Of a stretch of 64,000 nt of DNA, positions 1 to 64,000 are shown one piece after another; position 1 is the stretch's first letter; every line of letters starts with the position of its first letter. The position numbers and the translations under genes were made by a program. Source of the DNA: Archangium sp. (lineage in GTDB: Bacteria > Myxococcota > Myxococcia > Myxococcales > Myxococcaceae); NCBI GenBank assembly GCA_030681645.1, contig JAUXRX010000009.1:310001-374000 (forward strand). Reading direction: 5' to 3'. The notes beneath the pieces are model-generated. The model made no database searches, was not told where the DNA came from, and worked only from the letters and a program-made list of their open reading frames with translations.

Positions 1-382
1 GCGGCTTCCAGTCGAGCTCGGACAGGCGCGTCGCGTAGCGCTTCTCTTTCGCGTAGAGCCGCAGCTGGGCCGCGTGGAGCGAGGTGAGCGTCTCCCTGCA
101 CTCGACCTGCTTCACGCGCAGTTGGTAGCGCTTGAAGTTCGGCAGCGCCAGGCCGCCGAAGATGAGCAGGCCCGCGGCGCTCACGGCCATGGTCATCTGG
201 GTGATCTGCTTGCGTGGCGCCCACACCGGATCGCGCCGGGCCCTGAGGTAGCAGTACAGCCCGAGCCCGCCGGTGATCAGCAGCATCGGCGGGAAGCACA
301 GGCCGACCACGGAGAGGATCATCGCCACCACCGGGAGCATCGGGCCCTGCGATGGTGGCGGCGGCGGCGGGGACGGCGTCAT
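1..382 (-). CDS. Pilin-like membrane protein (C-terminus beyond window)
   Basis: An open minus-strand frame starts with ATG at 382 and runs off the left edge without a stop, giving about 127 residues. It opens with a proline-rich leader (MTPSPPPPPPS), followed by two hydrophobic segments at about residues 15-40 and 65-82. After these comes a soluble stretch containing NFKRYQLRVKQ and a Tyr-rich region (LRLYAKEKRYATRLSELDW). That last stretch resembles the start of the globular domain of type IV pilin-like proteins common in myxobacteria. No prepilin peptidase site (G-F-T-L-I-E) is visible, so it is probably not a true pilin. The similarity was judged by eye, and the function is unknown. Confidence 0.6.
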   Translation of the reverse strand, partial: MTPSPPPPPPSQGPMLPVVAMILSVVGLCFPPMLLITGGLGLYCYLRARRDPVWAPRKQITQMTMAVSAAGLLIFGGLALPNFKRYQLRVKQVECRETLTSLHAAQLRLYAKEKRYATRLSELDWKP

Positions 383-504
383 GCGCGCGCCAGTTACCTC
401 TTCTGGCCGTCACTGCGAAGCGGTGTGAGGAGTAGGCGCCCCGATGGTGACCCCTCGACTCCGCTCGGGGTGAACGGTGCTTTGGGCTATGTCAGCCGCT
501 CCTC

Positions 505-3500
505 ATGCGCTGCCTTCGCGTCGTCCCGCTCGTCGTCACGCTGCTCCTCGCCGGCTGTGTCCGCCGCACCGTCTCGCCGACGGAGGCGCTGGAGAACGCG
601 GCCGCCAACGCAGGACCCGGGGCGAAGGCGTCGACGCTCGCGCTCGCCGCGTTCCACGCGCTGCTGATGGAAGGTGACGCGAAGAAGGCCGCTACGCTCT
701 TCGATGACGCCGTCGCGAAGGACCCCGCTGAGCCGCTCGCCCTCACCGGCCAGGTCTTCATGGCCCAGCGCCTGGCCTTGCCGCAGAAATCGCTCGCCGC
801 GGCGCTCGATCTGATCGAACGCAGCCCCGCGCACCCGCTCGCCCCCGTCGCAGCGCGCGTGGTGCTCGACACCACCGGCCTCGCCAAGAGCACCGCGACG
901 CTGGTGCGTGAGCGTGTGCCCGGCCTGCTCACGAAGCAGCAGCAGCCCGACACCGCGCACCTCCTGCGCAGCGCGCTCGCCAACGCGTACCTCGACAGCG
1001 ACGACCTGGCGCGCCACCAGGTGGTGATCGCCGAGATGGGCGTGCCCACCTCGGGCACCATCGTCGGCCCGTTCTCCCCCTGGCACCTGCTCGCCACCGC
1101 CGAGCCCACCGCCCCGGAGAAGACCGGCTCACTCGAGAACCTCGGCGCCGGGCCCTTCGGTCCCCTCACCGCGCGCGTGGTGCGCTTCGCCGACGGCCGC
1201 ATCTCGCTCGCAGGAGAGCCGAGCACCGGCGACATCTACCTCTACGCCGTCGACGTCACCGTGCCCGCGGCCGGCAGCTTCGTGCTGCGCACCGTCACCT
1301 CGATGGATCACGTCGCGCTCCTCGACGGCACCGTCGTGCTGTCCCGGCTCACCTCGCGCCGCGCCGCCAGCACCCTCACCACCCGGGTGGTGAAGCTCGA
1401 CGCCGGCACGCACCGGCTCATGGTGCGCATGGCGCGCGAGAACCAGGCGGGCAACATCACCGTCGCCCTCCACACTCTCGACGGCTCACCGGCAGCCCTC
1501 ACCTTCGCGCCCGCCCAGGGCGCAGCGCCGGCGTGGAACGGCGAACTCGTGCCTCGAGGGAAAGACGGCGAGCTCGCGCCTCGAGGGGGAGCAGGGGTGA
1601 AGCTCGATGACGACACCGACGGGCTCTTCTCCACCGCTGAGTCGGTGCGGCTCGCGCTCGAAGACGACTATGGCGACGCGCTCGCCCGTTTCCTCGCCGC
1701 CCGCGACGCGCTGGGGCGGGACCGTGACGGCGCCCGCGCGCTGCTGGCCGGCCTGCCTGCTTCGGTGAATGGGCCCGCGGTGGCCACGCTCCGCTCCGAC
1801 GTCTACCTGCAGGACCGCACCGTCCCCACCCGCGTCTCCCGGGGCCGCGCCACGCGCGAGCTCGAGACCGCGCTGCTGAAGGATCCCGGCTTCGTGGCCG
1901 CGAAGATGATCACCGCCCAGCTCGCCCTCGACGACGGCCGCCAGCTCGACGCGCTCGAGCAGGCGCGCGCGGCCCGTGACGCCCACTCGCCCCCCGGCGC
2001 CCCGGTGCTGCAGCTCATCGCCCGCGTCGAGCTCGCGCTCGGCCTCGACGCCGCCGCCGCTGCCACCGCCCGCGACGCCGAGAGCGCGCTGCCCGGTGCG
2101 TGCGAGGCGCTCCTGCTGCAATACGACGTGGCGCGGCGCCGTGACGCCGTGGCCGACAGCGACGCGCTGCTGAACAGGACCTCGCACTGCAGCGGCGCGC
2201 TGTCCCGCTCGGCCGAACACCTGCGCGCGCGCGGCGAGCTCAAGGGCGCCATCGCGCAGTGGGAATCACTGCTCGCCCGCGACGAAGGCCAGGTGGCCGT
2301 GGCCACCACGCTCACCGCGCTCTATGTGTCCGAGAAGCGCTTCGACGACGCGGTGAAGCTGCTCACCCGGCTGCGCACCCAGTGGCCCCGCAACGCGCAG
2401 CTGCCCAGGACGCTGGGCGACGTGCTCGAGGTGGCGGGGCGCCACCCCGAGGCGCTCGCCGCCCGCGAGGCCGCGCTCGCCCTCGACGGCGCCGATCTTC
2501 CGCTGCGCCGCGCGCTGGCGCGCACGAAGACCGGCAAGGAGCTGCTCGAGGACTACGCCATCAGCACCGAGGAGGCGCTCAAGTCGTACGAGGCCGCGCC
2601 CGGCAGCGAAGACGCCACCAGCAGCTTCGTGCTCGACGCCGCCGCGATCCAGGCCTTCCCCGATGGCACCATGGTCGATCGCGTGCACATCATTCAGAAG
2701 GCGCTCGATCAGCAGGGCGTGCAGGACGTGGCCGAGGTCGAGATTCCGCAGGGCGCCACCGTGCTCACGCTGCGCACCATCAAGCCCGACGGCCGCTCGC
2801 TCGAGCCCGAGAACATCGAGGGCAAGGACGCGATGTCCCTGCCCGGCGTGCAGGTGGGCGATCTGGTCGAGTACGAGTACCTGCTCGCGCACCCCTCGCG
2901 CGGCCCGGCTCAGCCCGGCTTCACCGCGTCGGCGTTCTACTTCCAGGTGGCGAAGCAGCCGAACGCGCGCTCGAGCTACGTGGTGATCGCCCCGAAGGGC
3001 AGCGGCATGGAAGTCGACGCGCACAACGTGAAGGCGCCCCGGCCCCAGCTCGAAGGTGACTTCGAGGTGCTGCGCCACGAAGAGCGGCGCGTGCCCCCGT
3101 ACATCCCCGAGCCGCTCGGCCCTCCTTCGGCGAACGAGTGGCTGCCCTTCGTGTCCGTCGGCTCGGGCCAGCGCGGCAACGAGGGCGTGGTGCATGCGTA
3201 CGCAGACGCGTTCCTCGAGAAGGGCCTCATCACCTGGGAAGTCGAGGCGTTCGCGCGCGAGGCAGTGAAGGGGCTGCCCGTCGACGAGAAGAGCAAGGCG
3301 TTCGGGCTCGACGCGATCAAGGCGGTGTACGCGGCGGTGCAGCACAAGCTCTCGGGCCGCGACGCGGGGCTCTCGGTCTCGGCGGCCGCCTCGGTGGCGC
3401 AGGATCGCGGGAGCCGGGTGTGGCTGCTCAAGGCCTCGCTCGACGCGCTCGGCTTCGATGCGCGGCTGGTCGCGGTGCGGGCCTTCACCGCGGATCCCTC

Positions 3501-4350
3501 GCCCTACCTGTTCCCCAACGAGGGGCTGCTCCCCTACATCTGCCTGCGCGTGAGCGTGCCCGGCGGCGACCCGGTGTGGCTCGACCCGCTGGTGCGCTTC
3601 GCCCCGTTCGGTGAGCTGCCCGAGTTCGCGCTCGGCGGGCTCGAGGCGTACGTGCTGCCCGAGTCGGGCCGCCCCATGGAAAGGACGAAGACGCCCGACC
3701 GCAGCACGCGCCCGGGCAAGACGGTGACGCTCGAGCTGAAGCTCGACGCCGAAGGCCAGCTCTCGGGCAAGGGCGTGGAGACGTACACCGGCTTCGAGGC
3801 CGCGCAGCTCGCCGAGGCGCTCGAGTCGCTCTCACCGGACCAACGCGACCAGGCGCTGCAGTCGGCCCTTTCGCGCTACTTCGGTGGCGCGGACCTGTCG
3901 AAGCTGCAGGTCGACGCGAAGCGCGACGTCGGCGCGCCGGTGACGGTGTCCTACGAGTTCCTCGCGCGGCGCTTCGGCCGGGTGGAAGGCGACGGCCGCA
4001 TCATCGCCGCGTCGCTCACCTATCCCCTCATGGTGGGCCGCCGCTTCCTCGCGGTGCCCAGCCGGGTGACGCCGCTGTTCATCGACTCCAGCGAGGCGAG
4101 CTCGACGAAGGCCACGCTCACGCTGCCGAAGGGCTGGGTGCTCAAGAGCCCGGTGGGCGAGGTGAAGCTCAACGGGCCGTCGGGCGAGTACGTGCGCCGC
4201 GAGGCGCAGCAGGGCGACCAGGTGAAGGTCGACGAGGAATTCCGCCTCACCCAGAGCCGCATTCCCCCGAAGAAGTACGACGCGTTCGTGCAGTTCGCCG
4301 GCGAGGTCGACCTGGTGCAGCAGCGCGACCTGCTCTTCGAAAAGCAGTAG
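505..4350 (+). CDS. DUF3857 / transglutaminase-like TPR lipoprotein
   Basis: The 1281-residue protein starts with a signal peptide ending in a lipobox (LLLAGC, Cys18), so it is probably lipid-anchored in the envelope. Residues of about 370-690 are alanine-rich helical repeats of TPR character. A DUF3857-type region follows from about 700 to 880 (IKPDGRSLEPENIEGKD, then VGDLVEYEY), and a transglutaminase-like region lies at about 930-1050. In that region the usual catalytic Cys is not obvious; the local sequence is DRGSRVWLLKASLDALG, so activity is doubtful. The C-terminus resembles a beta-rich DUF3858-like domain. At residues of about 347-364 a repeated peptide (GELVPRG / GELAPRG) is encoded by a short repeat also found inside pomX. 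The substrate is unknown. Confidence 0.85.
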   Translation: MRCLRVVPLVVTLLLAGCVRRTVSPTEALENAAANAGPGAKASTLALAAFHALLMEGDAKKAATLFDDAVAKDPAEPLALTGQVFMAQRLALPQKSLAAALDLIERSPAHPLAPVAARVVLDTTGLAKSTATLVRERVPGLLTKQQQPDTAHLLRSALANAYLDSDDLARHQVVIAEMGVPTSGTIVGPFSPWHLLATAEPTAPEKTGSLENLGAGPFGPLTARVVRFADGRISLAGEPSTGDIYLYAVDVTVPAAGSFVLRTVTSMDHVALLDGTVVLSRLTSRRAASTLTTRVVKLDAGTHRLMVRMARENQAGNITVALHTLDGSPAALTFAPAQGAAPAWNGELVPRGKDGELAPRGGAGVKLDDDTDGLFSTAESVRLALEDDYGDALARFLAARDALGRDRDGARALLAGLPASVNGPAVATLRSDVYLQDRTVPTRVSRGRATRELETALLKDPGFVAAKMITAQLALDDGRQLDALEQARAARDAHSPPGAPVLQLIARVELALGLDAAAAATARDAESALPGACEALLLQYDVARRRDAVADSDALLNRTSHCSGALSRSAEHLRARGELKGAIAQWESLLARDEGQVAVATTLTALYVSEKRFDDAVKLLTRLRTQWPRNAQLPRTLGDVLEVAGRHPEALAAREAALALDGADLPLRRALARTKTGKELLEDYAISTEEALKSYEAAPGSEDATSSFVLDAAAIQAFPDGTMVDRVHIIQKALDQQGVQDVAEVEIPQGATVLTLRTIKPDGRSLEPENIEGKDAMSLPGVQVGDLVEYEYLLAHPSRGPAQPGFTASAFYFQVAKQPNARSSYVVIAPKGSGMEVDAHNVKAPRPQLEGDFEVLRHEERRVPPYIPEPLGPPSANEWLPFVSVGSGQRGNEGVVHAYADAFLEKGLITWEVEAFAREAVKGLPVDEKSKAFGLDAIKAVYAAVQHKLSGRDAGLSVSAAASVAQDRGSRVWLLKASLDALGFDARLVAVRAFTADPSPYLFPNEGLLPYICLRVSVPGGDPVWLDPLVRFAPFGELPEFALGGLEAYVLPESGRPMERTKTPDRSTRPGKTVTLELKLDAEGQLSGKGVETYTGFEAAQLAEALESLSPDQRDQALQSALSRYFGGADLSKLQVDAKRDVGAPVTVSYEFLARRFGRVEGDGRIIAASLTYPLMVGRRFLAVPSRVTPLFIDSSEASSTKATLTLPKGWVLKSPVGEVKLNGPSGEYVRREAQQGDQVKVDEEFRLTQSRIPPKKYDAFVQFAGEVDLVQQRDLLFEKQ
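1543..1596. repeat. Short in-frame repeat with 'actcg(t/c)gcctcgaggg' core
   Basis: Two nearly identical units lie in tandem inside the DUF3857 gene, with cores gaactcgtgcctcgaggg and gagctcgcgcctcgaggg. A third copy in inverted orientation lies inside pomX at about 22887-22911 (cccctcgaggcgcgagttcg). The insertions keep the reading frames open. They look like a small dispersed repeat tolerated inside coding sequence. Confidence 0.5.
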
Positions 4351-4419
4351 TTACAACCGGGTTGCTGAATCACCCGGCTTGCGAAAGAGCAGTCGGCGGA
4401 TTATCGCCACTCACAGCAG

Positions 4420-4806
4420 ATGACCGCGCATTCCCACCCCCACGCTGATCCGCCGGACACCGTGGGGCAGATCCTCTCGGCGGTGTGCGCCGTGCACTGC
4501 GTGACCACGCCGCTGATCATGACCATGGCGCCGGCGATGGCCTCGGTGTTCGGTGGCGCGCACCCGGTGCTGCTGGCGCTGGTGATCGGCGTGGCGGTCT
4601 GGTCCTTCGTCCCGGGGTATCGCTGCCATCACAGCAAGCTGGTGGCGGGGCTCGCGTTCACCGGCATCAGCCTGCTGGCGATCGCCGCGTTCGCCTTCGA
4701 TCACGACCTGCTGCTCGAGACCATCGTCAGCCTCGCCGGTGCGAGCGTGATGATGGCGGCGCACTGGCAGAACCGGAAGCTGCTCCGCGAGGCGCACGCA
4801 CACTGA
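4420..4806 (+). CDS. MerC-domain membrane protein
   Basis: This 128-residue protein has a His-rich N-terminus (MTAHSHPHADPP) and four predicted hydrophobic helices, with a CAVHC pair at the start of the first helix (residues of about 23-27). A short Cys/His-containing loop (GYRCHHSK) sits between helices two and three. This arrangement fits the MerC family of small inner-membrane metal (mercury) uptake or binding proteins. There is no merA, merP or merR nearby. It overlaps the next small gene by 1 nt (TGATG) and lies about 330 nt upstream of a Cys-rich copper-storage protein, so a role in copper or general thiophilic-metal handling is more likely here than classical mercury resistance; that is inference. 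Confidence 0.75.
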   Translation: MTAHSHPHADPPDTVGQILSAVCAVHCVTTPLIMTMAPAMASVFGGAHPVLLALVIGVAVWSFVPGYRCHHSKLVAGLAFTGISLLAIAAFAFDHDLLLETIVSLAGASVMMAAHWQNRKLLREAHAH

Positions 4807-5024
4807 TGGCCTCGCGACGGCCCCCGCGTCCGGCCGAGCTGCCAGACGTGCGAGATGGGCTGACGCGCACCGAGCGGATCGTGCTCACCACGCTCAACGA
4901 GCTGACGAAGGCGAGGGGAGGGCGGAGTGTCCCCTCGATGGAGCTCTACGGGCGCGTGGTGGAGTTGGTCGATCTGAGCCAGGCCGAGTTCCAGGCGATC
5001 CTCTCGCGCCTCGCTGGAAGATGA
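4806..5024 (+). CDS. Small conserved hypothetical protein (72 aa)
   Basis: The ATG overlaps the stop of the MerC-like gene by one base, implying translational coupling. The protein is soluble and helical. It contains DGLTRTERIVLTTLNEL and ends with VELVDLSQAEFQAILSRLAGR, giving it the look of a small helix-turn-helix-like or regulatory domain, but no family can be named with confidence. Its position between two metal-binding proteins suggests co-expression with them. Confidence 0.6.
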   Translation: MASRRPPRPAELPDVRDGLTRTERIVLTTLNELTKARGGRSVPSMELYGRVVELVDLSQAEFQAILSRLAGR

Positions 5025-5067
5025 GGTCTCCCTTGCGCCGAGAGGGGCGAAGTCCGGCTGGGAGAGG
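5024..5067. repeat. Degenerate palindromic repeat copy
   Basis: The segment ggtctccc ... ctgggagaggt has inverted GGGAGA/TCTCCC arms. It resembles, in degraded form, the clearer palindromic elements at 13576, 21244, 21301 and 23838. It lies between the small hypothetical gene and the copper-storage gene. Confidence 0.3.
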
Positions 5068-5140
5068 TCGCGAAACAGAAGAACTCCTGCTCGAGGAGGC
5101 GTACCTTGCGCGCCGAACCCGCAGCCCGTTGGAGCACCCC

Positions 5141-5590
5141 ATGAACCGTCGTGACGCCCTGAAGACCACCGCCGCCGCCGGAGCCGTCCTCTCGTTCGCC
5201 GCCCTCGCCGCAGATCCCGTGAAGGCCGACGCCGCCAAGGCAGCCACGAAGCCCTCGGGCATCGCCGCGCACAAGGACGTCTACGAGGCGGCGCTCGCCT
5301 GTGTCCGCGCCGGCCAGGAGTGCCTCGACCACTGCGTGCGCAGCCTGTCCACCGGCGACAAGATGATGGCCGAGTGCGCCGGCACCGTGCGCGCGATGCT
5401 GCCCCTCTGCGCGGCGGTGGCTGAGCTGAGCATGCTCGACTCCGCGCACCTCAAGGCGCTCGCGGCCGTCTGCGCGAAGGCGTGCCGTGACTGCGAAGCG
5501 GCCTGCAAGAAGCACTCGGGTCACCACGCCGAGTGCAAGGCGTGCATGGAGAGCTGCGCGAAGTGCGCGGCAGCCTGCGAGAAGGCCTGA
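5141..5590 (+). CDS. Tat-exported four-helix-bundle copper storage protein (Csp1-like)
   Basis: Starting at the ATG at 5141, the 149-residue protein begins MNRRDALKTT, a twin-arginine signal, followed by a hydrophobic Ala-rich segment. The mature part carries 14 cysteines in helical spacings (LACVRAGQEC, VCAKACRDCEAAC, CKACMESCAKCAAAC). This matches Csp-type four-helix-bundle proteins (DUF326 family), in which inward-facing Cys residues load many Cu(I) ions. Csp1 of methanotrophs is likewise Tat-exported and has a similar Cys count. The gene probably stores or buffers copper outside the cytoplasm, and the MerC-like membrane protein upstream may be a partner. The longer open frame beginning at 5021 is less likely because the Tat signal would then be internal. 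Confidence 0.85.
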   Translation: MNRRDALKTTAAAGAVLSFAALAADPVKADAAKAATKPSGIAAHKDVYEAALACVRAGQECLDHCVRSLSTGDKMMAECAGTVRAMLPLCAAVAELSMLDSAHLKALAAVCAKACRDCEAACKKHSGHHAECKACMESCAKCAAACEKA

Positions 5591-6250
5591 TCAGTCCAGG
5601 CCCAGCGACTTGAAGCTCGCGTCGTCGGAGAAGGCACCGACGCCGAGCTGCTCGCGAATCGCCACGCGGATCGTCTCTGCGACTTCGGCGCGCGTCCACC
5701 CGCTGGCGCGCTGCTCAAGCTGATCCTCGAACACGAGCCGGGGAATCGCCTCGAGCGCGAGGTCGCCCACTGTGCCTGCCAGCCGCATGGCGGCTCGTTC
5801 AGTCAGCAATGTCGCCACCAGCGCCGAGCCGGCGACCGCGAGCAGGGCCACGGCGCCACCCCGGGTGCGCTCCAGGGCCACTCCGACGGCGATCGCGCCG
5901 ACGATCAGCGCGAACGACAGCCAGGCGGGACGCTGGAGTTCCCTCTTCGCCCCGAGCAGCCCGGCGAGCTTCGGCCAGAGCGACCGGCGCTGCGCGCGAG
6001 GAATGATCGACTCGAGCGTCGTGCGCGGGCTCACCTCGCTGCGTTCGAGCCCCGTGGCGGCGACCAGCACCCTTCGCACCCGATAGAACGATCGCTGCGA
6101 GACGCACCTGCGCTCGTCGCCGCGGACCTTCGCGGAGACGCAGTCGATCAGCTTCCGCGGCGTGTCGAGGTGCCGCGCCTCGGCGTCGGGAATGTCGATG
6201 CCGAAGCGTTCCTCGACGGTCATGATCAGCTCAACGGCGTCGAGCCCCAT
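5591..6250 (-). CDS. Acyl-carrier-like membrane protein with split domain
   Basis: Translation from ATG 6250 gives 219 residues beginning MGLDAVELIMTVEERFGIDI. That is the helix II-III region of an acyl carrier protein, but the position of the phosphopantetheine Ser is Gly. A middle region (CVSQRSFYRVRRVL) leads to two hydrophobic helices at about residues 115-155. The C-terminus (VAETIRVAIREQLGV ... DASFKSLGLD) looks like ACP helix I and its loop. The ACP halves are therefore at opposite ends in reversed order. The stop of the neighbouring barrel gene lies 4 nt upstream, so the two are co-transcribed. The gene ends exactly next to the convergent copper-storage gene. Function is unknown. Confidence 0.7.
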   Translation of the reverse strand: MGLDAVELIMTVEERFGIDIPDAEARHLDTPRKLIDCVSAKVRGDERRCVSQRSFYRVRRVLVAATGLERSEVSPRTTLESIIPRAQRRSLWPKLAGLLGAKRELQRPAWLSFALIVGAIAVGVALERTRGGAVALLAVAGSALVATLLTERAAMRLAGTVGDLALEAIPRLVFEDQLEQRASGWTRAEVAETIRVAIREQLGVGAFSDDASFKSLGLD

Positions 6251-6254
6251 GCGT

Positions 6255-7133
6255 TCACCCTGAGAGGTCGGGAGTCCACGTGAAGCCGAGCAGCACGCGG
6301 AACGCCGGAGTGCCCGGCGCCTTCCCGATGCCCGGCCCACCCAGCAACGACAGCTCGAACTGCTTCACGAACGTGTAGCGAAGCGCCGCCAGCACCTCGA
6401 CCGACACGCCGGTCTGGGTGAACGGCGCACTCACGCGCGCGGCGAGCTCGGCGTGCACCGGCAGCCCGCTCGTCGACACCACCAGCGCGCCGGAAAAGTG
6501 CGAGCCGACCTCGTCGCTCACCGTCGGGCTCATCGGGCTGAGCACCCGGCTGCCGCGCAGGAGCACGCCCAGCTCGGCGCCGAGCCGCACCGGGCCGAAC
6601 GAGCGGCCCAGGCCGACCTTCGGAGCGAACGCCACGCCCGCCCCGGGATCTCTCGTCAGCGCCGAGGCCAGGCCGAGCGGCAGGCCCAGGTGCAGCGACA
6701 CCGCGAGGTCGAGGGGCAGCGTCTCACCCTGCCGCAGCACCGTGCTGCGCACCGAGAGCCACGGCACGCCCAGCGCCGTCGACGTCACGGGCGCGATTCC
6801 GTAGGGGCTCAGATCATCACCGGTCTGCGACAGCACCACCGGCACCTGCACGCCGACCTCGACGTACTGGTGCAGCCCCATCGCCCCGACGAGGTGCGCC
6901 GTCCACCGGCTCGCCACCGCCGCGCCCGCTTCGACTCCGTCCACCGTGTAGACCAGCGGGCGGTGCTGGTAGTGCCCGAGCAGCGACACGCGCAGGTGCA
7001 TCGCCTCGAGGCCGTCACCCGTCTGCGCGAGCCACGTCTCCCGCGCACCACCATTGAGCGTCAGGCGCTCGAGCTCGAAGCCCTGGGCCGACGCAACGCA
7101 CGACAGGAAGGAGACCAGCAGCAGCGGGCGCAC
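6255..7133 (-). CDS. Outer-membrane beta-barrel protein
   Basis: The preferred start is GTG at 7133, which places a signal peptide (VRPLLLVSFLSCVASAQG) at the N-terminus; the longer frame from 7229 begins with Cys/Arg-rich sequence unlikely to be real. The mature ~270 residues are alternating beta-strands rich in Gly, Leu and Val (LRVSLLGHYQHRPLVY, VEVGVQVPVVLSQTGDDL). This is the N-terminal barrel-like module that myxobacteria often fuse to TSP3 repeats and an OmpA domain. Here the OmpA part is absent. It probably sits in the outer membrane. It is downstream of the MYXO-CTERM protein gene with a 31-nt gap. Confidence 0.7.
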   Translation of the reverse strand: MRPLLLVSFLSCVASAQGFELERLTLNGGARETWLAQTGDGLEAMHLRVSLLGHYQHRPLVYTVDGVEAGAAVASRWTAHLVGAMGLHQYVEVGVQVPVVLSQTGDDLSPYGIAPVTSTALGVPWLSVRSTVLRQGETLPLDLAVSLHLGLPLGLASALTRDPGAGVAFAPKVGLGRSFGPVRLGAELGVLLRGSRVLSPMSPTVSDEVGSHFSGALVVSTSGLPVHAELAARVSAPFTQTGVSVEVLAALRYTFVKQFELSLLGGPGIGKAPGTPAFRVLLGFTWTPDLSG

Positions 7134-7164
7134 GCGGCGCTCGTACCTCAGAGCGCGAGCGCGG

Positions 7165-8730
7165 TCACCGCTTGCGTCGCAGGGCCCACAGCAGCGCGAG
7201 CAGCCACCCGCTCCCTGGCGCCGCGTCACAGGCGCAGCCCACGGTCAGGTGGAGCGGGCCGCGGACGCCCCCATCAGCCGGCTCGCCCGCGTCGCTGCCC
7301 ACCTCGCCACCGTCGAAGGAAGGCCCGCCGTCGCTGACGCCTGCGTCCGTCATCGGCAGGCCCCCGTCCGAGGCGGGCCCTGCGTCCGTGGTTCCGCCAT
7401 CAGGGACCTCTCCTGCGTCGGGTGTGCCCGCGTCAGGGGTGCCCGCGTCGGGTCTGCCCGCGTCGGCTGGGCCCGCGTCGGGGACACCGGCGTCGGCGAT
7501 CACGCCCACCAGCGGCGGCGGCGGCTCGAGGGGGCTCGCCAATTCCACCATCGCGAACACCGACGTCGCCTGCACCGGCCGCGCGACCGAGTCGGCGTCG
7601 AAGACCCCGATGCGCATCGTGTCCAGCGAGGCCGCCGTCCACGGCGCGCCCTCGGGCGTGCGCGAGGCCGCGAGGGGCACGTTCAGGTAGCCGTCGCTGC
7701 GGTTGGTGTACCAACCCACCACGTTCGCCGCGAGGCCCGGCGACAGCGCCTGCGCACCCGCCGCCGAGCTCCGCACGCTCACGCCCAGCGAGCGATTGGT
7801 GGTGCCGGTGCCGTTGAAGCGCGCGCCGACCATGACGAGCGAGACGGCCGACGTCATCGCCTCGGCAGGAGGCGGCTCGACGTCGTACTCGTCAGCCGCG
7901 CTCGCGTTCGTCGCCGACTCGAGCGCGGTCACCGCGTCGTCCGGCGGCAGCTCGCTCACCGAGAGCCAGTTGTCAGGGCTGGCCAACCCGCCATCGGTCG
8001 GAGTCCACGCCGCAGCCCCCGGTCCGTCCGGCCGCATCAGGAAGACCCGGCCCGGCTCGGGAAACCCGTTCTCGGCGGTGCCGGCGGTGCCGTTGACCGC
8101 GATGTCGTCGAACAACATCACCCCCGCGCTCGCCGATTCCTGGTTCACGTTGAGGCCGACCTCGATGGTGTCGACGATGTGCGAGAGCGTGAGGCCCTGC
8201 GCCAGCACGAAGGTCACGCCGTCGAGGGCGATCTGCACCGTGTGCGCGCCCATTCCGCCGCGTTCGTCCACGAAGATGTCGAAGCGGTGCCACTGACCCA
8301 CCGTGAGTTGGGCGGTCGCGGGCCACGCCGAGACCCACACCTGGGGCCGCACCACGCCCGCGGGGTCGACGGTGAGCCACGCGATGGCCGGCACCGCGCC
8401 CGAGCGCCGCACCAGCAGGAACATGGTGGTGGCGTTCACCGGCTGCTCCAGCCGCACGTACACGCGCGCGTACATCGCCGGGGTCGCGCTCACGAAGAAG
8501 TGACGGAAGCTGCTGCGCCGCCCCGCGATCGCCGTCGCGCGCGCGGCCACCGCCCCGCCGTGAATCGTCACCGCATCGAGCGAGGTCCCTCCGTCCGCGC
8601 TCACCCCGGGGTCGGTCTCCACGCCCGCGCGCAGGCTCTGCAGCTCCCACCCGCAGACGAGCAGCCGCTCGGCGCCCGCGTTCAGGCTCGAGAGCAGCGC
8701 GGCGAACAGGAGGAAGAGGCGCGCGCGCAT
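7165..8730 (-). CDS. Secreted surface protein with PDAG stalk and MYXO-CTERM-like anchor
   Basis: The ATG at 8730 overlaps the stop of the upstream cyclase gene (TGATG). The 521-residue product has a signal peptide and then a concanavalin/LamG-like beta-sandwich region of about 180 residues (HRFDIFVDERGGMG, VMLFDDIAVN). A second beta-rich region follows. After it comes a low-complexity stalk of Pro-Asp-Ala-Gly repeats (PDAGTPDAGTPDAG) over about residues 400-490. The tail has Cys, a hydrophobic helix and RRKR (CACDAAPGSGWLLALLWALRRKR region), the layout of MYXO-CTERM sorting signals. It is probably displayed on the cell surface; its ligand is unknown. Confidence 0.75.
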   Translation of the reverse strand: MRARLFLLFAALLSSLNAGAERLLVCGWELQSLRAGVETDPGVSADGGTSLDAVTIHGGAVAARATAIAGRRSSFRHFFVSATPAMYARVYVRLEQPVNATTMFLLVRRSGAVPAIAWLTVDPAGVVRPQVWVSAWPATAQLTVGQWHRFDIFVDERGGMGAHTVQIALDGVTFVLAQGLTLSHIVDTIEVGLNVNQESASAGVMLFDDIAVNGTAGTAENGFPEPGRVFLMRPDGPGAAAWTPTDGGLASPDNWLSVSELPPDDAVTALESATNASAADEYDVEPPPAEAMTSAVSLVMVGARFNGTGTTNRSLGVSVRSSAAGAQALSPGLAANVVGWYTNRSDGYLNVPLAASRTPEGAPWTAASLDTMRIGVFDADSVARPVQATSVFAMVELASPLEPPPPLVGVIADAGVPDAGPADAGRPDAGTPDAGTPDAGEVPDGGTTDAGPASDGGLPMTDAGVSDGGPSFDGGEVGSDAGEPADGGVRGPLHLTVGCACDAAPGSGWLLALLWALRRKR

Positions 8731-10163
8731 CACCGGTGGAGTCTGAACACGCGGGTGCTGCCGGCGACGCCCTTGAGCGCGACCTGCTCTTCGCCGCCCT
8801 TCCAGCCGGCCTCCAGCATCGTGGCGCGGACGCCCGGGCTGTCCATCACGCCCGGCGTGAGCACGATCTCGCCCGCCTCTGCCTGCCCCTGCACCCGGGC
8901 TGCGACGTTCACGGTCTGCCCGAAGTAGTCGAGCCGCTCGTCGGACGTGACCACCAGCGCCGGCCCTTCGTGCAGCCCCACCTTGAGCCCCGTGTCGTGG
9001 CCCTCGGCCTTGAGCCCGGCGTTGAGCGAGTCCATGCCCTGCATCATCTCGAGCGCGGCCTTCGCGGCGTCGGTGGGCTCGTTGAACGACGCCATGATCG
9101 CGTCGCCCATCGTCTTCACCAGCGCGCCGTTGTGCCGCTTCACCGCCTCGGTCAGCACCTTGAAGTGTTCGCGCACGAACGTGTACGCGCGGATGTCGCC
9201 GGTCCTGTCGTACAGCTGCGTGCTGCCCTTGAGATCGGTGAAGAGCAGGGTGAGCGAGCGCAGCCGCAGGCGCATGTTCGCGTCGAGCGACTGCACGCGG
9301 AACAGGTCGCGGAAGGTCTGGTTGTTGAGCAGCATCCGCGCGGTGAAGAACGGGTGAAATGTGTTCGGGTGCCCCCCGAGGATGTCACCCAGCTGGCTGC
9401 GATCTGCGCCCTCCACCACGAAGCCCACCGGGCTGGTGCCGCGGTTCACCACGCGCAGGGCGACCTTCCCCGGGGTGACCGCCACCGACGCAGGGCCCAG
9501 GCCGGTGGGGAGCGCGGTGACCTCGACGCTGTCGGCACCTCCCTCGGTGATGGGCAGCGCCACCTGGCTGTGCGTGTCGAGCGACATGAGCCGGTACGAG
9601 TGGCCCGCCTTCACCTCGAGCGTGAGTGACACCTCGGTGCCCGGCTCCACGGAATACGGCCCGCGCGTGGCGTCGTCGAGGAAGCGCTGGAAGGGCGCCG
9701 AGCGCTCGAAGCTGCTGCTGAAGAAGAAGCGCTGGTAGCTCGCCGCGTTCTTGAAGGTGTCGAACTCGAGCTCGCGAACGCCGACCTCGACCGAGAAGCC
9801 CACCTCGACGCGGTCGTCCAGCTCGGCCTCGAGATCGACCTGGCACATGAGGCAGTGAAACTGGCGCGCGGGCACCGCGTCCAGGCTGTCGAGCTGGTAC
9901 TCGATGCCACCGCACATCGGGCACACCAGGTTGAAGCGCAACTCGAGCAGCCCCGCGCGCGCCGCGTGCAGGAAGAGGTCGAGGGCCGCCCGTTGAGGCA
10001 GGCCGTGCGTGTCGGCGAAGCGCAGCGGGTTCACCCGGAAACACTTCCAGTCGTCGGGGTCCTGCAGCAGGGCCGCGAGGTGATCGACGTGTTGCCCATT
10101 GAGCCCGGGCACACCCCGCAGGGCTGCCAGCCGCTGCTCGAACAGTCGCTGGTTGAGGCGCAT
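8730..10163 (-). CDS. Class III adenylate/guanylate cyclase domain protein
   Basis: The protein (477 aa from ATG 10163; a GTG 6 nt upstream is an alternative) has three parts. The N-terminal part is DUF5939-like. It contains a Cys-x2-Cys pair (CPMCGG) and a second one (CLMC), which could bind zinc, and a following beta-rich sensor region. The C-terminal ~190 residues are a class III cyclase catalytic domain: TLLFTDLKGSTQLYDR carries a metal-binding Asp, GDAIMASF is the second conserved Asp region, and DYFGQTVNVAARV is the typical dimer/transition-state region. It should make cyclic AMP or cyclic GMP in the cytoplasm. It heads the minus-strand run that continues into the MYXO-CTERM protein. 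Confidence 0.85.
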   Translation of the reverse strand: MRLNQRLFEQRLAALRGVPGLNGQHVDHLAALLQDPDDWKCFRVNPLRFADTHGLPQRAALDLFLHAARAGLLELRFNLVCPMCGGIEYQLDSLDAVPARQFHCLMCQVDLEAELDDRVEVGFSVEVGVRELEFDTFKNAASYQRFFFSSSFERSAPFQRFLDDATRGPYSVEPGTEVSLTLEVKAGHSYRLMSLDTHSQVALPITEGGADSVEVTALPTGLGPASVAVTPGKVALRVVNRGTSPVGFVVEGADRSQLGDILGGHPNTFHPFFTARMLLNNQTFRDLFRVQSLDANMRLRLRSLTLLFTDLKGSTQLYDRTGDIRAYTFVREHFKVLTEAVKRHNGALVKTMGDAIMASFNEPTDAAKAALEMMQGMDSLNAGLKAEGHDTGLKVGLHEGPALVVTSDERLDYFGQTVNVAARVQGQAEAGEIVLTPGVMDSPGVRATMLEAGWKGGEEQVALKGVAGSTRVFRLHR

Positions 10164-10183
10164 CGCCACAGCGTACCCCCGAC

Positions 10184-10212
10184 TTGACAGTGGAATTGGG
10201 CTGCTTTACCTC
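10184..10212 (+). promoter_or_regulatory. Possible sigma-70-type promoter for the ABC operon
   Basis: A perfect -35 hexamer TTGACA at 10184-10189 is followed after 16-17 bp by a weak -10 (TTACCT / TACCTC). This lies about 35 nt upstream of the ABC ATPase start and also between the divergent cyclase gene and the operon. A strong -35 with a weak -10 is common in myxobacterial promoters. Not tested. Confidence 0.4.
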
Positions 10213-10246
10213 GCGCTCCGTCAACTCGTGCTGGTGAGAACAGACG

Positions 10247-11221
10247 ATGCCCAACTCGATGATCCGAATCGAGAGGCTGACGAAGCGCTACGGCCCCACC
10301 GAAGCGCTCAAAGGCCTCTCTTTTGAAGTACCCCGAGGGCAGGTGGTCGGGTTCCTGGGCCCCAACGGCGCAGGGAAGTCGACCACCATGCGGATCCTCG
10401 CGGGCTACCTGACGCCCACCGCCGGCCAGGCGCTGGTGGGTGACGTCGACGTGGTCGCAGAGCCCGTGCGTGCGCGCAGGCTCATCGGCTACCTGCCCGA
10501 GAACAACCCGCTCTACGAAGAGATGATGGTCGTCGACTTCCTCCGCTTCATCGCGGAAGCGCGCCAGGTCGACAAGGCCGTGCGCAGCGCCCGCATCAGG
10601 AACGCGGTCGAGCGCTGCGGCCTGGGCGGCGTGATCTCGAAGGACATCGGCCAGCTCTCCAAGGGCTACCGGCAGCGCGTGGGCCTCGCCCAGGCGATCC
10701 TCCACGAGCCTGACCTGCTCATCCTCGACGAGCCGACCTCGGGCCTCGACCCGAACCAGATCGTCGAGATCCGGGCGCTGATCAAGGACCTGGGCAGGGA
10801 GAAGACGGTCATCCTCTCCACGCACGTGCTGTCTGAGGTGCAGAGCACCTGCTCGCGCGTGTTGATCATCAACGACGGCAGGCTCGTCGCCGACGATTCC
10901 CCCGAGCACCTCACCGCGGGTGGGGAAGGCTCGCTCGTGATCGTCCTCGCCAGCCGCAACGGCGCTCCGCTCGACCCCGCGCACGTCGCGGGGCTGCTGC
11001 GCGCGGTGCCCGGCGTCACGGGCGTGGAGGGCGCAGAAGGCGAAGGTCACGGCACCGCGGGCTTCCGCCTGCGCTTCGGACTGGAAGATCCGCGCCGCGC
11101 GCTCTTCGAGGCGGTGGTGAAGCACGACCTGATGTTGCTCGAGGTGCGCCGCACGCAGGCCAGCCTCGAGGACACCTTCCGCAAGCTCACGGGCCAGCCA
11201 GAGCCCCGAAAGGCGGCGTGA
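10247..11221 (+). CDS. ABC transporter ATP-binding protein (Gld/ABC-2 type)
   Basis: The 324-residue ATPase has Walker A (GPNGAGKS) at about residue 38, the signature region LSKGYRQR, Walker B (LLILDEPTSGLD) and the switch His (STHVLSE). About 90 extra C-terminal residues end in a GldA-like tail (LEDTFRKLTGQ). It begins a four-gene plus-strand operon with tight spacing: permease, GldG-like protein and DUF4340 protein. In Bacteroidetes the GldAFG complex supports gliding, but in myxobacteria this set is widespread and its cargo is not established. It acts at the cytoplasmic face of the inner membrane. Confidence 0.9.
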   Translation: MPNSMIRIERLTKRYGPTEALKGLSFEVPRGQVVGFLGPNGAGKSTTMRILAGYLTPTAGQALVGDVDVVAEPVRARRLIGYLPENNPLYEEMMVVDFLRFIAEARQVDKAVRSARIRNAVERCGLGGVISKDIGQLSKGYRQRVGLAQAILHEPDLLILDEPTSGLDPNQIVEIRALIKDLGREKTVILSTHVLSEVQSTCSRVLIINDGRLVADDSPEHLTAGGEGSLVIVLASRNGAPLDPAHVAGLLRAVPGVTGVEGAEGEGHGTAGFRLRFGLEDPRRALFEAVVKHDLMLLEVRRTQASLEDTFRKLTGQPEPRKAA

Positions 11222-11222
11222 C

Positions 11223-11942
11223 ATGGAAAGCACCCTCGCCGTGGCGAAGCGCGAGTTCCGCACCTTCTTCGCCTCGCCCATCGCCTACATCGTCCTCGGC
11301 GGCTTCCTGCTGCTCGCGGGCTGGCTGTACTTCAGCACCCTGTTCCTCGCGGGGCAGGCCTCGCTCCGCGGCTTCTTCGGCGTGGTGCCCGTGCTCTTCG
11401 TGGTGCTCGTGCCCGCCATCACCATGCGCGCGCTCGCCGAGGAGCGGAAGAGCGGCACGCTCGAGCTCCTCCTCACCCTCCCCATGGAAGACTGGCAGAT
11501 CGTCGCCGGCAAGTTCCTCGCCGCGCTGGGTATGGTGGCGGTCGGCCTGGTGTGGACGATTCCCTACGCGGTCTCCGTCGCCTCGCTCACCGGCCCGGGC
11601 GCGCCGTTCGATTGGGGTCCGGTGCTCGCCGGGTATCTGGGCCTGCTGCTGCTCGCCGGCAGCTTCATCGGGCTGGGCCTGTGGGGCAGCGCCCTCTCGC
11701 GCAACCAGATCGTCGGCTTCATCGTCGGGCTGGTGCTCTGCTTCGCCTTCGCCTTCATCGACAAGTTCGCCGCGCTCCTGCCCGAGACGCTGGGCCAGGT
11801 GCTCGAGTACCTGTCGGTCGACTACCACTTCGACAACATCGCCCGCGGGGTCATCGATACCCGGGACCTGGTCTTCTACGTCTCGCTGACCGCGGTGGGC
11901 CTGCTGCTGACGACGAGGACGCTCTCGTCGGCCCGCAAGTGA
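11223..11942 (+). CDS. ABC-2 type permease (GldF-like)
   Basis: A 239-residue inner-membrane protein with six hydrophobic segments. It starts with AKREFRTFFASPIAYIVLG, the usual ABC-2 permease opening, and contains EERKSGTLELLLTLP, the conserved coupling region of this family. The start lies 1 nt after the preceding stop. Together with the ATPase it forms the transporter core. Confidence 0.9.
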   Translation: MESTLAVAKREFRTFFASPIAYIVLGGFLLLAGWLYFSTLFLAGQASLRGFFGVVPVLFVVLVPAITMRALAEERKSGTLELLLTLPMEDWQIVAGKFLAALGMVAVGLVWTIPYAVSVASLTGPGAPFDWGPVLAGYLGLLLLAGSFIGLGLWGSALSRNQIVGFIVGLVLCFAFAFIDKFAALLPETLGQVLEYLSVDYHFDNIARGVIDTRDLVFYVSLTAVGLLLTTRTLSSARK

Positions 11943-11951
11943 GGAGCTGAC

Positions 11952-13622
11952 ATGAAACTGCAACACGGACTGTTTCTGGCGGCCGTCCTCGGCAGCCTGG
12001 TGCTGGTCAACGTGATGGGGCTGCGCTTCTTCGGCCGGCTCGACGTGACGCGCGATCGTTCGTTCACCCTCGCGGCTGCCTCTCGCGAGACCCTGGGCGC
12101 GCTCGACGAGCCCGTCACGGTGACCGCGTACTTCACCGACAACCTGCCCGCGCCGTACTCGAGCAACGCCCGCTACGTGCGCGACCTGCTCGAGGAGTTC
12201 CGCGCCGCCTCGAAGGGCCAGGTCGCCTTCGAGTTCATCGACCCCGCCGGCCAGGAGACCGAGAAGGACAAGGAGACGAAGCGCGAGGTGAAGCAGGACA
12301 TCTTCGGCCGCCGCTTCCGCGAGCCCACCTCGGTGGAGAAGGAGCTCACCTCGGCCGGCGTGCAGCCCGTCGAGATCCGCGTCATCGAAGACGACCAGCA
12401 GCAGACGAAGCGCGCGTACATGGGCCTGGTCATCAAGCACAAGGAGAAGAAGGAGGTCATCCCCGTGGTGCAGCGCCTCGAGGGCCTCGAGTACGACCTC
12501 ACCTCGCTCATCCGCAAGCTGGCGCGCACCCGCACGCCGGTGATCGGCATCGTCCAGGGCCACGGTGAGCCCTCGCTGCAGGAGAAGCTGCAGATCCTCC
12601 AGAGCTCGCTCTCGCAGACGTACGAGCTGCGCCCGGTGGAGCTGGGCCAGAAGGACCGCTTCGATTCGTCGCTCGACGCGCTGCTGGTGATCGGCCCGAA
12701 GACCGCGCTGTCCCCGGTGGAGGCGAAGGCGATCGATCAGTTCCTGATGGAAGGGAAGTCGGTCGCGCTCTTCCTCGACTCGCTCCAGGTCGACCTGCGC
12801 CAGTTCAACCCGGCCGAGGCGAACCACGGCCTGACGCAGCTGCTCGGCAGCTACGGGGTCACGCTGGGAGATCAGCTCGTCGCCGACGTGAACGCCGCGA
12901 ACATCAACGTGAGCGAGCGGCGCGGCTTCATGCTGGTGCAGATGCCGGTGCCGTACCCGTTCCTGCCGGTGGTGAAGCACCTCGAGGGCGAAAGCCCCAT
13001 CAGCAAGGGCCTCTCCGAGGTCATCTTCCCCTTCGCCAGCCCGGTCTCGGTGAAGCCCGCAGACGGGGTGCAGGCGCTCACCCTGGCGCGCTCGTCGAAC
13101 AAGAGCTGGCTGGAGAACAAGCCGGCCAACGTCGACCCGCGGCGCGACTGGCGGTCCGAGTCGCCGCAGCTCAGCGGCCCCCACCCGCTGATGGTGCAGC
13201 TCAGCGGCAAGTTCAAGAGCGCGTACGCGGCGGAAGCGGCGCAGTCGACGCCGGGCGCCACGCCGGTGCTGGCCGAGAGCAAGAGCGAGTCGCGGTTGAT
13301 CGTGGTGGGCACCTCGGCCCTCATCCAGGACGACTTCGCCGGCATGAGCCGCGGCAACCAGGCGCTGCTGCTCAACGTCACCGACTGGCTGCTGCTCGAC
13401 CCGGCGCTGCTGGCCATGCGCTCGCGGGGGTTGCAGATGGCCACCTTGAAGCCCGAGCTGTCTGACGGCACGCGCAACGCGGTCAAGTTCGGCAACGCGC
13501 TGGGCCTGCCGGCGTTGCTCGCGCTGTTCGGGCTCGTCCGTTGGCGCATGCGAGAGGCAGGGAGGACCCGTGTCTCCCTCTCCTCCGCGGGGGAGAGGGC
13601 CGGGGAGAGGGCGAGCACATGA
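11952..13622 (+). CDS. GldG-family ABC transporter auxiliary protein
   Basis: A GAGGAG ribosome site precedes the ATG at 11952. The 556-residue protein has an N-terminal membrane anchor (residues of about 7-27) and a large extracytoplasmic domain beginning RFFGRLDVTRDRSFTLAAAS, typical of the GldG/ABC-type uncharacterised transport family. It has a second membrane helix near the C-terminus (LGLPALLALFGLVRW). The last ~17 codons are supplied by a palindromic repeat element (SLSSAGERAGERAS), so the native C-terminus was probably shorter. It overlaps the next gene by 4 nt (ATGA). Confidence 0.88.
   Translation: MKLQHGLFLAAVLGSLVLVNVMGLRFFGRLDVTRDRSFTLAAASRETLGALDEPVTVTAYFTDNLPAPYSSNARYVRDLLEEFRAASKGQVAFEFIDPAGQETEKDKETKREVKQDIFGRRFREPTSVEKELTSAGVQPVEIRVIEDDQQQTKRAYMGLVIKHKEKKEVIPVVQRLEGLEYDLTSLIRKLARTRTPVIGIVQGHGEPSLQEKLQILQSSLSQTYELRPVELGQKDRFDSSLDALLVIGPKTALSPVEAKAIDQFLMEGKSVALFLDSLQVDLRQFNPAEANHGLTQLLGSYGVTLGDQLVADVNAANINVSERRGFMLVQMPVPYPFLPVVKHLEGESPISKGLSEVIFPFASPVSVKPADGVQALTLARSSNKSWLENKPANVDPRRDWRSESPQLSGPHPLMVQLSGKFKSAYAAEAAQSTPGATPVLAESKSESRLIVVGTSALIQDDFAGMSRGNQALLLNVTDWLLLDPALLAMRSRGLQMATLKPELSDGTRNAVKFGNALGLPALLALFGLVRWRMREAGRTRVSLSSAGERAGERAST
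13576..13611. repeat. Palindromic repeat element (copy 1)
   Basis: ccctctcc ... ggagaggg arms, followed by a second gggagaggg, form a hairpin-capable element. It sits at the extreme 3' end of the GldG-like gene and encodes its last residues. Close copies lie at 21244-21285 and 21301-21350 (inverted pair) and at 23838-23873. Confidence 0.7.
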
Positions 13623-14968
13623 AGCGCTCGACGCTCATCGCAGTGGCCGTCTTCGGGGTCCTCACACTCCTCTTCGTCGCGACGCGTGAACCGCAGGTGA
13701 CTGTCGGAGTGCAGAAGCTCCAGCTCGCACCCGTCAGCGCGGACGCCATCGTCGAGATGTCCTTCGGCCCCATCGTCCTCAAGTCCGAAGGCGGTGCGTG
13801 GACGGTGGGCAACTCGGGCAAGCGTTACCCCGCCGACGAAGGCCAGGTGAAGGCCGCCACGCAGGGCTTCGCCGAGCTCAAGGCCGAAGACTTCGTGAGC
13901 GACCGCGCCGAGAAGCACGCCGACCTCGAGGTCGACGGCACGAAGGGCGTCACCGTGAAGGCGAGCACCGCGAGCGGCGTGGTGCGCGAGCTGGTGCTGG
14001 GCAAGGCTTCGCGCAGCGGCGGGGCCTACCTGCGCGAGGCGAAGTCGAACGCCGTGTTCACCATCAACGGCAGCCTCCCGTACCTGGCGAAGCGCGACCT
14101 CACCTCGTGGCGCAAGAAGTCGATCTCCACCTTCAAGCTCGACGAGGTGAGCCGGGTGACGTTCAGCGGGCCCACGCCGTGGTCCCTCGTCTCCGGCACG
14201 GAACCGGGGAGCTGGAAGCTCGAAGCCCCGACCGCGAAGGACTACCGGTTCGACGCCGCGGCCGCGCAGCAGCTCATGGGCCAGCTCGCCAACCTCTCGG
14301 CGCAGGACTTCCTCGAGGGTCCGGTCGAGGCGGTGACCGAGGTGAAGGCCGAGCTCGCGAGCGGCAAGTCGGTGACGCTGCGGCTGGGGGCGAAGCGGCC
14401 CGATGGCACGTACGCGCTCGCGGTCGAAGGCGACGCGCAGAGCTACCTGCTCCCCGGCTGGCAGGCGGAGCAGCTGCTGAAGGACCCCGAAGGGCTGCGC
14501 GATCTGCGGCTGCTGCACTTCGACCCTGCCCAGGTCGAGCGCTTCTCCCTGGTCGCCGGTGGCAAGAAGACCATCGTCGCGAAGGAAGGCGAGAGCTGGA
14601 AGCTGGTCGAGCCGAAGACCCCGACCCAGTTCGACGCGCAGCAGGTCGGCCCGCAGCTCACCCGCATCGCCTCGATGCGCGGGCTGAAGCTGGTGCGCGA
14701 CCTGGTCGACCCGAAGCCCTCGATCCAGCTCGAGCTCACCTTGAAGGGTGGGGCGACGCAGCACCTGCGGCTGAGCGAGACGCACGCCAGGGGCGACGAC
14801 GGCCTGCTCTACGCGGTGAACGCGGGCGACAAGACCTGGCTCGAGACGGGCGAGGCCATCTTCAAGCGCCCCCCGCCGCCCCCGGGCGGCGGCTTCCAGG
14901 GGCTCGACCAGCTCCCGCCCGAGCTTCGCCAGCAGCTCGAGGCCCAGCTGCGCCAGCAGCAGCGCTGA
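13619..14968 (+). CDS. DUF4340 domain protein of the Gld-type ABC operon
   Basis: The ATG at 13619 overlaps the stop of the GldG-like gene. The 449-residue protein has an N-terminal membrane anchor (STLIAVAVFGVLTLLFVATR). Repeated beta-rich units then recur three times with a WKL motif (GSWKLEAPTAKDYRFDAAAAQQL; SWKLVEPKTPTQFDAQQVG), which is characteristic of DUF4340 proteins. They are regularly found as the last gene after gldFG homologues. It ends in a Pro/Gln-rich tail (QLRQQQR). It is probably an extracytoplasmic partner of the transporter. Confidence 0.85.
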   Translation: MKRSTLIAVAVFGVLTLLFVATREPQVTVGVQKLQLAPVSADAIVEMSFGPIVLKSEGGAWTVGNSGKRYPADEGQVKAATQGFAELKAEDFVSDRAEKHADLEVDGTKGVTVKASTASGVVRELVLGKASRSGGAYLREAKSNAVFTINGSLPYLAKRDLTSWRKKSISTFKLDEVSRVTFSGPTPWSLVSGTEPGSWKLEAPTAKDYRFDAAAAQQLMGQLANLSAQDFLEGPVEAVTEVKAELASGKSVTLRLGAKRPDGTYALAVEGDAQSYLLPGWQAEQLLKDPEGLRDLRLLHFDPAQVERFSLVAGGKKTIVAKEGESWKLVEPKTPTQFDAQQVGPQLTRIASMRGLKLVRDLVDPKPSIQLELTLKGGATQHLRLSETHARGDDGLLYAVNAGDKTWLETGEAIFKRPPPPPGGGFQGLDQLPPELRQQLEAQLRQQQR

Positions 14969-14980
14969 AAGCTGACAGCG

Positions 14981-15022
14981 TTGTAACGTTACAACTTTGT
15001 AAGGTTACACTGTTGTAAGGTA
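14981..15022. promoter_or_regulatory. Three phased TTGTAA-type operator repeats
   Basis: A perfect 14-bp palindrome (TTGTAACGTTACAA, 14981-14994) is followed by a near-palindrome (TGTAAGGTTACA, 14998-15009) and a half copy (TGTAAGGTA, 15014-15022). The TGTAA units begin at 14982, 14998 and 15014, exactly 16 bp apart. The last copy supplies the AAGG ribosome-binding sequence and ends 5 nt before the ATG of the ATPase-nuclease gene. A protein bound here would block both transcription and translation initiation. Confidence 0.7.
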
Positions 15023-15027
15023 GTTCC

Positions 15028-16623
15028 ATGTTCCAGACCACGCTCCCGGTCGTTGGTCCCGAGTTTCGCGACCGCACGGTCCAGCTCGCTCGCATCGCTG
15101 CCTGCGTCGAGAAGCTCCGGGCCGGGTCGCCCCACTGGCTGGCGCTGCTGGGGCCCCGCAAGGTGGGCAAGACCAGCCTGTTGCTCGAGACTTCCAGGCG
15201 CGTCGGCGCCCCGGTGGTCTTCGCCATCCTCGACGTGTTCGATCACGTGCCCGTCACCGACGAGGTGCTGCGGCTGCTGGTGCTGCGCGTGGTCGACCGG
15301 GTGTTCGCCGCCGAGTGTGGCCAGTCGCTCGAGGCGACCATCGACCCCGACTCGTACCGGGCCGCGCTCTCAGGCTCGCCCCGCTTCGCCACCCTGCCTC
15401 CCGACTTGAGGCAGCTCCTGCTCGGCCTCAAGGAGCTCGAGCTCACCGCGCTCACCACCAGCCGGCTGCTCGACGTGCCCGAGCGCCTCGCCGAGCGGCT
15501 GGGCCTCTTCCTGGTGGTGGCGGTCGACGAGTTCCAGGAGCTCGCGGCGCTGCGGGTGGGCCGCCCGGCCGTCGAGGTGCTGCCGATGCTGCGCAGCGCG
15601 TGGCAGAAGCACCGCCGCGTCTCGTACGTGGTCTCGGGCTCTGCACGCAGCATGATGACCGACCTGGTCGCCTCGCAGCGCTCGCCGTTCTTCGGCCACT
15701 TCGAGCTGATGGAGGTCGGGGAGTTCGAGCGCGAGGACGCGGTGGCCCTGCTGATCGACAGCGCGGTCCCGGGCCGCAAGGTGAGCCGCGCGCTCGCCGA
15801 GAAAGCGGTCGACACCCTGGGGGGCAACCCCTTCTACCTCCAGCTCCTCGGCGAGCAGCTCGCGGCCATCGCGGCGCCGCTCGACGACGCGGCGCTCAAG
15901 GAAGCCGTCTCGCGCCTGCTCTTTCACCGCACGGGGCGCCTGGCGCTGTTCTTCGAGAGCGAGCTGGCGCGGGTGGTGGGCAGATCGTCGGCGTCGCTCG
16001 CGTTGCTCGAGCAGCTCGCGCGCGGTCCCGCCCGGCCGGTCGACCTGCAGCGCGCGGTGCGGCTGAGCTCGTCGAGCGTGGTGAACTACCTCGCGCGGCT
16101 GGGCGACATCATCCGCGCGCGCGAAGACGGCACCTGGGAGCTCAGCGACCGGGTGATGGCGCTCTGGCTGCAGTGGCGCGCCCCGGGCGGGGCGGCCGTG
16201 CCCATGACCGTCATCGGCGACGAAGGCGAGCGCGTCGTCGCCCAGGCGCTGGCCGAGCTCGGCTTCGAGCTGGTCTACCAATCGAAGGCGTCGCGCGGCG
16301 CGTTCGACCTGCTCGCGCTTCGCGCGGGCGTGATGGTGGGCATCCAGGTGAAGCGGTCGCCGCTGCCGCTGCACTTCAGCGCCGCGGCGTGGAAGCGCAT
16401 GGAAGCCGAGGCGCAGCGCCTGGGCTGGCTGCCCGTCATCGCCTCGGTGACGGCCGAGGGCGTCGTCACCTTCCTCGACCCCCGCAAGGGGCGGAAGAAG
16501 AAGGGCGTGTCGCTCTCTGCCGGCGCGCGCATCGAGAACCTGCTGCGCTGGGTGGATCTCACCTCTTCTTCAGGTGCGCGCCGCGCTCCGCCGCGTCGGC
16601 GAGCGAGAACGCGCGCTGCCTGA
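15028..16623 (+). CDS. AAA/STAND-type ATPase fused to a PD-(D/E)XK-like nuclease domain
   Basis: The 531-residue protein resembles the archaeal-type ATPase family (PF01637). Walker A is LLGPRKVGKTSLL at about residue 40, Walker B is VVAVDEFQELA at about 170, and sensor Ser residues lie in YVVSGSARS. A winged-helix-like region lies at about 325-375 (SSSSVVNYLARLGDIIRA). Residues of about 395-485 match the PD-(D/E)XK layout: a conserved Glu in GDEGERVVAQAL, then RGAFDLLAL, then GIQVKRS (Asp ... Gln-x-Lys). The last ~20 residues are Arg-rich and read through a degenerate copy of another gene's 3' end. It may be a nucleic-acid-dependent ATPase acting in DNA repair or defence. The operator upstream suggests autoregulation. 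Confidence 0.75.
   Translation: MFQTTLPVVGPEFRDRTVQLARIAACVEKLRAGSPHWLALLGPRKVGKTSLLLETSRRVGAPVVFAILDVFDHVPVTDEVLRLLVLRVVDRVFAAECGQSLEATIDPDSYRAALSGSPRFATLPPDLRQLLLGLKELELTALTTSRLLDVPERLAERLGLFLVVAVDEFQELAALRVGRPAVEVLPMLRSAWQKHRRVSYVVSGSARSMMTDLVASQRSPFFGHFELMEVGEFEREDAVALLIDSAVPGRKVSRALAEKAVDTLGGNPFYLQLLGEQLAAIAAPLDDAALKEAVSRLLFHRTGRLALFFESELARVVGRSSASLALLEQLARGPARPVDLQRAVRLSSSSVVNYLARLGDIIRAREDGTWELSDRVMALWLQWRAPGGAAVPMTVIGDEGERVVAQALAELGFELVYQSKASRGAFDLLALRAGVMVGIQVKRSPLPLHFSAAAWKRMEAEAQRLGWLPVIASVTAEGVVTFLDPRKGRKKKGVSLSAGARIENLLRWVDLTSSSGARRAPPRRRARTRAA
16565..16613. repeat. Direct repeat flanking vapBC, left copy
   Basis: This 49-bp stretch matches 17405-17453 at a constant offset of 840 bp, with roughly 40 of 49 positions identical and the first 10 exact. 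On the minus strand it encodes AFSLADAAERGAHLKK, a decayed version of the C-terminus of the coiled-coil gene at 17402 (AFSVADVAELVAFLKK). Confidence 0.7.
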
Positions 16624-16642
16624 CCGCCGCCTTCCTTCTTGA

Positions 16643-16668
16643 CCCATATTCCCGTAAAATATGGGAAT
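16643..16668. promoter_or_regulatory. Inverted-repeat operator of the toxin-antitoxin pair
   Basis: CCCATATT (16643-16650) and AATATGGG (16658-16665), together with ATTCCC/GGGAAT half-sites, form a compact AT-rich palindrome directly over the antitoxin start. This is the usual position for autorepression by an antitoxin-toxin complex. Its AT content stands out from the surroundings. Confidence 0.65.
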
Positions 16669-16903
16669 GAAGACGACTCTCGAGCTTCCGGACACGCTCC
16701 TGCGCCGCACCAAGGCCGCGGCCGCGCTGCGCGGTGTTTCGATGCGCGACTTCATCGCCCTGGCGCTGGAAGCCCAGCTCCAGCAGCGCGCTCCCGCTCC
16801 CGGCTGGCGAAGGCTCGCGGGCAAGGCCAGGAAGCTCGACACCGCGGCCGTCGACCGGGCCCTGGCCAACGAGTTCTCACGCATCGACGAGGACACCTGG
16901 TGA
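16667..16903 (+). CDS. vapB: VapB-type antitoxin
   Basis: From ATG 16667 (ATG 16661 is an alternative in the same frame) the 78-residue protein begins MKTTLELPDTLLRRTKAAAA, a ribbon-helix-helix DNA-binding N-terminus of the kind seen in VapB/CopG-like antitoxins. The C-terminal part (RRLAGKARKLDTAAVDRALANEF ... EDTW) is the expected toxin-wrapping tail. The toxin gene starts with GTG overlapping its stop codon, as is typical for coupled toxin-antitoxin pairs. The palindrome at 16643-16668 is probably its own operator. Confidence 0.85.
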   Translation: MKTTLELPDTLLRRTKAAAALRGVSMRDFIALALEAQLQQRAPAPGWRRLAGKARKLDTAAVDRALANEFSRIDEDTW

Positions 16904-17286
16904 GGGACCTCGCGCTGGATACCAATGCCGTCTCGGCGCTGCTGGAAGGAGACGTCGCGTTGCTCGAGCTCCTGGACGGAATCACCCGCTTCGCGCTGCC
17001 TGTGATCGTGGTCGGTGAGTATCGCTTCGGCCTGCAGCGCTCCCGTCACCGCAAGCAACTTGCCGCGATGCTCGACGAACTGGTGGCGGAATCGGACCTC
17101 CTCATCGTCGACGACCACACCACGCTCCACTACGCGCAAGTCAGGGAGGCGTTGCGCGCAAAGGGGCGACCGCTCCCTGAGAACGACGTGTGGATCGCTG
17201 CGCTCTGCCGGCAGCACGAACGGACGCTGGTCAGCCGCGACGGTGACTTTCAGCACGTCGCCGCTCTCACCTCTCTTCGCTGGTAG
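16900..17286 (+). CDS. vapC: VapC-type PIN-domain toxin ribonuclease
   Basis: The GTG at 16900 overlaps the antitoxin stop (GTGA). The 128-residue protein is a PIN domain. It has a first acidic residue in LALDTNAVSALLEGD, a conserved Glu in VVGEYRFGL, ENDVWIAALCRQH with the third acidic residue, and SRDGDFQHV with the fourth. All four metal-binding positions expected for a PIN ribonuclease are present, so it should be active. Substrates of VapC toxins are usually tRNAs or rRNA; which one applies here cannot be told. Confidence 0.88.
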   Translation: MRDLALDTNAVSALLEGDVALLELLDGITRFALPVIVVGEYRFGLQRSRHRKQLAAMLDELVAESDLLIVDDHTTLHYAQVREALRAKGRPLPENDVWIAALCRQHERTLVSRDGDFQHVAALTSLRW

Positions 17287-17401
17287 CGAAGCGGGCGCCT
17301 GAGCTTGCTTCCTCAATCGTCGGAAACGCTCGGCGTGAAGTCAGCCTGTCCAAGGCGAGGCGACGCTACCCAGGCTCTCGAGGGTCTTCGTTGCGGCCAT
17401 C

Positions 17402-17635
17402 TTACTTCTTCAGGAAGGCGACGAGCTCCGCCACGTCGGCGACCGAGAACGCGGACTTCTGCCCGGCCGGGTTGAGCCCCTTGAGCACCAGCTGCGCGAG
17501 CCGCTCGTTCTCGCCGCGTGCCTGCTGCAACTGCGCCTTCTGCAGCTCGACCTCGGCGGTGAGCTCGGCCACCTTCGCCCGGAGCGACACGGTCTCCTGC
17601 TGCGCCTGTTCGAGCGCGTCGCGGAGCTCGCGCAT
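17402..17635 (-). CDS. Small coiled-coil protein
   Basis: From ATG 17635 (1-nt overlap with the preceding stop) the 77-residue protein is almost entirely heptad-patterned (LEQAQQETVSLRAKVAEL, then VELQKAQLQQARGENERL). It ends with a short helical hairpin (AFSVADVAELVAFLKK). It is the last gene of the hydroxylase operon. Its 3' end is duplicated in decayed form beyond the vapBC pair at 16565. Function is unknown. Confidence 0.65.
   Translation of the reverse strand: MRELRDALEQAQQETVSLRAKVAELTAEVELQKAQLQQARGENERLAQLVLKGLNPAGQKSAFSVADVAELVAFLKK
17405..17453. repeat. Direct repeat flanking vapBC, right copy
   Basis: The intact copy of the 49-bp repeat, forming the 3' end of the coiled-coil gene; see the left copy at 16565-16613. 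Confidence 0.7.
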
Positions 17636-18174
17636 CACACCACGATGCCTTCCCACCTCGACACCCACTTGGTCGGGTGAAACGGCGGAATGGCCTTGGG
17701 CGCGAGCAGCGGCGACCCGGTCTTCCAGAAGGTCTTGAACGGGGGCTTCTCACCCGTCGTGTAGAAGTGCGTGAGGTACGCGAAGTCGCAGGCCGAATAA
17801 TCAGACAGCCACTGGTCGAGCTCGCCCACGCCCGCCTCGTGGAAGAGCTGCATCGAGTAGCGGCACGCCTCGTACTCGTACTCGTGGAGGCGCTTGAGCA
17901 TCGCCTCGTCGGGGTTCGGGTAGAGCTTGTAGCCAATCTCGCGGGCCTTCTCGTCGGTGTTCCACTGCACGGTGTGCCCGAAGAGGTGCGCGATGATGAA
18001 CAGCGCGCTCTCGATGTCTTCGGCGTAGTCGACGTGAATCTCCGCGCCGTCGAGATCGCCCGTGAACGGGTTCGGCACGTCCTTGATGCGAATGGGAATG
18101 CCGTACTTCGTCTCGACGTGCTTCTCGAGAATGTTGAACGCGGCGTGCAGCCGCTCGTCGGGTGGGACGCTCAT
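17635..18174 (-). CDS. Degenerate metalloprotease-like protein (HLFGH)
   Basis: The start at 18174 lies 2 nt after the hydroxylase stop, so it is coupled to it. The 179-residue protein contains SALFIIAHLFGHTVQW, which has the two His of an HExxH zinc site but Leu in place of the catalytic Glu. About 35 residues later LHEYEYEACRYSMQLFHEAG offers the spacing and Glu of an ImmA/IrrE-type third ligand. The fold may therefore be a gluzincin without normal hydrolytic activity. It probably acts with the hydroxylase upstream, for example as an accessory or metal-binding protein; that is inference. Confidence 0.65.
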   Translation of the reverse strand: MSVPPDERLHAAFNILEKHVETKYGIPIRIKDVPNPFTGDLDGAEIHVDYAEDIESALFIIAHLFGHTVQWNTDEKAREIGYKLYPNPDEAMLKRLHEYEYEACRYSMQLFHEAGVGELDQWLSDYSACDFAYLTHFYTTGEKPPFKTFWKTGSPLLAPKAIPPFHPTKWVSRWEGIVV

Positions 18175-18176
18175 GT

Positions 18177-19748
18177 TCAGTTCGCGGTGAGGAGTTCGTC
18201 GACCTCTTCGCGGAGCAGCGCCTCTTCGCCGAAGCGGCGGGCCTCCTCGAGGATCGTGGTGAGGCGCTTGCGATCGATCTTCTTCGAGCGCCGCATCACC
18301 CGCACCTCGGCGTAGAGCCCGGCCAGGTCGCCCGGGAGCTCTTCGGCCTTGCGCTGACGCGCGAGCGCCTCGCTGTTGCCCGCGGTGAAGCTGTCGAGCG
18401 CGCCGAAGTACTCGTCCCACCGCTGGGGGTCTGCCGGGCCACCGGCCACGGAGGGGATCGCCTCGGCCACCGCCACGTACGCCCAGGTCGACACCGGAAT
18501 CTGCCGGCCGTGCAGCCACACCCGGAAGTCGACGACCTCGTGGTTGTCCACCACGTAGCCCGAGGCCTCCACGCCCGACTCGAAGCGCACCGAGAAGCGG
18601 CCGCGCAGGGGCAGCTTGGCGTCACCGATGAGCACCACCGCGTCGATGCGCTTGGGGATCTCGGTGCACTTGCCGTTGGTGCTGATCATCGTGGGGCCGA
18701 CCAGCTCGATCACCGACGCGGTGAGCCCGGGCCCAGTGTCCTTGCCGGCCCGGTGAATCTCGCGGACCTCGCCGGTCAGCTCGATGCTCTCGCCGCCGCG
18801 CGTGCGCAGCACCAGGTGATTGACCGCGCGGCTGCGCAGCGCCTCGTCGAGCCCGTAGTCCCCGCCGCGGATGTACGCGAGCGAGTGCTTGAAGTCGGCC
18901 AGCACGTCGTTCAGGTGCCGGAAGTCGCGCGCCACGAAGAGCTGCGGCTGCATGCGGGTGATGTCGTACGCGGTGTTCGCGCACTCCACGGACAGCGGCA
19001 GCTTCCGCACCTCGGGGGTGAGGCAGTGCTCGGCCTCGCCGATGGAAGAGAGCAGCCCGGCGCCATACAGCTTGGGCTGCTCGATGGTGCCGACCAGCCC
19101 GTACTCCGCGGTCCACCAGTAGAGGCGCGAGGCGCGGGTCGACTCCGAGACGTAGCGCACCGACTTGGCGGCCGCGTCCAGGCGGGCCTGCGCGTGCTCC
19201 ACGTCTTCCGGCGTGGCCATCGGGTCTTCCTTCACCACCGACAGGTTGCGAATGCCCTCGAACAGCGCGCGATCTTCGGCCGAGGCGATGGCCTTGAAGC
19301 CGACCTCGCCGCAGCTCTTCAAGTACGCCGCGTAGGCCGCGTCCGCGATGATGGGGGCGTGCCCCGCGCTCTCGTGGATGATGTCGGGCGCCGGCGTGTA
19401 CATGATGGTCTTGTGGCTGCGGATGTCGGCGGCGATGGCGAGAATGCCGCGCGCCTGCATCTCGGTGAAGACCGCGGGCGGTATGAAGCCGCGCACGCCC
19501 ACGCAGCGCCAGCCGAGGCGATCGAGCTTCTCGTTCATCGTCTCGAGCCTCGGGATCTCGTCGAGCTCGATGCCCGTCTCCTGCAGGCCGCGCAGGTAGG
19601 TGCCGTGCGCGCGCGTCTCGAGGTGCCGCGACAGGCGCCGCATCACGTGCCGCCACACCGATTGATCTCGCGGCGTGTACGACGCGTAGTCCTGCTCAAC
19701 CACGTACCGCTGAAGGTGCGGCGGGAGTTCGACGCGGGCGGGGCTCAT
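18177..19748 (-). CDS. Biopterin-dependent aromatic amino acid hydroxylase
   Basis: A GAGAGG site sits just upstream of ATG 19748, favoured over ATG 19766. The 523-residue protein has the iron-binding motif of this family: IIHESAGHAP provides His-x4-His and WWTAEYGL provides the Glu. Other family blocks are present (RGFIPPAVFTEMQA, ADIRSHKTIMYTPAPD). It should hydroxylate phenylalanine, or possibly tyrosine or tryptophan, using tetrahydropterin and O2. It is much longer than the ~260-300-residue proteobacterial PhhA because of ~230 extra C-terminal residues, including a beta-rich region and a helical end. It leads a three-gene minus-strand operon. Confidence 0.85.
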   Translation of the reverse strand: MSPARVELPPHLQRYVVEQDYASYTPRDQSVWRHVMRRLSRHLETRAHGTYLRGLQETGIELDEIPRLETMNEKLDRLGWRCVGVRGFIPPAVFTEMQARGILAIAADIRSHKTIMYTPAPDIIHESAGHAPIIADAAYAAYLKSCGEVGFKAIASAEDRALFEGIRNLSVVKEDPMATPEDVEHAQARLDAAAKSVRYVSESTRASRLYWWTAEYGLVGTIEQPKLYGAGLLSSIGEAEHCLTPEVRKLPLSVECANTAYDITRMQPQLFVARDFRHLNDVLADFKHSLAYIRGGDYGLDEALRSRAVNHLVLRTRGGESIELTGEVREIHRAGKDTGPGLTASVIELVGPTMISTNGKCTEIPKRIDAVVLIGDAKLPLRGRFSVRFESGVEASGYVVDNHEVVDFRVWLHGRQIPVSTWAYVAVAEAIPSVAGGPADPQRWDEYFGALDSFTAGNSEALARQRKAEELPGDLAGLYAEVRVMRRSKKIDRKRLTTILEEARRFGEEALLREEVDELLTAN

Positions 19749-20038
19749 GCACCTCTCGTTTGTCATCGGGACCCCGGGTCGGCAAGAGCAAGCGCGTCAC
19801 GCGCCGTTCGGGGCAGCCAAACCGGACTTTTTCTCCGCCGGGCGAAAGTGGCTGCGGGGCCGGTAAATCGGCCTCAGCCACGTTTCCGTGACACCTACAT
19901 CGAAACCCCAATGGATCCGTGGGTTTACAATGGGCGATCGCCAGCATAGGGTCCCCTCGCTGTCAAAAAAGAGACAAGTCGCGACACACCTGTAGCGTCC
20001 GTTTCGGCAGCTGAAGCTGAGCCTGGAGCCGATCGCCC
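19749..20038. other. Divergent intergenic region, hydroxylase operon / pomY
   Basis: About 290 nt with lower GC than the flanking genes. It must hold the divergent promoters of the hydroxylase operon and the pom cluster. A minus-strand TTGACA (about 19971-19976) is present, but no well-spaced -10 could be assigned. A GGCGATCGCC palindrome occurs at about 19933. No small gene is evident. Confidence 0.5.
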
Positions 20039-21631
20039 TTGAGTGACGAAAAGCCGGAAGCCCTTCTGAAGAGCGCACTCGAGAAGATCCTCTATTTCGA
20101 GGCTCGTTCTTCACAGCTCACCAACGACGCCGACACCTCGCGCTCCGAGCTCGAGCGCTTCAAGTCTGATCTCGCCGCGGCCTCGCAGCGGGAAATCGAG
20201 CTGCGCCGGGTGGTGGCCGAGCTCGAGGTGCGCGTCACGCGCGCGCACTCCGAGCGGGAAGAGACGGCGCGGCTGGCCGACGCGCTGCGCCGCGAGCGGG
20301 CCGACCTGGTGGGCAAGATGCTCGAGGCCTCGCGCATTCATGGGCTCGACCAGGGGCCCGACGACTTCGACCTGGGGCAGTTCATCGCGCAGCTCCGGAG
20401 CGAGGTGCTGGTGCAGCGCGGCGACGCGGTGCTGGTCGGGCCCGCGCCCACCACCTCGGGCACCGTGACGGGCGTGGCCAACGAGCTCAAGGCGCAGGGC
20501 CGGCTCTCGGTGAGCGAGAACGAGTTCGCGAAGCTCACCGGCGCGCGCGAGTTCCCGGGCCGCAGTGAAGAGACGCTGTTCGGCTTCTCGGTGCGCGAGC
20601 TGTCGGCGCCCGACGCGTCGGCGCGGGTGCGGGCGGCCGAGCGGCTGCAGGCGCTGCGTCACCCGGCGGCCACGCCGGCGCTGGCCACCGCGCTCCACGG
20701 CGAGAGCGAGCCCTCGGTGCAGGTGGCGCTGCTGGCCGCGCTCGCGTCGCTGGCGAAGGTCGAGGCGTTGCCGGTGGTGATGCCGCTGCTCAGCTCGTCC
20801 GCGCCGGAAGTGCGCATCGCGGCGCTGAAGGCGATGATCACGCTCGACGCCCCCGCGGCGGCCCCGCACCTCGCGGCGGCCACGAAGGACCCGGACAAGG
20901 CGGTCCGTCGCCGCGCCTCGCTGCTGGCGCTGGGGCTCTCGGGCAAGGAAGCCCTCGAGCTGGGCACGCAGGCGATTCGTGACGGCGACGCCGACGTCCG
21001 CTCGCTGGCCGCGCTGGTGCTGGGCGCGAGCAACGCCGAGGTGGCGCGTCCCCTCTTGATGGACGCGATGCGCGACGTCGACGTGCGCGTGCGCCGGGCG
21101 GCGAGCCAGTCGCTCTCCCGCCTGCTGGGCCAGGACGTCACCTCGCTCGTCTCGCTCGATGACGCGCACCGCCGCCGCGAGGTCCGCCGGCTCGCGAGCG
21201 TTCCCTCGAAGCCCGTGACCAGCGCCAGTGCAAGCGCAAGCGCCTCCCTCTCCCTGCGCAGCGGGGAGAGGGCTGGGGTGAGGGGCCACCTGCCCGAAGC
21301 GCCCCTCACCCGGCCTGCGGCCGACCTCTCCCCGCTTCGCAGGGAGAGGTTTCAAGAGGCGCTGCCCCACCGGAGCGAAGCGACCATCCCCCTGGCCGCC
21401 GCCCCCGCGAAGGCCCGCGTCGCCGTGCTGGAGGTGGAAGTCGAAGAAGCACTCCCGGCCGAGCTGCTCACCTCGGCGATGCGCGAGCTGCGCGCCAGCA
21501 TCCGCGGGCGCCAGCTCACCGAGCTCGCCAGCGGCATCGGCGCCTCGACAGAACAGACCATGAAGGTGTGCGGCGAGCTGATGGCTCAGGGCCAGGTCGT
21601 GCGCCGCGGCCTCAAATACTTCGTCGCATGA
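20039..21631 (+). CDS. pomY: PomY cell-division positioning protein (coiled coil plus HEAT repeats)
   Basis: Translation from TTG 20039 (GGAG upstream) gives 530 residues. Residues of about 5-105 are a heptad-rich coiled coil. Residues of about 200-368 are HEAT repeats (HPAATPALATAL, APEVRIAALKAM, DKAVRRRASLLAL, DADVRSLAALVLG). In Myxococcus xanthus PomY, with the same architecture and the same neighbours, forms condensate-like clusters with PomX and PomZ that mark midcell and stimulate FtsZ-ring formation. Residues of about 402-438 are encoded by an inverted pair of palindromic repeat elements inserted in frame in the linker after the HEAT domain. It overlaps the first possible pomZ start. 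Confidence 0.85.
   Translation: MSDEKPEALLKSALEKILYFEARSSQLTNDADTSRSELERFKSDLAAASQREIELRRVVAELEVRVTRAHSEREETARLADALRRERADLVGKMLEASRIHGLDQGPDDFDLGQFIAQLRSEVLVQRGDAVLVGPAPTTSGTVTGVANELKAQGRLSVSENEFAKLTGAREFPGRSEETLFGFSVRELSAPDASARVRAAERLQALRHPAATPALATALHGESEPSVQVALLAALASLAKVEALPVVMPLLSSSAPEVRIAALKAMITLDAPAAAPHLAAATKDPDKAVRRRASLLALGLSGKEALELGTQAIRDGDADVRSLAALVLGASNAEVARPLLMDAMRDVDVRVRRAASQSLSRLLGQDVTSLVSLDDAHRRREVRRLASVPSKPVTSASASASASLSLRSGERAGVRGHLPEAPLTRPAADLSPLRRERFQEALPHRSEATIPLAAAPAKARVAVLEVEVEEALPAELLTSAMRELRASIRGRQLTELASGIGASTEQTMKVCGELMAQGQVVRRGLKYFVA
21244..21350. repeat. Inverted pair of palindromic repeat elements inside pomY
   Basis: Copy A (21244-21285) and copy B (21301-21350) are reverse complements of each other, apart from small changes, across a 15-bp spacer. 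Each contains the cctctccc ... gggagagg arms seen at 13576 and 23838. The insertion length keeps the pomY frame open and adds about 37 residues. Confidence 0.75.
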
Positions 21632-21642
21632 GGGACAGTCAG

Positions 21643-22605
21643 ATGGATCCGATCCGCTACACCCCCAAAGAGACCGCTGACCTCCTCGGCATCACCACCA
21701 AGGTCTTGTCCGCCGCGCTCAAGAAGGACGAGTACACGCCGGAAGACGCGTGGGAGCTGCGGGGCAAGCTGCAGCGTGAGCCGCCCGCGTTCGGCACGCG
21801 CAAGCAGCTCTTCCTCAACTTCAAGGGCGGCACAGGGAAGACCTCGCTGTCGACCAGCTACGCCTGGCGCCTGGCCGAGATGGGCTACGGGGTGCTGCTG
21901 ATCGACCTCGACAGCCAGGGCCACGCGACCAAGTGCCTGGGCTTCGAGGGTGAAGACTTCGAGCGCACGCTGCTCGACGTGCTGGTGAAGAAGACGCCGA
22001 TTTCCCAGGTGGTGCAGAAGTCGCCGCTGCCCAACCTCGACTTCGTGCCCTCGAACCTGTCGATGTCGACGGTGGATCTGGCGCTGATGCCGATGGCGGG
22101 CCGCGAGTTCAAGCTCAAGAACGCGCTGAAGGAAGTCGAAGCGCACTACGACTTCATCATCTTCGACGCGCCGCCGTCGTTCGGCCTGCTGAACCTGAAC
22201 GCGCTGATGGCGGCGGACGACCTGATCGTGCCGGTGCTGGCCGACTTCCTCTCGTTCCACGGGCTCAAGCTGCTCTTCGAGACGGTGAACTCGCTCGAGG
22301 AGGATCTCGGCCACGTGCTCGACCACGTGTTCATCGTGGTGAACAGCTTCAACGCGACCTTCAAGCTGGCGAAGGAAGCGCTCGAGGCGCTCAAGCAGCA
22401 CTACCCCGAGTTCCTGATGCCGCAGGTGATTCGCCAGTGCACGCGCTTCGCGCAGGCCTCGAGCGAGGGCATGCCCATCTTCCGCTTCGACCGCGACAGC
22501 AAGGGCGCGAACGACGTGCAGAAGTTGATCGACGACGTGCTCTCGCGGCTGCAGAGCTCGATCGCAGCGAAGGCCGCGGCCCGCACGCAGGCGAAGAGCG
22601 CGTGA
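21643..22605 (+). CDS. pomZ: PomZ ParA-family ATPase for division-site positioning
   Basis: The ATG at 21643 has a GAGGGA site 7 nt upstream and is preferred over ATG 21628. The 320-residue protein opens with a short DNA-binding-like helix region (YTPKETADLLGITTKVLSA). The ParA core follows: deviant Walker A FKGGTGKTSLS, Walker A' LLIDLDSQGHATK, and Walker B DFIIFDAPPSFG. In M. xanthus PomZ dimers bind the nucleoid with ATP and move the PomXY cluster to midcell over the chromosome. It is 11 nt after pomY and 38 nt before pomX, so the three are an operon. Confidence 0.92.
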   Translation: MDPIRYTPKETADLLGITTKVLSAALKKDEYTPEDAWELRGKLQREPPAFGTRKQLFLNFKGGTGKTSLSTSYAWRLAEMGYGVLLIDLDSQGHATKCLGFEGEDFERTLLDVLVKKTPISQVVQKSPLPNLDFVPSNLSMSTVDLALMPMAGREFKLKNALKEVEAHYDFIIFDAPPSFGLLNLNALMAADDLIVPVLADFLSFHGLKLLFETVNSLEEDLGHVLDHVFIVVNSFNATFKLAKEALEALKQHYPEFLMPQVIRQCTRFAQASSEGMPIFRFDRDSKGANDVQKLIDDVLSRLQSSIAAKAAARTQAKSA

Positions 22606-22643
22606 ACAACTTCAACAGCAAGAATCTCTCCGGAGGGACACCG

Positions 22644-23828
22644 ATGAAGAAGGCATTCGACGCGAACGTGAGCCGAGCCAAGCCCCGGGTGCGCCTGGGC
22701 GCGCTGATGACCGACAGCGGTGTCTCGACGGCGACGGTGGAGTCGCTCGCCCAGCAGGTGGCCCACGAGGCCCCGCCGGTGATCCCCTCGGTCGAGACGG
22801 TGGAGTCGATGAACCTGGCCTCGGCGCTCAAGCAGCGCGCGCAGGCCCGCGCCCTGCGGAGCTCGGCCGCCGAGATGCTCCAGGAAGCGCTTTCCCCTCG
22901 AGGCGCGAGTTCGCAGCTCTCCGAGCCGACCGACGAAGTGCAGGCCCGGGTCTCGAGCTGGGCGCAGCCGGTGCACGCCGAAGCGGCGCCCGTGCCGGCG
23001 CTGGTCGAGCACGTCGAGGCGCCGCGCGCGTTCGTGGCGCCGCACGTCGAGCCCGCACCCGCGCCGCGCGCGTTCGTGGCGCCGGTCGAGCCCGCCCCTG
23101 TTCCGCGCGCTCACGCCGAGCCGCCCCCGACGGTGACCGAGGTGCAGACCGCGCCGCCGCCGAGCGTGGAGAGCGACCCGGCCGAGCGCCGCGAGCGGCT
23201 GCGCGAGCGGCTCAAGGCGGTGCGCGAGAACCCGCGCCCCGAGCCCCTGCCGGACACGGTCGCCGAGGCGGGCGTGCTGGCGGTCGAGCGCATCTCGGCG
23301 CTGCAGACCGAGCTGTCGAAGGCGCGGGCGATGAACCTGGCGCTGGCGCAGGATCTCGAGGCGGCGCGCCGCCAGGCCGAGCGGGCCACGGAAGAAGCGC
23401 GGCTGCGGATGGACGAGGCGAAGCGCCTGTCGAGCGAGATGGAAGGGCGGGTCACGCTGCTCTCCGAGCTCGAGCGAGAGCTGGAGTCACTGGAGGGCGA
23501 GCGCAACGAGTCGCTGCTGGCGCTGCAGGAATCGCGGCAGGTGCTCGAGCTGCGCGAGCGCGAGAAGCAGGAGCTCGCCGAGACGGTGGCGAAGAAGGAC
23601 CAGGAGATCTCCGACAGCCTCGCTGAAGAAGAGCGGCTGGCGGCCGAGCTCGAGGCGGCGCAGGAGACGATGGGCGCGCTGCGGCGCAGCTCGGACGCGC
23701 TCAAGGGTGAGCGCGACACGTTGGCGCGGCAGGTGTCCGAGCTGACGCGCGAGCGGGCCGAGCTGCTGGAAGCGCGCAAGGCGCTCGAGGCAGTGCACCG
23801 CGCGCTGTCTTCGGCCGCGATGCGCTGA
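22644..23828 (+). CDS. pomX: PomX scaffold of the division-positioning cluster
   Basis: A strong GGAGGG site precedes ATG 22644. The 394-residue protein begins MKKAFDANVSRAKPRVRLGA, matching the short N-terminal peptide of M. xanthus PomX that activates the PomZ ATPase; Lys and Arg residues around 13-17 are conserved. A long Ala/Pro-rich disordered linker follows, containing repeats of PRAFVAP. The C-terminal ~180 residues are an uninterrupted coiled coil that should assemble filaments. The linker also contains an inverted copy of the 'cctcgaggcgcgagttcg' repeat at about 22890. It is the last gene of the pom operon. Confidence 0.9.
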   Translation: MKKAFDANVSRAKPRVRLGALMTDSGVSTATVESLAQQVAHEAPPVIPSVETVESMNLASALKQRAQARALRSSAAEMLQEALSPRGASSQLSEPTDEVQARVSSWAQPVHAEAAPVPALVEHVEAPRAFVAPHVEPAPAPRAFVAPVEPAPVPRAHAEPPPTVTEVQTAPPPSVESDPAERRERLRERLKAVRENPRPEPLPDTVAEAGVLAVERISALQTELSKARAMNLALAQDLEAARRQAERATEEARLRMDEAKRLSSEMEGRVTLLSELERELESLEGERNESLLALQESRQVLELREREKQELAETVAKKDQEISDSLAEEERLAAELEAAQETMGALRRSSDALKGERDTLARQVSELTRERAELLEARKALEAVHRALSSAAMR

Positions 23829-23837
23829 AGCTGGTGC

Positions 23838-23873
23838 CCCCTCTCCCGGAGCGGGAGAGGGTCGGGGAGAGGG
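23838..23873. repeat. Palindromic repeat element (intergenic copy)
   Basis: ccctctccc ... gggagaggg followed by gggagaggg, in the gap between pomX and the convergent hypothetical gene. It may act as a bidirectional terminator hairpin, although no T-run follows. Confidence 0.65.
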
Positions 23874-23882
23874 CAACCGACC

Positions 23883-24857
23883 TCACAACGCCTCGCTCAC
23901 CCGCTTCTGCCACGCGCAGTCCTCGGGCCGCATCGAGCGCAGGGTCATGACCAGGTCACCGAGCGCGGCGTTGGCCGCCTCGAGCGCGGCTTCGCACCCG
24001 ATGGCGTCCTTCGCTTCCTGGGCGGTGCCGAAGGTCCTGGACAGCTCGTCGAACGTGACGGTGAGCATGGTCAGCTGCTTCGGCGCTTCGGACACGAAGC
24101 GATCGGTCAGCCGCTGAAACCGTTCGGTGGTGGCGTTCCAGCGGGGGGTGGCGGTCTGCAGCTGCCGCACGGGCTTGAGTTCTTCGAGGGCATCGCGCCG
24201 GGTGAGGGCGGCGCGCAGAGGTGGATCTTCGAGCTTCTCGAGCTGTTCGCGCACCAGAGAAGGTCGGCCGGCAAAGGCGTAGAGCACGGCGAGCAGGCGG
24301 GCGGGTTCGGCCGAATCACGATCCGAGGGAGCGATGCCGCGCATCAGGTGAGCGCCCTCGAGCCAATCGCCCTCGGAGAGCGCCTTCGCCACGCCGCTCA
24401 GGCTCCCGAGCGAATCGGGGCGGTAGCGCAGGTCGAGGTTGGCGACGGCGCCAGCGCAGTTGGCGCACCTGCCGCCGACCATGAGCACGGTGACGGCGCC
24501 CGAGCCGGCGCGCGCCTCGAGGAGGACGGGCGTGAACGCATCGACCTGCAGCAGCACCCTGGCGGACTTCTGGCCGGCGGCGCTGGCCTCGATGGAGTGA
24601 ACGCCCTCGAGGAGTGAAGGGCCGGGCTCAGCGCCATCGATGAGCAGCCTCACGGCGGGATCGACGACCAACTGCAGCGGCGCGGCGGTGGCCTCGGGGA
24701 GGGGAGGAGGGGGGCGAAGGGAGGCCTCGGGGCACGTGGTGGGGCCGGGCTTCGTCGCAGACGGACCGGCCGGGGCGGGCGTCTTGAACGTGCGGATCGC
24801 GAGCGCAGTCGCAAGAGCGAGAGCGACGAGCGTCGCGGCAGCGAGCAACCAGCGCAT
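23883..24857 (-). CDS. Membrane-anchored hypothetical protein
   Basis: A 324-residue protein with an N-terminal membrane segment or uncleaved signal (LLAAATLVALALATALAI) and a Pro-rich linker. A small beta domain with PEGA-like features follows (VRLLIDGAEPGPSLLEGVHSIEA), then a Cys-x2-Cys pair (GGRCANC) and a helical C-terminal half. It is convergent with pomX and downstream of the HopA1-family gene across a low-complexity gap. No family was recognised. Confidence 0.65.
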   Translation of the reverse strand: MRWLLAAATLVALALATALAIRTFKTPAPAGPSATKPGPTTCPEASLRPPPPLPEATAAPLQLVVDPAVRLLIDGAEPGPSLLEGVHSIEASAAGQKSARVLLQVDAFTPVLLEARAGSGAVTVLMVGGRCANCAGAVANLDLRYRPDSLGSLSGVAKALSEGDWLEGAHLMRGIAPSDRDSAEPARLLAVLYAFAGRPSLVREQLEKLEDPPLRAALTRRDALEELKPVRQLQTATPRWNATTERFQRLTDRFVSEAPKQLTMLTVTFDELSRTFGTAQEAKDAIGCEAALEAANAALGDLVMTLRSMRPEDCAWQKRVSEAL

Positions 24858-24899
24858 GGCGCATCCTCACACGCCGCCGGAACGCCCGACGAAAAACCC

Positions 24900-25015
24900 G
24901 AACGTACGCGCGAACCCACGGCGCCCGATCCCGAAGCCGATCGCGATCCCGATCCCGATCGCGTACCCGAAACCGTGGTTCCGAAACCGCGCCCCGAAAC
25001 CGCGCCCCGGTTTGC
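24900..25015. repeat. Degenerate hexanucleotide repeat tract
   Basis: Imperfect repeats of ccgatc/cgatcc units, then ccgaaacc units (gatcccgatcccgatcgcg, then ccgaaaccgcgccccgaaac), fill most of the gap between the HopA1-family gene and the hypothetical gene. A very similar tract lies at 46118-46215. Confidence 0.65.
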
Positions 25016-25023
25016 CCTCCTCT

Positions 25024-25755
25024 TCACGCCGGCGTCTTCGCGAGCACCGCCTCCGCGCTCCTCCTCCACCCGAACCCATCCCCAAGATCCCCTCTCTCCT
25101 TCGCCTCCGCCCTCGCAAGGTGCAGCGGCCCGGGCACCGTCGCGTACGGAATCCCTCTCCCGGTGATCGCCTCGGGGTGCTGCCGGAAGAACGCCTCCAA
25201 CAACCGCAGCACGCCTGGCTCGTCCTGCGGGCCGACGTCGATCAACGCCGAGTCAGCCCGATCGAAGTCGTGCGGCGAGTTCGACACGTACAGCGAGAAC
25301 CGCAGCTGGTCCGCCCACTTGCTCGCGCACGCCTCGACCAGGGCCGGCGCCGCCTCGTACGTGACCGGAATGAACAACTTCCCGTACCCATTCCCCACCA
25401 CGCACCCGCCCTGTCCGCCGTAGAGCGAGAAGCGGTGCGGGTGCAGGTTCTCCCTCGCCCGCGGCAGCCGCAGCGCGATCACGTCGTTCGCCTTCGCGTC
25501 GGCCGGCACGTACTGCCCCGGCTCGTCGACGAACACGGTGAGCTTCCCGTCGCTCACGAAGGCCCAGCCCACGCCCGGCCGCACCAGGCGGAACGACCAG
25601 TCCCACCCGGTCGCGCCCTGCGTGCACGCGGTGAGGTGCGCCACGAAGCCCGAGTCACCCGACGCGCGGTTGAGCTCCGGCCCTTCGCCGGGCCGCATCT
25701 TGAAGCGGCGCGAATGAAACCAGCGCACCTTCGGATCGCTCGAGGCGTCACTCAT
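25024..25755 (-). CDS. HopA1-family protein
   Basis: The 243-residue protein carries the features of the HopA1 family. It has an early W-x-W region (ATGWDWSFRLVRPG), a middle LRLPRARENLHPHRFSLYGG block and FIPVTYEAAPALVEAC. The most diagnostic part follows: FSLYVSNSPHDFDRADSALIDV (Arg-Ala-Asp-Ser) and the end DGFGWRRS. Its ATG overlaps the stop of a kinase-fold gene by 4 nt (ATGA). HopA1-like and APH-like proteins together form the dehydration machinery in thioamitide (TvaC/TvaD) and class V lanthipeptide (LxmK/LxmY) biosynthesis. No precursor peptide or cyclase gene was recognised. It could equally be a stand-alone modifying pair. Confidence 0.72.
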   Translation of the reverse strand: MSDASSDPKVRWFHSRRFKMRPGEGPELNRASGDSGFVAHLTACTQGATGWDWSFRLVRPGVGWAFVSDGKLTVFVDEPGQYVPADAKANDVIALRLPRARENLHPHRFSLYGGQGGCVVGNGYGKLFIPVTYEAAPALVEACASKWADQLRFSLYVSNSPHDFDRADSALIDVGPQDEPGVLRLLEAFFRQHPEAITGRGIPYATVPGPLHLARAEAKERGDLGDGFGWRRSAEAVLAKTPA

Positions 25756-26816
25756 CGCTTCACCTCACCCCACAGCACCGAAGGCCATTCCTTCGGCTGC
25801 CCCAGCATCTCGAGCGCGTGCTTCGCCACCCCGAGCGCCCGCGCGTCGAGCACCTGCTCGTAGTGCGTAATGCCGTACACCGAGATCAGCAGCGCCGTGC
25901 CGATCCACCGCACCACGCGCTCCTGGAAGTCCGCGTCTGGCTTGAACGTCGCTTCCCGCGCGCGCGTGTACGAGGCGATCAGCGCGTGCGCGAAGCCCTC
26001 GAGCACCGGTCGCCCCAGCACCTCGCTCCGGTGCTCCGGCGCCAGCCAGCCCAGCACGTAGTCCGACAGCAGGCTGCCCAGGTCGCGCGCGGGGTCGCCC
26101 CAGAACGAGAGCTCCCAGTCGAGGAAGACGATCGAGGTCGGGCCCTTGCCGGGCCTGGCCACCCGCAACAGGTTGGCCTGCCGCAGGTCTCCGTGGAGCA
26201 GCGCGTTCTCGCTCTCCCGCAGCTGCTGCGCCGAGAGCGCCTGCAGGCCGGTCATCGCCGGGCCGTCGGCCTGCACCCTGGCGAAGAAGTCGATGCCCGC
26301 GCCCGACAGCCGCGCGTAGAAATCGGGCCGCATGCGCAGGAAGCACTCGAGCAGATCCGACTCGTCGCGGAACGCATCGGCCAGCGCGTAGTGCGAGCGC
26401 CCCTCGCGGCTCATGCGGTGCAGAAACCCCAGCGCGTGCCCCACCTGCTCGGCCAGCCCGTCGGGGTAGTCACCCGAGCGGCGATGGAAGTGGTGCAGCG
26501 TCTCGCCGTGGTGAATCCATTCCAGGCCCAGCAGCCCGTGCGCGGGATCGAACGCGAACACGTGCGGCAGGTGCAGCGGGCTGCGCGGCGCGCGCGAGAG
26601 CGGCTCGACGCGCTCGAGCACGCTGCCCTCGCGGAGCACGCCCACGTTGCCCGGGCCGTCGGCGATCTTCACCAGCACCCGCTTCTTGCCCGTCTTCGCC
26701 TTGCACACCACGGTGCGGTTCTTCGAGGGCGGAGGCGAGGTCACCGACGGATCGCGCACCAGCCCCAGCACGGCCAGGCGGCCATCCAGCTCGGCGTCGG
26801 TGAGGGGGGCACGCAT
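25752..26816 (-). CDS. APH/choline-kinase-fold phosphotransferase
   Basis: From ATG 26816 (TTG 26870 is an alternative) the protein has 354 residues. The kinase core is complete: a Lys in KRVLVKIADG, the catalytic loop LLHGDLRQANLLRV (His-x-Asp-x4-Asn) and the metal-binding Asp in IVFLDWELSFWGDPARDLG. This is the aminoglycoside-phosphotransferase fold used by many small-molecule and peptide kinases. The 4-nt overlap with the HopA1-family gene indicates they work together. In known systems the kinase phosphorylates Ser/Thr of a peptide before elimination. Confidence 0.78.
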   Translation of the reverse strand: MRAPLTDAELDGRLAVLGLVRDPSVTSPPPSKNRTVVCKAKTGKKRVLVKIADGPGNVGVLREGSVLERVEPLSRAPRSPLHLPHVFAFDPAHGLLGLEWIHHGETLHHFHRRSGDYPDGLAEQVGHALGFLHRMSREGRSHYALADAFRDESDLLECFLRMRPDFYARLSGAGIDFFARVQADGPAMTGLQALSAQQLRESENALLHGDLRQANLLRVARPGKGPTSIVFLDWELSFWGDPARDLGSLLSDYVLGWLAPEHRSEVLGRPVLEGFAHALIASYTRAREATFKPDADFQERVVRWIGTALLISVYGITHYEQVLDARALGVAKHALEMLGQPKEWPSVLWGEVKR

Positions 26817-26876
26817 CGAAGGGAGCGCTTCTCTGCCGCGCAGCGGCCATCCCTGCAAGCATTCCCGCAAAAGCCC

Positions 26877-27734
26877 TCAGCCCGGCAGGCCCAGCGTGCG
26901 CAGCCCCCAGGCGAAGAAGCGCTCGGACTTCGCCTCGTCGCGCGACTCGGGGCTCGAGGCGAGGGGCTGTTTTTCCCCCCAGAAGAGACCCGGCTGCCTG
27001 GCGACGCCCGCATCGGTGGCCATGAACACGAAGCTGTCCACCGCCTCGGCGGGACTGCGGGCGAACGGCATGTGGGCCAGGACGTGCGTCATCAGGAACC
27101 GCTGGAAGCCCTGCGTCGAGGCCGCCACCGTCTCCGGCACGAAGCCCGGGCACACGGCGTGGGCGGTGCGCGCGCTGGCCGCCCAGCGGCGCGTGAAGGC
27201 CGAGGCGACCCAGAGCACCGCGAGCTTCGAGTTCTTGTACGCCCGCTGGGGGTGGTAGCCGTGCTCGAGCTGCGGGTCGTCGAAGTCGAAGTGCACCGGC
27301 ACGCCCCGGCTCCCGGGCAGGTGCAGCCGCGAGCTCACGAACACCGCCCGGCCCGAGAGCAGCGGCTCGAGGCGGTGGGTGAGGTAGAGCGGGGCGAGGG
27401 CGTTGACGGCGAGCGTTTCCTCGAGGCCGTCGACCGTGACCCTCCGGACGGGGCTCTGCTGCATCACGCCGGCGACGTGGAAGAGCACGTCGAGCGACTG
27501 CCCTGCGGCGAGCAGCGAGTCGGTCAGCGCCCTCAGCGAGGCGAGGGAGCCGAGGTCGAGGGTGAGCGCCCGCACCCGCGCCCGGGGTGAGCCGGCGCGG
27601 ATCTCGTCGACCGCGCGTTCACCCGCGGCCGCGTCGCGGGCGGTGAGGAGGACTTCATGACCCGCTTCAGCCAGCTTCTGCGCGGTGAAGCGACCCAGAC
27701 CGCGGCCGCCCCCCGTGAGCAGAATCACCGACAA
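26877..27734 (-). CDS. Short-chain dehydrogenase/reductase
   Basis: The 285-residue SDR starts at TTG 27734 (GGAG upstream) or the GTG two codons later. It has the nucleotide-binding motif LLTGGGRGLGRFTA, the NAG-like NALAPLYLTH, the catalytic Ser region VFVSSRLHL and Tyr-x3-Lys in AYKNSKLAVLW. The layout is close to retinol-dehydrogenase/WWOX-like SDRs. It lies between the pseudokinase gene (3-nt gap) and the kinase/HopA1 pair, so it may be part of the same operon. The substrate is unknown. Confidence 0.82.
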   Translation of the reverse strand: MSVILLTGGGRGLGRFTAQKLAEAGHEVLLTARDAAAGERAVDEIRAGSPRARVRALTLDLGSLASLRALTDSLLAAGQSLDVLFHVAGVMQQSPVRRVTVDGLEETLAVNALAPLYLTHRLEPLLSGRAVFVSSRLHLPGSRGVPVHFDFDDPQLEHGYHPQRAYKNSKLAVLWVASAFTRRWAASARTAHAVCPGFVPETVAASTQGFQRFLMTHVLAHMPFARSPAEAVDSFVFMATDAGVARQPGLFWGEKQPLASSPESRDEAKSERFFAWGLRTLGLPG

Positions 27735-27737
27735 GGC

Positions 27738-29429
27738 TCACAGCTCCGTGCTGGGCCGCTTGAGCTCGCTGCGGGGCGCTTCGGCGCCCTCGAGGAAGTT
27801 GAAGTCAGCGGCGGCGGCAGACTTCTCGGCCGGCGGCGCCACCACGGGCTGCTCGACGGGCTCGGCAGGGGCCGCTTCGGCCGCGACCACCGGCGCCACG
27901 TCCTGGCGCGCGGGGCGCGCGGCCGGCTTCGGGGCGGGCTTCGCGATCTTCGACAGGGGCGTGAGCTCGTCGAGCACCGGCGCCAGCGCGGCCTTCTGCG
28001 CGGGCACGGCCAGCACCGCCGGCTTGACCGGGGCGGCGACGGCCTCGGGGGTGCGCGTGGCCAGCATCACCACCACGCCGATGAGCGCGAGCGCCGCGCC
28101 CATCACGCCACCGAACACCATCCACACCCGGCGATTGTTGGCGTGGATCGCCTCGACCTCGGCCGCAGAGAGCGTCATCGCCCCATCGGCGAGCAGCTCG
28201 GGCGAGACCGACAACGAGTCGTTGAGCGCCACCGAGGGCGCGGCAGGCACCGCCGGCTTCACCTCGACCGGCGCGACGACGGGCGCCGCGACGGACTCGG
28301 CGCGGACCGCTTCGATCTCCTGCGTGGGAATGCGCACCACGTCGGGCGCGGGCTCGCTCACCTCGTCGAGCGTGTTCGCCTGCACCACGCGCGCGGGCGC
28401 GGCAGGCTCGGCCTTGAGCTCGAGCTGCGGCAGCGGGTCGGTCTCGACGGGCAGCTCGGCCGGAGTCCGTGCATCCCGAGCGGCGTCGAGGGACCTGGCC
28501 GCGGCGGCCTCGACCTGCGCGAGGGGCACCTCGCGGGTGGGCGCGCGCATCGCCTCGAGCTGCTGCTTCATCAGCGCGTCGGCGGCGGCGAGGATCTCCG
28601 GGGGCAGCCGCACGGCCTGCAGCTCGGGCACGGTGGGCAGCGAGTTCTGGGTGGGCACGTGCGCGAAGGCCTGGGCCACTTCGCCAGAGGAGGGACGCTG
28701 GGAGGCGTCGGTGGAGATCATCCGTTCCAGCATCTTCGCCCAGCGCTCAGGCAGGGACGGCGGCACGCGCGGCACCCACTGCCCCGCGGCGATGAGGTGC
28801 ACCACGCCCAGCGTCGTCGAGGCCGTCGGCAGCGGCGCGCCGGCAGACACGCAGAGGATCGCGCCCAGCGCGTACACGTCACCGGCCTGGCTGGCGCCTT
28901 CGCCCCGCGCCCGCTCGGGCGAGAGGTACGGCGCCGTCTTCACCAGGTTCTGCATCAGGCGGTTCTCACCGCGGCGATCGCTCAGGCGATTGGCGATGAC
29001 CAGCGGCATGTCCCACAGGCTGGCCTTGCCACCGGACACCATCAGCACCGAGTCGCGGCTCATCTCGCCGTGCACCACGCCCTGCGCGTGCACCGTGGCC
29101 AGCGCGTCGGAAAGCTGGGCGGCGAGCTTGAGCAGGAGCTCGTTGTCGAGGCGCTCTTCACCGCGCGCCGACAGCATCTCGCCGTCGGGAAAGTCGAGAG
29201 CCACGAAGGCCGAGGTGCCCACCTGGCCGGTCTGCAGGATGCGGGGCAGCGCGTGGTGGCTGGGCAGCTTCTCGCAAGCCTTCACCGCGGCATCGCCGTT
29301 CGCGTCGAGCGGCAGCCAACGCACCGCGAGGCGATCACCCGAGACGGTGTCCTCCGCGCAGTCGAGGCGACCGATGCCGTCACAGCGGAGCGGCGCACGA
29401 ATTCGAATGCGTGGGTCCAGCTCACCCAT
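27738..29429 (-). CDS. Membrane-anchored Ser/Thr pseudokinase
   Basis: From ATG 29429 the 563-residue protein has an N-terminal ~260-residue protein-kinase fold and then a Pro/Ala-rich linker. It has one membrane helix (VWMVFGGVMGAALALIGVVV) and an Ala-rich extracytoplasmic tail. Three catalytic signatures are altered: the VAIK Lys is Arg (LAVRWL), HRD is HGE (VVHGEMSRDSV) and DFG is WDM (LWDMPLV). The structural blocks YLSPERA and DVYALGAIL are retained. It should bind partners but not phosphorylate by the usual mechanism, acting as an envelope sensor or scaffold. The longer frame to 29516 includes sequence that looks like a gene relic. Confidence 0.8.
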   Translation of the reverse strand: MGELDPRIRIRAPLRCDGIGRLDCAEDTVSGDRLAVRWLPLDANGDAAVKACEKLPSHHALPRILQTGQVGTSAFVALDFPDGEMLSARGEERLDNELLLKLAAQLSDALATVHAQGVVHGEMSRDSVLMVSGGKASLWDMPLVIANRLSDRRGENRLMQNLVKTAPYLSPERARGEGASQAGDVYALGAILCVSAGAPLPTASTTLGVVHLIAAGQWVPRVPPSLPERWAKMLERMISTDASQRPSSGEVAQAFAHVPTQNSLPTVPELQAVRLPPEILAAADALMKQQLEAMRAPTREVPLAQVEAAAARSLDAARDARTPAELPVETDPLPQLELKAEPAAPARVVQANTLDEVSEPAPDVVRIPTQEIEAVRAESVAAPVVAPVEVKPAVPAAPSVALNDSLSVSPELLADGAMTLSAAEVEAIHANNRRVWMVFGGVMGAALALIGVVVMLATRTPEAVAAPVKPAVLAVPAQKAALAPVLDELTPLSKIAKPAPKPAARPARQDVAPVVAAEAAPAEPVEQPVVAPPAEKSAAAADFNFLEGAEAPRSELKRPSTEL

Positions 29430-29469
29430 GATTTCAGGCCCCTTTTTCAACAGTGAAGCGAGTTCGCAC

Positions 29470-29545
29470 CGCCTCAAGAGTCCCACCCCATACCACCCGG
29501 GCGCCTGCTTGCACACCCCCTCCGGGTCACCTGAAACCGGGGGGT
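29470..29545 (-). pseudogene. Relic of the 3' end of a lipoprotein gene
   Basis: Read on the minus strand, this segment (ggtttcaggtgacc, then cccgggtggtatgggg) matches the last ~25 codons of the lipoprotein gene at 30376-32952 (VSGAL ... QAGSRVVWGGSLGA), with a 1-nt indel. It appears to be a decayed duplicate of that C-terminus, left just upstream of the pseudokinase start. Confidence 0.45.
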
Positions 29546-29591
29546 GACGATGTCATTGTGAAGTCCGGTCAGTCAGGGAACTCTCGATGGG

Positions 29592-30314
29592 ATGCGCCAG
29601 AAACGAGCCGTCGAGGAGACCCAGCTCTTCAGTGAGACCCTCGTGCCCCTGCTGGCGGATCTCGAATTCGAGCCTGCGAAGTACCCGGTGCGCCCCGCGG
29701 TGGGTGAGTTCATCCGCTGCGTGAGCCGGGCGCTCTCGCCCAGCAGGTCCCTCTTCTTCGTGATGTGGCGCAAGAAGAGCGCTGACCTCGACTTCGACTT
29801 CGTCGCCTTTGACGGAAGCGAGCGCGGGAGCCGATGGCAGCTCAGCTTCGGACTCGACGCCACGCGCACGCTCTTCGAGTACTCGCGCGTGCCGGGCATC
29901 ACCCTCGCGCAACGCTTCGTGTTCTTCCGGGCGTGCCTCGTCGCCGCGCTGGACACCATCGCCCTGCGCGCACCGGAGCTGGCGCCGAACGTCGACGCGG
30001 TGCGCGCCTCGGGCCGCTGCGCTCCGTGGCTGGCCGAAGCCGCCGCCGCGTGGACGCTCAGGTTCGTGCGCGGTGACCTCGACCCGAGGGCGTTCCCCGG
30101 CCAGGTGGTGTTCCGGTCGCCTTCGATGCTCTTCATCGAGGCTGGAGGGCACCGCCACGTCTTCAAGTTCGACACCGGCCGGTGTGAAGGGGACGAGGTC
30201 CTCCTGTCCGACTGGTGGACCTCGCCCGCGGGCACCCGCGCGCCGCTGACCCTCAGGGCAGGCGAGCGCCGGTGGCGCTTCGACTTCGAAGGCAAGCTGG
30301 TCGAGGCGAGCTGA
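29592..30314 (+). CDS. Hypothetical protein (240 aa)
   Basis: A soluble protein with no signal peptide. It has a helical N-terminal half (ETQLFSETLVPLLADLEFE) and a beta-rich C-terminal half (GQVVFRSPSMLFIEAGGHRHVFKF, then ERRWRFDFEGKLVEAS). Codon use is normal for the window. No family was recognised. It stands alone between two minus-strand genes. Confidence 0.6.
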   Translation: MRQKRAVEETQLFSETLVPLLADLEFEPAKYPVRPAVGEFIRCVSRALSPSRSLFFVMWRKKSADLDFDFVAFDGSERGSRWQLSFGLDATRTLFEYSRVPGITLAQRFVFFRACLVAALDTIALRAPELAPNVDAVRASGRCAPWLAEAAAAWTLRFVRGDLDPRAFPGQVVFRSPSMLFIEAGGHRHVFKFDTGRCEGDEVLLSDWWTSPAGTRAPLTLRAGERRWRFDFEGKLVEAS

Positions 30315-30375
30315 AGGGTCAAGCGCCGGGCAAAAGACCATCGAATCCGACCCGGAACCGAAGCTGCCGAATCGC

Positions 30376-32952
30376 TCAGCGCGCCTCGACGATGGCGCCG
30401 AGCGAGCCGCCCCACACCACCCGGGAGCCTGCCTGCGCGCCGCTGCCCAGGGCGCCTGAAACCTGGACGAGCGCCGGGCCCCACGCCGCGCCATCGAAGC
30501 GGAGGACCTCGCTGGTGCTGCCGGTGACGAAGGCCCCGTAGACTTCCTGCGGGCCGCGCACCACCAGGGAGGTGAGGCCGGCCTTGGCGGTGAGCTGGTT
30601 CCACGTTCCGGTCGCGGCGCTGAAGCTGAAGAAGAAGCCGTCGCCCGCGACGAAGGCGCCGGTCTGCGCGAGCTTCGCCGAGGTGATGGGCCGGCCCGTC
30701 AGGGGGAACGGGGGGCTCACCACGCTCCAGGTGTTGTTGGCCAGGCGCAGCACCGTGCCGTCAGCGCCCGCGGCGATGGCCACGCCCGCGGCGCAGTCGA
30801 CGGTGAGCAGGTTGCTGGTGGTGGGCGAGGTGACCTGGGTGGCGGCGGTGGACGTCACCCGGTAGATGACGCCGCCGGTGCCGACCGCCCAGCCCTCGGT
30901 GTCCGACACCCGGCAGACGGCGTTGAACACGGTGCTCGCGCGCGAGGCGACGGTGGTGAAGCCGGTGGCGGTGGCGCGCACGATGACGCCCGTGGGCGAG
31001 GCGGCCTCTTCGCCCACCAGCAGCACGCCGAGGCCGTTGCGCGCCTCGAGGCTCTTGATCGCCCAGGTGACGGGCGGGCGGCGGAAGTCGAAGGTGCTGG
31101 CGGTGGGGCGGCGCACCACCAGGTCTCCGTAGCGGCTGGCCAGCACCAGCGCGCCGGTGTCGTCGAGCGAGGCGCCGATGAAGTCTTCGCCCACGTCGAG
31201 CGCCTCGTTGGTGATCACCCCGCGGCGGAAGACGTTGTTGATGCCCTGCGCGCGCCGCACCTCGGCCACCAGCACGCCGTTGGCCTCGTTGGGCGAGAGC
31301 GTCTCTTCACCGAAGTACGTCTCGAGCACCTCGTTCGCGGTCACGCTGAAGCTCGCGTTGCGGGCGAGGCGGTAGAGGCTGCCCTGGCCGCTGGTGTTCG
31401 CGTCGGGATCGCGCGACGAGGTGAGCACGAAGACGTCGCGGCCCAGGTTCACCGCCTGCGCGGTGATGCCCACGATGCCGTCGCCGGTGAGCGCGGGCGA
31501 AGGCGTGACGCCGCTGAAGGCGCCCACGTTCGAGTGGGTGTCGAGGCTGTCGTCGGCGCTGCCCACCATGGCCAGCGAGCTCAGGTCCGAGGCGACGTCG
31601 AAGGCGCCGCCCACCGCGGTGAAGCCCGGCGCGCCGGGCTGCTGGTGCACCACGAAGGTGGGGGTGCCGCCCGAGGCGAAGCGATAGCCCACGCACTGCG
31701 CGCGGGTGCCTGCCCCGCAGCTGCCGACGATGCGCTCGCGCAGCGACTCGTCGAGGAAGGCGCTGGTGATGCTGTAGGCGCCGAAGCCGCCGGGCAGAGC
31801 GCCGTTCGCCCAGGTGCCCCCGCGCTGGCGCCACCAGTCACCCGTTTCCGAAGCGATGAGCACCTCGCCCAGGTCGCGGCCGCTGACGGCCACGAGGTTG
31901 GCGTTGCCCGAGCCCGAGAGCGGGAGGTCGACGACCTGGTTCGCGGCGGCCGCGGGGCGCACGGTGAGCGCGGTGCGGCTCGCGCCCACCGCGACGGCCA
32001 CGGTGCCGGTGATGAAGGCGACCTTGTTGAGGTTGTTGTTGGTCTGCGTCTGCAGCTCGGTCCACATCGAGCCGTCCCAGCGCGCGAGCCTGCCGCCGTT
32101 GCCCACCGCGAGCGCGGAGTTGCCCGACGAGCCCGGGGCCACGTCGATGCCGTTGACGGCGAAGCGCAGCCGGGGCCCGGTCTGCGAGAACGCGAGGCTG
32201 CCGGTGAGGCACTGGCCCAGCGCGCAGCCGTTCGGGCACGCGCTGTCGCTGGAAGCGTAGGTGCACGCGCCGGTGCCGGGATCGCAGGTGCCCGGGCTGG
32301 AGAAGGTGCGGCGGGCGGTGTTCACGCAGGTGGCGGCGGGCGGGGTGGTGCACACCACGCCCATCGACTGGCACAGGTCGACGCCCTTGCACCGCGCGGC
32401 ATCGCAGCCGTTGGCGCAAGTGATGTCGGTGCTGGTGTAGCTGCAGCCGCCCGCGCCGCAGGTGCCCGTCTGCGCGAACGTGCGCAGGGTCACGGTGTCG
32501 GTGCAGGCGGCCTGCGGAGGCGTCACGCACGCCACGCCCGCGCAGGGATCGGCGCAGGCGCCATCGGCGCAGCCACCGGCGCAGGTGGTGTCGACGGGGG
32601 CGTACTGGCACTGCCCGGCCACGCAGCTGCCCGCGAAGGTGCGCAGCGAGGTGCCGCTCACGCAGGTCGAGGTGGGCGGGGTGGTGCAGGTCACCGTGGC
32701 GCAGGACGGATCGGCGGTGGCCGCGCGGCACACGCCGTCGCGGCACACGTAGCTCGAGGGGCACACGTTCCCCACGTCGCAGCGGTAGCCATCGGGGTCG
32801 ATCTGCACGCTCGCGTCGCAGCCCGCGACGAAGAGCAGCGCGAGGATTGCCCGGGAGTGCAGCCGGTCCAGCGGCACGCTGGGCGAGCGCAGCTGGAGCG
32901 AAGCGGAAGATGCGCCGAGGCGGAGCGACCCAGCAAACCGGGAGAGGCTCAC
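30376..32952 (-). CDS. Cys-rich beta-propeller-like surface lipoprotein
   Basis: The frame starts with GTG 32952 overlapping the PEGA-protein stop (GTGA), but GTG 32877 is also possible because the lipobox (FVAGC) is ~45 residues in. After it come a Cys-rich IDPDGYRCDVGNVCPSSYVC module and three to four Cys-rich repeats of about 45 residues (CTTPP, then RTFAGSC). About 600 residues of propeller-like repeats with YCF48-like character follow (ALAVGNGGRLARWDG, GWAVGTGGVIYRV, AIAAGADGTVLRL). This is a common myxobacterial outer-surface lipoprotein design. The ligand is unknown. Confidence 0.75.
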   Translation of the reverse strand: MSLSRFAGSLRLGASSASLQLRSPSVPLDRLHSRAILALLFVAGCDASVQIDPDGYRCDVGNVCPSSYVCRDGVCRAATADPSCATVTCTTPPTSTCVSGTSLRTFAGSCVAGQCQYAPVDTTCAGGCADGACADPCAGVACVTPPQAACTDTVTLRTFAQTGTCGAGGCSYTSTDITCANGCDAARCKGVDLCQSMGVVCTTPPAATCVNTARRTFSSPGTCDPGTGACTYASSDSACPNGCALGQCLTGSLAFSQTGPRLRFAVNGIDVAPGSSGNSALAVGNGGRLARWDGSMWTELQTQTNNNLNKVAFITGTVAVAVGASRTALTVRPAAAANQVVDLPLSGSGNANLVAVSGRDLGEVLIASETGDWWRQRGGTWANGALPGGFGAYSITSAFLDESLRERIVGSCGAGTRAQCVGYRFASGGTPTFVVHQQPGAPGFTAVGGAFDVASDLSSLAMVGSADDSLDTHSNVGAFSGVTPSPALTGDGIVGITAQAVNLGRDVFVLTSSRDPDANTSGQGSLYRLARNASFSVTANEVLETYFGEETLSPNEANGVLVAEVRRAQGINNVFRRGVITNEALDVGEDFIGASLDDTGALVLASRYGDLVVRRPTASTFDFRRPPVTWAIKSLEARNGLGVLLVGEEAASPTGVIVRATATGFTTVASRASTVFNAVCRVSDTEGWAVGTGGVIYRVTSTAATQVTSPTTSNLLTVDCAAGVAIAAGADGTVLRLANNTWSVVSPPFPLTGRPITSAKLAQTGAFVAGDGFFFSFSAATGTWNQLTAKAGLTSLVVRGPQEVYGAFVTGSTSEVLRFDGAAWGPALVQVSGALGSGAQAGSRVVWGGSLGAIVEAR

Positions 32953-33842
32953 TTCGCGCCCCCGGCCGGCTTCATGCCCGGCTCGGGCATGGAGAAGATG
33001 AACATGACCACTCCGCCCGCGACGGCGGCGCCGCCCACCCCGTAGAGCAGGTTCGCGCCCACGGCCTTGCCGTTCGCCGAGTCGGCGAAGGCCTGGGCCT
33101 GGCTGATGCTCTGGTTGCGGTTCTTCGCCGAGGCGGCGTCGGCGGCCGACGACACGCCCAACGCGATGCCGGTGATCACCGCGGCGAGGCCCACGCCGGC
33201 CACCACGTAGCTGCCCACGCGCAGCTTGGACGGGCCGGTGCCGGGCGCCGCGTCGGCGCCGCTGGCGACCGCTTCGGCGGTGAGGGCGTTCTCGAGGGGC
33301 ACCATCGGCGGGGCGAGCGGCTCGAAGCTGACGGACGTCGTCTTGCCGGTGCGGATCTGCACCGACATCTTCTTCACGCCGCTGGGGAACTCGGCGGTGA
33401 TCTCGTAGTCGCCGGGGGGGAGGAAGCGCGCGACGGGGGGCTCGGGGTAGCGGTGGCCCAGCAGGGTGATGGCGTTGGCGCGGGGGGCGTCGAGCTCGAG
33501 GAAGCCCTGCCCCTCTGACTCGACGCGGGCGATGGTGGTGCCGACCTTCTCTGCGACGTCGAGGGTGTCAGGCGCGTTCGGCGCGCGGCGCATGTACAGC
33601 CGGTAATAGAAGGTGGTGTACGGCTCGTCGCCGAGCTTCTCGAAACACTTGGCCAGATCGTAGGCGACCTCCGGCGTCACCCGGGCCCGGTCGGCTTCCT
33701 TGAAGCTGGCGATGGCGGCGCCAAAGTCGCCCTTCTGAAAGTGGGCCTCGCCGCGCTCGAAAGCGGCCTTGAAGCGCAGAGACTCGGCGTCCCCGGGCAT
33801 CGGGGCGGCCACCACGGACATGAGGACGACTGGTAACCACAC
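32949..33842 (-). CDS. TPR/PEGA-domain membrane protein
   Basis: GTG 33842 with a GGGGG site upstream is preferred over TTG 33866. The 297-residue protein has a signal peptide (VWLPVVLMSVVAAPMPGD) and a TPR region (AAFERGEAHFQKGDFGAAIASFKEADRA). A PEGA-type beta domain follows (GFLELDAPRANAITLLGHRYPEPP, FLPPGDYEITAEF), and two hydrophobic helices lie near the C-terminus. The design is common in myxobacteria, usually next to surface proteins, as here. Confidence 0.75.
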   Translation of the reverse strand: MWLPVVLMSVVAAPMPGDAESLRFKAAFERGEAHFQKGDFGAAIASFKEADRARVTPEVAYDLAKCFEKLGDEPYTTFYYRLYMRRAPNAPDTLDVAEKVGTTIARVESEGQGFLELDAPRANAITLLGHRYPEPPVARFLPPGDYEITAEFPSGVKKMSVQIRTGKTTSVSFEPLAPPMVPLENALTAEAVASGADAAPGTGPSKLRVGSYVVAGVGLAAVITGIALGVSSAADAASAKNRNQSISQAQAFADSANGKAVGANLLYGVGGAAVAGGVVMFIFSMPEPGMKPAGGAK

Positions 33843-33962
33843 GGAATGAGGCCCCCACTGGGTCAATCGACGACCGGGTTGACTGCATTAGCCCAGCAGA
33901 TGAGGGAGAAACAACCACCCTTGCAGCAGATGTAGGCACGTGGTGCTAACCGGGGTCCCTGC

Positions 33963-35066
33963 ATGTCTTCGGTCCTGCTGCTCTGCCTGCTGGCTGCGTC
34001 GCCCGACGGGGGCGTGGAAGAAGCAGTCGATGGGGGCCTCACGGATCTGAAGCTGGTGCCGATCGTCGCGCCTGCGTACAGCCCCGAGCTGAGCTTCTTC
34101 ATCGTGGCCGGCGGGGTGGCGACGTGGAACGGCAGCGCGAACGTTCCGCGTTCGTCGTTGGCGGTGGTGGCGGGGGTGTCCACCATCGGGGGGTTCCTCA
34201 CCCAGACGCGGCTGACCTCGTACTGGATGGAGGATCGGGTGCGCCTGGCGGCCTTCGTGGACGTGAGAGATCAGCCTGATCACTACTTCGGCAAGGGCTT
34301 CGAGAACGGGCTCAACCGCCCCCAGGGCGCGGACACGACGGCGTACCGGCGCACGGCGTGGCTGGTGAACCCGCATCTGCAGGTGTTGATCAGGCCCTCG
34401 CTCTTCTTCGGCACGGTGGCGGACTTCACCGGGACGCTGGCGAACGCGGTGTCGGCGGGCATGGCGGCTGATCCCGACTTCCAGTCGCGGGGCGGGGCGA
34501 GCGTCGTCAACTCGGGCCTGGGGTTCTCGCTCACGTGGGACACGCGCGACGTGCCGGTCAACGCGCGCACGGGCATGGTGCTCTCGGCGCAGTGGCTCGC
34601 CTACGGCCCGTGGTTCGCGGGCACCACGCGGTGGCAGTCGCTCACGCTCGACTACCGGCAGCACGTCACGCTCTTCCGCGAAGGGAGCACGTTGAGCTGG
34701 CAGCTCAAGCACCGCTCGACCTGGGGCGACGTGCCGTGGAGCGACCTCTCGCAGCTGGGCACGCCGTGGGATCTGCGCGCCTACCGCTGGGGCCGCTACC
34801 GCGACGCGAGCGCCACGTTCGCGCTGGTGGAGTACCGCTACATGTTCCCCTTTCCCAAGGACACCATCTGGGCGCGGCTGGGGGCCGCGGTGTGGCTGGG
34901 GGTGGGCGCGCTCGGCTCGGGGTTGCTGCCCGACGTGACGCAGCTGCTGCCCGCCGCGGGCCTGGGGCTGCGGGTGGTGGTGCAGGACCGGGTGACGGTG
35001 CGCTTCGACTTCGGGCTGGGCCGCAGCTCCTACGCCTTCTACTTTCAGTTCCTGGAGGCCTTCTGA
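33963..35066 (+). CDS. Omp85/BamA-type outer-membrane barrel
   Basis: A 367-residue protein with a signal peptide and a C-terminal beta barrel of the surface-antigen (D15) type. Strand patterns include GLGFSLTWDTRDVPVNARTG, which is the conserved start of the barrel, and WDLRAYRWGRYRDASATFALVEYRY, containing the lid-loop region. The terminal residue is Phe (FLEAF), as required for barrel recognition. POTRA domains are absent, so it resembles short patatin/TamA-like barrels rather than BamA. It may insert or translocate an outer-membrane or secreted partner. Confidence 0.78.
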   Translation: MSSVLLLCLLAASPDGGVEEAVDGGLTDLKLVPIVAPAYSPELSFFIVAGGVATWNGSANVPRSSLAVVAGVSTIGGFLTQTRLTSYWMEDRVRLAAFVDVRDQPDHYFGKGFENGLNRPQGADTTAYRRTAWLVNPHLQVLIRPSLFFGTVADFTGTLANAVSAGMAADPDFQSRGGASVVNSGLGFSLTWDTRDVPVNARTGMVLSAQWLAYGPWFAGTTRWQSLTLDYRQHVTLFREGSTLSWQLKHRSTWGDVPWSDLSQLGTPWDLRAYRWGRYRDASATFALVEYRYMFPFPKDTIWARLGAAVWLGVGALGSGLLPDVTQLLPAAGLGLRVVVQDRVTVRFDFGLGRSSYAFYFQFLEAF

Positions 35067-35110
35067 CGTTGAGCGTGTCGGCCCAGACGAAGGCGAAGGT
35101 GCAGCTGCCG

Positions 35111-35641
35111 ATGAAGGCAGACGGCTCGTTGCGTCTGGGCATCGTGGCCGACACGCACTCGGCGCCGCACGAGCAGGGGCTGCGTCACCTCGCGGCGCAG
35201 AAGCCCGACTTCATCCTGCACGGGGGCGACATCGGCGACCTCGCGGTGCTCGACCAGCTCGCCACCATCGCGCCGGTGCACGCGGTGCGGGGCAACATCG
35301 ACGTTCGCGCAGCGCACCTTCCCGACGTGCTGGTGCTCGAGTTGACGCACGCGGGAAGAACGGAGCTCACGCTGCTGCTCACGCACATCGCGATCGCGGG
35401 ACCGCGCATCAGGGCGGACGCGGCGAAGCTGGCGCGCGCTGCGCACGCCAGCGTGATTCTCTGCGGTCACTCGCACGTACCGTTCATCGGGCAGGAGCGG
35501 GGGCTGTCGATCTTCAACCCGGGCTCGATCGGGCCCAGGCGCTTCCACCTGCCGATCCTCTTCGGCGTGATGGAGCTGAGCCCGACCGAGGTGAAGCTGC
35601 GCCACTACGACTGCGAGACGGGCGCCGAGTGGCGCCCGTGA
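35111..35641 (+). CDS. YfcE/MJ0936-type metallophosphoesterase
   Basis: From ATG 35111 the protein has 176 residues; TTG 35069, closer to a GGAGG site, would add 14. It has all the calcineurin-like metal motifs in order: VADTHS (Asp-x-His), [18 protein letters not shown] and CGHSH. Family members hydrolyse phosphodiesters with Mn2+. It lies directly after the Omp85-type gene and may be translated from the same message. Confidence 0.88.
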
Positions 35642-35650
35642 ACGCGGCGC

Positions 35651-38185
35651 CTATTTGCGCGGAATGGGAATGTCTCCGTCGCGGCCCAACCAATTGGTCG
35701 TCACAACGCCGGCCGAAGTCCTGCTGTGCCAGGATCCTTCGCTCGGCCTCCAAACCGCGAAGTCGACCTTGTCGTCACCCTCATGGTAGCGACCTGGCAC
35801 CGGGATATCTGACGGAGCTCCCCATTGTTGAGAGGTCTGGGCACCAGTGACGCCATCTCTCACGAACCAGACCCCCTCAGCAGGTCTCCACACAGCCAGA
35901 TCCGTCCTGCCGTCGCCGCTGTAGTCCTGGGGAACAGGAACATCGCTCGTCGTGCCCCATGGGTAGGACTCCGTCCTGCCAAAGTAACTGCTGAACCACA
36001 GAAAGTAGGCCTGCGGCCCTTCGTTGGTCTCAGGTCTCCAAACCGCGAAGTCTGTCCTTGCGTCCCAGTCATAGCGGCCAGGAACGGGCACGTCGCCCGG
36101 TGCACCAAACTGCTTTTGAAGCAGCGCGCCGTTGGAGCTCTGCAGAACGAACCAGACACCAATTGGCGCGTCCGGAGTCCCCGGTCGCCAAACCGCAAAG
36201 TCAACAAACGTGTCGCCATCGTAGTCGCCCGGTACGGGGATATCCCCCGCGGTTCCCCACTGCTGAGTCATCGTGGTGCCGTCGGAACTCTTGAGGATGA
36301 ACCACGTTCCGCCAACTGGCCGCCAGACGGCGATGTCGAGCTGCCGATCTCTATCGAAGTCACCTGAGACCGGAATGTCACCAGCCGTTCCCCACTGCTC
36401 GCCTGCATTGCTCGCGATCGACCAGACGCCCGTCTGCGGGTTCCAGATCGTCGGGTTTGCCTGGCTCAGGGTCAGTCCAGCCGGGCGGGGGTGGAAGTCC
36501 TGAAGCCAAATCTCCTCTGGTCCGTACAGCGCAGTGCCGGCGGGAGGAGACACCACTCTGCGCCGCACGATGATCCGGTGGCTGCTCACCGTGATCGCCT
36601 CGTCGCCAGCGATTCCGTCGATGTTCGCGAAATAGGTGCCGCGGTTTCCCAGGAACTCACCCGTCGATCCGACCTGAGCCGAGCCAGCGCCCTGCCACGC
36701 GGTCGCTGCCGAGCCGAGGCCAGCGAGCTTGACGACCATTCCGTTGAACTGGCCATTGAACGTGTCGTCGATGCCTCTCGAGTTGACGACGACTGCGTCC
36801 TTGCGGCCGTCTCCGTTCACGTCGGAAAGGTAGGTCCCTCGATTGCCGAGGAGCGCGGAGGGCCCATTGAGCGCCGGTGCTACGAAGGCCGAGCCATTGG
36901 AACGGAAGACGAGCGCTGTGCCGCTCCTGAAGAGCACCAGGTCGGCCATCGGCTTGCCCTGGGCCGAGAGATCGCCCGTGACGTCACCGAGCTGAATGGA
37001 GAAAGAGAGAGGGATGTGGCTCCAGGGGCTGCCATTGAGCGTCATGCCCTCAAAGTCACTGAAGCTGCTGCTCGAGAGCCAGATCTCCGAAGCGGCAAAC
37101 GCACGGCTCAGGGGAATCGAGCGACGAACGTTGACCGCGTCTTCGCTGACGCTGATGGCGTCTGCCGCGCCGTCGCCCGTGACGTCTGCGAAGAACGTCC
37201 CGTGGCGGCCGTAGATCGCCGAGTCCCAGGTTTCTTCGGGCAGCATGATCCCTCTCCCGGTGGAGCGACGGATCATCACACTCCCGCTGTTGACCGCGAT
37301 GAGATCGGCTCTCAGGTCGCCGTCGACGTCGGCGAAGTGCGTGCCGTGATCTCCAACGAAGGGCGTCGACGAGAGCGTCTGCGCCACGCCAAACGAGGTT
37401 CCGTTGGAGAACCTCGCGACGACGCCAGTCGACAGCACATTGATGGCGTCCGCCTTTCCATCGCCATCGACGTCGGCAAAGTAGTCAGGCCGCCCATACT
37501 CGCGCTGCGCGCCGACCTTGTCGGTCTCGCTCAGGTTGATCAGTTGCTTCCTGTCTGGCTTGCAGTAATTCATGACTGAATAGAGATCCCACGGGCCGAC
37601 GGTGTAGTGCGCGAGCGCACCATCAGCTGCCTGGGTCGAGCAACTGCTCAGGCCCAGCAGCGGATCGTTGCGGAACTGCTCGTGGGCGAAGCCCAGCACG
37701 TGGCCAATCTCATGAACCGCCGTCGCGTGAAGGCAGCGTTCCCTTGCCCTCTCCGAGCTGCGGCAGGGGCTGTCTGGGAAGGCCGAATAGGTGAAGGCGA
37801 GGTCGATCGCTCCATATTCTACGCCTTCGAGGTGGAATCCCCGCCCGGAGAAGAAGATCGATTCGTCTTGAATGATGCCGATCTCGGCGTTCGAGACGGG
37901 AACGGTGCAGTTGCCGAAGCCAGAGAATGTGATGCCGGTCGCCCGTGACCACTCGTTCGCAGCGTCCGCGATGACCCGGCGGTCGCCTTCGGGAATGCTC
38001 GACGTGCGAAAGCAGACGCGGAGGTTCTTTCTCGCAAACCTGACCGACGGCTGAACGATCAGGGCGGCGGTCTCCGACTTCGAGGCCTTCTCGACGAGAT
38101 GGTGTTCCTCCGTGGGCCTGGGTGCCTCGCAGCCGGCGAGGCAGACGAGCCAACTCGAATAGTAGACAAAGCATGAAAACTTCAT
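35651..38185 (-). CDS. Secreted HExxH metalloprotease with VCBS/WRP repeats
   Basis: From ATG 38185 the 844-residue lipoprotein (LAGC) has a metzincin-type zinc site AVHEIGHVLGFAHEQ (HExxHxxGxxH) and a Met-turn candidate SVMNYC at about residue 200. FG-GAP/VCBS-like repeats follow (YFADVDGDGKADAI, HFADVDGDLRADLI, YLSDVNGDGRKDAV). The C-terminus has five near-identical repeats of DIPVPGDYDGD ... DFAVWRP, plus a partial one. It should digest proteins outside the cell. The gene and the kelch genes next to it have visibly lower GC than the window average, suggesting relatively recent acquisition. It is convergent with the phosphoesterase gene. Confidence 0.85.
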   Translation of the reverse strand: MKFSCFVYYSSWLVCLAGCEAPRPTEEHHLVEKASKSETAALIVQPSVRFARKNLRVCFRTSSIPEGDRRVIADAANEWSRATGITFSGFGNCTVPVSNAEIGIIQDESIFFSGRGFHLEGVEYGAIDLAFTYSAFPDSPCRSSERARERCLHATAVHEIGHVLGFAHEQFRNDPLLGLSSCSTQAADGALAHYTVGPWDLYSVMNYCKPDRKQLINLSETDKVGAQREYGRPDYFADVDGDGKADAINVLSTGVVARFSNGTSFGVAQTLSSTPFVGDHGTHFADVDGDLRADLIAVNSGSVMIRRSTGRGIMLPEETWDSAIYGRHGTFFADVTGDGAADAISVSEDAVNVRRSIPLSRAFAASEIWLSSSSFSDFEGMTLNGSPWSHIPLSFSIQLGDVTGDLSAQGKPMADLVLFRSGTALVFRSNGSAFVAPALNGPSALLGNRGTYLSDVNGDGRKDAVVVNSRGIDDTFNGQFNGMVVKLAGLGSAATAWQGAGSAQVGSTGEFLGNRGTYFANIDGIAGDEAITVSSHRIIVRRRVVSPPAGTALYGPEEIWLQDFHPRPAGLTLSQANPTIWNPQTGVWSIASNAGEQWGTAGDIPVSGDFDRDRQLDIAVWRPVGGTWFILKSSDGTTMTQQWGTAGDIPVPGDYDGDTFVDFAVWRPGTPDAPIGVWFVLQSSNGALLQKQFGAPGDVPVPGRYDWDARTDFAVWRPETNEGPQAYFLWFSSYFGRTESYPWGTTSDVPVPQDYSGDGRTDLAVWRPAEGVWFVRDGVTGAQTSQQWGAPSDIPVPGRYHEGDDKVDFAVWRPSEGSWHSRTSAGVVTTNWLGRDGDIPIPRK

Positions 38186-38498
38186 TTTCTGTTTTCTCCC
38201 TGATCCCTGAATGGGTGGCCCGAACAAGCCATCAGGCCCACCAAGTGGTCAGCGGCGGTTGATTCCGTCACGGCGTGAAGCAGATGGTCGTATCGAAACG
38301 CGCCGTCGAGTTCGTCGACGGGGTCGTCAGTCCCCGCGATGGTGATTCGGCGCGAGTCCGTGACGGAATGCCAAGCCTCCGGCAACTGGGTTGATGGTGT
38401 TTGGCCGGCCACGACGGAGTGGTTCCTTCGGCTGAAGCTCGCAATCTCGTCCTGGACTTGCGCTGGACTCGCACGGGCACTTTGGGGAGAGTCTCCCC
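38186..38498. other. Divergent intergenic region, possible gene remnant
   Basis: About 310 nt between the metalloprotease and the first kelch gene. On the minus strand two frames show protein-like fragments (TPSTQLPEAWHSVTDSRRI; TNSTARFDTTICFTP then stop) but no intact start or continuous frame. This may be a decayed coding fragment. A GGGGAGAG ribosome site for the kelch gene is at its end. Confidence 0.35.
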
Positions 38499-39716
38499 AT
38501 GCTGAGGACGTTGGCGGCGATGGTGGCGGTACTTGTCTCGCCATCCTGTACGTACCCAGTGACGATCGAGGAGTCGACGCCGACGGGCGGTGGCGCTGGC
38601 GAAGTCCTTGGCGGAGGCCTCGGCGGTGGAATGGGCGGAGGCCTCGGCGGTGGAATGGGCGGAGGCCTCGGCGGTGGAATGGGGGGAGGCCTCGGCGGTG
38701 GAACGGGCGGAGGCCTGGGCGGTGGAACGGGCGGAGGCCTCGGCGGTGGCGCGGGTGGAGGCACCGGCGGTGGCACTGGTGGAGGCACTGGTGGAGGCAC
38801 CGGCGGTGGCACCGGTGGAGGACTCGGCGGTGGAACCGGGGGCGCGACTTCCGCGAGCGTGACGGTGCTGCCCATCAGCCTTCCCGCGCCGGTACACGAG
38901 CCTGCTGTGGCCTATGATGGTCAATGGGTCTGGATCTTCGGAGGACTCACCGCGAGCGGTGTCTTCTCTGACGCCGTGCTCAAGTTCGATCCCGTCACCG
39001 AAACGCTCCAGACGACCACCCTCCAGCTTCCCTTCGGGCGTCAGGCGAGCGCTGCAATCGCATACAAGGGCTTCATCTATCTCATCGGTGGGCGCCGGAC
39101 GCAGAGCGTCTTGTTGACGCAGATCCTCCGCTTCGATCCGTCGACCGGCATCTTCACTGTCATGAACGCCACCCTTCCCACCGCGCGCTACAACATGGCG
39201 CTCGGGCCAGGAGCGACCTCGATCTTCCTCTTTGGCGGCTACGACTACACTGGGGGCCTGCCGGACGTGCTGTCCTACGACCCGAGCACGGACGTGCTCA
39301 CTGCGCTTCCAACGAGTCTCATCCCAGGGCGGGAGTCACCCGTCGCCGTGCGCACCGGTACCCAGATCCACCTGCTTGGTGGCTCAACCCTCACCTCGTT
39401 CCTCACACGCGTCGATCGCTTCGATCTCGCGAGCGAACAGGTCGTCCCGACCAACGCGGTGTTGCCGCGCGAGGCCTGGCAGCCCGCGCCCATGGTCATC
39501 GATGGTGTGGTCTACCTGTACGGGGGAAACGGTGTGTTCTCGGTCACGCGCTTCGACCCGGTCACTGAGCAGTCCATGCTGGTCCCCGGCGTCACCATTC
39601 CGCATACCCATATGGGGCGAGGGGCGATTGGGCTCCCGGGGCGTGGCTACGTCTTCGGAGGGTCCAACGCGAGCGGCAGTCAGACCTTCGACACCATCGT
39701 CCGTTTCGTCCCGTGA
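38499..39716 (+). CDS. Kelch-repeat lipoprotein with polyglycine linker (copy 1)
   Basis: A 405-residue secreted protein. It has a signal peptide ending near Cys17 (VLVSPSCTYP, an atypical lipobox) and an ~85-residue linker made only of Gly-Gly-Gly-x units (GGGLGGGMGGGLGGGTGG). A six-bladed kelch propeller follows (GQWVWIFGGLTASG, GFIYLIGGRRTQS, SIFLFGGYDYTGG, QIHLLGGSTLTS, GVVYLYGGNGVFS, GYVFGGSNASG). The linker DNA is a 24-bp tandem repeat (see the repeat at 38606). It is paralogous to the next gene and leads towards an ECF sigma operon. Confidence 0.85.
   Translation: MLRTLAAMVAVLVSPSCTYPVTIEESTPTGGGAGEVLGGGLGGGMGGGLGGGMGGGLGGGMGGGLGGGTGGGLGGGTGGGLGGGAGGGTGGGTGGGTGGGTGGGTGGGLGGGTGGATSASVTVLPISLPAPVHEPAVAYDGQWVWIFGGLTASGVFSDAVLKFDPVTETLQTTTLQLPFGRQASAAIAYKGFIYLIGGRRTQSVLLTQILRFDPSTGIFTVMNATLPTARYNMALGPGATSIFLFGGYDYTGGLPDVLSYDPSTDVLTALPTSLIPGRESPVAVRTGTQIHLLGGSTLTSFLTRVDRFDLASEQVVPTNAVLPREAWQPAPMVIDGVVYLYGGNGVFSVTRFDPVTEQSMLVPGVTIPHTHMGRGAIGLPGRGYVFGGSNASGSQTFDTIVRFVP
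38606..38850. repeat. Tandem minisatellite (24-bp ggcggaggcctcggcggtggaatg-type units)
   Basis: Near-perfect 24-bp units, degenerating to 12- and 18-bp GGC-GGT-GGA-ACT variants, encode the Gly-rich linker of kelch copy 1. The second kelch gene carries only a few units, so the tract has expanded or contracted since the duplication. Repeat slippage here would change linker length in frame. Confidence 0.85.
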
Positions 39717-39771
39717 GACGGCTTCATGCGCCGCGGTGGACATGAACGGGTACTTTGGGGAGAGTCGCCGC

Positions 39772-40758
39772 ATGCTGAGGGCGTTGGTGGCGATCGCGGT
39801 GGTGCTCATCTCGCCATCCTGTACGTACCCAGTGATGATCGAGGAGACGCCTGTCGCGGGTGGTGGCGTCGGCGGTGGAACCGGTGGCGCGACTTCGGCG
39901 AGCGTGACGGTTCTGCCCGTCAGCCTTCCTACGCCGGTGCACGAGCCCGCTGTGGCCTATGATGGACAATGGGTCTGGATCTTCGGAGGGCTCACTTCGA
40001 GCGGGGTGTTCTCTGATGCAGTCCTGAAGTTCGATCCCTCAACCGAAACACTCCAGACGACCGCCCTCCGCCTTCCCTTCGGACGTCAGTCGAGTTCGGC
40101 GATCGCCTACAAAGGGTTCATCTATCTCTTCGGCGGACGCAGCACGCAGAGCGTCTTGCTGACGCAGATCCTCCGCTTCGATCCGTCGACGGGTCTCTTC
40201 ACTGTGATGAGCGCGACGCTCCCGACCGCGCGCTACAACATGGCGCTGGGCCCGGGCGCGAATTCGATCCTCGTCTTCGGGGGCTACGACTACACGAAAC
40301 TCTCGGACGTGCTGTCCTACGACCCGAGCGCGGACGTGCTCACGGCACTTCCAGCCAGCCTCAGTCCAGGGCGGGAGTCGCCCGTAGCCGTGCGCTCGGG
40401 CTCCCAGATCTACCTGCTCGGTGGCTCGACCATCACCTCGTTCCTGACGCGCATCGACCGCTTCGACGTGGCGAGTCAACAGCTGGTCGCGACCAACGCA
40501 GTCTTGCCGCAGGAGGCCTGGCAGCCGGCACCCATGGTCATCGATGGAGTGGCCTACATGTACGGGGGCAACGGCGTGTCCTCGGTCACGCGCTTCGACC
40601 CCGCCACCGAACAGGCGGCCCTGGTCCCCGGCGTCACCATTCCGCACACCCACATGGGACGGGGCGCCCTCGGGGTCGAGGGTCGTGGTTACGTCTTCGG
40701 AGGGTCCAACGCGAGCGGAAGTCAGACCTTCGACACCATCATCCGCTTCGTCCCGTGA
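39772..40758 (+). CDS. Kelch-repeat lipoprotein (copy 2)
   Basis: From ATG 39772, with a GGGGAGAG site 7 nt upstream, this 328-residue protein is a close paralogue of copy 1. It has the same signal (VLISPSCTYPV), the same ending (TFDTIIRFVP) and the same six kelch blades. Its linker is short (GGGVGGGTGGATS). Even the 5' context (actttggggagagtc) is conserved between the copies, so the duplication included the leader. Its stop overlaps the GTG of the next gene. Confidence 0.85.
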   Translation: MLRALVAIAVVLISPSCTYPVMIEETPVAGGGVGGGTGGATSASVTVLPVSLPTPVHEPAVAYDGQWVWIFGGLTSSGVFSDAVLKFDPSTETLQTTALRLPFGRQSSSAIAYKGFIYLFGGRSTQSVLLTQILRFDPSTGLFTVMSATLPTARYNMALGPGANSILVFGGYDYTKLSDVLSYDPSADVLTALPASLSPGRESPVAVRSGSQIYLLGGSTITSFLTRIDRFDVASQQLVATNAVLPQEAWQPAPMVIDGVAYMYGGNGVSSVTRFDPATEQAALVPGVTIPHTHMGRGALGVEGRGYVFGGSNASGSQTFDTIIRFVP

Positions 40759-41639
40759 GGCGGCCACAGGTGCGCCTCGCTCGGCTGGCTTGCCTCCTCG
40801 GGGTGGTGGCGTCGTCGGGCTTCGCGGCGCCGTTGCCCGTCACGCTCATCTGGAAGGCCCCGGAAGCGTGCCCCCAGTACCCTGAGGTGTGGTCGCGTCT
40901 CACCGAGCGGCTCGGGCGAACCCCGAGCGCCGAGGGTGCTTCTTTTGCCGCGCGCGGGCAGGTCGAGAAGGCCGAAAATGGGTGGCGAGTCGAACTGCAG
41001 ACGCTCACCGCCGCAGGAGCAGGGGTCCGGGTTTTGACGAACTCGAGTTGTGAGGAATTGACCCGGGCCGCCATCCTCGTCCTCGCGCTCGCCATCGACC
41101 CGACGCTCGAACCCCCGCCCGAGGTGAAGCCACGGTCGCTGTGGCTCGCGCTTGGGCCCCAGGTGGCGATTGGCGCCACCCCGTTTCCTGCTCCCGGTTT
41201 GGCGGGGAAGGTCACGCTGGACCTGACCCCTGTCTCGCTCGATCTCTCCATCGGGACGTTCCTCCAGCAACGGCTCACACGCGACGGAGGCCGAGCCGTT
41301 CGAGTCTCGGTGCCGATCGAAGGCGGCCTCGCCACCTGTCTCGGGCTTCGCGCAGAGAGGCTTCTGGTGCAGGCCTGTGTGGCCCTGCAGGCGGCGCTCT
41401 TCGTCGCCGAGGCGGAAGGGGTCGAGCGCCCGCGTCTGGGGCAGGGGGCCCTTCTCTCGGCGGGTCCCCGCGTTCAGGCGCGCGTCCTGCTGACCTCGTG
41501 GGTCGCGCTGCGCCTGGTGGGGGACGTCTCCGTGGCCATGCTTCGCCCCAGGTTTCTGTTTGCCGACGACTCGGAGGCCTGGGTGCCAGGGCTGGTTTCG
41601 GGCGGAGGCGCCCTGCTCGTCGAATTCAAGGTCTGGTGA
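40755..41639 (+). CDS. Secreted hypothetical protein of the ECF operon
   Basis: GTG 40755 overlaps the kelch stop (GTGA). The 294-residue product has a signal peptide (LARLACLLGVVASSGFA) and a small N-terminal domain (LIWKAPEACPQYPEVWSRL). A beta-rich C-terminal half with barrel-like strands follows (SLWLALGPQVAIGATPFPAPG, VSVPIEGGLATCLGLRAERLLVQAC). Proteins of this design are often encoded next to ECF sigma factors in myxobacteria. Function is unknown. Confidence 0.7.
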   Translation: MRRPQVRLARLACLLGVVASSGFAAPLPVTLIWKAPEACPQYPEVWSRLTERLGRTPSAEGASFAARGQVEKAENGWRVELQTLTAAGAGVRVLTNSSCEELTRAAILVLALAIDPTLEPPPEVKPRSLWLALGPQVAIGATPFPAPGLAGKVTLDLTPVSLDLSIGTFLQQRLTRDGGRAVRVSVPIEGGLATCLGLRAERLLVQACVALQAALFVAEAEGVERPRLGQGALLSAGPRVQARVLLTSWVALRLVGDVSVAMLRPRFLFADDSEAWVPGLVSGGGALLVEFKVW

Positions 41640-41648
41640 CGGAAGTGC

Positions 41649-42206
41649 ATGTGCCCGGCCACTGGGGATCACGTGACTGACGCGGCCCTCAAGCGAGTCG
41701 ACACGCGCCCGCTCGACTTCGATGCCGTGTACCGCGAGTGCTTTCCATCGATCTGCAAGTCGCTGCTGCGCCTGGGGGTGCCCTCCGCTCAGCTCGACGA
41801 CGTCAGCCAGGAGGTGTTCCTTTCGATCCACCGCAAGCTCGGAGAGCTGCGCGACCCCAACTGCCTCAAGGCGTGGACGACCGCCTTCGCGATTCGCGCG
41901 GCCAGTGATGTCCGCCGTCACCTGCGACGTCGTGGAGAGACCGAAGAGGTGCCGGAGTCGATGGCAGCCCCGACCCGGACCGATGCGGGGACCGAACAGC
42001 GGCAGGGCCTCGAGCTGCTGCAGGCGGTGCTCGCGAAGCTCCCCGACGACTTCCGCGAGGTGTTCGTGCTCGTCGAGCTGGAAGAGATGAGCGGCCCCGA
42101 GGTCGCCGAAGCCCTCGGGCTCAACCTCAACACGGTCTACTCGCGGCTCCGGCTGGCGAGGGCGTCGTTCAACACCCTCATTGCCCAGCTCCAGGAGTCG
42201 CCATGA
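41649..42206 (+). CDS. ECF-type RNA polymerase sigma factor
   Basis: A 185-residue sigma factor with region 2 (YRECFPSICKSLLRLGVPSAQLDDVSQEVFLSIHRKL) and region 4 (LAKLPDDFREVFVLVELEEMSGPEVAEALGLNLNTVYSRLRLARAS, with the helix-turn-helix at its end), separated by a short linker. It is tightly followed by a membrane protein that probably holds it inactive (4-nt ATGA overlap). It may control its own operon, including the kelch genes upstream. Confidence 0.92.
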   Translation: MCPATGDHVTDAALKRVDTRPLDFDAVYRECFPSICKSLLRLGVPSAQLDDVSQEVFLSIHRKLGELRDPNCLKAWTTAFAIRAASDVRRHLRRRGETEEVPESMAAPTRTDAGTEQRQGLELLQAVLAKLPDDFREVFVLVELEEMSGPEVAEALGLNLNTVYSRLRLARASFNTLIAQLQESP

Positions 42207-42979
42207 GCGAGCTCACTCCACAGGCGCGGGCGTTTCTCAGGGCGCACAGGCACGACGGCGAGCCGAGTCCGGAAGACGCCCAACGCGTTCGGGCTGCCCT
42301 CGAGGTGAGCCTGGCGGGTGCGGCCGGAGTGGGCGCCGCGGCCTGGGTGACGAGGCTGACCCTGGTCAAGTGGGGGCTGGTGCTCACCCTGGGTCTGGGA
42401 GGGGCGGCCCTGCTGGTGCACTTGAACTCCCGAGGCGTGGGGCCGGTCACTGAGGCTGCTCCGGTGCGCACGCAGCACCAACCCGCTCCGCTGGTTCAGC
42501 CGCCAGACGTGGTCGTCGAGGCGCTTGATCCACCGGCTCCGCCCGCGCCACCGCTCGACCCCGCGCCGCCCAGCCCTGTCGTGAAGAGGCAGCGCAAGGA
42601 GACACCCGCAGCTGTCCTCGAGGCGCCGGCACCGGTCAGTCCTCCCGAGCCCACGAGCGAGCCAGCCGCCGAAGCGCCTCCCGCTCCGGTGAGTCCAGTC
42701 ACGGCCCCCCTACCGGCCGCGGAGGACGAGCTGGTGCTGGTGAGCCGGGCCCAGGAGCTTCTGGGTGAAGGGAGGCCGCGGGATGCGCTCGAAGTGCTCA
42801 CGCGCTGGGAAGTCCACTTCGCTTCGACAGGACAGTTCGCCGAGGAGGCGCTCGCAGCGCGCGCTGTCGCCCTGTGCCTGTCGGGAAACCTGGAGCAGGG
42901 TCGGGCCGTGGCGAAGCTGTATCTCGAGAAGTACCCGGCCTCGCCACAACGCAACCGCATCGAGCGAGCCTGTCCCTGA
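42203..42979 (+). CDS. Membrane protein, putative anti-sigma factor
   Basis: The start overlaps the sigma gene stop. The 258-residue protein has a short cytoplasmic N-terminus and one membrane helix (WGLVLTLGLGGAALLVHL, residues of about 57-75). A long Pro-rich periplasmic linker leads to a TPR-like C-terminal domain (DELVLVSRAQELLGEGRPRDALEVLTRW, then YLEKYPASPQRNRIERAC). The N-terminal part lacks an obvious zinc-binding anti-sigma motif, so the assignment rests on gene order. Confidence 0.7.
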   Translation: MSELTPQARAFLRAHRHDGEPSPEDAQRVRAALEVSLAGAAGVGAAAWVTRLTLVKWGLVLTLGLGGAALLVHLNSRGVGPVTEAAPVRTQHQPAPLVQPPDVVVEALDPPAPPAPPLDPAPPSPVVKRQRKETPAAVLEAPAPVSPPEPTSEPAAEAPPAPVSPVTAPLPAAEDELVLVSRAQELLGEGRPRDALEVLTRWEVHFASTGQFAEEALAARAVALCLSGNLEQGRAVAKLYLEKYPASPQRNRIERACP

Positions 42980-43143
42980 GGCGGGCACCCGCGGCACGGA
43001 GAGACGGGAGGAGTCACGAGCCTGACCCTCCCTCAACGCCCGCCCCCACGCCGCCGCCCGCTCGCCCCGCCACGAACGCGCTGTTGGGCACGCTCGATCC
43101 TTGAGTGGCCACGGGCGGGCCGTTCCGTCACGAGGCGCTCATT

Positions 43144-44739
43144 TCACAGCGGGTACCAGAACTCCCGTCCATCATCGGCCGTGAACCGGTACTCCATCAC
43201 ATGCGGCCACAGCGGCCCCCGATTCCCGGCATTCCACAGCTCCCACGCCGCGCTCAGCTCCGCCACGCGGGCAGGCTCGGCCGACGACAGGTCCACCTTC
43301 TCCCCCGGGTCGACCTCGAGATCGAACAGCGCCGACGTGCCATGCCACGTGTCGCGCACGAGCTTCCACCGGCCATGCCGCACGGCCTGCGCGTACTCCG
43401 CGCGCCAGAACAGCCACTCATGCGGCGCCGCGGTGTTCTCTCCAGCGAGGTAGGGAGCAAGGTCGACCCCGTCGAGCGCGAGCCCTGAGGGCAGCTCAGC
43501 GCCGACGCCCGCGGCGATGGTGGCGAACACGTCGAGCGCGCTCACCGGCTGCTCGTACCGTTGCCCGGCGGGCAGCCGCTTCGGCCAGCGCATGACCATC
43601 GGCACGCGCACCCCGCCTTCGAAGAGGGTGAACTTCCCGCCCTGCAGAGGCCGGTTGTCGCCCGCCTTCGTGTAGAGCGTCGCGCCGTTGTCGGACAGGA
43701 AGATGACCAGCGTGTCGTCAGCCAGCCCGTGGCGATCGAGCGCGTCGAGCACGCGGGTGACGCACTCGTCGAGGCTGGCGATCAGCGCCTTGTACACGCG
43801 CCGGTTGTGATCGGGCTCATCGGCGAAGCGATCGAACAGTGCCTTCTTCGCCTGGAACGGCGTGTGCGGGTTCTGCATCGGCAGGTAGACGAAGAAGTTC
43901 TCGTTCCGGTGCGCCTCGATGAAGGCGATCGCCTCGCCGGTGAGGGTGTCGGGGAGATAGCCGTCATCCTCGAAGGGCACTCCGTTGCGAACGAGCTGCG
44001 CGGTGCCGCTGCGGCCCTTGCCCCAGATGAACTGATCCGACACGTCTTCGTGGCGCTGGTTCACCACCGACGGGCTGGCGAGGTCCTGCTGGTAGAGCGT
44101 GTAGGCCTCGTAGAACCCGACGTGGGTGTCGAAGCCGCGGCGGTGCGGGGCCGACGCCTCGTTCCACCCCAGGTGCCACTTGCCGAACGCGCCGGTGGCG
44201 TAGCCGTGGCGCGCGAGCAGCTCGGCCAGCGTCACCTCACCCTGCGGGAGTCCCTGGCGCTGCACGTCGTCGAGGTCGGGCGCGACGGGCCGGTGGTACT
44301 GCCAGTCACCGCCGGCGATGAAGTGACGGAAGAAGAACGCCTCGAGCGCGTTGCGCGCGTAGCGCTCGTGCGGCTGGCCCTCGTGACCGAAGCGCTGCTG
44401 GTAGCGGCCGGTGAGCAGGGCCGCGCGCGAGGGGCTGCAGATGGGCGCGGTCACCGACGCCTGGCCCAGCGTCACGCCGCCCGCCGCGAGGCGCTCGAGG
44501 CCCGGCGTCTTCACCGCGCCCGTGGGTGAGAGTGAAGTGTCATGTACGCCGAGGTCGTCAGCGAGCATCACCACCACGTTCAAGCGGGGGGCGGCGCGCA
44601 CCGGGCCCGCGACGAAGGCGTCCCGCCGCGCCAGCGCCGGGCGGTCGACGGCGATGCGGTAGGCGTCTCCGCCAGGGAGACAACCCGTGCAGAGCAACAG
44701 GCAAAGCCAGAAAGGGGGTGGGTCGGCGGGGACACGCAT
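43144..44739 (-). CDS. Sulfatase family lipoprotein
   Basis: From ATG 44739 the 531-residue enzyme has a lipoprotein-like signal (LLLCTGC). The sulfatase blocks are present: VVMLADDLGVHD (metal Asp pair), APICSPSRAALLTGR (the formylglycine motif Cys-x-Pro-x-Arg), AFGKWHLGW (catalytic Lys/His) and VIFLSDNGATLYTK (Asp/Asn metal ligands). It should cleave sulfate esters of polysaccharides or lipids outside the cytoplasm, needing a formylglycine-generating enzyme encoded elsewhere. It is divergent from the response-regulator gene. Confidence 0.9.
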   Translation of the reverse strand: MRVPADPPPFWLCLLLCTGCLPGGDAYRIAVDRPALARRDAFVAGPVRAAPRLNVVVMLADDLGVHDTSLSPTGAVKTPGLERLAAGGVTLGQASVTAPICSPSRAALLTGRYQQRFGHEGQPHERYARNALEAFFFRHFIAGGDWQYHRPVAPDLDDVQRQGLPQGEVTLAELLARHGYATGAFGKWHLGWNEASAPHRRGFDTHVGFYEAYTLYQQDLASPSVVNQRHEDVSDQFIWGKGRSGTAQLVRNGVPFEDDGYLPDTLTGEAIAFIEAHRNENFFVYLPMQNPHTPFQAKKALFDRFADEPDHNRRVYKALIASLDECVTRVLDALDRHGLADDTLVIFLSDNGATLYTKAGDNRPLQGGKFTLFEGGVRVPMVMRWPKRLPAGQRYEQPVSALDVFATIAAGVGAELPSGLALDGVDLAPYLAGENTAAPHEWLFWRAEYAQAVRHGRWKLVRDTWHGTSALFDLEVDPGEKVDLSSAEPARVAELSAAWELWNAGNRGPLWPHVMEYRFTADDGREFWYPL

Positions 44740-44840
44740 GGGGTGAAGGTGATGCCCCAAACGGGGGACTCCCTCTGTGAAGTCGCAGACTAAGCGAGAG
44801 TCTTCTGCAGACAGAGGCGGGAATTTCCAGGGGCTGCGGT

Positions 44841-45206
44841 TTGCACCGTGTGCTGGTTGTGGACGACGAGCTGCCGGTCGGTCGGGCCCTGGAGCGCTGG
44901 CTCCAGCGACGGGGCGCTGTCGTGTTCCTGCTCACGAACCCGGTGCAGTTCGAAGAGGTGCTGCTGCGCGAGCGCCCCACCCTCATCATCTGTGACTACC
45001 TGATGCCCGGGCTCGACGGGGTCGAGTTGCTGGCGGTCGCCCGGCGCCTCGCGCCCGCGGTTCGGCGCTGCCTGCTGTCGGGGTCGCTCTTCCTCGTCTC
45101 GGCAGAGCGGCGCGCGCTGCTCGAGCCCTGTGCCTTCCTGGACAAGCCGTGGGACGCCGACCAGCTCGGCGCGCTGCTGGCCCCAGACGGGGGCGCGACG
45201 TCATGA
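44841..45206 (+). CDS. Response-regulator receiver protein
   Basis: A 121-residue single receiver domain starting at TTG 44841 (GTG 44850 is an alternative). Acidic pocket residues are in VVDDELP, the phosphorylated Asp is in IICDYLMPGLDG, the switch Ser is in LLSGSLF and the Lys is in FLDKPW. There is no output domain. The stop overlaps the start of a LuxR-type gene by 4 nt, so the two probably act together. No histidine kinase is adjacent. Confidence 0.88.
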   Translation: MHRVLVVDDELPVGRALERWLQRRGAVVFLLTNPVQFEEVLLRERPTLIICDYLMPGLDGVELLAVARRLAPAVRRCLLSGSLFLVSAERRALLEPCAFLDKPWDADQLGALLAPDGGATS

Positions 45207-46039
45207 ACCCGGAGCTGCCGGGCCACCTGCTTCGTTGCCTGATCCTCTCGATCGAAGCGCGGGGCCACGACGTCCCCCAGCTGATGCGTCAGCTCAAGCC
45301 GCCGCAGCCGGTGCTCACCCTGCGCACCCGCACTTCGTGGGAGGAGCTGGTCTCGGTGCTCGAGACGTACTTCTCGCACCACGGCGTGGCGGCCACGCAG
45401 CAGCTCATGCAGGACCTCGCCAGCCGGCACTCGTCGGTGCGGGCGGTGGCCGAGCTGCTGGGCCCGCCGAGGCTCACCTACCTGGTGCTGCTGGAAGCGC
45501 TCGTCGGCCGCCAGGCGGTGGTGGTGATCAGCTGGAAGACGACGAGCCCCGGGCTCTCCCTGCGCCTCGAGCTGTACCGCGGGTTGCGGCCGTCGCTGGT
45601 GTTCTTCCAATGTTGTGCGTGGTTCCTCGCCTCGATTCCACGGGCGCGGGGACAGGCCGACGCCCGGCTGTTGTCAGAGCGGCTCTCTGAGCGAGAGCTC
45701 GACTGCCTCATCATTCCCCCGCGGGAGTCCGAGCTCACCGTCGCGCACGGGGAGGCGAACGTGCGCGCGCTCGCGCGCGAGGTGTTCAAGCTGCATGACG
45801 GGGCGGCGCACCAGGCGCCCAGCACGCCGAGCGTGGCGGCGCTGCAGAGCCGCTTCGCGTTGACCCGGGCCGAGGCGAAGGTGGTGCGCGCGCTCGCCGA
45901 GGGGCGGAGCATTCGCCGCATCGCCGAGGAGTTCGGCGTGAGCCTCGAGACCGCGAGAACGCACGCGAAGCGGGCGATGCAGAAGACGGACACGCACCGG
46001 CAGGCGGAGCTGGTGAGCCTCGTGTTGCACCGGGAGTGA
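45203..46039 (+). CDS. LuxR-type transcriptional regulator
   Basis: From ATG 45203 the 278-residue protein has an N-terminal ~200-residue sensor-like region with no clear family (LRTRTSWEELVSVLETYFSHHG, LVFFQCCAWFLASIP) and a C-terminal LuxR helix-turn-helix (FALTRAEAKVVRALAEGRSIRRIAEEFGVSLETARTHAKRAMQKT). It probably binds DNA as a dimer. The receiver protein upstream may control it in trans, the two together replacing a fused response regulator. Confidence 0.82.
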   Translation: MNPELPGHLLRCLILSIEARGHDVPQLMRQLKPPQPVLTLRTRTSWEELVSVLETYFSHHGVAATQQLMQDLASRHSSVRAVAELLGPPRLTYLVLLEALVGRQAVVVISWKTTSPGLSLRLELYRGLRPSLVFFQCCAWFLASIPRARGQADARLLSERLSERELDCLIIPPRESELTVAHGEANVRALAREVFKLHDGAAHQAPSTPSVAALQSRFALTRAEAKVVRALAEGRSIRRIAEEFGVSLETARTHAKRAMQKTDTHRQAELVSLVLHRE

Positions 46040-46117
46040 CCCGGGAGCTTCGGAGGGCCGCCCCCGCGCCACGAACCCGCGGCCCCCCCGCCAAACCCGG
46101 GACCGCCACCGTGTTCC

Positions 46118-46215
46118 GTGAACGAACCCGATCGCGATCCCGATCCCGTCGCCGACCCCGAACACCCGAAACCGAAACCGAAACCGGAAGCCGGAAGCCG
46201 GAAGCCGAAACCGAA
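46118..46215. repeat. Degenerate hexanucleotide repeat tract (second locus)
   Basis: gatcgcgatcccgatcccgtcgcc, then ccgaaaccgaaaccg and three ccggaag units, precede the dipeptidase start. The same motifs occur at 24900-25015, 21 kb away. The 207-nt gap otherwise contains no gene. Confidence 0.65.
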
Positions 46216-46246
46216 CCCGCCCCACCGCCTGTAGTAAGCGGCCCCG

Positions 46247-47485
46247 GTGCGTCTCCCTCTCCTCCTCCTCCTCCTCTCCGCCTGCACCACCGTCCGCCCG
46301 ACGACGCTCCCCCCTCCCCCGCGCGGCGCGGCCCTCAAGGGCGGAGTGGACACCCACCTCCACCTCACGATGTCCTCCGCCGCGAAGCCCTTCATGAAGG
46401 GCGAGCCGGGTGAGGGCGAGACGACCACCCACCCCAGCGAGCGGCTGATCAACGGCGTGAGCGAAGCCCAGCTCCACGCCACGGGGGTGACGCTCGTCTT
46501 CGGAGGGCTCTGGCCCCCGCTGCGCCTTCGCCCGGGCCGCACCGCGCTGGCCGAGGCCCTGCACCAGGCGCGCGAGCTCGACGACTTCATGGGCCGCCGC
46601 CCCGGCTTCGCCATCGCCACCGACGGCCGGGACGCGCGCCGGATTCTCGCCTCGGGCCGCGTGGCCGTGCTCCCCCAGCTCGAAGGCGGGGAGGGCATCG
46701 AGCGGGTGGAAGACGTCGACGCGCTCTACGCCGCGGGAGTCCGGGTGATCACCGTGGTGCACTTCGTGTCCACCCAGCTCGGGGGCGCGGCGAACGGCCA
46801 GCTCACCCGCGCGCTGCTGGGCGCGAAGCCCGACGGCGCGCTCGAGCCCGAGGGGCTGTCGTCACTGGGCCGCGAGGCGATCGAGCGCATGGTGCAGCTG
46901 GGCATCGTCATCGACGTAGCCCACGCCAGCGATCGCCTCGTCACCGACGTGCTGTCGATCACCGAGCCGCTCGGCGTGCCCCTCATCGTCTCGCACACCG
47001 CGGCGCGCAGCCTGTCGAACTCCGAGCGGAACCTCTCTGACGCGCTGGCGAAGCGGGTGGTGGCCTCGGGCGGGCTCATCGGCCTCACCCTCAACCGCGT
47101 GCAGCTCGACACCGACACCGCGCACGAGCTGGGGCCCGCGCACCAGCACCTCACCTGCGACGATCTCGTCGCGCACTGGAAGCACCTCGCCCAGGTGACC
47201 TCGCCCGAAGCGCTGGTGCTGGGCAGCGACGTGAACGGCTTCATCACCCGCGCGTTCCCGGGCGGGCTCTGCCCCGACGGCCTGCGGAACTACGGCGACC
47301 TGGCCCAGGTGTGGGGCGCGCTGGAGGCCTCGGGCATTCCCCGCGCGGCGCTCGACGGCATGGGCGAGAAGCTGCTCGAGCTGGTGGAGCGCGTCGACGG
47401 GCGGGCCGACGAGTCGGCGCAGGCCTCAGCGCGCCGGCGCTTTGCCCGCGTCCGCGACGAGCGCAGCGTCCTCGACGTTCCCTGA
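46247..47485 (+). CDS. M19 membrane dipeptidase-family lipoprotein
   Basis: The GTG start gives a 412-residue protein with a lipoprotein signal (LLLLLLSACTT). Zinc-binding and catalytic positions of the renal dipeptidase (M19) family are visible: VDTHLHL, the bridging Glu in LPQLEGGEGIE, IDVAHASD and PLIVSHTAARS. The later SDVNGF region carries an Asp of the active site. It should hydrolyse dipeptides with a D- or L-residue at the C-terminal position. The last ~60 nt overlap the 3' end of the convergent desaturase gene. Confidence 0.85.
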   Translation: MRLPLLLLLLSACTTVRPTTLPPPPRGAALKGGVDTHLHLTMSSAAKPFMKGEPGEGETTTHPSERLINGVSEAQLHATGVTLVFGGLWPPLRLRPGRTALAEALHQARELDDFMGRRPGFAIATDGRDARRILASGRVAVLPQLEGGEGIERVEDVDALYAAGVRVITVVHFVSTQLGGAANGQLTRALLGAKPDGALEPEGLSSLGREAIERMVQLGIVIDVAHASDRLVTDVLSITEPLGVPLIVSHTAARSLSNSERNLSDALAKRVVASGGLIGLTLNRVQLDTDTAHELGPAHQHLTCDDLVAHWKHLAQVTSPEALVLGSDVNGFITRAFPGGLCPDGLRNYGDLAQVWGALEASGIPRAALDGMGEKLLELVERVDGRADESAQASARRRFARVRDERSVLDVP

Positions 47486-48259
47486 CGGGCGCGGCTCGAG
47501 GCGGAACGGGGAGACCAGGTGGGCGAGGTAGCCGCGCGGCGCCTCGCCCGGGTTCCCCAGCGGCCAGGTCTCTTCGCCTTCGGGGCAGTGGTAGGTGCCG
47601 AAGAGGAGATCGGTCCACGGCGCGAGGTTGGCGAAGTTGTGCTTCGTGTCGGTGGTCTCGAGGTGGTGCCAGTGGTGCAGCTCGGGCGCGCCGAAGAGCA
47701 CGCGCAGGGGCCCCAGCGGCAGCTTCACGTTGGAGTGAATGAAGATCGCCCACAGCCCGCGGAACGCGATGAGGCCCGCGAGCAGCGAGACGTCGACGCC
47801 CAGCGCCATCGCCGGGAGGTTGATCGCCAGCTGGGTGAGCAGCCCGTCGACCGGGTGTTCGCGGTGCGCGGCGATCCAGTCGAGGTGCCGGCTGGAGTGA
47901 TGGATCGAATGGAAGCGCCAGAGCAGCGGCACGCGGTGGCTGGCCACGTGAAACCAGTAGACCGACACGTCGCCCAGCATCACCACCAGCAGCGCCTGCG
48001 CTGCCCACGGCCAGCTCTCCACGCGCTCGCGCAGCGCGGTGGGCACCACCAGGCCGAGCGCGCCGTCGAGCTTCACCAGCACCCAGAGCGCGAGCGCGGC
48101 CCACACCAGGTACTGGCCGGCCATGAAGGCCACGTCGGTGACGAAGCGCGGGCGCAGCCACGCCTGGCCTTTGCGCGCGGAGAAGAGCCGCTCGAGCGGC
48201 CAGAACACCGCCGTGAGCAGCACCAGCGCGATGCCCAGCGCCTCGAGTCGCTCTCTCAT
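47426..48259 (-). CDS. Sterol desaturase / fatty acid hydroxylase family protein
   Basis: A 277-residue inner-membrane protein with four to five hydrophobic segments and the di-iron histidine boxes of this superfamily: FHVASH (HxxxH), FHSIHHSS (HxxHH) and PELHHWHH. It should hydroxylate or desaturate a lipid or sterol-like substrate. It follows a small membrane protein gene with a 4-nt ATGA overlap and converges with, and overlaps, the dipeptidase gene by ~60 nt. Confidence 0.88.
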   Translation of the reverse strand: MRERLEALGIALVLLTAVFWPLERLFSARKGQAWLRPRFVTDVAFMAGQYLVWAALALWVLVKLDGALGLVVPTALRERVESWPWAAQALLVVMLGDVSVYWFHVASHRVPLLWRFHSIHHSSRHLDWIAAHREHPVDGLLTQLAINLPAMALGVDVSLLAGLIAFRGLWAIFIHSNVKLPLGPLRVLFGAPELHHWHHLETTDTKHNFANLAPWTDLLFGTYHCPEGEETWPLGNPGEAPRGYLAHLVSPFRLEPRPSGNVEDAALVADAGKAPAR

Positions 48260-48585
48260 GGGGCGTTCTGTTGAGTCGTCTGCTGGGGCGTTTGCGGGGC
48301 GGGGTTCTGCTGGAGCTGCTTCTTCACCCCGGGCAGCGCCTCGCCGCCGGGCGACTTGCTCGCGGGGAAGAACACGGGCTCACCGCCGTCGCGCGGGCGC
48401 GGGCGGGGCATCACCGCGGCCTTCGTGGCGGGGAAGAAGGTGGGCGCCGCGCCGCCGTCACGCGGTGGGTTGCCCGCGGCGAACGCGTTCGTTCCGAACA
48501 CGTCGGTGAAGCGCGTGACCACCGCGCCGAGGAGGAAGAGGACCGCGACGGTGACGGCCAACAGCTTGAGGAGCGCCTGACCCAT
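48256..48585 (-). CDS. Small membrane-anchored protein with FFPA(T/S)K repeats
   Basis: From ATG 48585 the 109-residue protein has one N-terminal membrane helix (LLKLLAVTVAVLFLLGAVV). A Pro-rich extracytoplasmic part carries two imperfect copies of RDGG-x-x-P-x-FFPA(T/S)K. It ends in a Gln/Pro-rich tail (APQTPQQTTQQNAP). It is translationally coupled to the sterol desaturase gene. No family was recognised. Confidence 0.68.
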   Translation of the reverse strand: MGQALLKLLAVTVAVLFLLGAVVTRFTDVFGTNAFAAGNPPRDGGAAPTFFPATKAAVMPRPRPRDGGEPVFFPASKSPGGEALPGVKKQLQQNPAPQTPQQTTQQNAP

Positions 48586-49167
48586 GGGGCGCAGCATAGG
48601 GGCGGGGGAGGTCGCGAGGCACGCACGCTCAGGCGATCAGCCCGTGAGGGGGGATAACCGGGCAGCCCCGAGCGGAGCCGGGGCCGCCGCGAGGGCGACC
48701 GACACGCTGAGGATGAGCAGGCAGACAAAACCTGGCTGGGTCCCAGTCCCGCTCACGTCGGTACACCGGGTGTACGGCCCCGTCATCCCGGTGTACGCCC
48801 TCGAAAGGGGACGCCCGCCGGGCCACCACGCCCCGCGTGATTTTTCGCAACTCTCGGGCCCTTGCCCGTGGCTGAGAGGCCTGCGCGAGTCGAGCAAGGG
48901 CAAACCCAGCTCCACTGTCCCCCCAGGGCTGTGCCTTTCAGAACGCGACGGCGAGCTGACCGTCTTTCCCGATGACCAGCCCATGAACCAGGCAAGGCGC
49001 GCCGATGCCGTACGGTCTGAAGAGCGACGCCGAACTCGTGCTCGGCGCGAGGATCTCTCTGCCCGCCGCGGCCTCCCGAGCACGACTCGCTCAGGCTCCT
49101 CGACTTCGCTCGGATGAACGGGCGCTCCGGCAATTGGACTCGGCCGCCCAGGACGGCCGCATCGCCG
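48586..49167. other. Large intergenic region with structured element
   Basis: About 580 nt with no convincing gene; the frames here are Arg/Pro-rich and lack ribosome sites. It contains a GTACACCGGGTGTAC palindrome at 48761-48775 with a further half-site CCGGTGTACG at 48788. A CTCGAAAGGGGACGCC segment near 48801 is weakly reminiscent of the core of GEMM (cyclic-di-GMP) riboswitches. A short hairpin followed by TTTTT ends at 48845. A fragment at about 49094 (cctcgacttcgctcgga) resembles the element at 451-474 upstream of the first lipoprotein gene. Confidence 0.4.
48827..48845 (+). terminator. Possible weak intrinsic terminator
   Basis: A CACGC-CCC-GCGTG hairpin (5-bp stem, 3-nt loop) followed by A and TTTTT on the plus strand. 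The stem is short, so strength is doubtful. No plus-strand gene lies upstream of it, which suggests that any transcript ending here is non-coding. Confidence 0.35.
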
Positions 49168-52100
49168 TCAGCTCCGCGATGAACGCCGGCGCCGCGACAG
49201 CACCGCCAGCACGCCCAGCCCGAGCCCGAACAGCGACCCATCGAAGCTGCTGCACCCGCAGCTGACGCCGCCCGCGCCGCCGCCACCGCCGACGGGAGCC
49301 TCGCCGAGGGAACCCGACCCACCATCGGCCACGCCCACCGTGTTGCTCGGAGGCGCGACGAAGGTGAAGCCGCCGGTCAGGGTCGAGGTCTGCGCGTCAT
49401 CGTTGGTGAACACCACGTCGACGATGCCCGCCGCGTGCGCAGGCACCACCGCGCGCGCCAGCACGTTCGAGACGATGACCACGTCGGTGGCAGGAACGCC
49501 GCCGACCGTGATGGTCGCGCCGGCCGCGAAGCCCGTGCCGGTGAGGGTGAGCAGCGTGCCGCCCGCGATGGGCCCGCTGGGCGGCGCGACGCCCGTCAGG
49601 GTGGGCGCCCCGCGCGTGTAGGTGAAGCCGCCGGACAGCGTCGCGATCGCGCCGTCGGTGGAGACCTCGACGTCGACCGCGCCCGGCATGTGCGCCGGCG
49701 TCACCGCGTCGAGCTCGCTGCTGCTCACCAGGGACACGTTCGTCGCGGCCGTGCCGCCGAAGCGGACCGTGGTGCCGGCCCCGAAGCCGGACCCCGTGAC
49801 CCGCACCAGCGTGCCACCCGCGACGTCACCCGTGCCCGGCGCCGCCATGGTGACGGTGGGAGGCGCCACGAAGCGGTACGCGCGCGCGAGCGTGGCCGAC
49901 TGCGAGTCGAGGCTCGTCACCCTCACCTCGACCACGCCGACGGCGTGGGCAGGCGTGAGCGCGGTGAGCTGCGTGGGCGAGACGACCGTGACGCCCGTCG
50001 CCCCGTCGGTGCCGAAGCGCACCTGGGTGCCCGCGCCGAAGCCCGTGCCGGTGAGCGTGACCACCGTCCCGCCGGCGGTCGTGCCGCTGATGGGCGAGAC
50101 GGCCGTGAGCGTGGGCGCCGCGTCGTAGGTGAAGGCCCCGGCGAGGGTGGCGCGCTGCGTGTCGGGGTTGGTGAGCACCACGTCGACCGCGCCGGCCGCG
50201 CTGCCGTTGGTCACGGCGGTGGCCGTGGTCGCGCTGGTGACGGTGACGGCGAAGGCCGGCACGCCCCCCAGCTGCACCGAGGCGCCGGCCTGGAAGTCCG
50301 TGCCGGTGAGGGTGATGGTCGTGCCTCCGCCCACCGGGCCACGCGCCGGGCTCACCGAGGTGATCGCCGGCCCGGCCACGTAGCGGAAGCCGCCGGTGCG
50401 CGTGGCGAACTGCGCGTCGGGGTTGGTGATGCGCACGTCGGCGAGGCCACCCATGCCCGGCGGGGTGACGGCGGTCACCTGCGTGAGGCTGAGCCGGCTG
50501 ACGCCGGTCGCCGGGTTGCCGCCGATGGTGACCGTGGGCGCGGGCTGGAAGCCCGTGCCGGTGATGGTGATGATCGTGCCACCCGCGGCGAAGCCCACCG
50601 CCGGCGTGATGGTGGTGATGGTGGGCGCCGGGTAGTTGTAGGTGAAGGCACCCGGCGAGACCGTCTGCTGCGTGTCGGTGTTGACGACGGTGACGCTGAC
50701 GGCGCCGTCCACCAGCGCCGGGGGGGTGGTGACGGTGAGCGAGCTGCCGCCCGGGTCGACCACCACGTTGGTGCCCGCGTTCGCGCCGAAGCGCACCGCC
50801 GCGCCCGCGCGGAAGGCCGTGCCGGCGATGGTCACCGTGAGGCCGCCGGCGGTGAAGCCCGTGTTGGGCGTGACCGAGGTGATGGTGGGCGGGGCGAGGT
50901 AGGTGAAGACGTCGGCCCGCGAGCCCTCGAGCGCGTCGACGGGGTTGCGCACCGTGAGGCTCGCCAGCCCCGCCGCGTGCGCGGGCGTGGTGGCCCTCAG
51001 CAGCGTCGAGTTGACGACCACCACGTTGGTGGCCTGCTGGGGCGCGCCGCCCACGCTCAGCCGAACCTCGGCCCCCGTCTTGAAGAGCAGGCCGTTGACG
51101 GTGATGACCGTGCCCCCCGCGGTGGGGCCCGAGACCGGCGTCACCGAGGTGACGGTGGGCGGCCCGGCGGGCGCGAAGTAGAGGAAGCCGCCCGCGAGCG
51201 TCGCGGTCTGGCCTCCGGCGTTGCTCACCACCACGTCGACGGCGCCTTCGAGGCCCGGGGGCGTGAGCACCTCGAGGGTGGTGGCGGTGCGGCTGACCAC
51301 CGCCGCGGCCCCGCCGCCGATGGTCACCGCGGCGAGCGCGGCGAAGTTCGAGCCGGTGAGCGTCACCGTGGTGCCGCCCGACACCGTGCCCGTCGCGGGG
51401 GTCAACGAGCTGAGCGCGGGCGCGCCGATGCCACCGCCGGTGGTGCAGTCCTTCGAGATCGACAGCACGTACTGGCCGGTGCCGGTCGCCGACGTGCGGC
51501 CGACCCGCGCGAAGAACGCGCCGCCCACCCGCACCCGGTACACCAGGGTCTCCGAGGGCAGGGCAGGCGAGGTCGAGTTGAGTGCCCCGGTGGCGACGGT
51601 GTTGTTGACCGTCGTGCCCGAGTCGTTGACCGAGACCAGCACCGCGCCGGTCGCGTCGAGGAGCTGCAGGGTGTGGTTTCCCGTCGCCGTCGAGCCCGAG
51701 CGCGAGGGCTGCGAGTCGAGGGCCAGGAACAACAGGTCGCCCACGCGCGCGTCGAAGGCGAAGAGATCGACGTCGGCCGTGGTGGCGACCTCGCCGCTGA
51801 AGTAGTTCGACGTGCCGCCGCCGGCCGTCGCCAGCGTGTCGTTGGGCTCGCTCTCAGCGGCCGGCGTGCCCGGCTGAATCACCGAGTACAGGCGGTAGGG
51901 CTCGCGCGCCGTGGTGGCCGAGAAGTAGTTGACCCGCAGGTAGGCCGGGAGGTTCGGCAGCGGCGTGCCGGCGATCGCGCCCGAGCTGCCGCCGAAGTTG
52001 AGGTCGGCGTTGAGGTCGTCGTACTCGAGGGTGTCGGTGTCGCTGGTGACCCTCAGATCGAAGTCGTTCGAGGCGCTGCCCGCGTTGCCCGCCGAGGCGG

Positions 52101-53256
52101 CCTCGAGGAGGGCGTAAACGCGCGCGCCCGCCTGGTTGGTGCCCAGCGAGAAGAAGTCGACCTCGCCGTTGGTCGCGATGCGGCCGGTGACGGGACACGC
52201 CAGGGGCGCGGCCGTGGCGACGGTGTCGTTGGGTTCCACCTCAGCGGTGCAGGCGGTCACTTCGAGCTCGTAGCTGGTGCCCGCGGTGCTCAGCGCGGTC
52301 TCGTCAGCCCAGATGAAGTAGGGCGTGGCGCTGGTGAGCGGCAGGCAGATCAGCTCTTCGGCCGCGGTGGTGGTGCCGCCGCTGCGGTTCGAGGCGGCGA
52401 TGCACTGGGGCGGCGCGTAGATCTGCGGCGGCGTCATCGCGGGAACGCAGCTGTCCGTCATGTAGAGGACCGAGTTCACCGAGGCGGGGTTGAAGCCCAG
52501 GCGCACACTGTAGGTGCCGGTCGCCGGCGGGGTGAAGCTGAAGACCACGTCGCGGCCCGGCGAGGTGTTGTTGGCCGCCGTGGTGCTGTGGCCCAGGCCC
52601 GTGAAGCAGGTCGGCCCTGCACCCCCGTCGAGGATGCCCCCGAGCTGCGAGTCGTTGTTGGTGAGCCCGTTGGTGGAGAAGGCCAGCGGGGTGTTCAGCA
52701 CCAGCGACGGCACGCCCGCGCCGCAGCGATCGTTGGCCGGGGGCAGGAGCGGGCGCACGGTCAGCGCGGTGACCAACGTCGGGTCGAGCGTGACCGTCGA
52801 GAACACGGCCACCTGCACGTAGTAGGTGGTGCCCGCCGTCAGCGCGAGGCTGATGGCCGAGGCGTCGAAGGTGCCGCAGCCGGCGGTGTCGTTGCAGCCG
52901 GTGGTCGAGGTGCCCACCGCCGTCAGCCCCGCGCAGGTGCCCGAGTAGAGCTGGAGCACCGTGTCGTAGTTGGTGACCGCCCCGCAGGTCTCGATCACGT
53001 AGGTGCCGTTCGAGGGCACGGTGAAGGTGTACCAGACGCTGTTGTTCACCGACGTGGCGGCGCAGGTGAAGGCCGTCTCCACTGCCGCTGCGGTGAGATC
53101 GATGCGCGTCGCGGTCGTCGAAGTGGCGGGGCCGCCGCTCACGTCGAGCGGCTCGGCGTTCGCGCACGCGTCGTTGACCGGCTGTGCTGCCGCCGAGCCT
53201 GCCACCACCGCCGCCACCACCACCAAGCCCCGAAACAGAGAAGAGAAGCTGGACAT
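49168..53256 (-). CDS. Giant TIG-repeat surface protein with MYXO-CTERM-like anchor
   Basis: A 1362-residue secreted protein with a signal peptide ending AAAQP. Two or three N-terminal beta-sandwich (PPC-like) domains rich in Cys pairs follow (NNSVWYTFTVPSNGTYVIETCG). Then come eight IPT/TIG domains in tandem (pattern: PTITSVTPNTGFTAGGLTV, PTLTAVSPISGTTAGGTVV, and so on), a Gly-rich spacer, and a CGCSS ... RRRR tail of the MYXO-CTERM type. TIG domains mediate adhesion or ligand binding. It is the last of four giant genes on the minus strand. Confidence 0.85.
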   Translation of the reverse strand: MSSFSSLFRGLVVVAAVVAGSAAAQPVNDACANAEPLDVSGGPATSTTATRIDLTAAAVETAFTCAATSVNNSVWYTFTVPSNGTYVIETCGAVTNYDTVLQLYSGTCAGLTAVGTSTTGCNDTAGCGTFDASAISLALTAGTTYYVQVAVFSTVTLDPTLVTALTVRPLLPPANDRCGAGVPSLVLNTPLAFSTNGLTNNDSQLGGILDGGAGPTCFTGLGHSTTAANNTSPGRDVVFSFTPPATGTYSVRLGFNPASVNSVLYMTDSCVPAMTPPQIYAPPQCIAASNRSGGTTTAAEELICLPLTSATPYFIWADETALSTAGTSYELEVTACTAEVEPNDTVATAAPLACPVTGRIATNGEVDFFSLGTNQAGARVYALLEAASAGNAGSASNDFDLRVTSDTDTLEYDDLNADLNFGGSSGAIAGTPLPNLPAYLRVNYFSATTAREPYRLYSVIQPGTPAAESEPNDTLATAGGGTSNYFSGEVATTADVDLFAFDARVGDLLFLALDSQPSRSGSTATGNHTLQLLDATGAVLVSVNDSGTTVNNTVATGALNSTSPALPSETLVYRVRVGGAFFARVGRTSATGTGQYVLSISKDCTTGGGIGAPALSSLTPATGTVSGGTTVTLTGSNFAALAAVTIGGGAAAVVSRTATTLEVLTPPGLEGAVDVVVSNAGGQTATLAGGFLYFAPAGPPTVTSVTPVSGPTAGGTVITVNGLLFKTGAEVRLSVGGAPQQATNVVVVNSTLLRATTPAHAAGLASLTVRNPVDALEGSRADVFTYLAPPTITSVTPNTGFTAGGLTVTIAGTAFRAGAAVRFGANAGTNVVVDPGGSSLTVTTPPALVDGAVSVTVVNTDTQQTVSPGAFTYNYPAPTITTITPAVGFAAGGTIITITGTGFQPAPTVTIGGNPATGVSRLSLTQVTAVTPPGMGGLADVRITNPDAQFATRTGGFRYVAGPAITSVSPARGPVGGGTTITLTGTDFQAGASVQLGGVPAFAVTVTSATTATAVTNGSAAGAVDVVLTNPDTQRATLAGAFTYDAAPTLTAVSPISGTTAGGTVVTLTGTGFGAGTQVRFGTDGATGVTVVSPTQLTALTPAHAVGVVEVRVTSLDSQSATLARAYRFVAPPTVTMAAPGTGDVAGGTLVRVTGSGFGAGTTVRFGGTAATNVSLVSSSELDAVTPAHMPGAVDVEVSTDGAIATLSGGFTYTRGAPTLTGVAPPSGPIAGGTLLTLTGTGFAAGATITVGGVPATDVVIVSNVLARAVVPAHAAGIVDVVFTNDDAQTSTLTGGFTFVAPPSNTVGVADGGSGSLGEAPVGGGGGAGGVSCGCSSFDGSLFGLGLGVLAVLSRRRRSSRS

Positions 53257-53275
53257 GTGAGACCTCGAAACGGAA

Positions 53276-56200
53276 TTAGCGGGGAACGAAGCGGAACGCC
53301 GTGTTCGGGCGGATCAGCTGCTGGTTGATGGAGATGACGAGCGCCTGCGTGCCGGCCGGGTTCTCCAGCCACGCCGTGGCTGAGGTGCCGGCGGCGTAGT
53401 TGCTGGTCGAGCCCGAGACCATCGAGCCGTAGTGGTACTCGATGACGCCGCTCTCGAAGAGCTTGAGCTCGAAGTTCATGTTGTCGGCCGGCGAGGTGAG
53501 CCAGTAGCTGAAGGCCTTCCACTGGAAGACCCAGTGCTGCTGCGGCGTGGCCGGGTCTTCGTTGGCGGCGAAGTGCTTCCAGTACATCTCGCTGTCGGGG
53601 TTCGGGCTGTCGAGGTCGTCCCAGAAGACGGCCACCGAGCCCGCGTTGGTCGCGCTCGCCAGCGTCCTGTTCGACCAGGCGCTGACCGCGACCGTGCCCC
53701 ACATGAGGTAGCCGTTGCCCATCATGGTCACCTGCGGGCGGGCCACGCCGAACGCCACGGGCGCCGGGTCGCCCACGTTGGGCGCGAGGTTGATGGGCGC
53801 GGGGTACTCCGTCGCCGCCACGCCGTTGAGCAGGGGCGTGCCGGCGTCGCTGATGTCGACGAACTTCGAGGGAATGACCTGGAGCGAGTAGGCGAAGCCG
53901 CAGCCGGGATCGCTGCCGGGCGTGCCGAGCTGCGCGGGCGTCTGCGAGCCGTAAGGGGTGGTGGCGAGGCAGGCCTGCAGGCCCGGTGTACCGCTGGTGC
54001 CGACGATCGGCCCCGGGTCGACGTTGATGCCCTGGCCGCGGCCGCCGTCTGCCGGGCCGGTGTAGGTGAAGCCCGCGCCCGCGTCGGCGGTGCCGATGGT
54101 GAAGCTGCCCGCGTCCTGCGAGAGGAAGAAGCCCGAGGCCCCCCACGCCAGCGAGACGCCCGCGTCGTCGTTCTCCGCTGGATCGGTCGAGACCCCGATG
54201 ACGGTGGCCACGTTGGGCTGCAGCATGAAGCCGCCCGGCACGAAGAAGGTGGGGGCGTTCGGTGCGCGCAGCTCCCAGCCCGAGAGATCGAGCGCGGCGG
54301 GGGTGCGGTTGATCACCTCGAGGTACTGGCCGTTGGGCACCGCCGCGTGCGTGCGGAACATGAGCTCGGTCAGCCCGATGTCGTTGGGAATCAGGTACGC
54401 GCCGGCCTGCTGGGTGACGAGCGAGTACACGTCACCCACCTTCACGTAGCCGCCCAGGCTCGAGCCCCTGGCCACGCGCACCTCCGCCGGAGGCGCGACG
54501 GGGCTGAAGAAGTAGAGCGCCGAGTTGCCCGCAGGCGCCGGCACCGAGCGCACCCCCACCAGCCGCGTGTCATCCTGCACGCCGATGGTGAACGAGGTGT
54601 AGCCGCTCGCCAGCGTCATGGTGGCGTAGCGGAACGACACCATGCCGTGCTGGTGGACCTGGGCCTGGAACGTCACCTCGGTGGCCGCGTTGGTGCCGAC
54701 CTGCATCCGGTTCCACTGCACGAAGAGCGACTGATCAGGCGCCTCGCCCACCACCTGCACGTAGACGCCGGAATTGGCGGTGAAGGTGAGGTCGTCCCAG
54801 AAGGGCGCGATGAGCCCGGCAGGGCCGGTGGTGCTCGGCAGCGTGGCGGCGTTGGTGGCCGTGACCACCAGCGGCGCGCCCCACGCGAGCCAGCCGGCGC
54901 GCGAGACGGTGAGCGGTCCGCTGCGGCGCTGGCCGCCGACGAACGCGGTGAAGGGCAGGGTGACCGAGGTGACCTCGGAGCCCGTCTCGAGCACGCGGGT
55001 GCCGGTGCCGCTGATGTCGCGGAAGTCGGCCTGCGTGGCGGGGAGCACCTGGTTGTGCGCGAAGCCGTAGAGCAGCGCGCCGGGCGCCGCCGTGGTGACC
55101 TGCACGTTCTGGCCGCTGATCGCGGTGGGCGGGAACTGCGTCACCGTGGGCGTCGCGCCCGTCACCGTCACCGCCGCCGTCGCCGTCACCGCCGGGTTGC
55201 CCAGGGTGTTGTCCGCGGAGAGCGTGAAGGTGGTGCTCACGTCGGGGTACACGGTCGCAGTGCCGTTCTCGGCGGCCTGGCCCGTCACCGAGAACACCAC
55301 CTGGCCCAGCGAGTCGACGATGCGGGCGCGCCGCGCCTCGGTGCTCGCGAAGGTGAGGGTGACCGGCTGGCCGACGGCGACGGTGGCAGGGCTCGCGGTG
55401 AGCGTGGCCGCGGTGGGAACACCGACCGAGTCGACCTGGGCGACGCGGCTGACCCGCCCGCCGCGCGCGTTGGTGGCGATCACCTCGACCGAGAAGTCGG
55501 CCATGGGCGAGACGAAGGCGAAGATGCCCACCGCCGCGGTCTGCCGCGAGGGCGTCTGGTGCACGGTGACGCCGTCGAGCTTGAGCTCGACCTGGTCGGC
55601 GGCGCGGGTCTCCCAGCGCACCGAGTAGCTGGCGCCGGCTGAGGCGAACGCAGGCGCGTCGAGGCGGGTGATGGCCAGCCCCGTGCCCACGAACACCTCG
55701 AGGGTGCGGGTGAAGCGCGTGGTGCCCTTCACCGCCGCCACTTCATAGGTGATGACGCCGTCGTTCGGCGTGGGGGGCACCACGTCGGCGAACGTGCCCG
55801 ACTGGATCTGCGCGGGCGTGGTGGCCTCGAACAGCTGGCCCCGCCCGTTCGCGCTCACCACCACCCGGTCGGCGCCTGCGGCGGTCCAGGACAGGGTGAC
55901 GGTGTCGGAGACCTCGGCCGCGCGCGGGCTGGCGTCAGCGCTGAGCACCGCCGGCTGCACCACGACGTTGACCGTCTTCGTCACGCCGTCGGCGGTGAGC
56001 GTGTAGGTGGTGTCGAACGCGGGCGACACGGTGACCGCGCCGCTGGTGCGCTGGCCGGCGATGTCGACCATCTGGGTGCCGGCGGTGAGCGTGACCAGGC
56101 TCGCGCCCGGCGCCGTCCACGCCAGCGTGGTGCTCGCGCCGCCGGCGATGACCGGGGGCAGCGCCTGGAAGGAGAGCTCGCCCACCACCTGGCCCGAGAG

Positions 56201-56539
56201 CCCGACCGAGACCGCGCGCGCGTCAGAGCCGCCCGGCCCGCGCGCCACGAGCACGAAGAGCGACGCCGCGTCGATGGTGGCCACGAAGGTGCCTTCGAGG
56301 GTGGTGGTGGGTACGGCGAGCGCGCCGCCTGACGCCTCGCGCAGCTCGATGCTGGTGGCGTTGGCCGTCTTCCAGCTCAACGTCACGGTGTCACCCGGCG
56401 CCACCTGGGCGGCCGAGGCGGTGAACGTCTCCACCGACGGGGGCGGGGGCACCACGGTGGCGGGCTTCTCGATGCGGCAGCCCGAGAGCGCCACGACGGC
56501 GAGCAGCGAAGAGAACTTCAGCGTGTGGAGAGTGCGCAT
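53276..56539 (-). CDS. Giant Ig-like/lamin-tail lipoprotein (paralogue A)
   Basis: From ATG 56539 (GTG 56548 overlaps the previous stop) the 1087-residue lipoprotein (VVALSGC) begins with about five Ig-like repeats whose strands carry a Leu-Ser/Ala-Trp motif (TVTLSWKTANATSIEL, STTLAWTAPGASLVTL). Two nidogen-like beta modules flank a lamin-tail-like domain (YLEVINRTPAALDLSGWELRAP). It ends TAFRFVPR. The two genes before it in transcription order are full-length paralogues. The domain set suggests an extracellular adhesive or ligand-binding role. Confidence 0.82.
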   Translation of the reverse strand: MRTLHTLKFSSLLAVVALSGCRIEKPATVVPPPPSVETFTASAAQVAPGDTVTLSWKTANATSIELREASGGALAVPTTTLEGTFVATIDAASLFVLVARGPGGSDARAVSVGLSGQVVGELSFQALPPVIAGGASTTLAWTAPGASLVTLTAGTQMVDIAGQRTSGAVTVSPAFDTTYTLTADGVTKTVNVVVQPAVLSADASPRAAEVSDTVTLSWTAAGADRVVVSANGRGQLFEATTPAQIQSGTFADVVPPTPNDGVITYEVAAVKGTTRFTRTLEVFVGTGLAITRLDAPAFASAGASYSVRWETRAADQVELKLDGVTVHQTPSRQTAAVGIFAFVSPMADFSVEVIATNARGGRVSRVAQVDSVGVPTAATLTASPATVAVGQPVTLTFASTEARRARIVDSLGQVVFSVTGQAAENGTATVYPDVSTTFTLSADNTLGNPAVTATAAVTVTGATPTVTQFPPTAISGQNVQVTTAAPGALLYGFAHNQVLPATQADFRDISGTGTRVLETGSEVTSVTLPFTAFVGGQRRSGPLTVSRAGWLAWGAPLVVTATNAATLPSTTGPAGLIAPFWDDLTFTANSGVYVQVVGEAPDQSLFVQWNRMQVGTNAATEVTFQAQVHQHGMVSFRYATMTLASGYTSFTIGVQDDTRLVGVRSVPAPAGNSALYFFSPVAPPAEVRVARGSSLGGYVKVGDVYSLVTQQAGAYLIPNDIGLTELMFRTHAAVPNGQYLEVINRTPAALDLSGWELRAPNAPTFFVPGGFMLQPNVATVIGVSTDPAENDDAGVSLAWGASGFFLSQDAGSFTIGTADAGAGFTYTGPADGGRGQGINVDPGPIVGTSGTPGLQACLATTPYGSQTPAQLGTPGSDPGCGFAYSLQVIPSKFVDISDAGTPLLNGVAATEYPAPINLAPNVGDPAPVAFGVARPQVTMMGNGYLMWGTVAVSAWSNRTLASATNAGSVAVFWDDLDSPNPDSEMYWKHFAANEDPATPQQHWVFQWKAFSYWLTSPADNMNFELKLFESGVIEYHYGSMVSGSTSNYAAGTSATAWLENPAGTQALVISINQQLIRPNTAFRFVPR

Positions 56540-56544
56540 GTCGA

Positions 56545-59500
56545 TCACCGGGGAACGAAGCGGAAGGCCGAGCGGGGCGAGATGCCCGGGTTGCTCGATT
56601 GAGCGTTGACGGTGAGCGCCTGGGTACCCGCGGCGTTCTCCAGCCAGGTGACGGTGCCGATGCCCGACCCGTACTGAGACGAGCTGGTGCTGAGCATGGT
56701 GTCGTAGTGGTACTCGATCACCCCGTCGTCGAAGAACTTCACCTGGAAGTTGTAGTCGTCACGGATGACCGTGCTCGTCGTGTAGTAGCTGAAGTGGTGC
56801 CACTGGATGATCCAGTGCGGCGCGCTCGCGAAGGGGTCTTCTCCGGCCCCCACCCGCCTCGAGTAGATCTGCGCGCCGGGGATGAGGGTGTTGCCGATGA
56901 GGTCGCGCGCGAACACCGCCGCCACCAGGTTGCTGTCGGTGGTCGAGGGCGTGGTCGACGAGATGTAGTTCGTGTCAGACGCCAGGGTGGCGTCGAAGGT
57001 GACGAAGCCGTTGGTGCTCACCTGCACCGAGCTGCGAGGCGTCCCGAAGAAGGGAATGGGGTTCGCGCCCAGGTTCACCGCGGCGATCGAGTCGTCGAAG
57101 TCGCTCACCACCAACGGCGTACCGGCGTCCGAGATGTCGAAGTAGCCCGGCGTGGCGCTGGCCAGTACGTAGGGGAAGCTGCAGCCCGTATCGAGGCCCG
57201 GCGTGCCCTTCTGCGGCGTGCTCTGCCCACCGAAGGTGGCGGTGGCCGCGCAGCGCCCGGCGCCGGAGCCCGTGTTGTAGCGGTACGGGCCCAGGTCGTT
57301 CACCAGCGCGGTGCCGGCGTCGGCCAACGCCAGCGAGAGCGAGCCGTGGGGCCCGCCGCGGTTGAGGGTGAGCGCGGTCTCGCCGGACAGGTCGAAGTTG
57401 GCGATCGCCACCTGCACGCCCGCGTCGTCGTTGAGCGCCGGGTCCGTCGACGCGCCCACCACCAGCAGGCCGCGCGCGGGCACGGTGCCGCTGAGCGCGA
57501 GCGCCCCGCCGTCCGCGAGCGAGAAGGTCCACCCGGTGAGGTCGAGCGCGGTGTCGCGCGCGTTGCGCAGCTCGGCCCACTGGCCGGGCACGCCCACCGT
57601 GGAAGCCGGCAGCGCCTCGTTGATGATCAGCTCGTCCGGGCTCACCACCGTGGCCAGGTTCGACGAGAGCCGCAGCAGCTGGCCCCCGCCCAGGTCGAGG
57701 TGGCCGGCGATGGGGCCCTGGGCCTGCACGCGCAGCAGCACCGGGCTGGGGCGCGGGCCGAAGAAGGTGAAGCCCTGTCCGACCACCGCGGCGGGGCCGA
57801 TCACCACCTGGTCCTTGCGCACGCCGGTGATGCCCACGCGCCCGGCGGCGGTGGTGGGCAGCGCGCTGTACTCGAAGTCGATCTGCCCGCTCGCGGCGAT
57901 CTTCGCCTGGAAGTTGGCGGTCGAGGTGACCCACTGGACGATCAACGTCTGCACGCCGGCCACCGTCTTCACCTGCCAGAAGACGCCGCCGCTGAGCGTG
58001 AGCGATTCCCAGTAGGGCGCGATGGAGAGCGGCTCGAGCTTCGTGCTCGGCAGCGCCTCGTCGACCGTGTTCTGGCCGTTGGCGTAGCCGAAGGTGAGCG
58101 TGCCGTTGCGGGTGACGGTGATCTTCTCGCCCACCGCGCGCCCGAAGAGGATGGTGCGGAACGAGGTGTCGATGCTCGCCACGATGTTGCCGGTGGCCGC
58201 GAAGGTGAGCTTGGTGCCCGTCAGCGCGATGTTGTCGAAGCCGGTCGAGGCGGCGCGCACGTCGACGCCGTCATGCCCGAGCCCGACGATCGACGGCGTG
58301 CTGCCCGGCAGGGTCCACGACACGTTCACGTTCTGGCCCACCCTCAGCGCGCCCGTCTCGGCGACGGCGAGCGTGACGGGGTTGGTGACGGTGATCATCG
58401 CGGTGGCGGTGGCCCGGTCGCCGAGCGTGTTGTCGACTTCGATGGTGTAGGTGGTGTCGCCATTGGGCAGCACGATGGCCGTGCCGGTGTCCTGCACGCC
58501 GGTGGCGCCGAAGACCGAGCCGAAGCCCGCCTCGAGGATCGCCACGTTGCGAATGTGTTCACCCGACCACGAGAGGGTGACGGGGGCCCCGCCGGCCACC
58601 GACATGGGCGTGGCGGTGAGCGTCACGGTGGGAATGCCGACCACGTCGACGGTCTTGCTCGCGCTCGCCTCGCCGCCGCGGCTGTTGCGCGCGTGCAGGG
58701 TGTAGACGACGTCGGCGGGGGGCGTGGGCACCTGCAGCGTGCCGGCGGCCGCGAGGGCCTGGGTGGGGGCGCGGTAGATCTCGACGCCGTCGGCGGCGAT
58801 CGAGACCTGGTCGGCCTCGCGCGTGGTCCACGCGAGCGAGACCACGCCGCCGTCGACCGAGCGGGCATAGGGGGGCGCGGTGAAGGTGACGACCGCCGGG
58901 TTTCCGGCGACGGACACGATCACCGAATCGGTGAGCGTGGTGCCTGCGCCGGTGACGGTGATTTCGTAGGCGAAGAGCTGGCCGGGGTCGACCTGCGCCG
59001 GGAGGGTGTCGGCGAAGGAGCCCGAGGCGACGCGCATGGCGTCCATCTCGTCGACCAGGGTGCCGCGCCCGGGGGCGGTCAGCTGCACGCGGGTGGCGTT
59101 GGCGGTGCTCCACGAGAGCGTGATCATGCTGCCTGCGTCAGCCGAGAGGCTCGAGGCGCTGAAGGACAACAGGGTGGGCCGCACGGTGACGGTGGTGGTG
59201 GCCGAGCGCACGCCGGCGGTGAGGGTGTAGGTGGTGTTCGCGGCAGGGGTGACGGTGACCGAGCCCGACGCGGCCTGGCCCATCACGTCGATGGCGCCGC
59301 CCGGGGTGGCGGTGAGGGTGACCGCGGTCGCGCCCGGCGCAGACCAGGCCAGGGTGACCGACTCGCCCGCGCCGATGGTGTCGGGGAGCGCGGTGAAGAG
59401 GATGTCGCCGGCCGCCGCGCCGACGCGCACCGAGACGACGGCGGTGTCCGAGACGCCTCGTGCGTTGCGCGCGGTCAACACGAAGAGCGAGTCGTCGGTG

Positions 59501-59769
59501 ATGGCCACGTCGACCTCTCCGCTGTTGCCGGAGACGCCGGACACCGAGCCCAGCTTGAGCTCGTCGATCTTCACCGAGGTGGCGTTCTCCACGCTCCAGG
59601 TGAGCTTGACGGTGGTGCCGACGGGCACCAGTGACTGGGACGCGGTGAACGAGCTGACGGCAGGCGCCGGCTCGAGCGGATCGGGGTCAGGCACCTTTGG
59701 GCAGGCGATGAACAGCGAGGTGAGCAGCGCGCCGAGGCCGAGGCGGGAGAGCAGGGAAGTGGTCTTCAT
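56545..59769 (-). CDS. Giant Ig-like/lamin-tail lipoprotein (paralogue B)
   Basis: From ATG 59769 the 1074-residue lipoprotein (LFIACPKVPDP) has the same order as paralogue A: Ig-like repeats (GTTVKLTWSVENATSVKIDEL, SVTLAWSAPGATAVTL), a nidogen-like module, a lamin-tail-like domain (WAELRNARDTALDLTGWTF) and a second beta module with WIIQWHHFSYYTTST. It ends SAFRFVPR. Its last bases overlap the possible GTG start of paralogue A. Confidence 0.82.
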   Translation of the reverse strand: MKTTSLLSRLGLGALLTSLFIACPKVPDPDPLEPAPAVSSFTASQSLVPVGTTVKLTWSVENATSVKIDELKLGSVSGVSGNSGEVDVAITDDSLFVLTARNARGVSDTAVVSVRVGAAAGDILFTALPDTIGAGESVTLAWSAPGATAVTLTATPGGAIDVMGQAASGSVTVTPAANTTYTLTAGVRSATTTVTVRPTLLSFSASSLSADAGSMITLSWSTANATRVQLTAPGRGTLVDEMDAMRVASGSFADTLPAQVDPGQLFAYEITVTGAGTTLTDSVIVSVAGNPAVVTFTAPPYARSVDGGVVSLAWTTREADQVSIAADGVEIYRAPTQALAAAGTLQVPTPPADVVYTLHARNSRGGEASASKTVDVVGIPTVTLTATPMSVAGGAPVTLSWSGEHIRNVAILEAGFGSVFGATGVQDTGTAIVLPNGDTTYTIEVDNTLGDRATATAMITVTNPVTLAVAETGALRVGQNVNVSWTLPGSTPSIVGLGHDGVDVRAASTGFDNIALTGTKLTFAATGNIVASIDTSFRTILFGRAVGEKITVTRNGTLTFGYANGQNTVDEALPSTKLEPLSIAPYWESLTLSGGVFWQVKTVAGVQTLIVQWVTSTANFQAKIAASGQIDFEYSALPTTAAGRVGITGVRKDQVVIGPAAVVGQGFTFFGPRPSPVLLRVQAQGPIAGHLDLGGGQLLRLSSNLATVVSPDELIINEALPASTVGVPGQWAELRNARDTALDLTGWTFSLADGGALALSGTVPARGLLVVGASTDPALNDDAGVQVAIANFDLSGETALTLNRGGPHGSLSLALADAGTALVNDLGPYRYNTGSGAGRCAATATFGGQSTPQKGTPGLDTGCSFPYVLASATPGYFDISDAGTPLVVSDFDDSIAAVNLGANPIPFFGTPRSSVQVSTNGFVTFDATLASDTNYISSTTPSTTDSNLVAAVFARDLIGNTLIPGAQIYSRRVGAGEDPFASAPHWIIQWHHFSYYTTSTVIRDDYNFQVKFFDDGVIEYHYDTMLSTSSSQYGSGIGTVTWLENAAGTQALTVNAQSSNPGISPRSAFRFVPR

Positions 59770-59784
59770 GTGCGTGTCCACGAC

Positions 59785-62700
59785 TCAGGGAACCGGGGTG
59801 AAGCGAAGGCCGGAGTTCGGCACGACGCCGTTGAGCTGGTTGATCTTGTGCGGCACCGCGATGACGCCGTCGGGCCGTTCGAGCCAGATGGTGGCCGAGT
59901 TGCCGGAGACGCGATCGATGGTGCTCTGGGTGGTGACGGTGGTGGCGACGTTGCCGTAGTGGAACTCGATCACCCCGGTGTCGAGCAGGTGCATCTGCGC
60001 GTTGATGTTGGTGTTGGCCGCGGTGGTGCCGATCATCCTGAAGTTCTCCCAGGTGACGATGGTGCGGTCGCCCTGGCGCCACATCGCGTTCTTGCCCGTG
60101 TCGCGCACCAGGTCGTCCCAGAAGATGGCGATCACGCCGCTGGGCGCGCTGGTGCTCGGGGTGGTGTCGTTGCCGAGGTACGAGCTGGTGAGGGTGTGGC
60201 CGAGGGTGATGAAGCCGTTGGTGCTGAGGCTGAACGAGGTGTGCGGCGCGCCGAAGTAGGTGAAGGGCGCGGGCAGGGTGCCGTCGCCGTAGCCGTCATC
60301 GCTCGAGATGCCGGTGAGGATCTCCGAGCCCGGAGGCGCGGGCACGAAGTTCCCGGCGATGGAGCTGATGGCGTACGGAGCGCACGACTCGTTGACGGCG
60401 CCGGGCGTGCCGAGCGCGCCCGCCGGCCCGAAGGTCGTCATGCGGTTGCACATGAAGGTCTGGCCGCTGGCGACGAGCAGCGAGTCAGGCGCGAGGATGG
60501 AGGTGCCCGGGGTGCCCGCGTCCCACGCGAGCTGGCCGAGCGCGGTGCCCTGTAGCTGCACGCGCACGCGATCGACGGGGCCCAGCGGCAGGTCGGTGGC
60601 GATCTGCGTGACCGGCGCGCCGCCCGTGTCGTTCAGGTCGAGCGATTGCCCGAGCAGGAGGAAGCCGCCCGGCGCCACCACCGTGCCGGCGGGGATGACG
60701 TAGCCACCGTCGACCGATGAGCCCGTGCTGTCGACGAGCAGGCCGTCGAAGTCGACCGCGACGTCGGCGTTGTTCTTGAGCTCGACCCACTGGCCCAGCG
60801 AGCTGACCGAGGCCTCGGGGAAGGGCATCGCCTCGGTGATGCTCACGTCGCCGGGGCCGAAGCTGCGCAGCTCGGCGCTGGCAGGCACCAGGCCGGTGGC
60901 GGTGCGGCCGAAGAACTCGATGCGCTTGCTGCGCCCGGCGGTGATGTTGAGCGTGCCGTCGGCGGGGCCGCCGCTGAAGTAGTTCAGCTCGAGGTAGACC
61001 GAGGGAACGGTGGTGGTGCTGTTGTACGTGAACATCTGCACCAGGGGATACGCGGTGTCCTTGACGCCGACGGTGCAGCTGTTCACCGCGCCGGTGAGCG
61101 TCTGGTAGATGAACGCGACCTGGCCGGTCTCGTAGAGGTGCACCTCGAAGGTGAGCTCGGAGTTCGCGTCGCCGGCGATCTGGAACTTGTCCCACTGGAT
61201 GACGAGGTAGCGCTCGCCGCTGGTCGCGGTCTGCAGCGCGTAGAGGACCTTCGAGGTCATGCCCATGGTCAGGTCGTCCCAGAAGGGGGCGATCATGGTG
61301 GGGGCGGTGTCAGCGGCGGCGGTGAAGTCGGTGTTCGCCACCAGCGCGCCCGGCGCGGTGACGGTGATGAAGCCGTTGACCGAGACGAAGAGCTCGTTGC
61401 GCACCTGGCCGAGGAGGGGAAAGCGGAAGCCCAGGGGCGGGGTGAGCTTCGCGGACCCGTTGGTCGGGTCGGCGATGAGCAGCTCCTGCGCGGTGGCGAC
61501 GGTGGTGAGGTCGACCCAGTTGGCCGACGCGGGCACGGGCGGGCCGGCGGGAGTGGCGAGGCCGACGGTCTCGATGACGCCGCCGGGGGCGAGCGTCCAG
61601 TTGAGCGTGGCGGCGGCGCCGCGCAGCACCGGCGTGGGGTTGACGGTGACGGCGCCGCCGGTGAAGGAGATCGACTTCACGTCGGTGACCACGTCACCGG
61701 CGGCGTTGTAGGCCTCGAGCACCACGCGGGCGCTGGTGGCGGGCGTGAGCACGTGGCTGCCCGAGGTGACCTGCGAGGGCGTGGTGATGACGGCGAGCGT
61801 CGGGCCGTTCTCCAGGCGCAGCTGCAGGCGCACGGCGTTGGTGGTGGTCCAGCGCGCGGTGGCGGGATCTCCCAGCGCGTTGATGGTGGGGGTGAGCGTG
61901 TACGTGTTGATCACCGGCACCAGCACGGGGCGCACGTTGAAGATGCGCTGGGTGCTGACGCCGCTGTCGTTGCTGGCGATCAACGTGTACTCGGTCTGCT
62001 GCGTCGGCACGGGCAGGGCGACGGTGCCCTGGTCGACGCGCGCCTGCGCGTTGGGGAGAGTCTGGAACACGGGCAGCCCGCCGATGGTGATGGTGATGCG
62101 CGTGGCGTTGAGCGTCTTCCAGCCGACGGTGAAGGTGCGGCCGGTGCTGGCGAACTCGGGGGCGTCGAGCTGCTCGATCACCGGCTGGTTGCCGACGACC
62201 TGGGTGAGCAGCTTCGTGACCGTGGTGTTGCCCGCGGTGGCCGAGATGACGAAGCGCAGCGGGAGGCCATCGGAGACGGTGATGCCGTTGGGCAGCATTG
62301 CGGGGACGACGTAGTCGAACGAGCCCATGGTGACGCTGGCGGCGTCGGTGACCTCGGTGAGCTGGCCGAAGGTCTGCTCCGAGACGGTGACGCGGCTGGC
62401 GCCGGCGGTGGTCCAGGTGAAGGACAGGGTCTCGCCGGGGAGCACGCCGTTGGTGGCGGTGACGGCAGCGGTCGCGAGCACGGGGCGCACCTGGATCTCG
62501 GCGAGCGCGGTGAGGGGCGGCGTGCCCGGCGCGCCCTGCGCGGTGAGGGTGTACTGCTCGGTGGCGGCGGGGGTGACGGTGACGGTGCCGGTGGAGCCGG
62601 TGAGCGGGGCGGGCGTGCCTGCGCCGGTCTTGAGGGTGACGGTCGAAGCGCCAGGAGCGCCCCAGAGGAGCTGGGCCTGCTCGCCCGAGTCGATGGCCGC

Positions 62701-63069
62701 GGGCACGGCGATGAGGAAGACGTCCTTGAGGGGCTCGTTGACGGCGATCTGCACGAAGGCCGAGTCGCGGCCGCCGGCGCCGGTGGCGCGCAGCACGTAG
62801 AAAGCAGTGCGGGTGGGGGCGACGGTGGCGGTGCCGCTGTCGACGGCGCCTGCGAGCTGAATGGAGTTGCCCGAGTCGTCGGTCAGCTCGACCTTGGTGG
62901 CGCCGGTGGTGGTGAAGGTGAGCGTCACCTCTTCGCCGGGGGCGGTGCGGGTCTTGCTGGCGGTGAAGCTGCCGATGCGCGGGGCCTCGGGCGGCGGGGC
63001 CGGCTCGATGACGCGGCAGCTGGTTACGGCGAAGAGAACACCAAGTGCTACCGCGATGCGGGTCTGCAT
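59785..63069 (-). CDS. Giant Ig-like/lamin-tail lipoprotein (paralogue C)
   Basis: From ATG 63069 the 1094-residue lipoprotein (LFAVTSC) repeats the layout: Ig-like units (GEEVTLTFTTTGATKVEL, QAQLLWGAPGASTVTL), a nidogen-like module, a lamin-tail-like domain (WVELKNNADVAVDFDGLLVDS) and a final beta module with TIVTWENFRM. It ends SGLRFTPVP. It is first in transcription order, 15 nt before paralogue B. Confidence 0.82.
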   Translation of the reverse strand: MQTRIAVALGVLFAVTSCRVIEPAPPPEAPRIGSFTASKTRTAPGEEVTLTFTTTGATKVELTDDSGNSIQLAGAVDSGTATVAPTRTAFYVLRATGAGGRDSAFVQIAVNEPLKDVFLIAVPAAIDSGEQAQLLWGAPGASTVTLKTGAGTPAPLTGSTGTVTVTPAATEQYTLTAQGAPGTPPLTALAEIQVRPVLATAAVTATNGVLPGETLSFTWTTAGASRVTVSEQTFGQLTEVTDAASVTMGSFDYVVPAMLPNGITVSDGLPLRFVISATAGNTTVTKLLTQVVGNQPVIEQLDAPEFASTGRTFTVGWKTLNATRITITIGGLPVFQTLPNAQARVDQGTVALPVPTQQTEYTLIASNDSGVSTQRIFNVRPVLVPVINTYTLTPTINALGDPATARWTTTNAVRLQLRLENGPTLAVITTPSQVTSGSHVLTPATSARVVLEAYNAAGDVVTDVKSISFTGGAVTVNPTPVLRGAAATLNWTLAPGGVIETVGLATPAGPPVPASANWVDLTTVATAQELLIADPTNGSAKLTPPLGFRFPLLGQVRNELFVSVNGFITVTAPGALVANTDFTAAADTAPTMIAPFWDDLTMGMTSKVLYALQTATSGERYLVIQWDKFQIAGDANSELTFEVHLYETGQVAFIYQTLTGAVNSCTVGVKDTAYPLVQMFTYNSTTTVPSVYLELNYFSGGPADGTLNITAGRSKRIEFFGRTATGLVPASAELRSFGPGDVSITEAMPFPEASVSSLGQWVELKNNADVAVDFDGLLVDSTGSSVDGGYVIPAGTVVAPGGFLLLGQSLDLNDTGGAPVTQIATDLPLGPVDRVRVQLQGTALGQLAWDAGTPGTSILAPDSLLVASGQTFMCNRMTTFGPAGALGTPGAVNESCAPYAISSIAGNFVPAPPGSEILTGISSDDGYGDGTLPAPFTYFGAPHTSFSLSTNGFITLGHTLTSSYLGNDTTPSTSAPSGVIAIFWDDLVRDTGKNAMWRQGDRTIVTWENFRMIGTTAANTNINAQMHLLDTGVIEFHYGNVATTVTTQSTIDRVSGNSATIWLERPDGVIAVPHKINQLNGVVPNSGLRFTPVP

Positions 63070-63285
63070 GAATCCCTCGGATCAGGTGCGACGCGAGTGG
63101 TGGTGACTCGCGAGAATGCGAACGCCAGGACGAGGCGTGCCTCTATGAGCGCCACCGCCCCGAGTCAACCCGGCTTGCTTTCAGATGTAGGTTGAGCGGA
63201 ACCGGGGTGCGACACACGTCAGCGTCGGCCGGTTTCACCTCTCGAAGCTGCCCCTCGATGGCGAACGACTGGGTGCTTCCGAAGA

Positions 63286-63876
63286 TCACTGCTTCGGTGC
63301 CTCGAGGTGCGTCCAGAGGATCGGGTCGCCCTTGCGGAACGGCGCGAGCAGCTTCTTCCCCAGCGCCTGAGGTCGATCCTCCGTGCGCACCCACGACGGC
63401 GTGAGCAGCTCCGGCAGCACCCCGCGCTCCTCGACGTCGGCTTCGGTGAGCGAGCTGCCCGCGGTGACGTCGCCCTTCGCGAAGAGCATCACCTGCCGTT
63501 TCTTGCTCTCGAACTGGCTCCACAGCAGCGGATCTCCGGCCTGCAGCGGCACCAGCACCTTCGTGTTCACCACGTAGCTGGCGCTGTCCGGTTTGACGAC
63601 CGACGAGGTGACGAACTGCTCGGGGATCGAGCGCTGGCTGATCATGTCGAAGGTGACGACCGTGTCTTCCGCGATGTCGACGGCGGCCACCACCACCGGC
63701 ACCAGGTTCCAGCCCTTGCGTGCGTTCGCCGCCTCGCGCTTCACGTAGACGTAGCCCAGCGCACTGCCGAGGCACGTGATGAGGAGCCCGACGGCGAGCC
63801 CGATGCTGAGCCCGCTGACGAAGCCGGAGTTCCCCGTGCGTTGCTCGTGCGGATTCATCGGTGTCATGCCGCTCAT
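63286..63876 (-). CDS. SAF-domain / CpaB-like protein
   Basis: A 196-residue protein (ATG 63876, with alternatives at 63867 and 63858) with one N-terminal membrane helix (GLSIGLAVGLLITCLGSALGYVYV). Two SAF-like beta units follow (VPVVVAAVDIAEDTVVTFDMISQRSIPEQFV; VMLFAKGDVTAGSSLTEADVEERGVLPELL), each ending with a GDP(L/I)LW motif. This is the layout of CpaB/RcpC proteins of Flp-pilus assembly. No other pilus gene is visible in the window; the gene is divergent from the probable OmpA gene. Confidence 0.78.
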   Translation of the reverse strand: MSGMTPMNPHEQRTGNSGFVSGLSIGLAVGLLITCLGSALGYVYVKREAANARKGWNLVPVVVAAVDIAEDTVVTFDMISQRSIPEQFVTSSVVKPDSASYVVNTKVLVPLQAGDPLLWSQFESKKRQVMLFAKGDVTAGSSLTEADVEERGVLPELLTPSWVRTEDRPQALGKKLLAPFRKGDPILWTHLEAPKQ

Positions 63877-63892
63877 CTAGTACAGAGCGTCC

Positions 63893-64000
63893 ATGACCTC
63901 ACTGATCCCGCTGCTGGCCTCCCTCGTGCTCGGCGCCGACCCCGTCTACGAGCTCGAGGGCAACGAACTGAAGCTGCCGGGGCCGATGGTCTTCGCCACC
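63893..64000 (+). CDS. OmpA-family protein (N-terminus, continues beyond window)
   Basis: The ATG at 63893 opens a frame running through the right edge (36 codons). It begins with a signal peptide (MTSLIPLLASLVLGAD) followed by VYELEGNELKLPGPMVFAT, the typical lead-in of an OmpA peptidoglycan-binding domain in myxobacterial proteins. The rest is outside the window. Confidence 0.65.
   Translation, partial: MTSLIPLLASLVLGADPVYELEGNELKLPGPMVFAT

What the first reader, a model, noticed from the sequence alone, without database searches (positions are those of the whole stretch)
25024..26816. HopA1-family protein translationally coupled to an APH-fold kinase: dehydration pair without an obvious precursor
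The two genes overlap by 4 nt. The smaller encodes the FDRADSALIDV and GFGWRR features of HopA1-like proteins; the larger has intact kinase motifs (HGDLRQAN, FLDWE). The same pairing is used to dehydrate Ser/Thr in thioamitide (TvaC/TvaD) and class V lanthipeptide (LxmK/LxmY) biosynthesis. Here an SDR gene lies directly upstream, but no precursor peptide, transporter or cysteine decarboxylase was recognised. This could be an uncharacterised peptide-modifying pathway or a pair acting on a distant or non-RiPP substrate.
Basis: partly seen in the sequence, partly recalled or inferred. Interest (0 to 1): 0.72.

Follow-up and report, generated by a model that had tools for sequence, protein, structure and literature searches.

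The report
Peptide-dehydrating pair with disarmed lyase
Two coupled genes that look like the kinase and lyase with which bacteria build antibiotic-like peptides turn out to be an old, steadily kept pair in one myxobacterial lineage whose lyase half has lost active-site residues, so the pair probably phosphorylates something rather than making a dehydrated peptide.

Summary
In detail: a 243-aa HopA1-like gene and a 354-aa APH-fold kinase gene overlap by 4 nt, and no precursor was found nearby. The family profiles match the two chains of one solved kinase-lyase complex (9DK1), so the pair is kin to class V LanK/LanY dehydratases.

The 'dehydration pair' reading is not supported. In 18 of 18 orthologues ('A type') the lyase lacks the catalytic Lys (now Y/H/C/A/F/S) and Tyr (always Asp). 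In 21 of 21 other HopA1 lyases aligned, from six phyla, both are kept. Kinase motifs are intact, both genes are under purifying selection, and conservation in the HopA1 protein has shifted towards the stretch expected to dock the kinase.

On a DnaN tree of 30 genomes the 18 A-pair genomes form one clade without exceptions, unlike a patchy biosynthetic cluster. The same genome holds a second pair ('B type') with an intact lyase and, directly upstream, a Cys-free repeat peptide (8-15 PL[K/T/R/A]S units): a convincing precursor, with no counterpart at A loci.

Best reading: a domesticated peptide or protein kinase with a pseudo-lyase partner that leaves the phosphate on.

The parts
25024..25755 (-). 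HopA1-like protein P0001 (243 aa), predicted pseudo-lyase subunit
25752..26816 (-). APH-fold, LxmK-like kinase P0002 (354 aa), catalytic motifs intact
25752..25755 (-). 4-nt ATGA overlap (translational coupling); 11 of 18 A-type pairs overlap by 4 nt, 6 by 1 nt, 1 (L032) has a gap; L031 counted with its GTG start
25288..25290 (-). codon of Tyr156, at the position of the lyase catalytic Lys (CaoY K219, SpvC K136)
25237..25239 (-). codon of Asp173, at the position of the lyase catalytic Tyr (CaoY Y236, SpvC Y158); Asp in 18 of 18 A-type
25258..25260 (-). codon of Arg166 (CaoY R229 position), kept in 17 of 18 A-type
25378..25380 (-). codon of Lys126 (CaoY R187 / SpvC K104 position), kept in 18 of 18 A-type
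25513..25668 (-). residues 30-81, the best-conserved stretch of A-type HopA1; by offset it covers the kinase-contacting part of CaoY (102-141), an inference
26118..26189 (-). kinase catalytic loop to metal-binding Asp (HGDLRQAN, Asp210; LDWE, Asp233)

Best explanation
The pair is a class V-type (LanK/LanY-like) dehydratase that has been domesticated. P0002 is an active Ser/Thr kinase of a peptide or protein encoded elsewhere. P0001 is a pseudo-lyase: it keeps the HopA1 fold and the part that should dock the kinase, but no longer eliminates phosphate; it would stabilise the kinase and help hold the (phospho)substrate. The end product would be a phosphorylated, not a dehydrated, target. Shown here: homology, conserved pairing, absence of two catalytic residues throughout one clade, intact kinase motifs, purifying selection, vertical retention, and no linked precursor found. 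Inferred: kinase activity, the docking role, loss of lyase activity, and the kind of substrate.
For: Lys and Tyr lost in 18 of 18 A-type proteins and kept in 14 of 14 other myxobacterial and 7 of 7 plasmid-borne lyases. A-type is one clade in both trees (97/96 kinase; 100/100 HopA1). Kinase Lys50, His208, Asp210, Asn215 and Asp233 are invariant in 18 A and 11 non-A kinases. dN/dS against four congeners 0.10-0.18 (kinase) and 0.12-0.24 (HopA1). Conservation has shifted to residues 30-81: 0.68 identity in A against 0.45 in B, and 0.35 against 0.55 in residues 179-243. On the DnaN tree the 18 A genomes are one clade without exceptions (99/98). No precursor: 0 of 18 A loci against 7 of 7 B loci, supported. 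Published: CaoY K219A gives phosphopeptide only, and CaoK is mostly insoluble without CaoY (PMC9486802).
Against: No structure could be predicted and no activity was tested. Lys126 and Arg166 are kept, and A-type has private invariant residues (Asp173, Arg99, Arg108) that could form a changed active site. The substrate is unknown, and a kinase of this fold could also act on a small molecule.
Confidence: 0.5

Rival explanations
1. Active dehydratase with a re-wired lyase site (Asp173, Lys126, Arg99, Arg108) acting on a precursor encoded elsewhere in the genome: an uncharacterised RiPP pathway with a split locus.
For: Lys126 kept in 18 of 18 and Arg166 in 17 of 18; private invariant residues in A-type.
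Against: The residue at the Lys position varies freely among Y, H, C, A, F and S. No relative of the B-type precursor was found in the 9 A-only genomes searched. Retention across the clade is unlike a typical biosynthetic cluster.
Confidence: 0.2
2. The kinase phosphorylates a small molecule, and the HopA1 protein is only a scaffold.
For: The APH fold includes many small-molecule kinases; several PDB matches are of that kind.
Against: The best PDB match is the peptide kinase of 9DK1, and the best NCBIfam match is LxmK. The HopA1 partner, a peptide-handling fold, has stayed linked and conserved in 18 of 18 loci.
Confidence: 0.14
3. The pair acts in trans on a known neighbour or cousin: the membrane pseudokinase P0005, or the B-type repeat precursor.
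For: P0005 occurs in all 18 A genomes (22 of 96 family genomes) and near 7 of 18 A pairs. In genomes with both pairs the B precursor is present.
Against: P0005 follows a larger clade that includes a genome without any pair, and its tail is conserved there and different in one A genus. Of 18 A genomes 11 showed no B pair.
Confidence: 0.06
4. A decaying remnant of a lost RiPP cluster.
For: Lost catalytic residues, a shortened N-terminus in 14 of 18 A-type HopA1 proteins, no precursor.
Against: Low dN/dS in both genes, 42 invariant HopA1 residues over 18 rows, no stop inside the 18 gene pairs, presence in every sampled member of the clade.
Confidence: 0.03

Closest known systems
Class V lanthipeptide dehydratase LanK/LanY (CaoK/CaoY, LxmK/LxmY); PDB 9DK1 kinase and lyase chains
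   Same: Same two folds as adjacent coupled genes; both family profiles find their best PDB matches in the two chains of 9DK1.
   Different: Lyase Lys and Tyr absent; no LanA-like precursor or lanthipeptide tailoring gene recognised at the locus; retained clade-wide.
Thioamitide TvaC/TvaD, TsaC/TsaD
   Same: APH-like kinase plus HopA1 protein (PMC8153245, passages).
   Different: No YcaO, TfuA or cysteine decarboxylase gene was recognised among the neighbours looked at (most were judged by eye, not scanned), and no precursor.
B-type pair of the same genome (L047) and seven like it
   Same: Homologous kinase and HopA1 genes; same order.
   Different: B keeps Lys and Tyr and sits directly behind a Cys-free PL[K/T]S repeat peptide.
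Kinase-fold pseudo-enzymes TvaE/KinH in RiPP pathways
   Same: An apparently inactive homologue kept as a partner (PMC9415263, passages).
   Different: There the kinase fold is dead; here the kinase looks live and the lyase looks dead.

Membership tests
HopA1 family (PF17914) | Pfam score over the cut-off | tested here: inconclusive
   Window protein 19.8 of 22.7 bits, L034 no hit; orthologues L038 and L041 clearly over.
HopA1 / LanY phospho-Ser/Thr lyase | Catalytic Lys and Tyr (CaoY K219, Y236) | tested here: not met
   Absent in 18 of 18 A-type proteins.
HopA1 / LanY phospho-Ser/Thr lyase | Basic residues at the CaoY R187 and R229 positions | tested here: met
   Lys126 18 of 18, Arg166 17 of 18.
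Class V LanK kinase | APH fold with intact catalytic motifs | tested here: met
   but below the NCBIfam equivalog cut-off for LxmK.
Class V LanK/LanY dehydratase | Kinase and HopA1 genes adjacent | tested here: met
   22 of 22 other loci; 9 of 12 further stretches.
Class V lanthipeptide or other RiPP cluster | Precursor peptide gene beside the pair | tested here: not met
   with B-type loci as positive control. A single-locus, non-repetitive, unconserved precursor would escape these tests.
Class V lanthipeptide or other RiPP cluster | Conserved tailoring or export genes beside the pair | tested here: not met
   Neighbours differ even within the genus; a NicO-like gene lies within the fetched stretch of 6 of the 14 A loci. 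Not every neighbour was scanned with Pfam.
Class V LanK/LanY dehydratase | Dehydration of Ser/Thr by the pair | not testable with these tools
   Needs an assay.

The most novel reading that the evidence does not exclude
A RiPP dehydratase has left natural-product biosynthesis: early in one myxobacterial clade the LanY lyase lost its active site, and the kinase plus pseudo-lyase became a core cellular Ser/Thr phosphorylation module, with the former lyase now a dedicated docking or phospho-substrate-holding subunit.
Probability: 0.4. Interest if true: 0.78.

Novelty: new variant of a known kind. Interest (0 to 1): 0.6.

Why it matters
HopA1-APH pairs serve as a genome-mining handle for dehydrated peptides. 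A clade in which the lyase half looks disarmed warns that the handle can mislead, and offers a natural kinase plus pseudo-lyase in which to ask what the HopA1 subunit does besides catalysis. The intact B-type pair with its repeat precursor in the same genome is a built-in control, and is itself a candidate new family of Cys-free dehydroamino-acid peptides.

Tried and rejected
Precursor search at A loci. Searches were too noisy (Arg/Ala-rich out-of-frame ORFs) and were replaced with composition correction and a control. That control found the precursor in 5 of 7 B loci; the other two precursors (L047, L100) fall under the script's own rule that sets aside larger called genes. A large precursor at an A locus could be set aside the same way; the comparison of called genes (14 of 18 A loci) showed no such recurrent gene.

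P0005 as substrate. Its co-occurrence with the A pair looked striking, but the DnaN tree showed that both follow a clade, and its tail does not track the pair. G117 looked like a joint loss, but it lacks DnaN too, which points to incompleteness.

Defence role: no PADLOC hit for P0001 or P0002 (P0005 hits kinase-containing models there). Plasmids: no match for P0001; P0002 finds only distant relatives there, 12 records.

SDR partner: no relative in 22 other loci. NicO-like transporter: too patchy (6 of 14).

Structure prediction of A1 (the Arg99/Arg108 pocket question): never obtained; no fold search was run.

Rows dropped: the L049 kinase fragment from the kinase tree; the C-terminal fusion part of L045 from the HopA1 alignments and tree. 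L103 (weak hit in a 3,416-aa open frame) and L104 (no kinase) were not counted as pairs. G001 (79% complete) has only a kinase fragment, was not counted as an A pair and is not in the DnaN tree, nor is G117. The DnaN tree holds 30 of 96 genomes.

Full report
OBSERVATION. The HopA1-like CDS runs 25755 to 25024 and the kinase CDS 26816 to 25752, both on the minus strand, sharing four bases. The window HopA1 protein alone is a sub-threshold PF17914 hit (E 7.9e-4, 19.8 of 22.7 bits). Longer orthologues are clear hits (L038 4.3e-12, L041 2.9e-13), while L034, as short as the window's protein, has none. The kinase hits APH (1e-11) and, better, the class V LxmK model NF038156 (2.4e-24, far below its 315-bit cut-off). 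That model rings below its cut-off in 5 of 14 control genomes and finds two matches in this genome, both next to a HopA1 gene. The kinase best matches chain A of PDB 9DK1, titled Kinase (1.6e-5 as a single sequence; 1.2e-11 as profile A2). The 23-row HopA1 profile A1 best matches chain B of the same entry, titled Lyase (5.4e-16). The 18 A-type rows alone (A3) reach it only at 0.0062, and P0001 as a single sequence finds no lyase in the PDB.

CONSERVATION AS A PAIR. A search of 60 genomes (own included) found P0001 relatives in 17. The 22 loci other than the window's own have the kinase directly upstream in 22 of 22 cases. A search of 96 genomes of the family found HopA1 relatives in 23; a search of 195 genomes of the phylum added two, G036 and a weak hit in G132. 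Of the 12 further stretches then fetched, nine carry kinase and HopA1 together. The other three are L103 (the weak G132 hit), L104 (HopA1 without kinase) and L105 (a contig end bearing a precursor). Of 18 window-type pairs, 11 overlap by 4 nt, 6 by 1 nt and one has a gap.

TWO KINDS OF PAIR. The window pair belongs to a group I call A: 18 loci in 18 genomes and nine genera (WIN, L029-L041, L094, L096, L098, L099). The same genome carries a second pair on another contig (L047), one of eight 'B' pairs (L046-L050, L095, L097, L100). L042-L045 are intermediates, and L101 and L102 are pairs beside LanC-like genes. On an alignment of all 32, the position of CaoY Lys219 is Lys in 14 of 14 non-A proteins but Tyr, His, Cys, Ala, Phe or Ser in the 18 A proteins. 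The position of CaoY Tyr236 is Tyr in 14 of 14 non-A and Asp in 18 of 18 A. Seven HopA1 lyases from plasmids of Deinococcota, Cyanobacteriota, Bacteroidota, Actinomycetota and Pseudomonadota keep both residues. The two basic positions equivalent to CaoY R187 and R229 are kept in A (Lys126 18 of 18; Arg166 17 of 18). In CaoY, K219A left only phosphopeptide and R187A nearly abolished elimination (PMC9486802, parts 1-3 of 5 read). The kinase catalytic residues are invariant in the 22 kinases and in 18 A plus 11 non-A kinases. A is a single clade in the kinase tree (97/96) and the HopA1 tree (100/100). In the kinase tree its sisters are the Lys/Tyr-bearing L042 and L043 (91/86, not starred); in the HopA1 tree that branching is unresolved. 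Treekit warned of long branches in the kinase tree. One loss early in the clade is the simplest reading.

STILL SELECTED. dN/dS between the window and four congeners is 0.10-0.18 for the kinase and 0.12-0.24 for HopA1; against other genera it is 0.28-0.42 and 0.34-0.61, where dS looks saturated. Conservation has moved within the HopA1 protein. In residues 30-81 mean pairwise identity is 0.68 for nine A proteins (one per genus) against 0.45 for eight B. In residues 179-243 it is 0.35 against 0.55. Over residues 30-243 the two sets are comparable, 0.51 and 0.55. In the published AlphaFold model CaoY contacts CaoK mostly through residues 102-141. Counting from R187, that is about residues 41-80 here; this mapping is an inference without a structure. 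A also has private invariant residues, among them Arg99 (Cys in 12 of 12 B and intermediates) and Arg108 (Phe or Tyr there).

INHERITANCE. In a DnaN tree of 30 family genomes (the 30 best matches fetched, of 96 genomes) the 18 A genomes form one clade (99/98) with no member lacking the pair. Two possible members are outside the tree: G001, 79% complete, has a kinase fragment, and G117, 85% complete, has a B pair only. B pairs are patchy: 8 of the 96 genomes. A thus behaves like a core gene pair, and B like an accessory cluster.

PRECURSOR. The seven B pairs with complete upstream sequence have, 12-50 nt before the kinase, a peptide of about 110-191 aa beginning MPRIN, MPRIP, MPRVT or MPRIT, with 8-15 PL[KTRA]S units, 24-32% proline and no Cys. 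The eighth (L049) starts near a contig end inside the kinase, and a matching precursor sits at the end of another contig of that genome (L105). L045 and L044 have other Ser/Thr-Pro repeat peptides in that place. JmjC-domain genes (Pfam for L047 and L097) and aldo/keto-reductase-like genes lie near several B pairs; the latter had no Pfam hit in the two tested, so that name is by resemblance. Annotated aldo/keto reductases also sit beside cyanobacterial pairs, not compared here. A search with the L047 precursor over 26 genomes hit 7: five with B pairs, G014 (the L045 locus) and G008, a weak match with three stops; G002 also has a weak second match. None of the nine A-only genomes among them was hit. 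Around 18 A loci, 287 intergenic small ORFs gave one cluster in three or more loci, the out-of-frame start of P0005; the same script on seven B loci returned the precursor as its top cluster, in five of them. PLxS repeat ORFs: 0 of 18 A, 7 of 7 B, 1 of 4 intermediates.

NEIGHBOURS. The SDR gene has no relative in the 22 other loci, and P0004 (23883-24857) only in three congeners. P0005, a membrane protein with a kinase-like domain whose HRD-like motif reads HGE and whose DFG-like motif reads WDM, is near 7 of 18 A pairs and present in 22 of 96 genomes, including the 18 A genomes. The DnaN tree shows that it follows a larger clade including G028, which has no pair, so co-occurrence proves nothing; its tail is not pair-specific.

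INTERPRETATION. The pair descends from a class V-type dehydratase but fails the defining residues of its lyase. The most economical account is an active Ser/Thr kinase whose HopA1 partner has become a pseudo-lyase retained for complex stability and substrate handling. An altered active site is not excluded (invariant Asp173, Lys126, Arg99, Arg108). A small-molecule substrate is possible but less likely, because both subunits have stayed together.

NOVELTY. HopA1-phosphotransferase pairs as a RiPP signature are known (PMC8153245, passages only: 1,340 HopA1 proteins, 96% beside a phosphotransferase). PMC9415263, PMC10880069 and PMC10604976 were seen in passages. I found no paper describing a HopA1 pair without lyase residues, or such pairs in myxobacteria, in the listings. 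Supplementary data sets, where such loci may be listed, could not be opened. Hence: new variant of a known kind.

Noticed in passing
L047 (own genome, C47:215000-234000) 8987-11585; also L046, L048, L050, L095, L097, L100: B-type kinase-HopA1 pairs with intact lyase residues directly behind a Cys-free, proline-rich peptide of 8-15 PL[K/T/R/A]S units, with JmjC-domain and aldo/keto-reductase-like genes nearby: a candidate new family of dehydroamino-acid repeat peptides.
   Followed up: partly
L044 10166-10447 (-) and L045 3-335 (+): Different Ser/Thr-Pro repeat peptides (PTPTATRPVK units; SIRP units) directly upstream of other intact pairs. In L045 the HopA1 protein is 616 aa, fused to the aldo/keto-reductase-like part seen as a neighbour elsewhere.
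   Followed up: partly
L104 2208-3650 (-) (G026:C94): A 480-aa open frame with a HopA1-like C-terminal part (E 1.6e-13) and no kinase found beside it; its N-terminal part looks LysM-like by eye.
   Followed up: no
27738-29516 (-): P0005: kinase-like domain with degenerate HGE and WDM motifs, one predicted membrane span (by eye), and a proline-rich tail ending DFxFL...LKRP in most orthologues but not in genus g5; confined to one clade of the family.
   Followed up: partly
L101 and L102 (G085, G060): Kinase-HopA1-LanC loci, the known HopA1-LanC kind, in two genomes of the same family; in L102 the HopA1 region spans two overlapping frames.
   Followed up: no
49168-63069 (-): Four very large consecutive genes on the minus strand (1,362, 1,090, 1,074 and 1,094 aa), the last three of similar length.
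   Followed up: no
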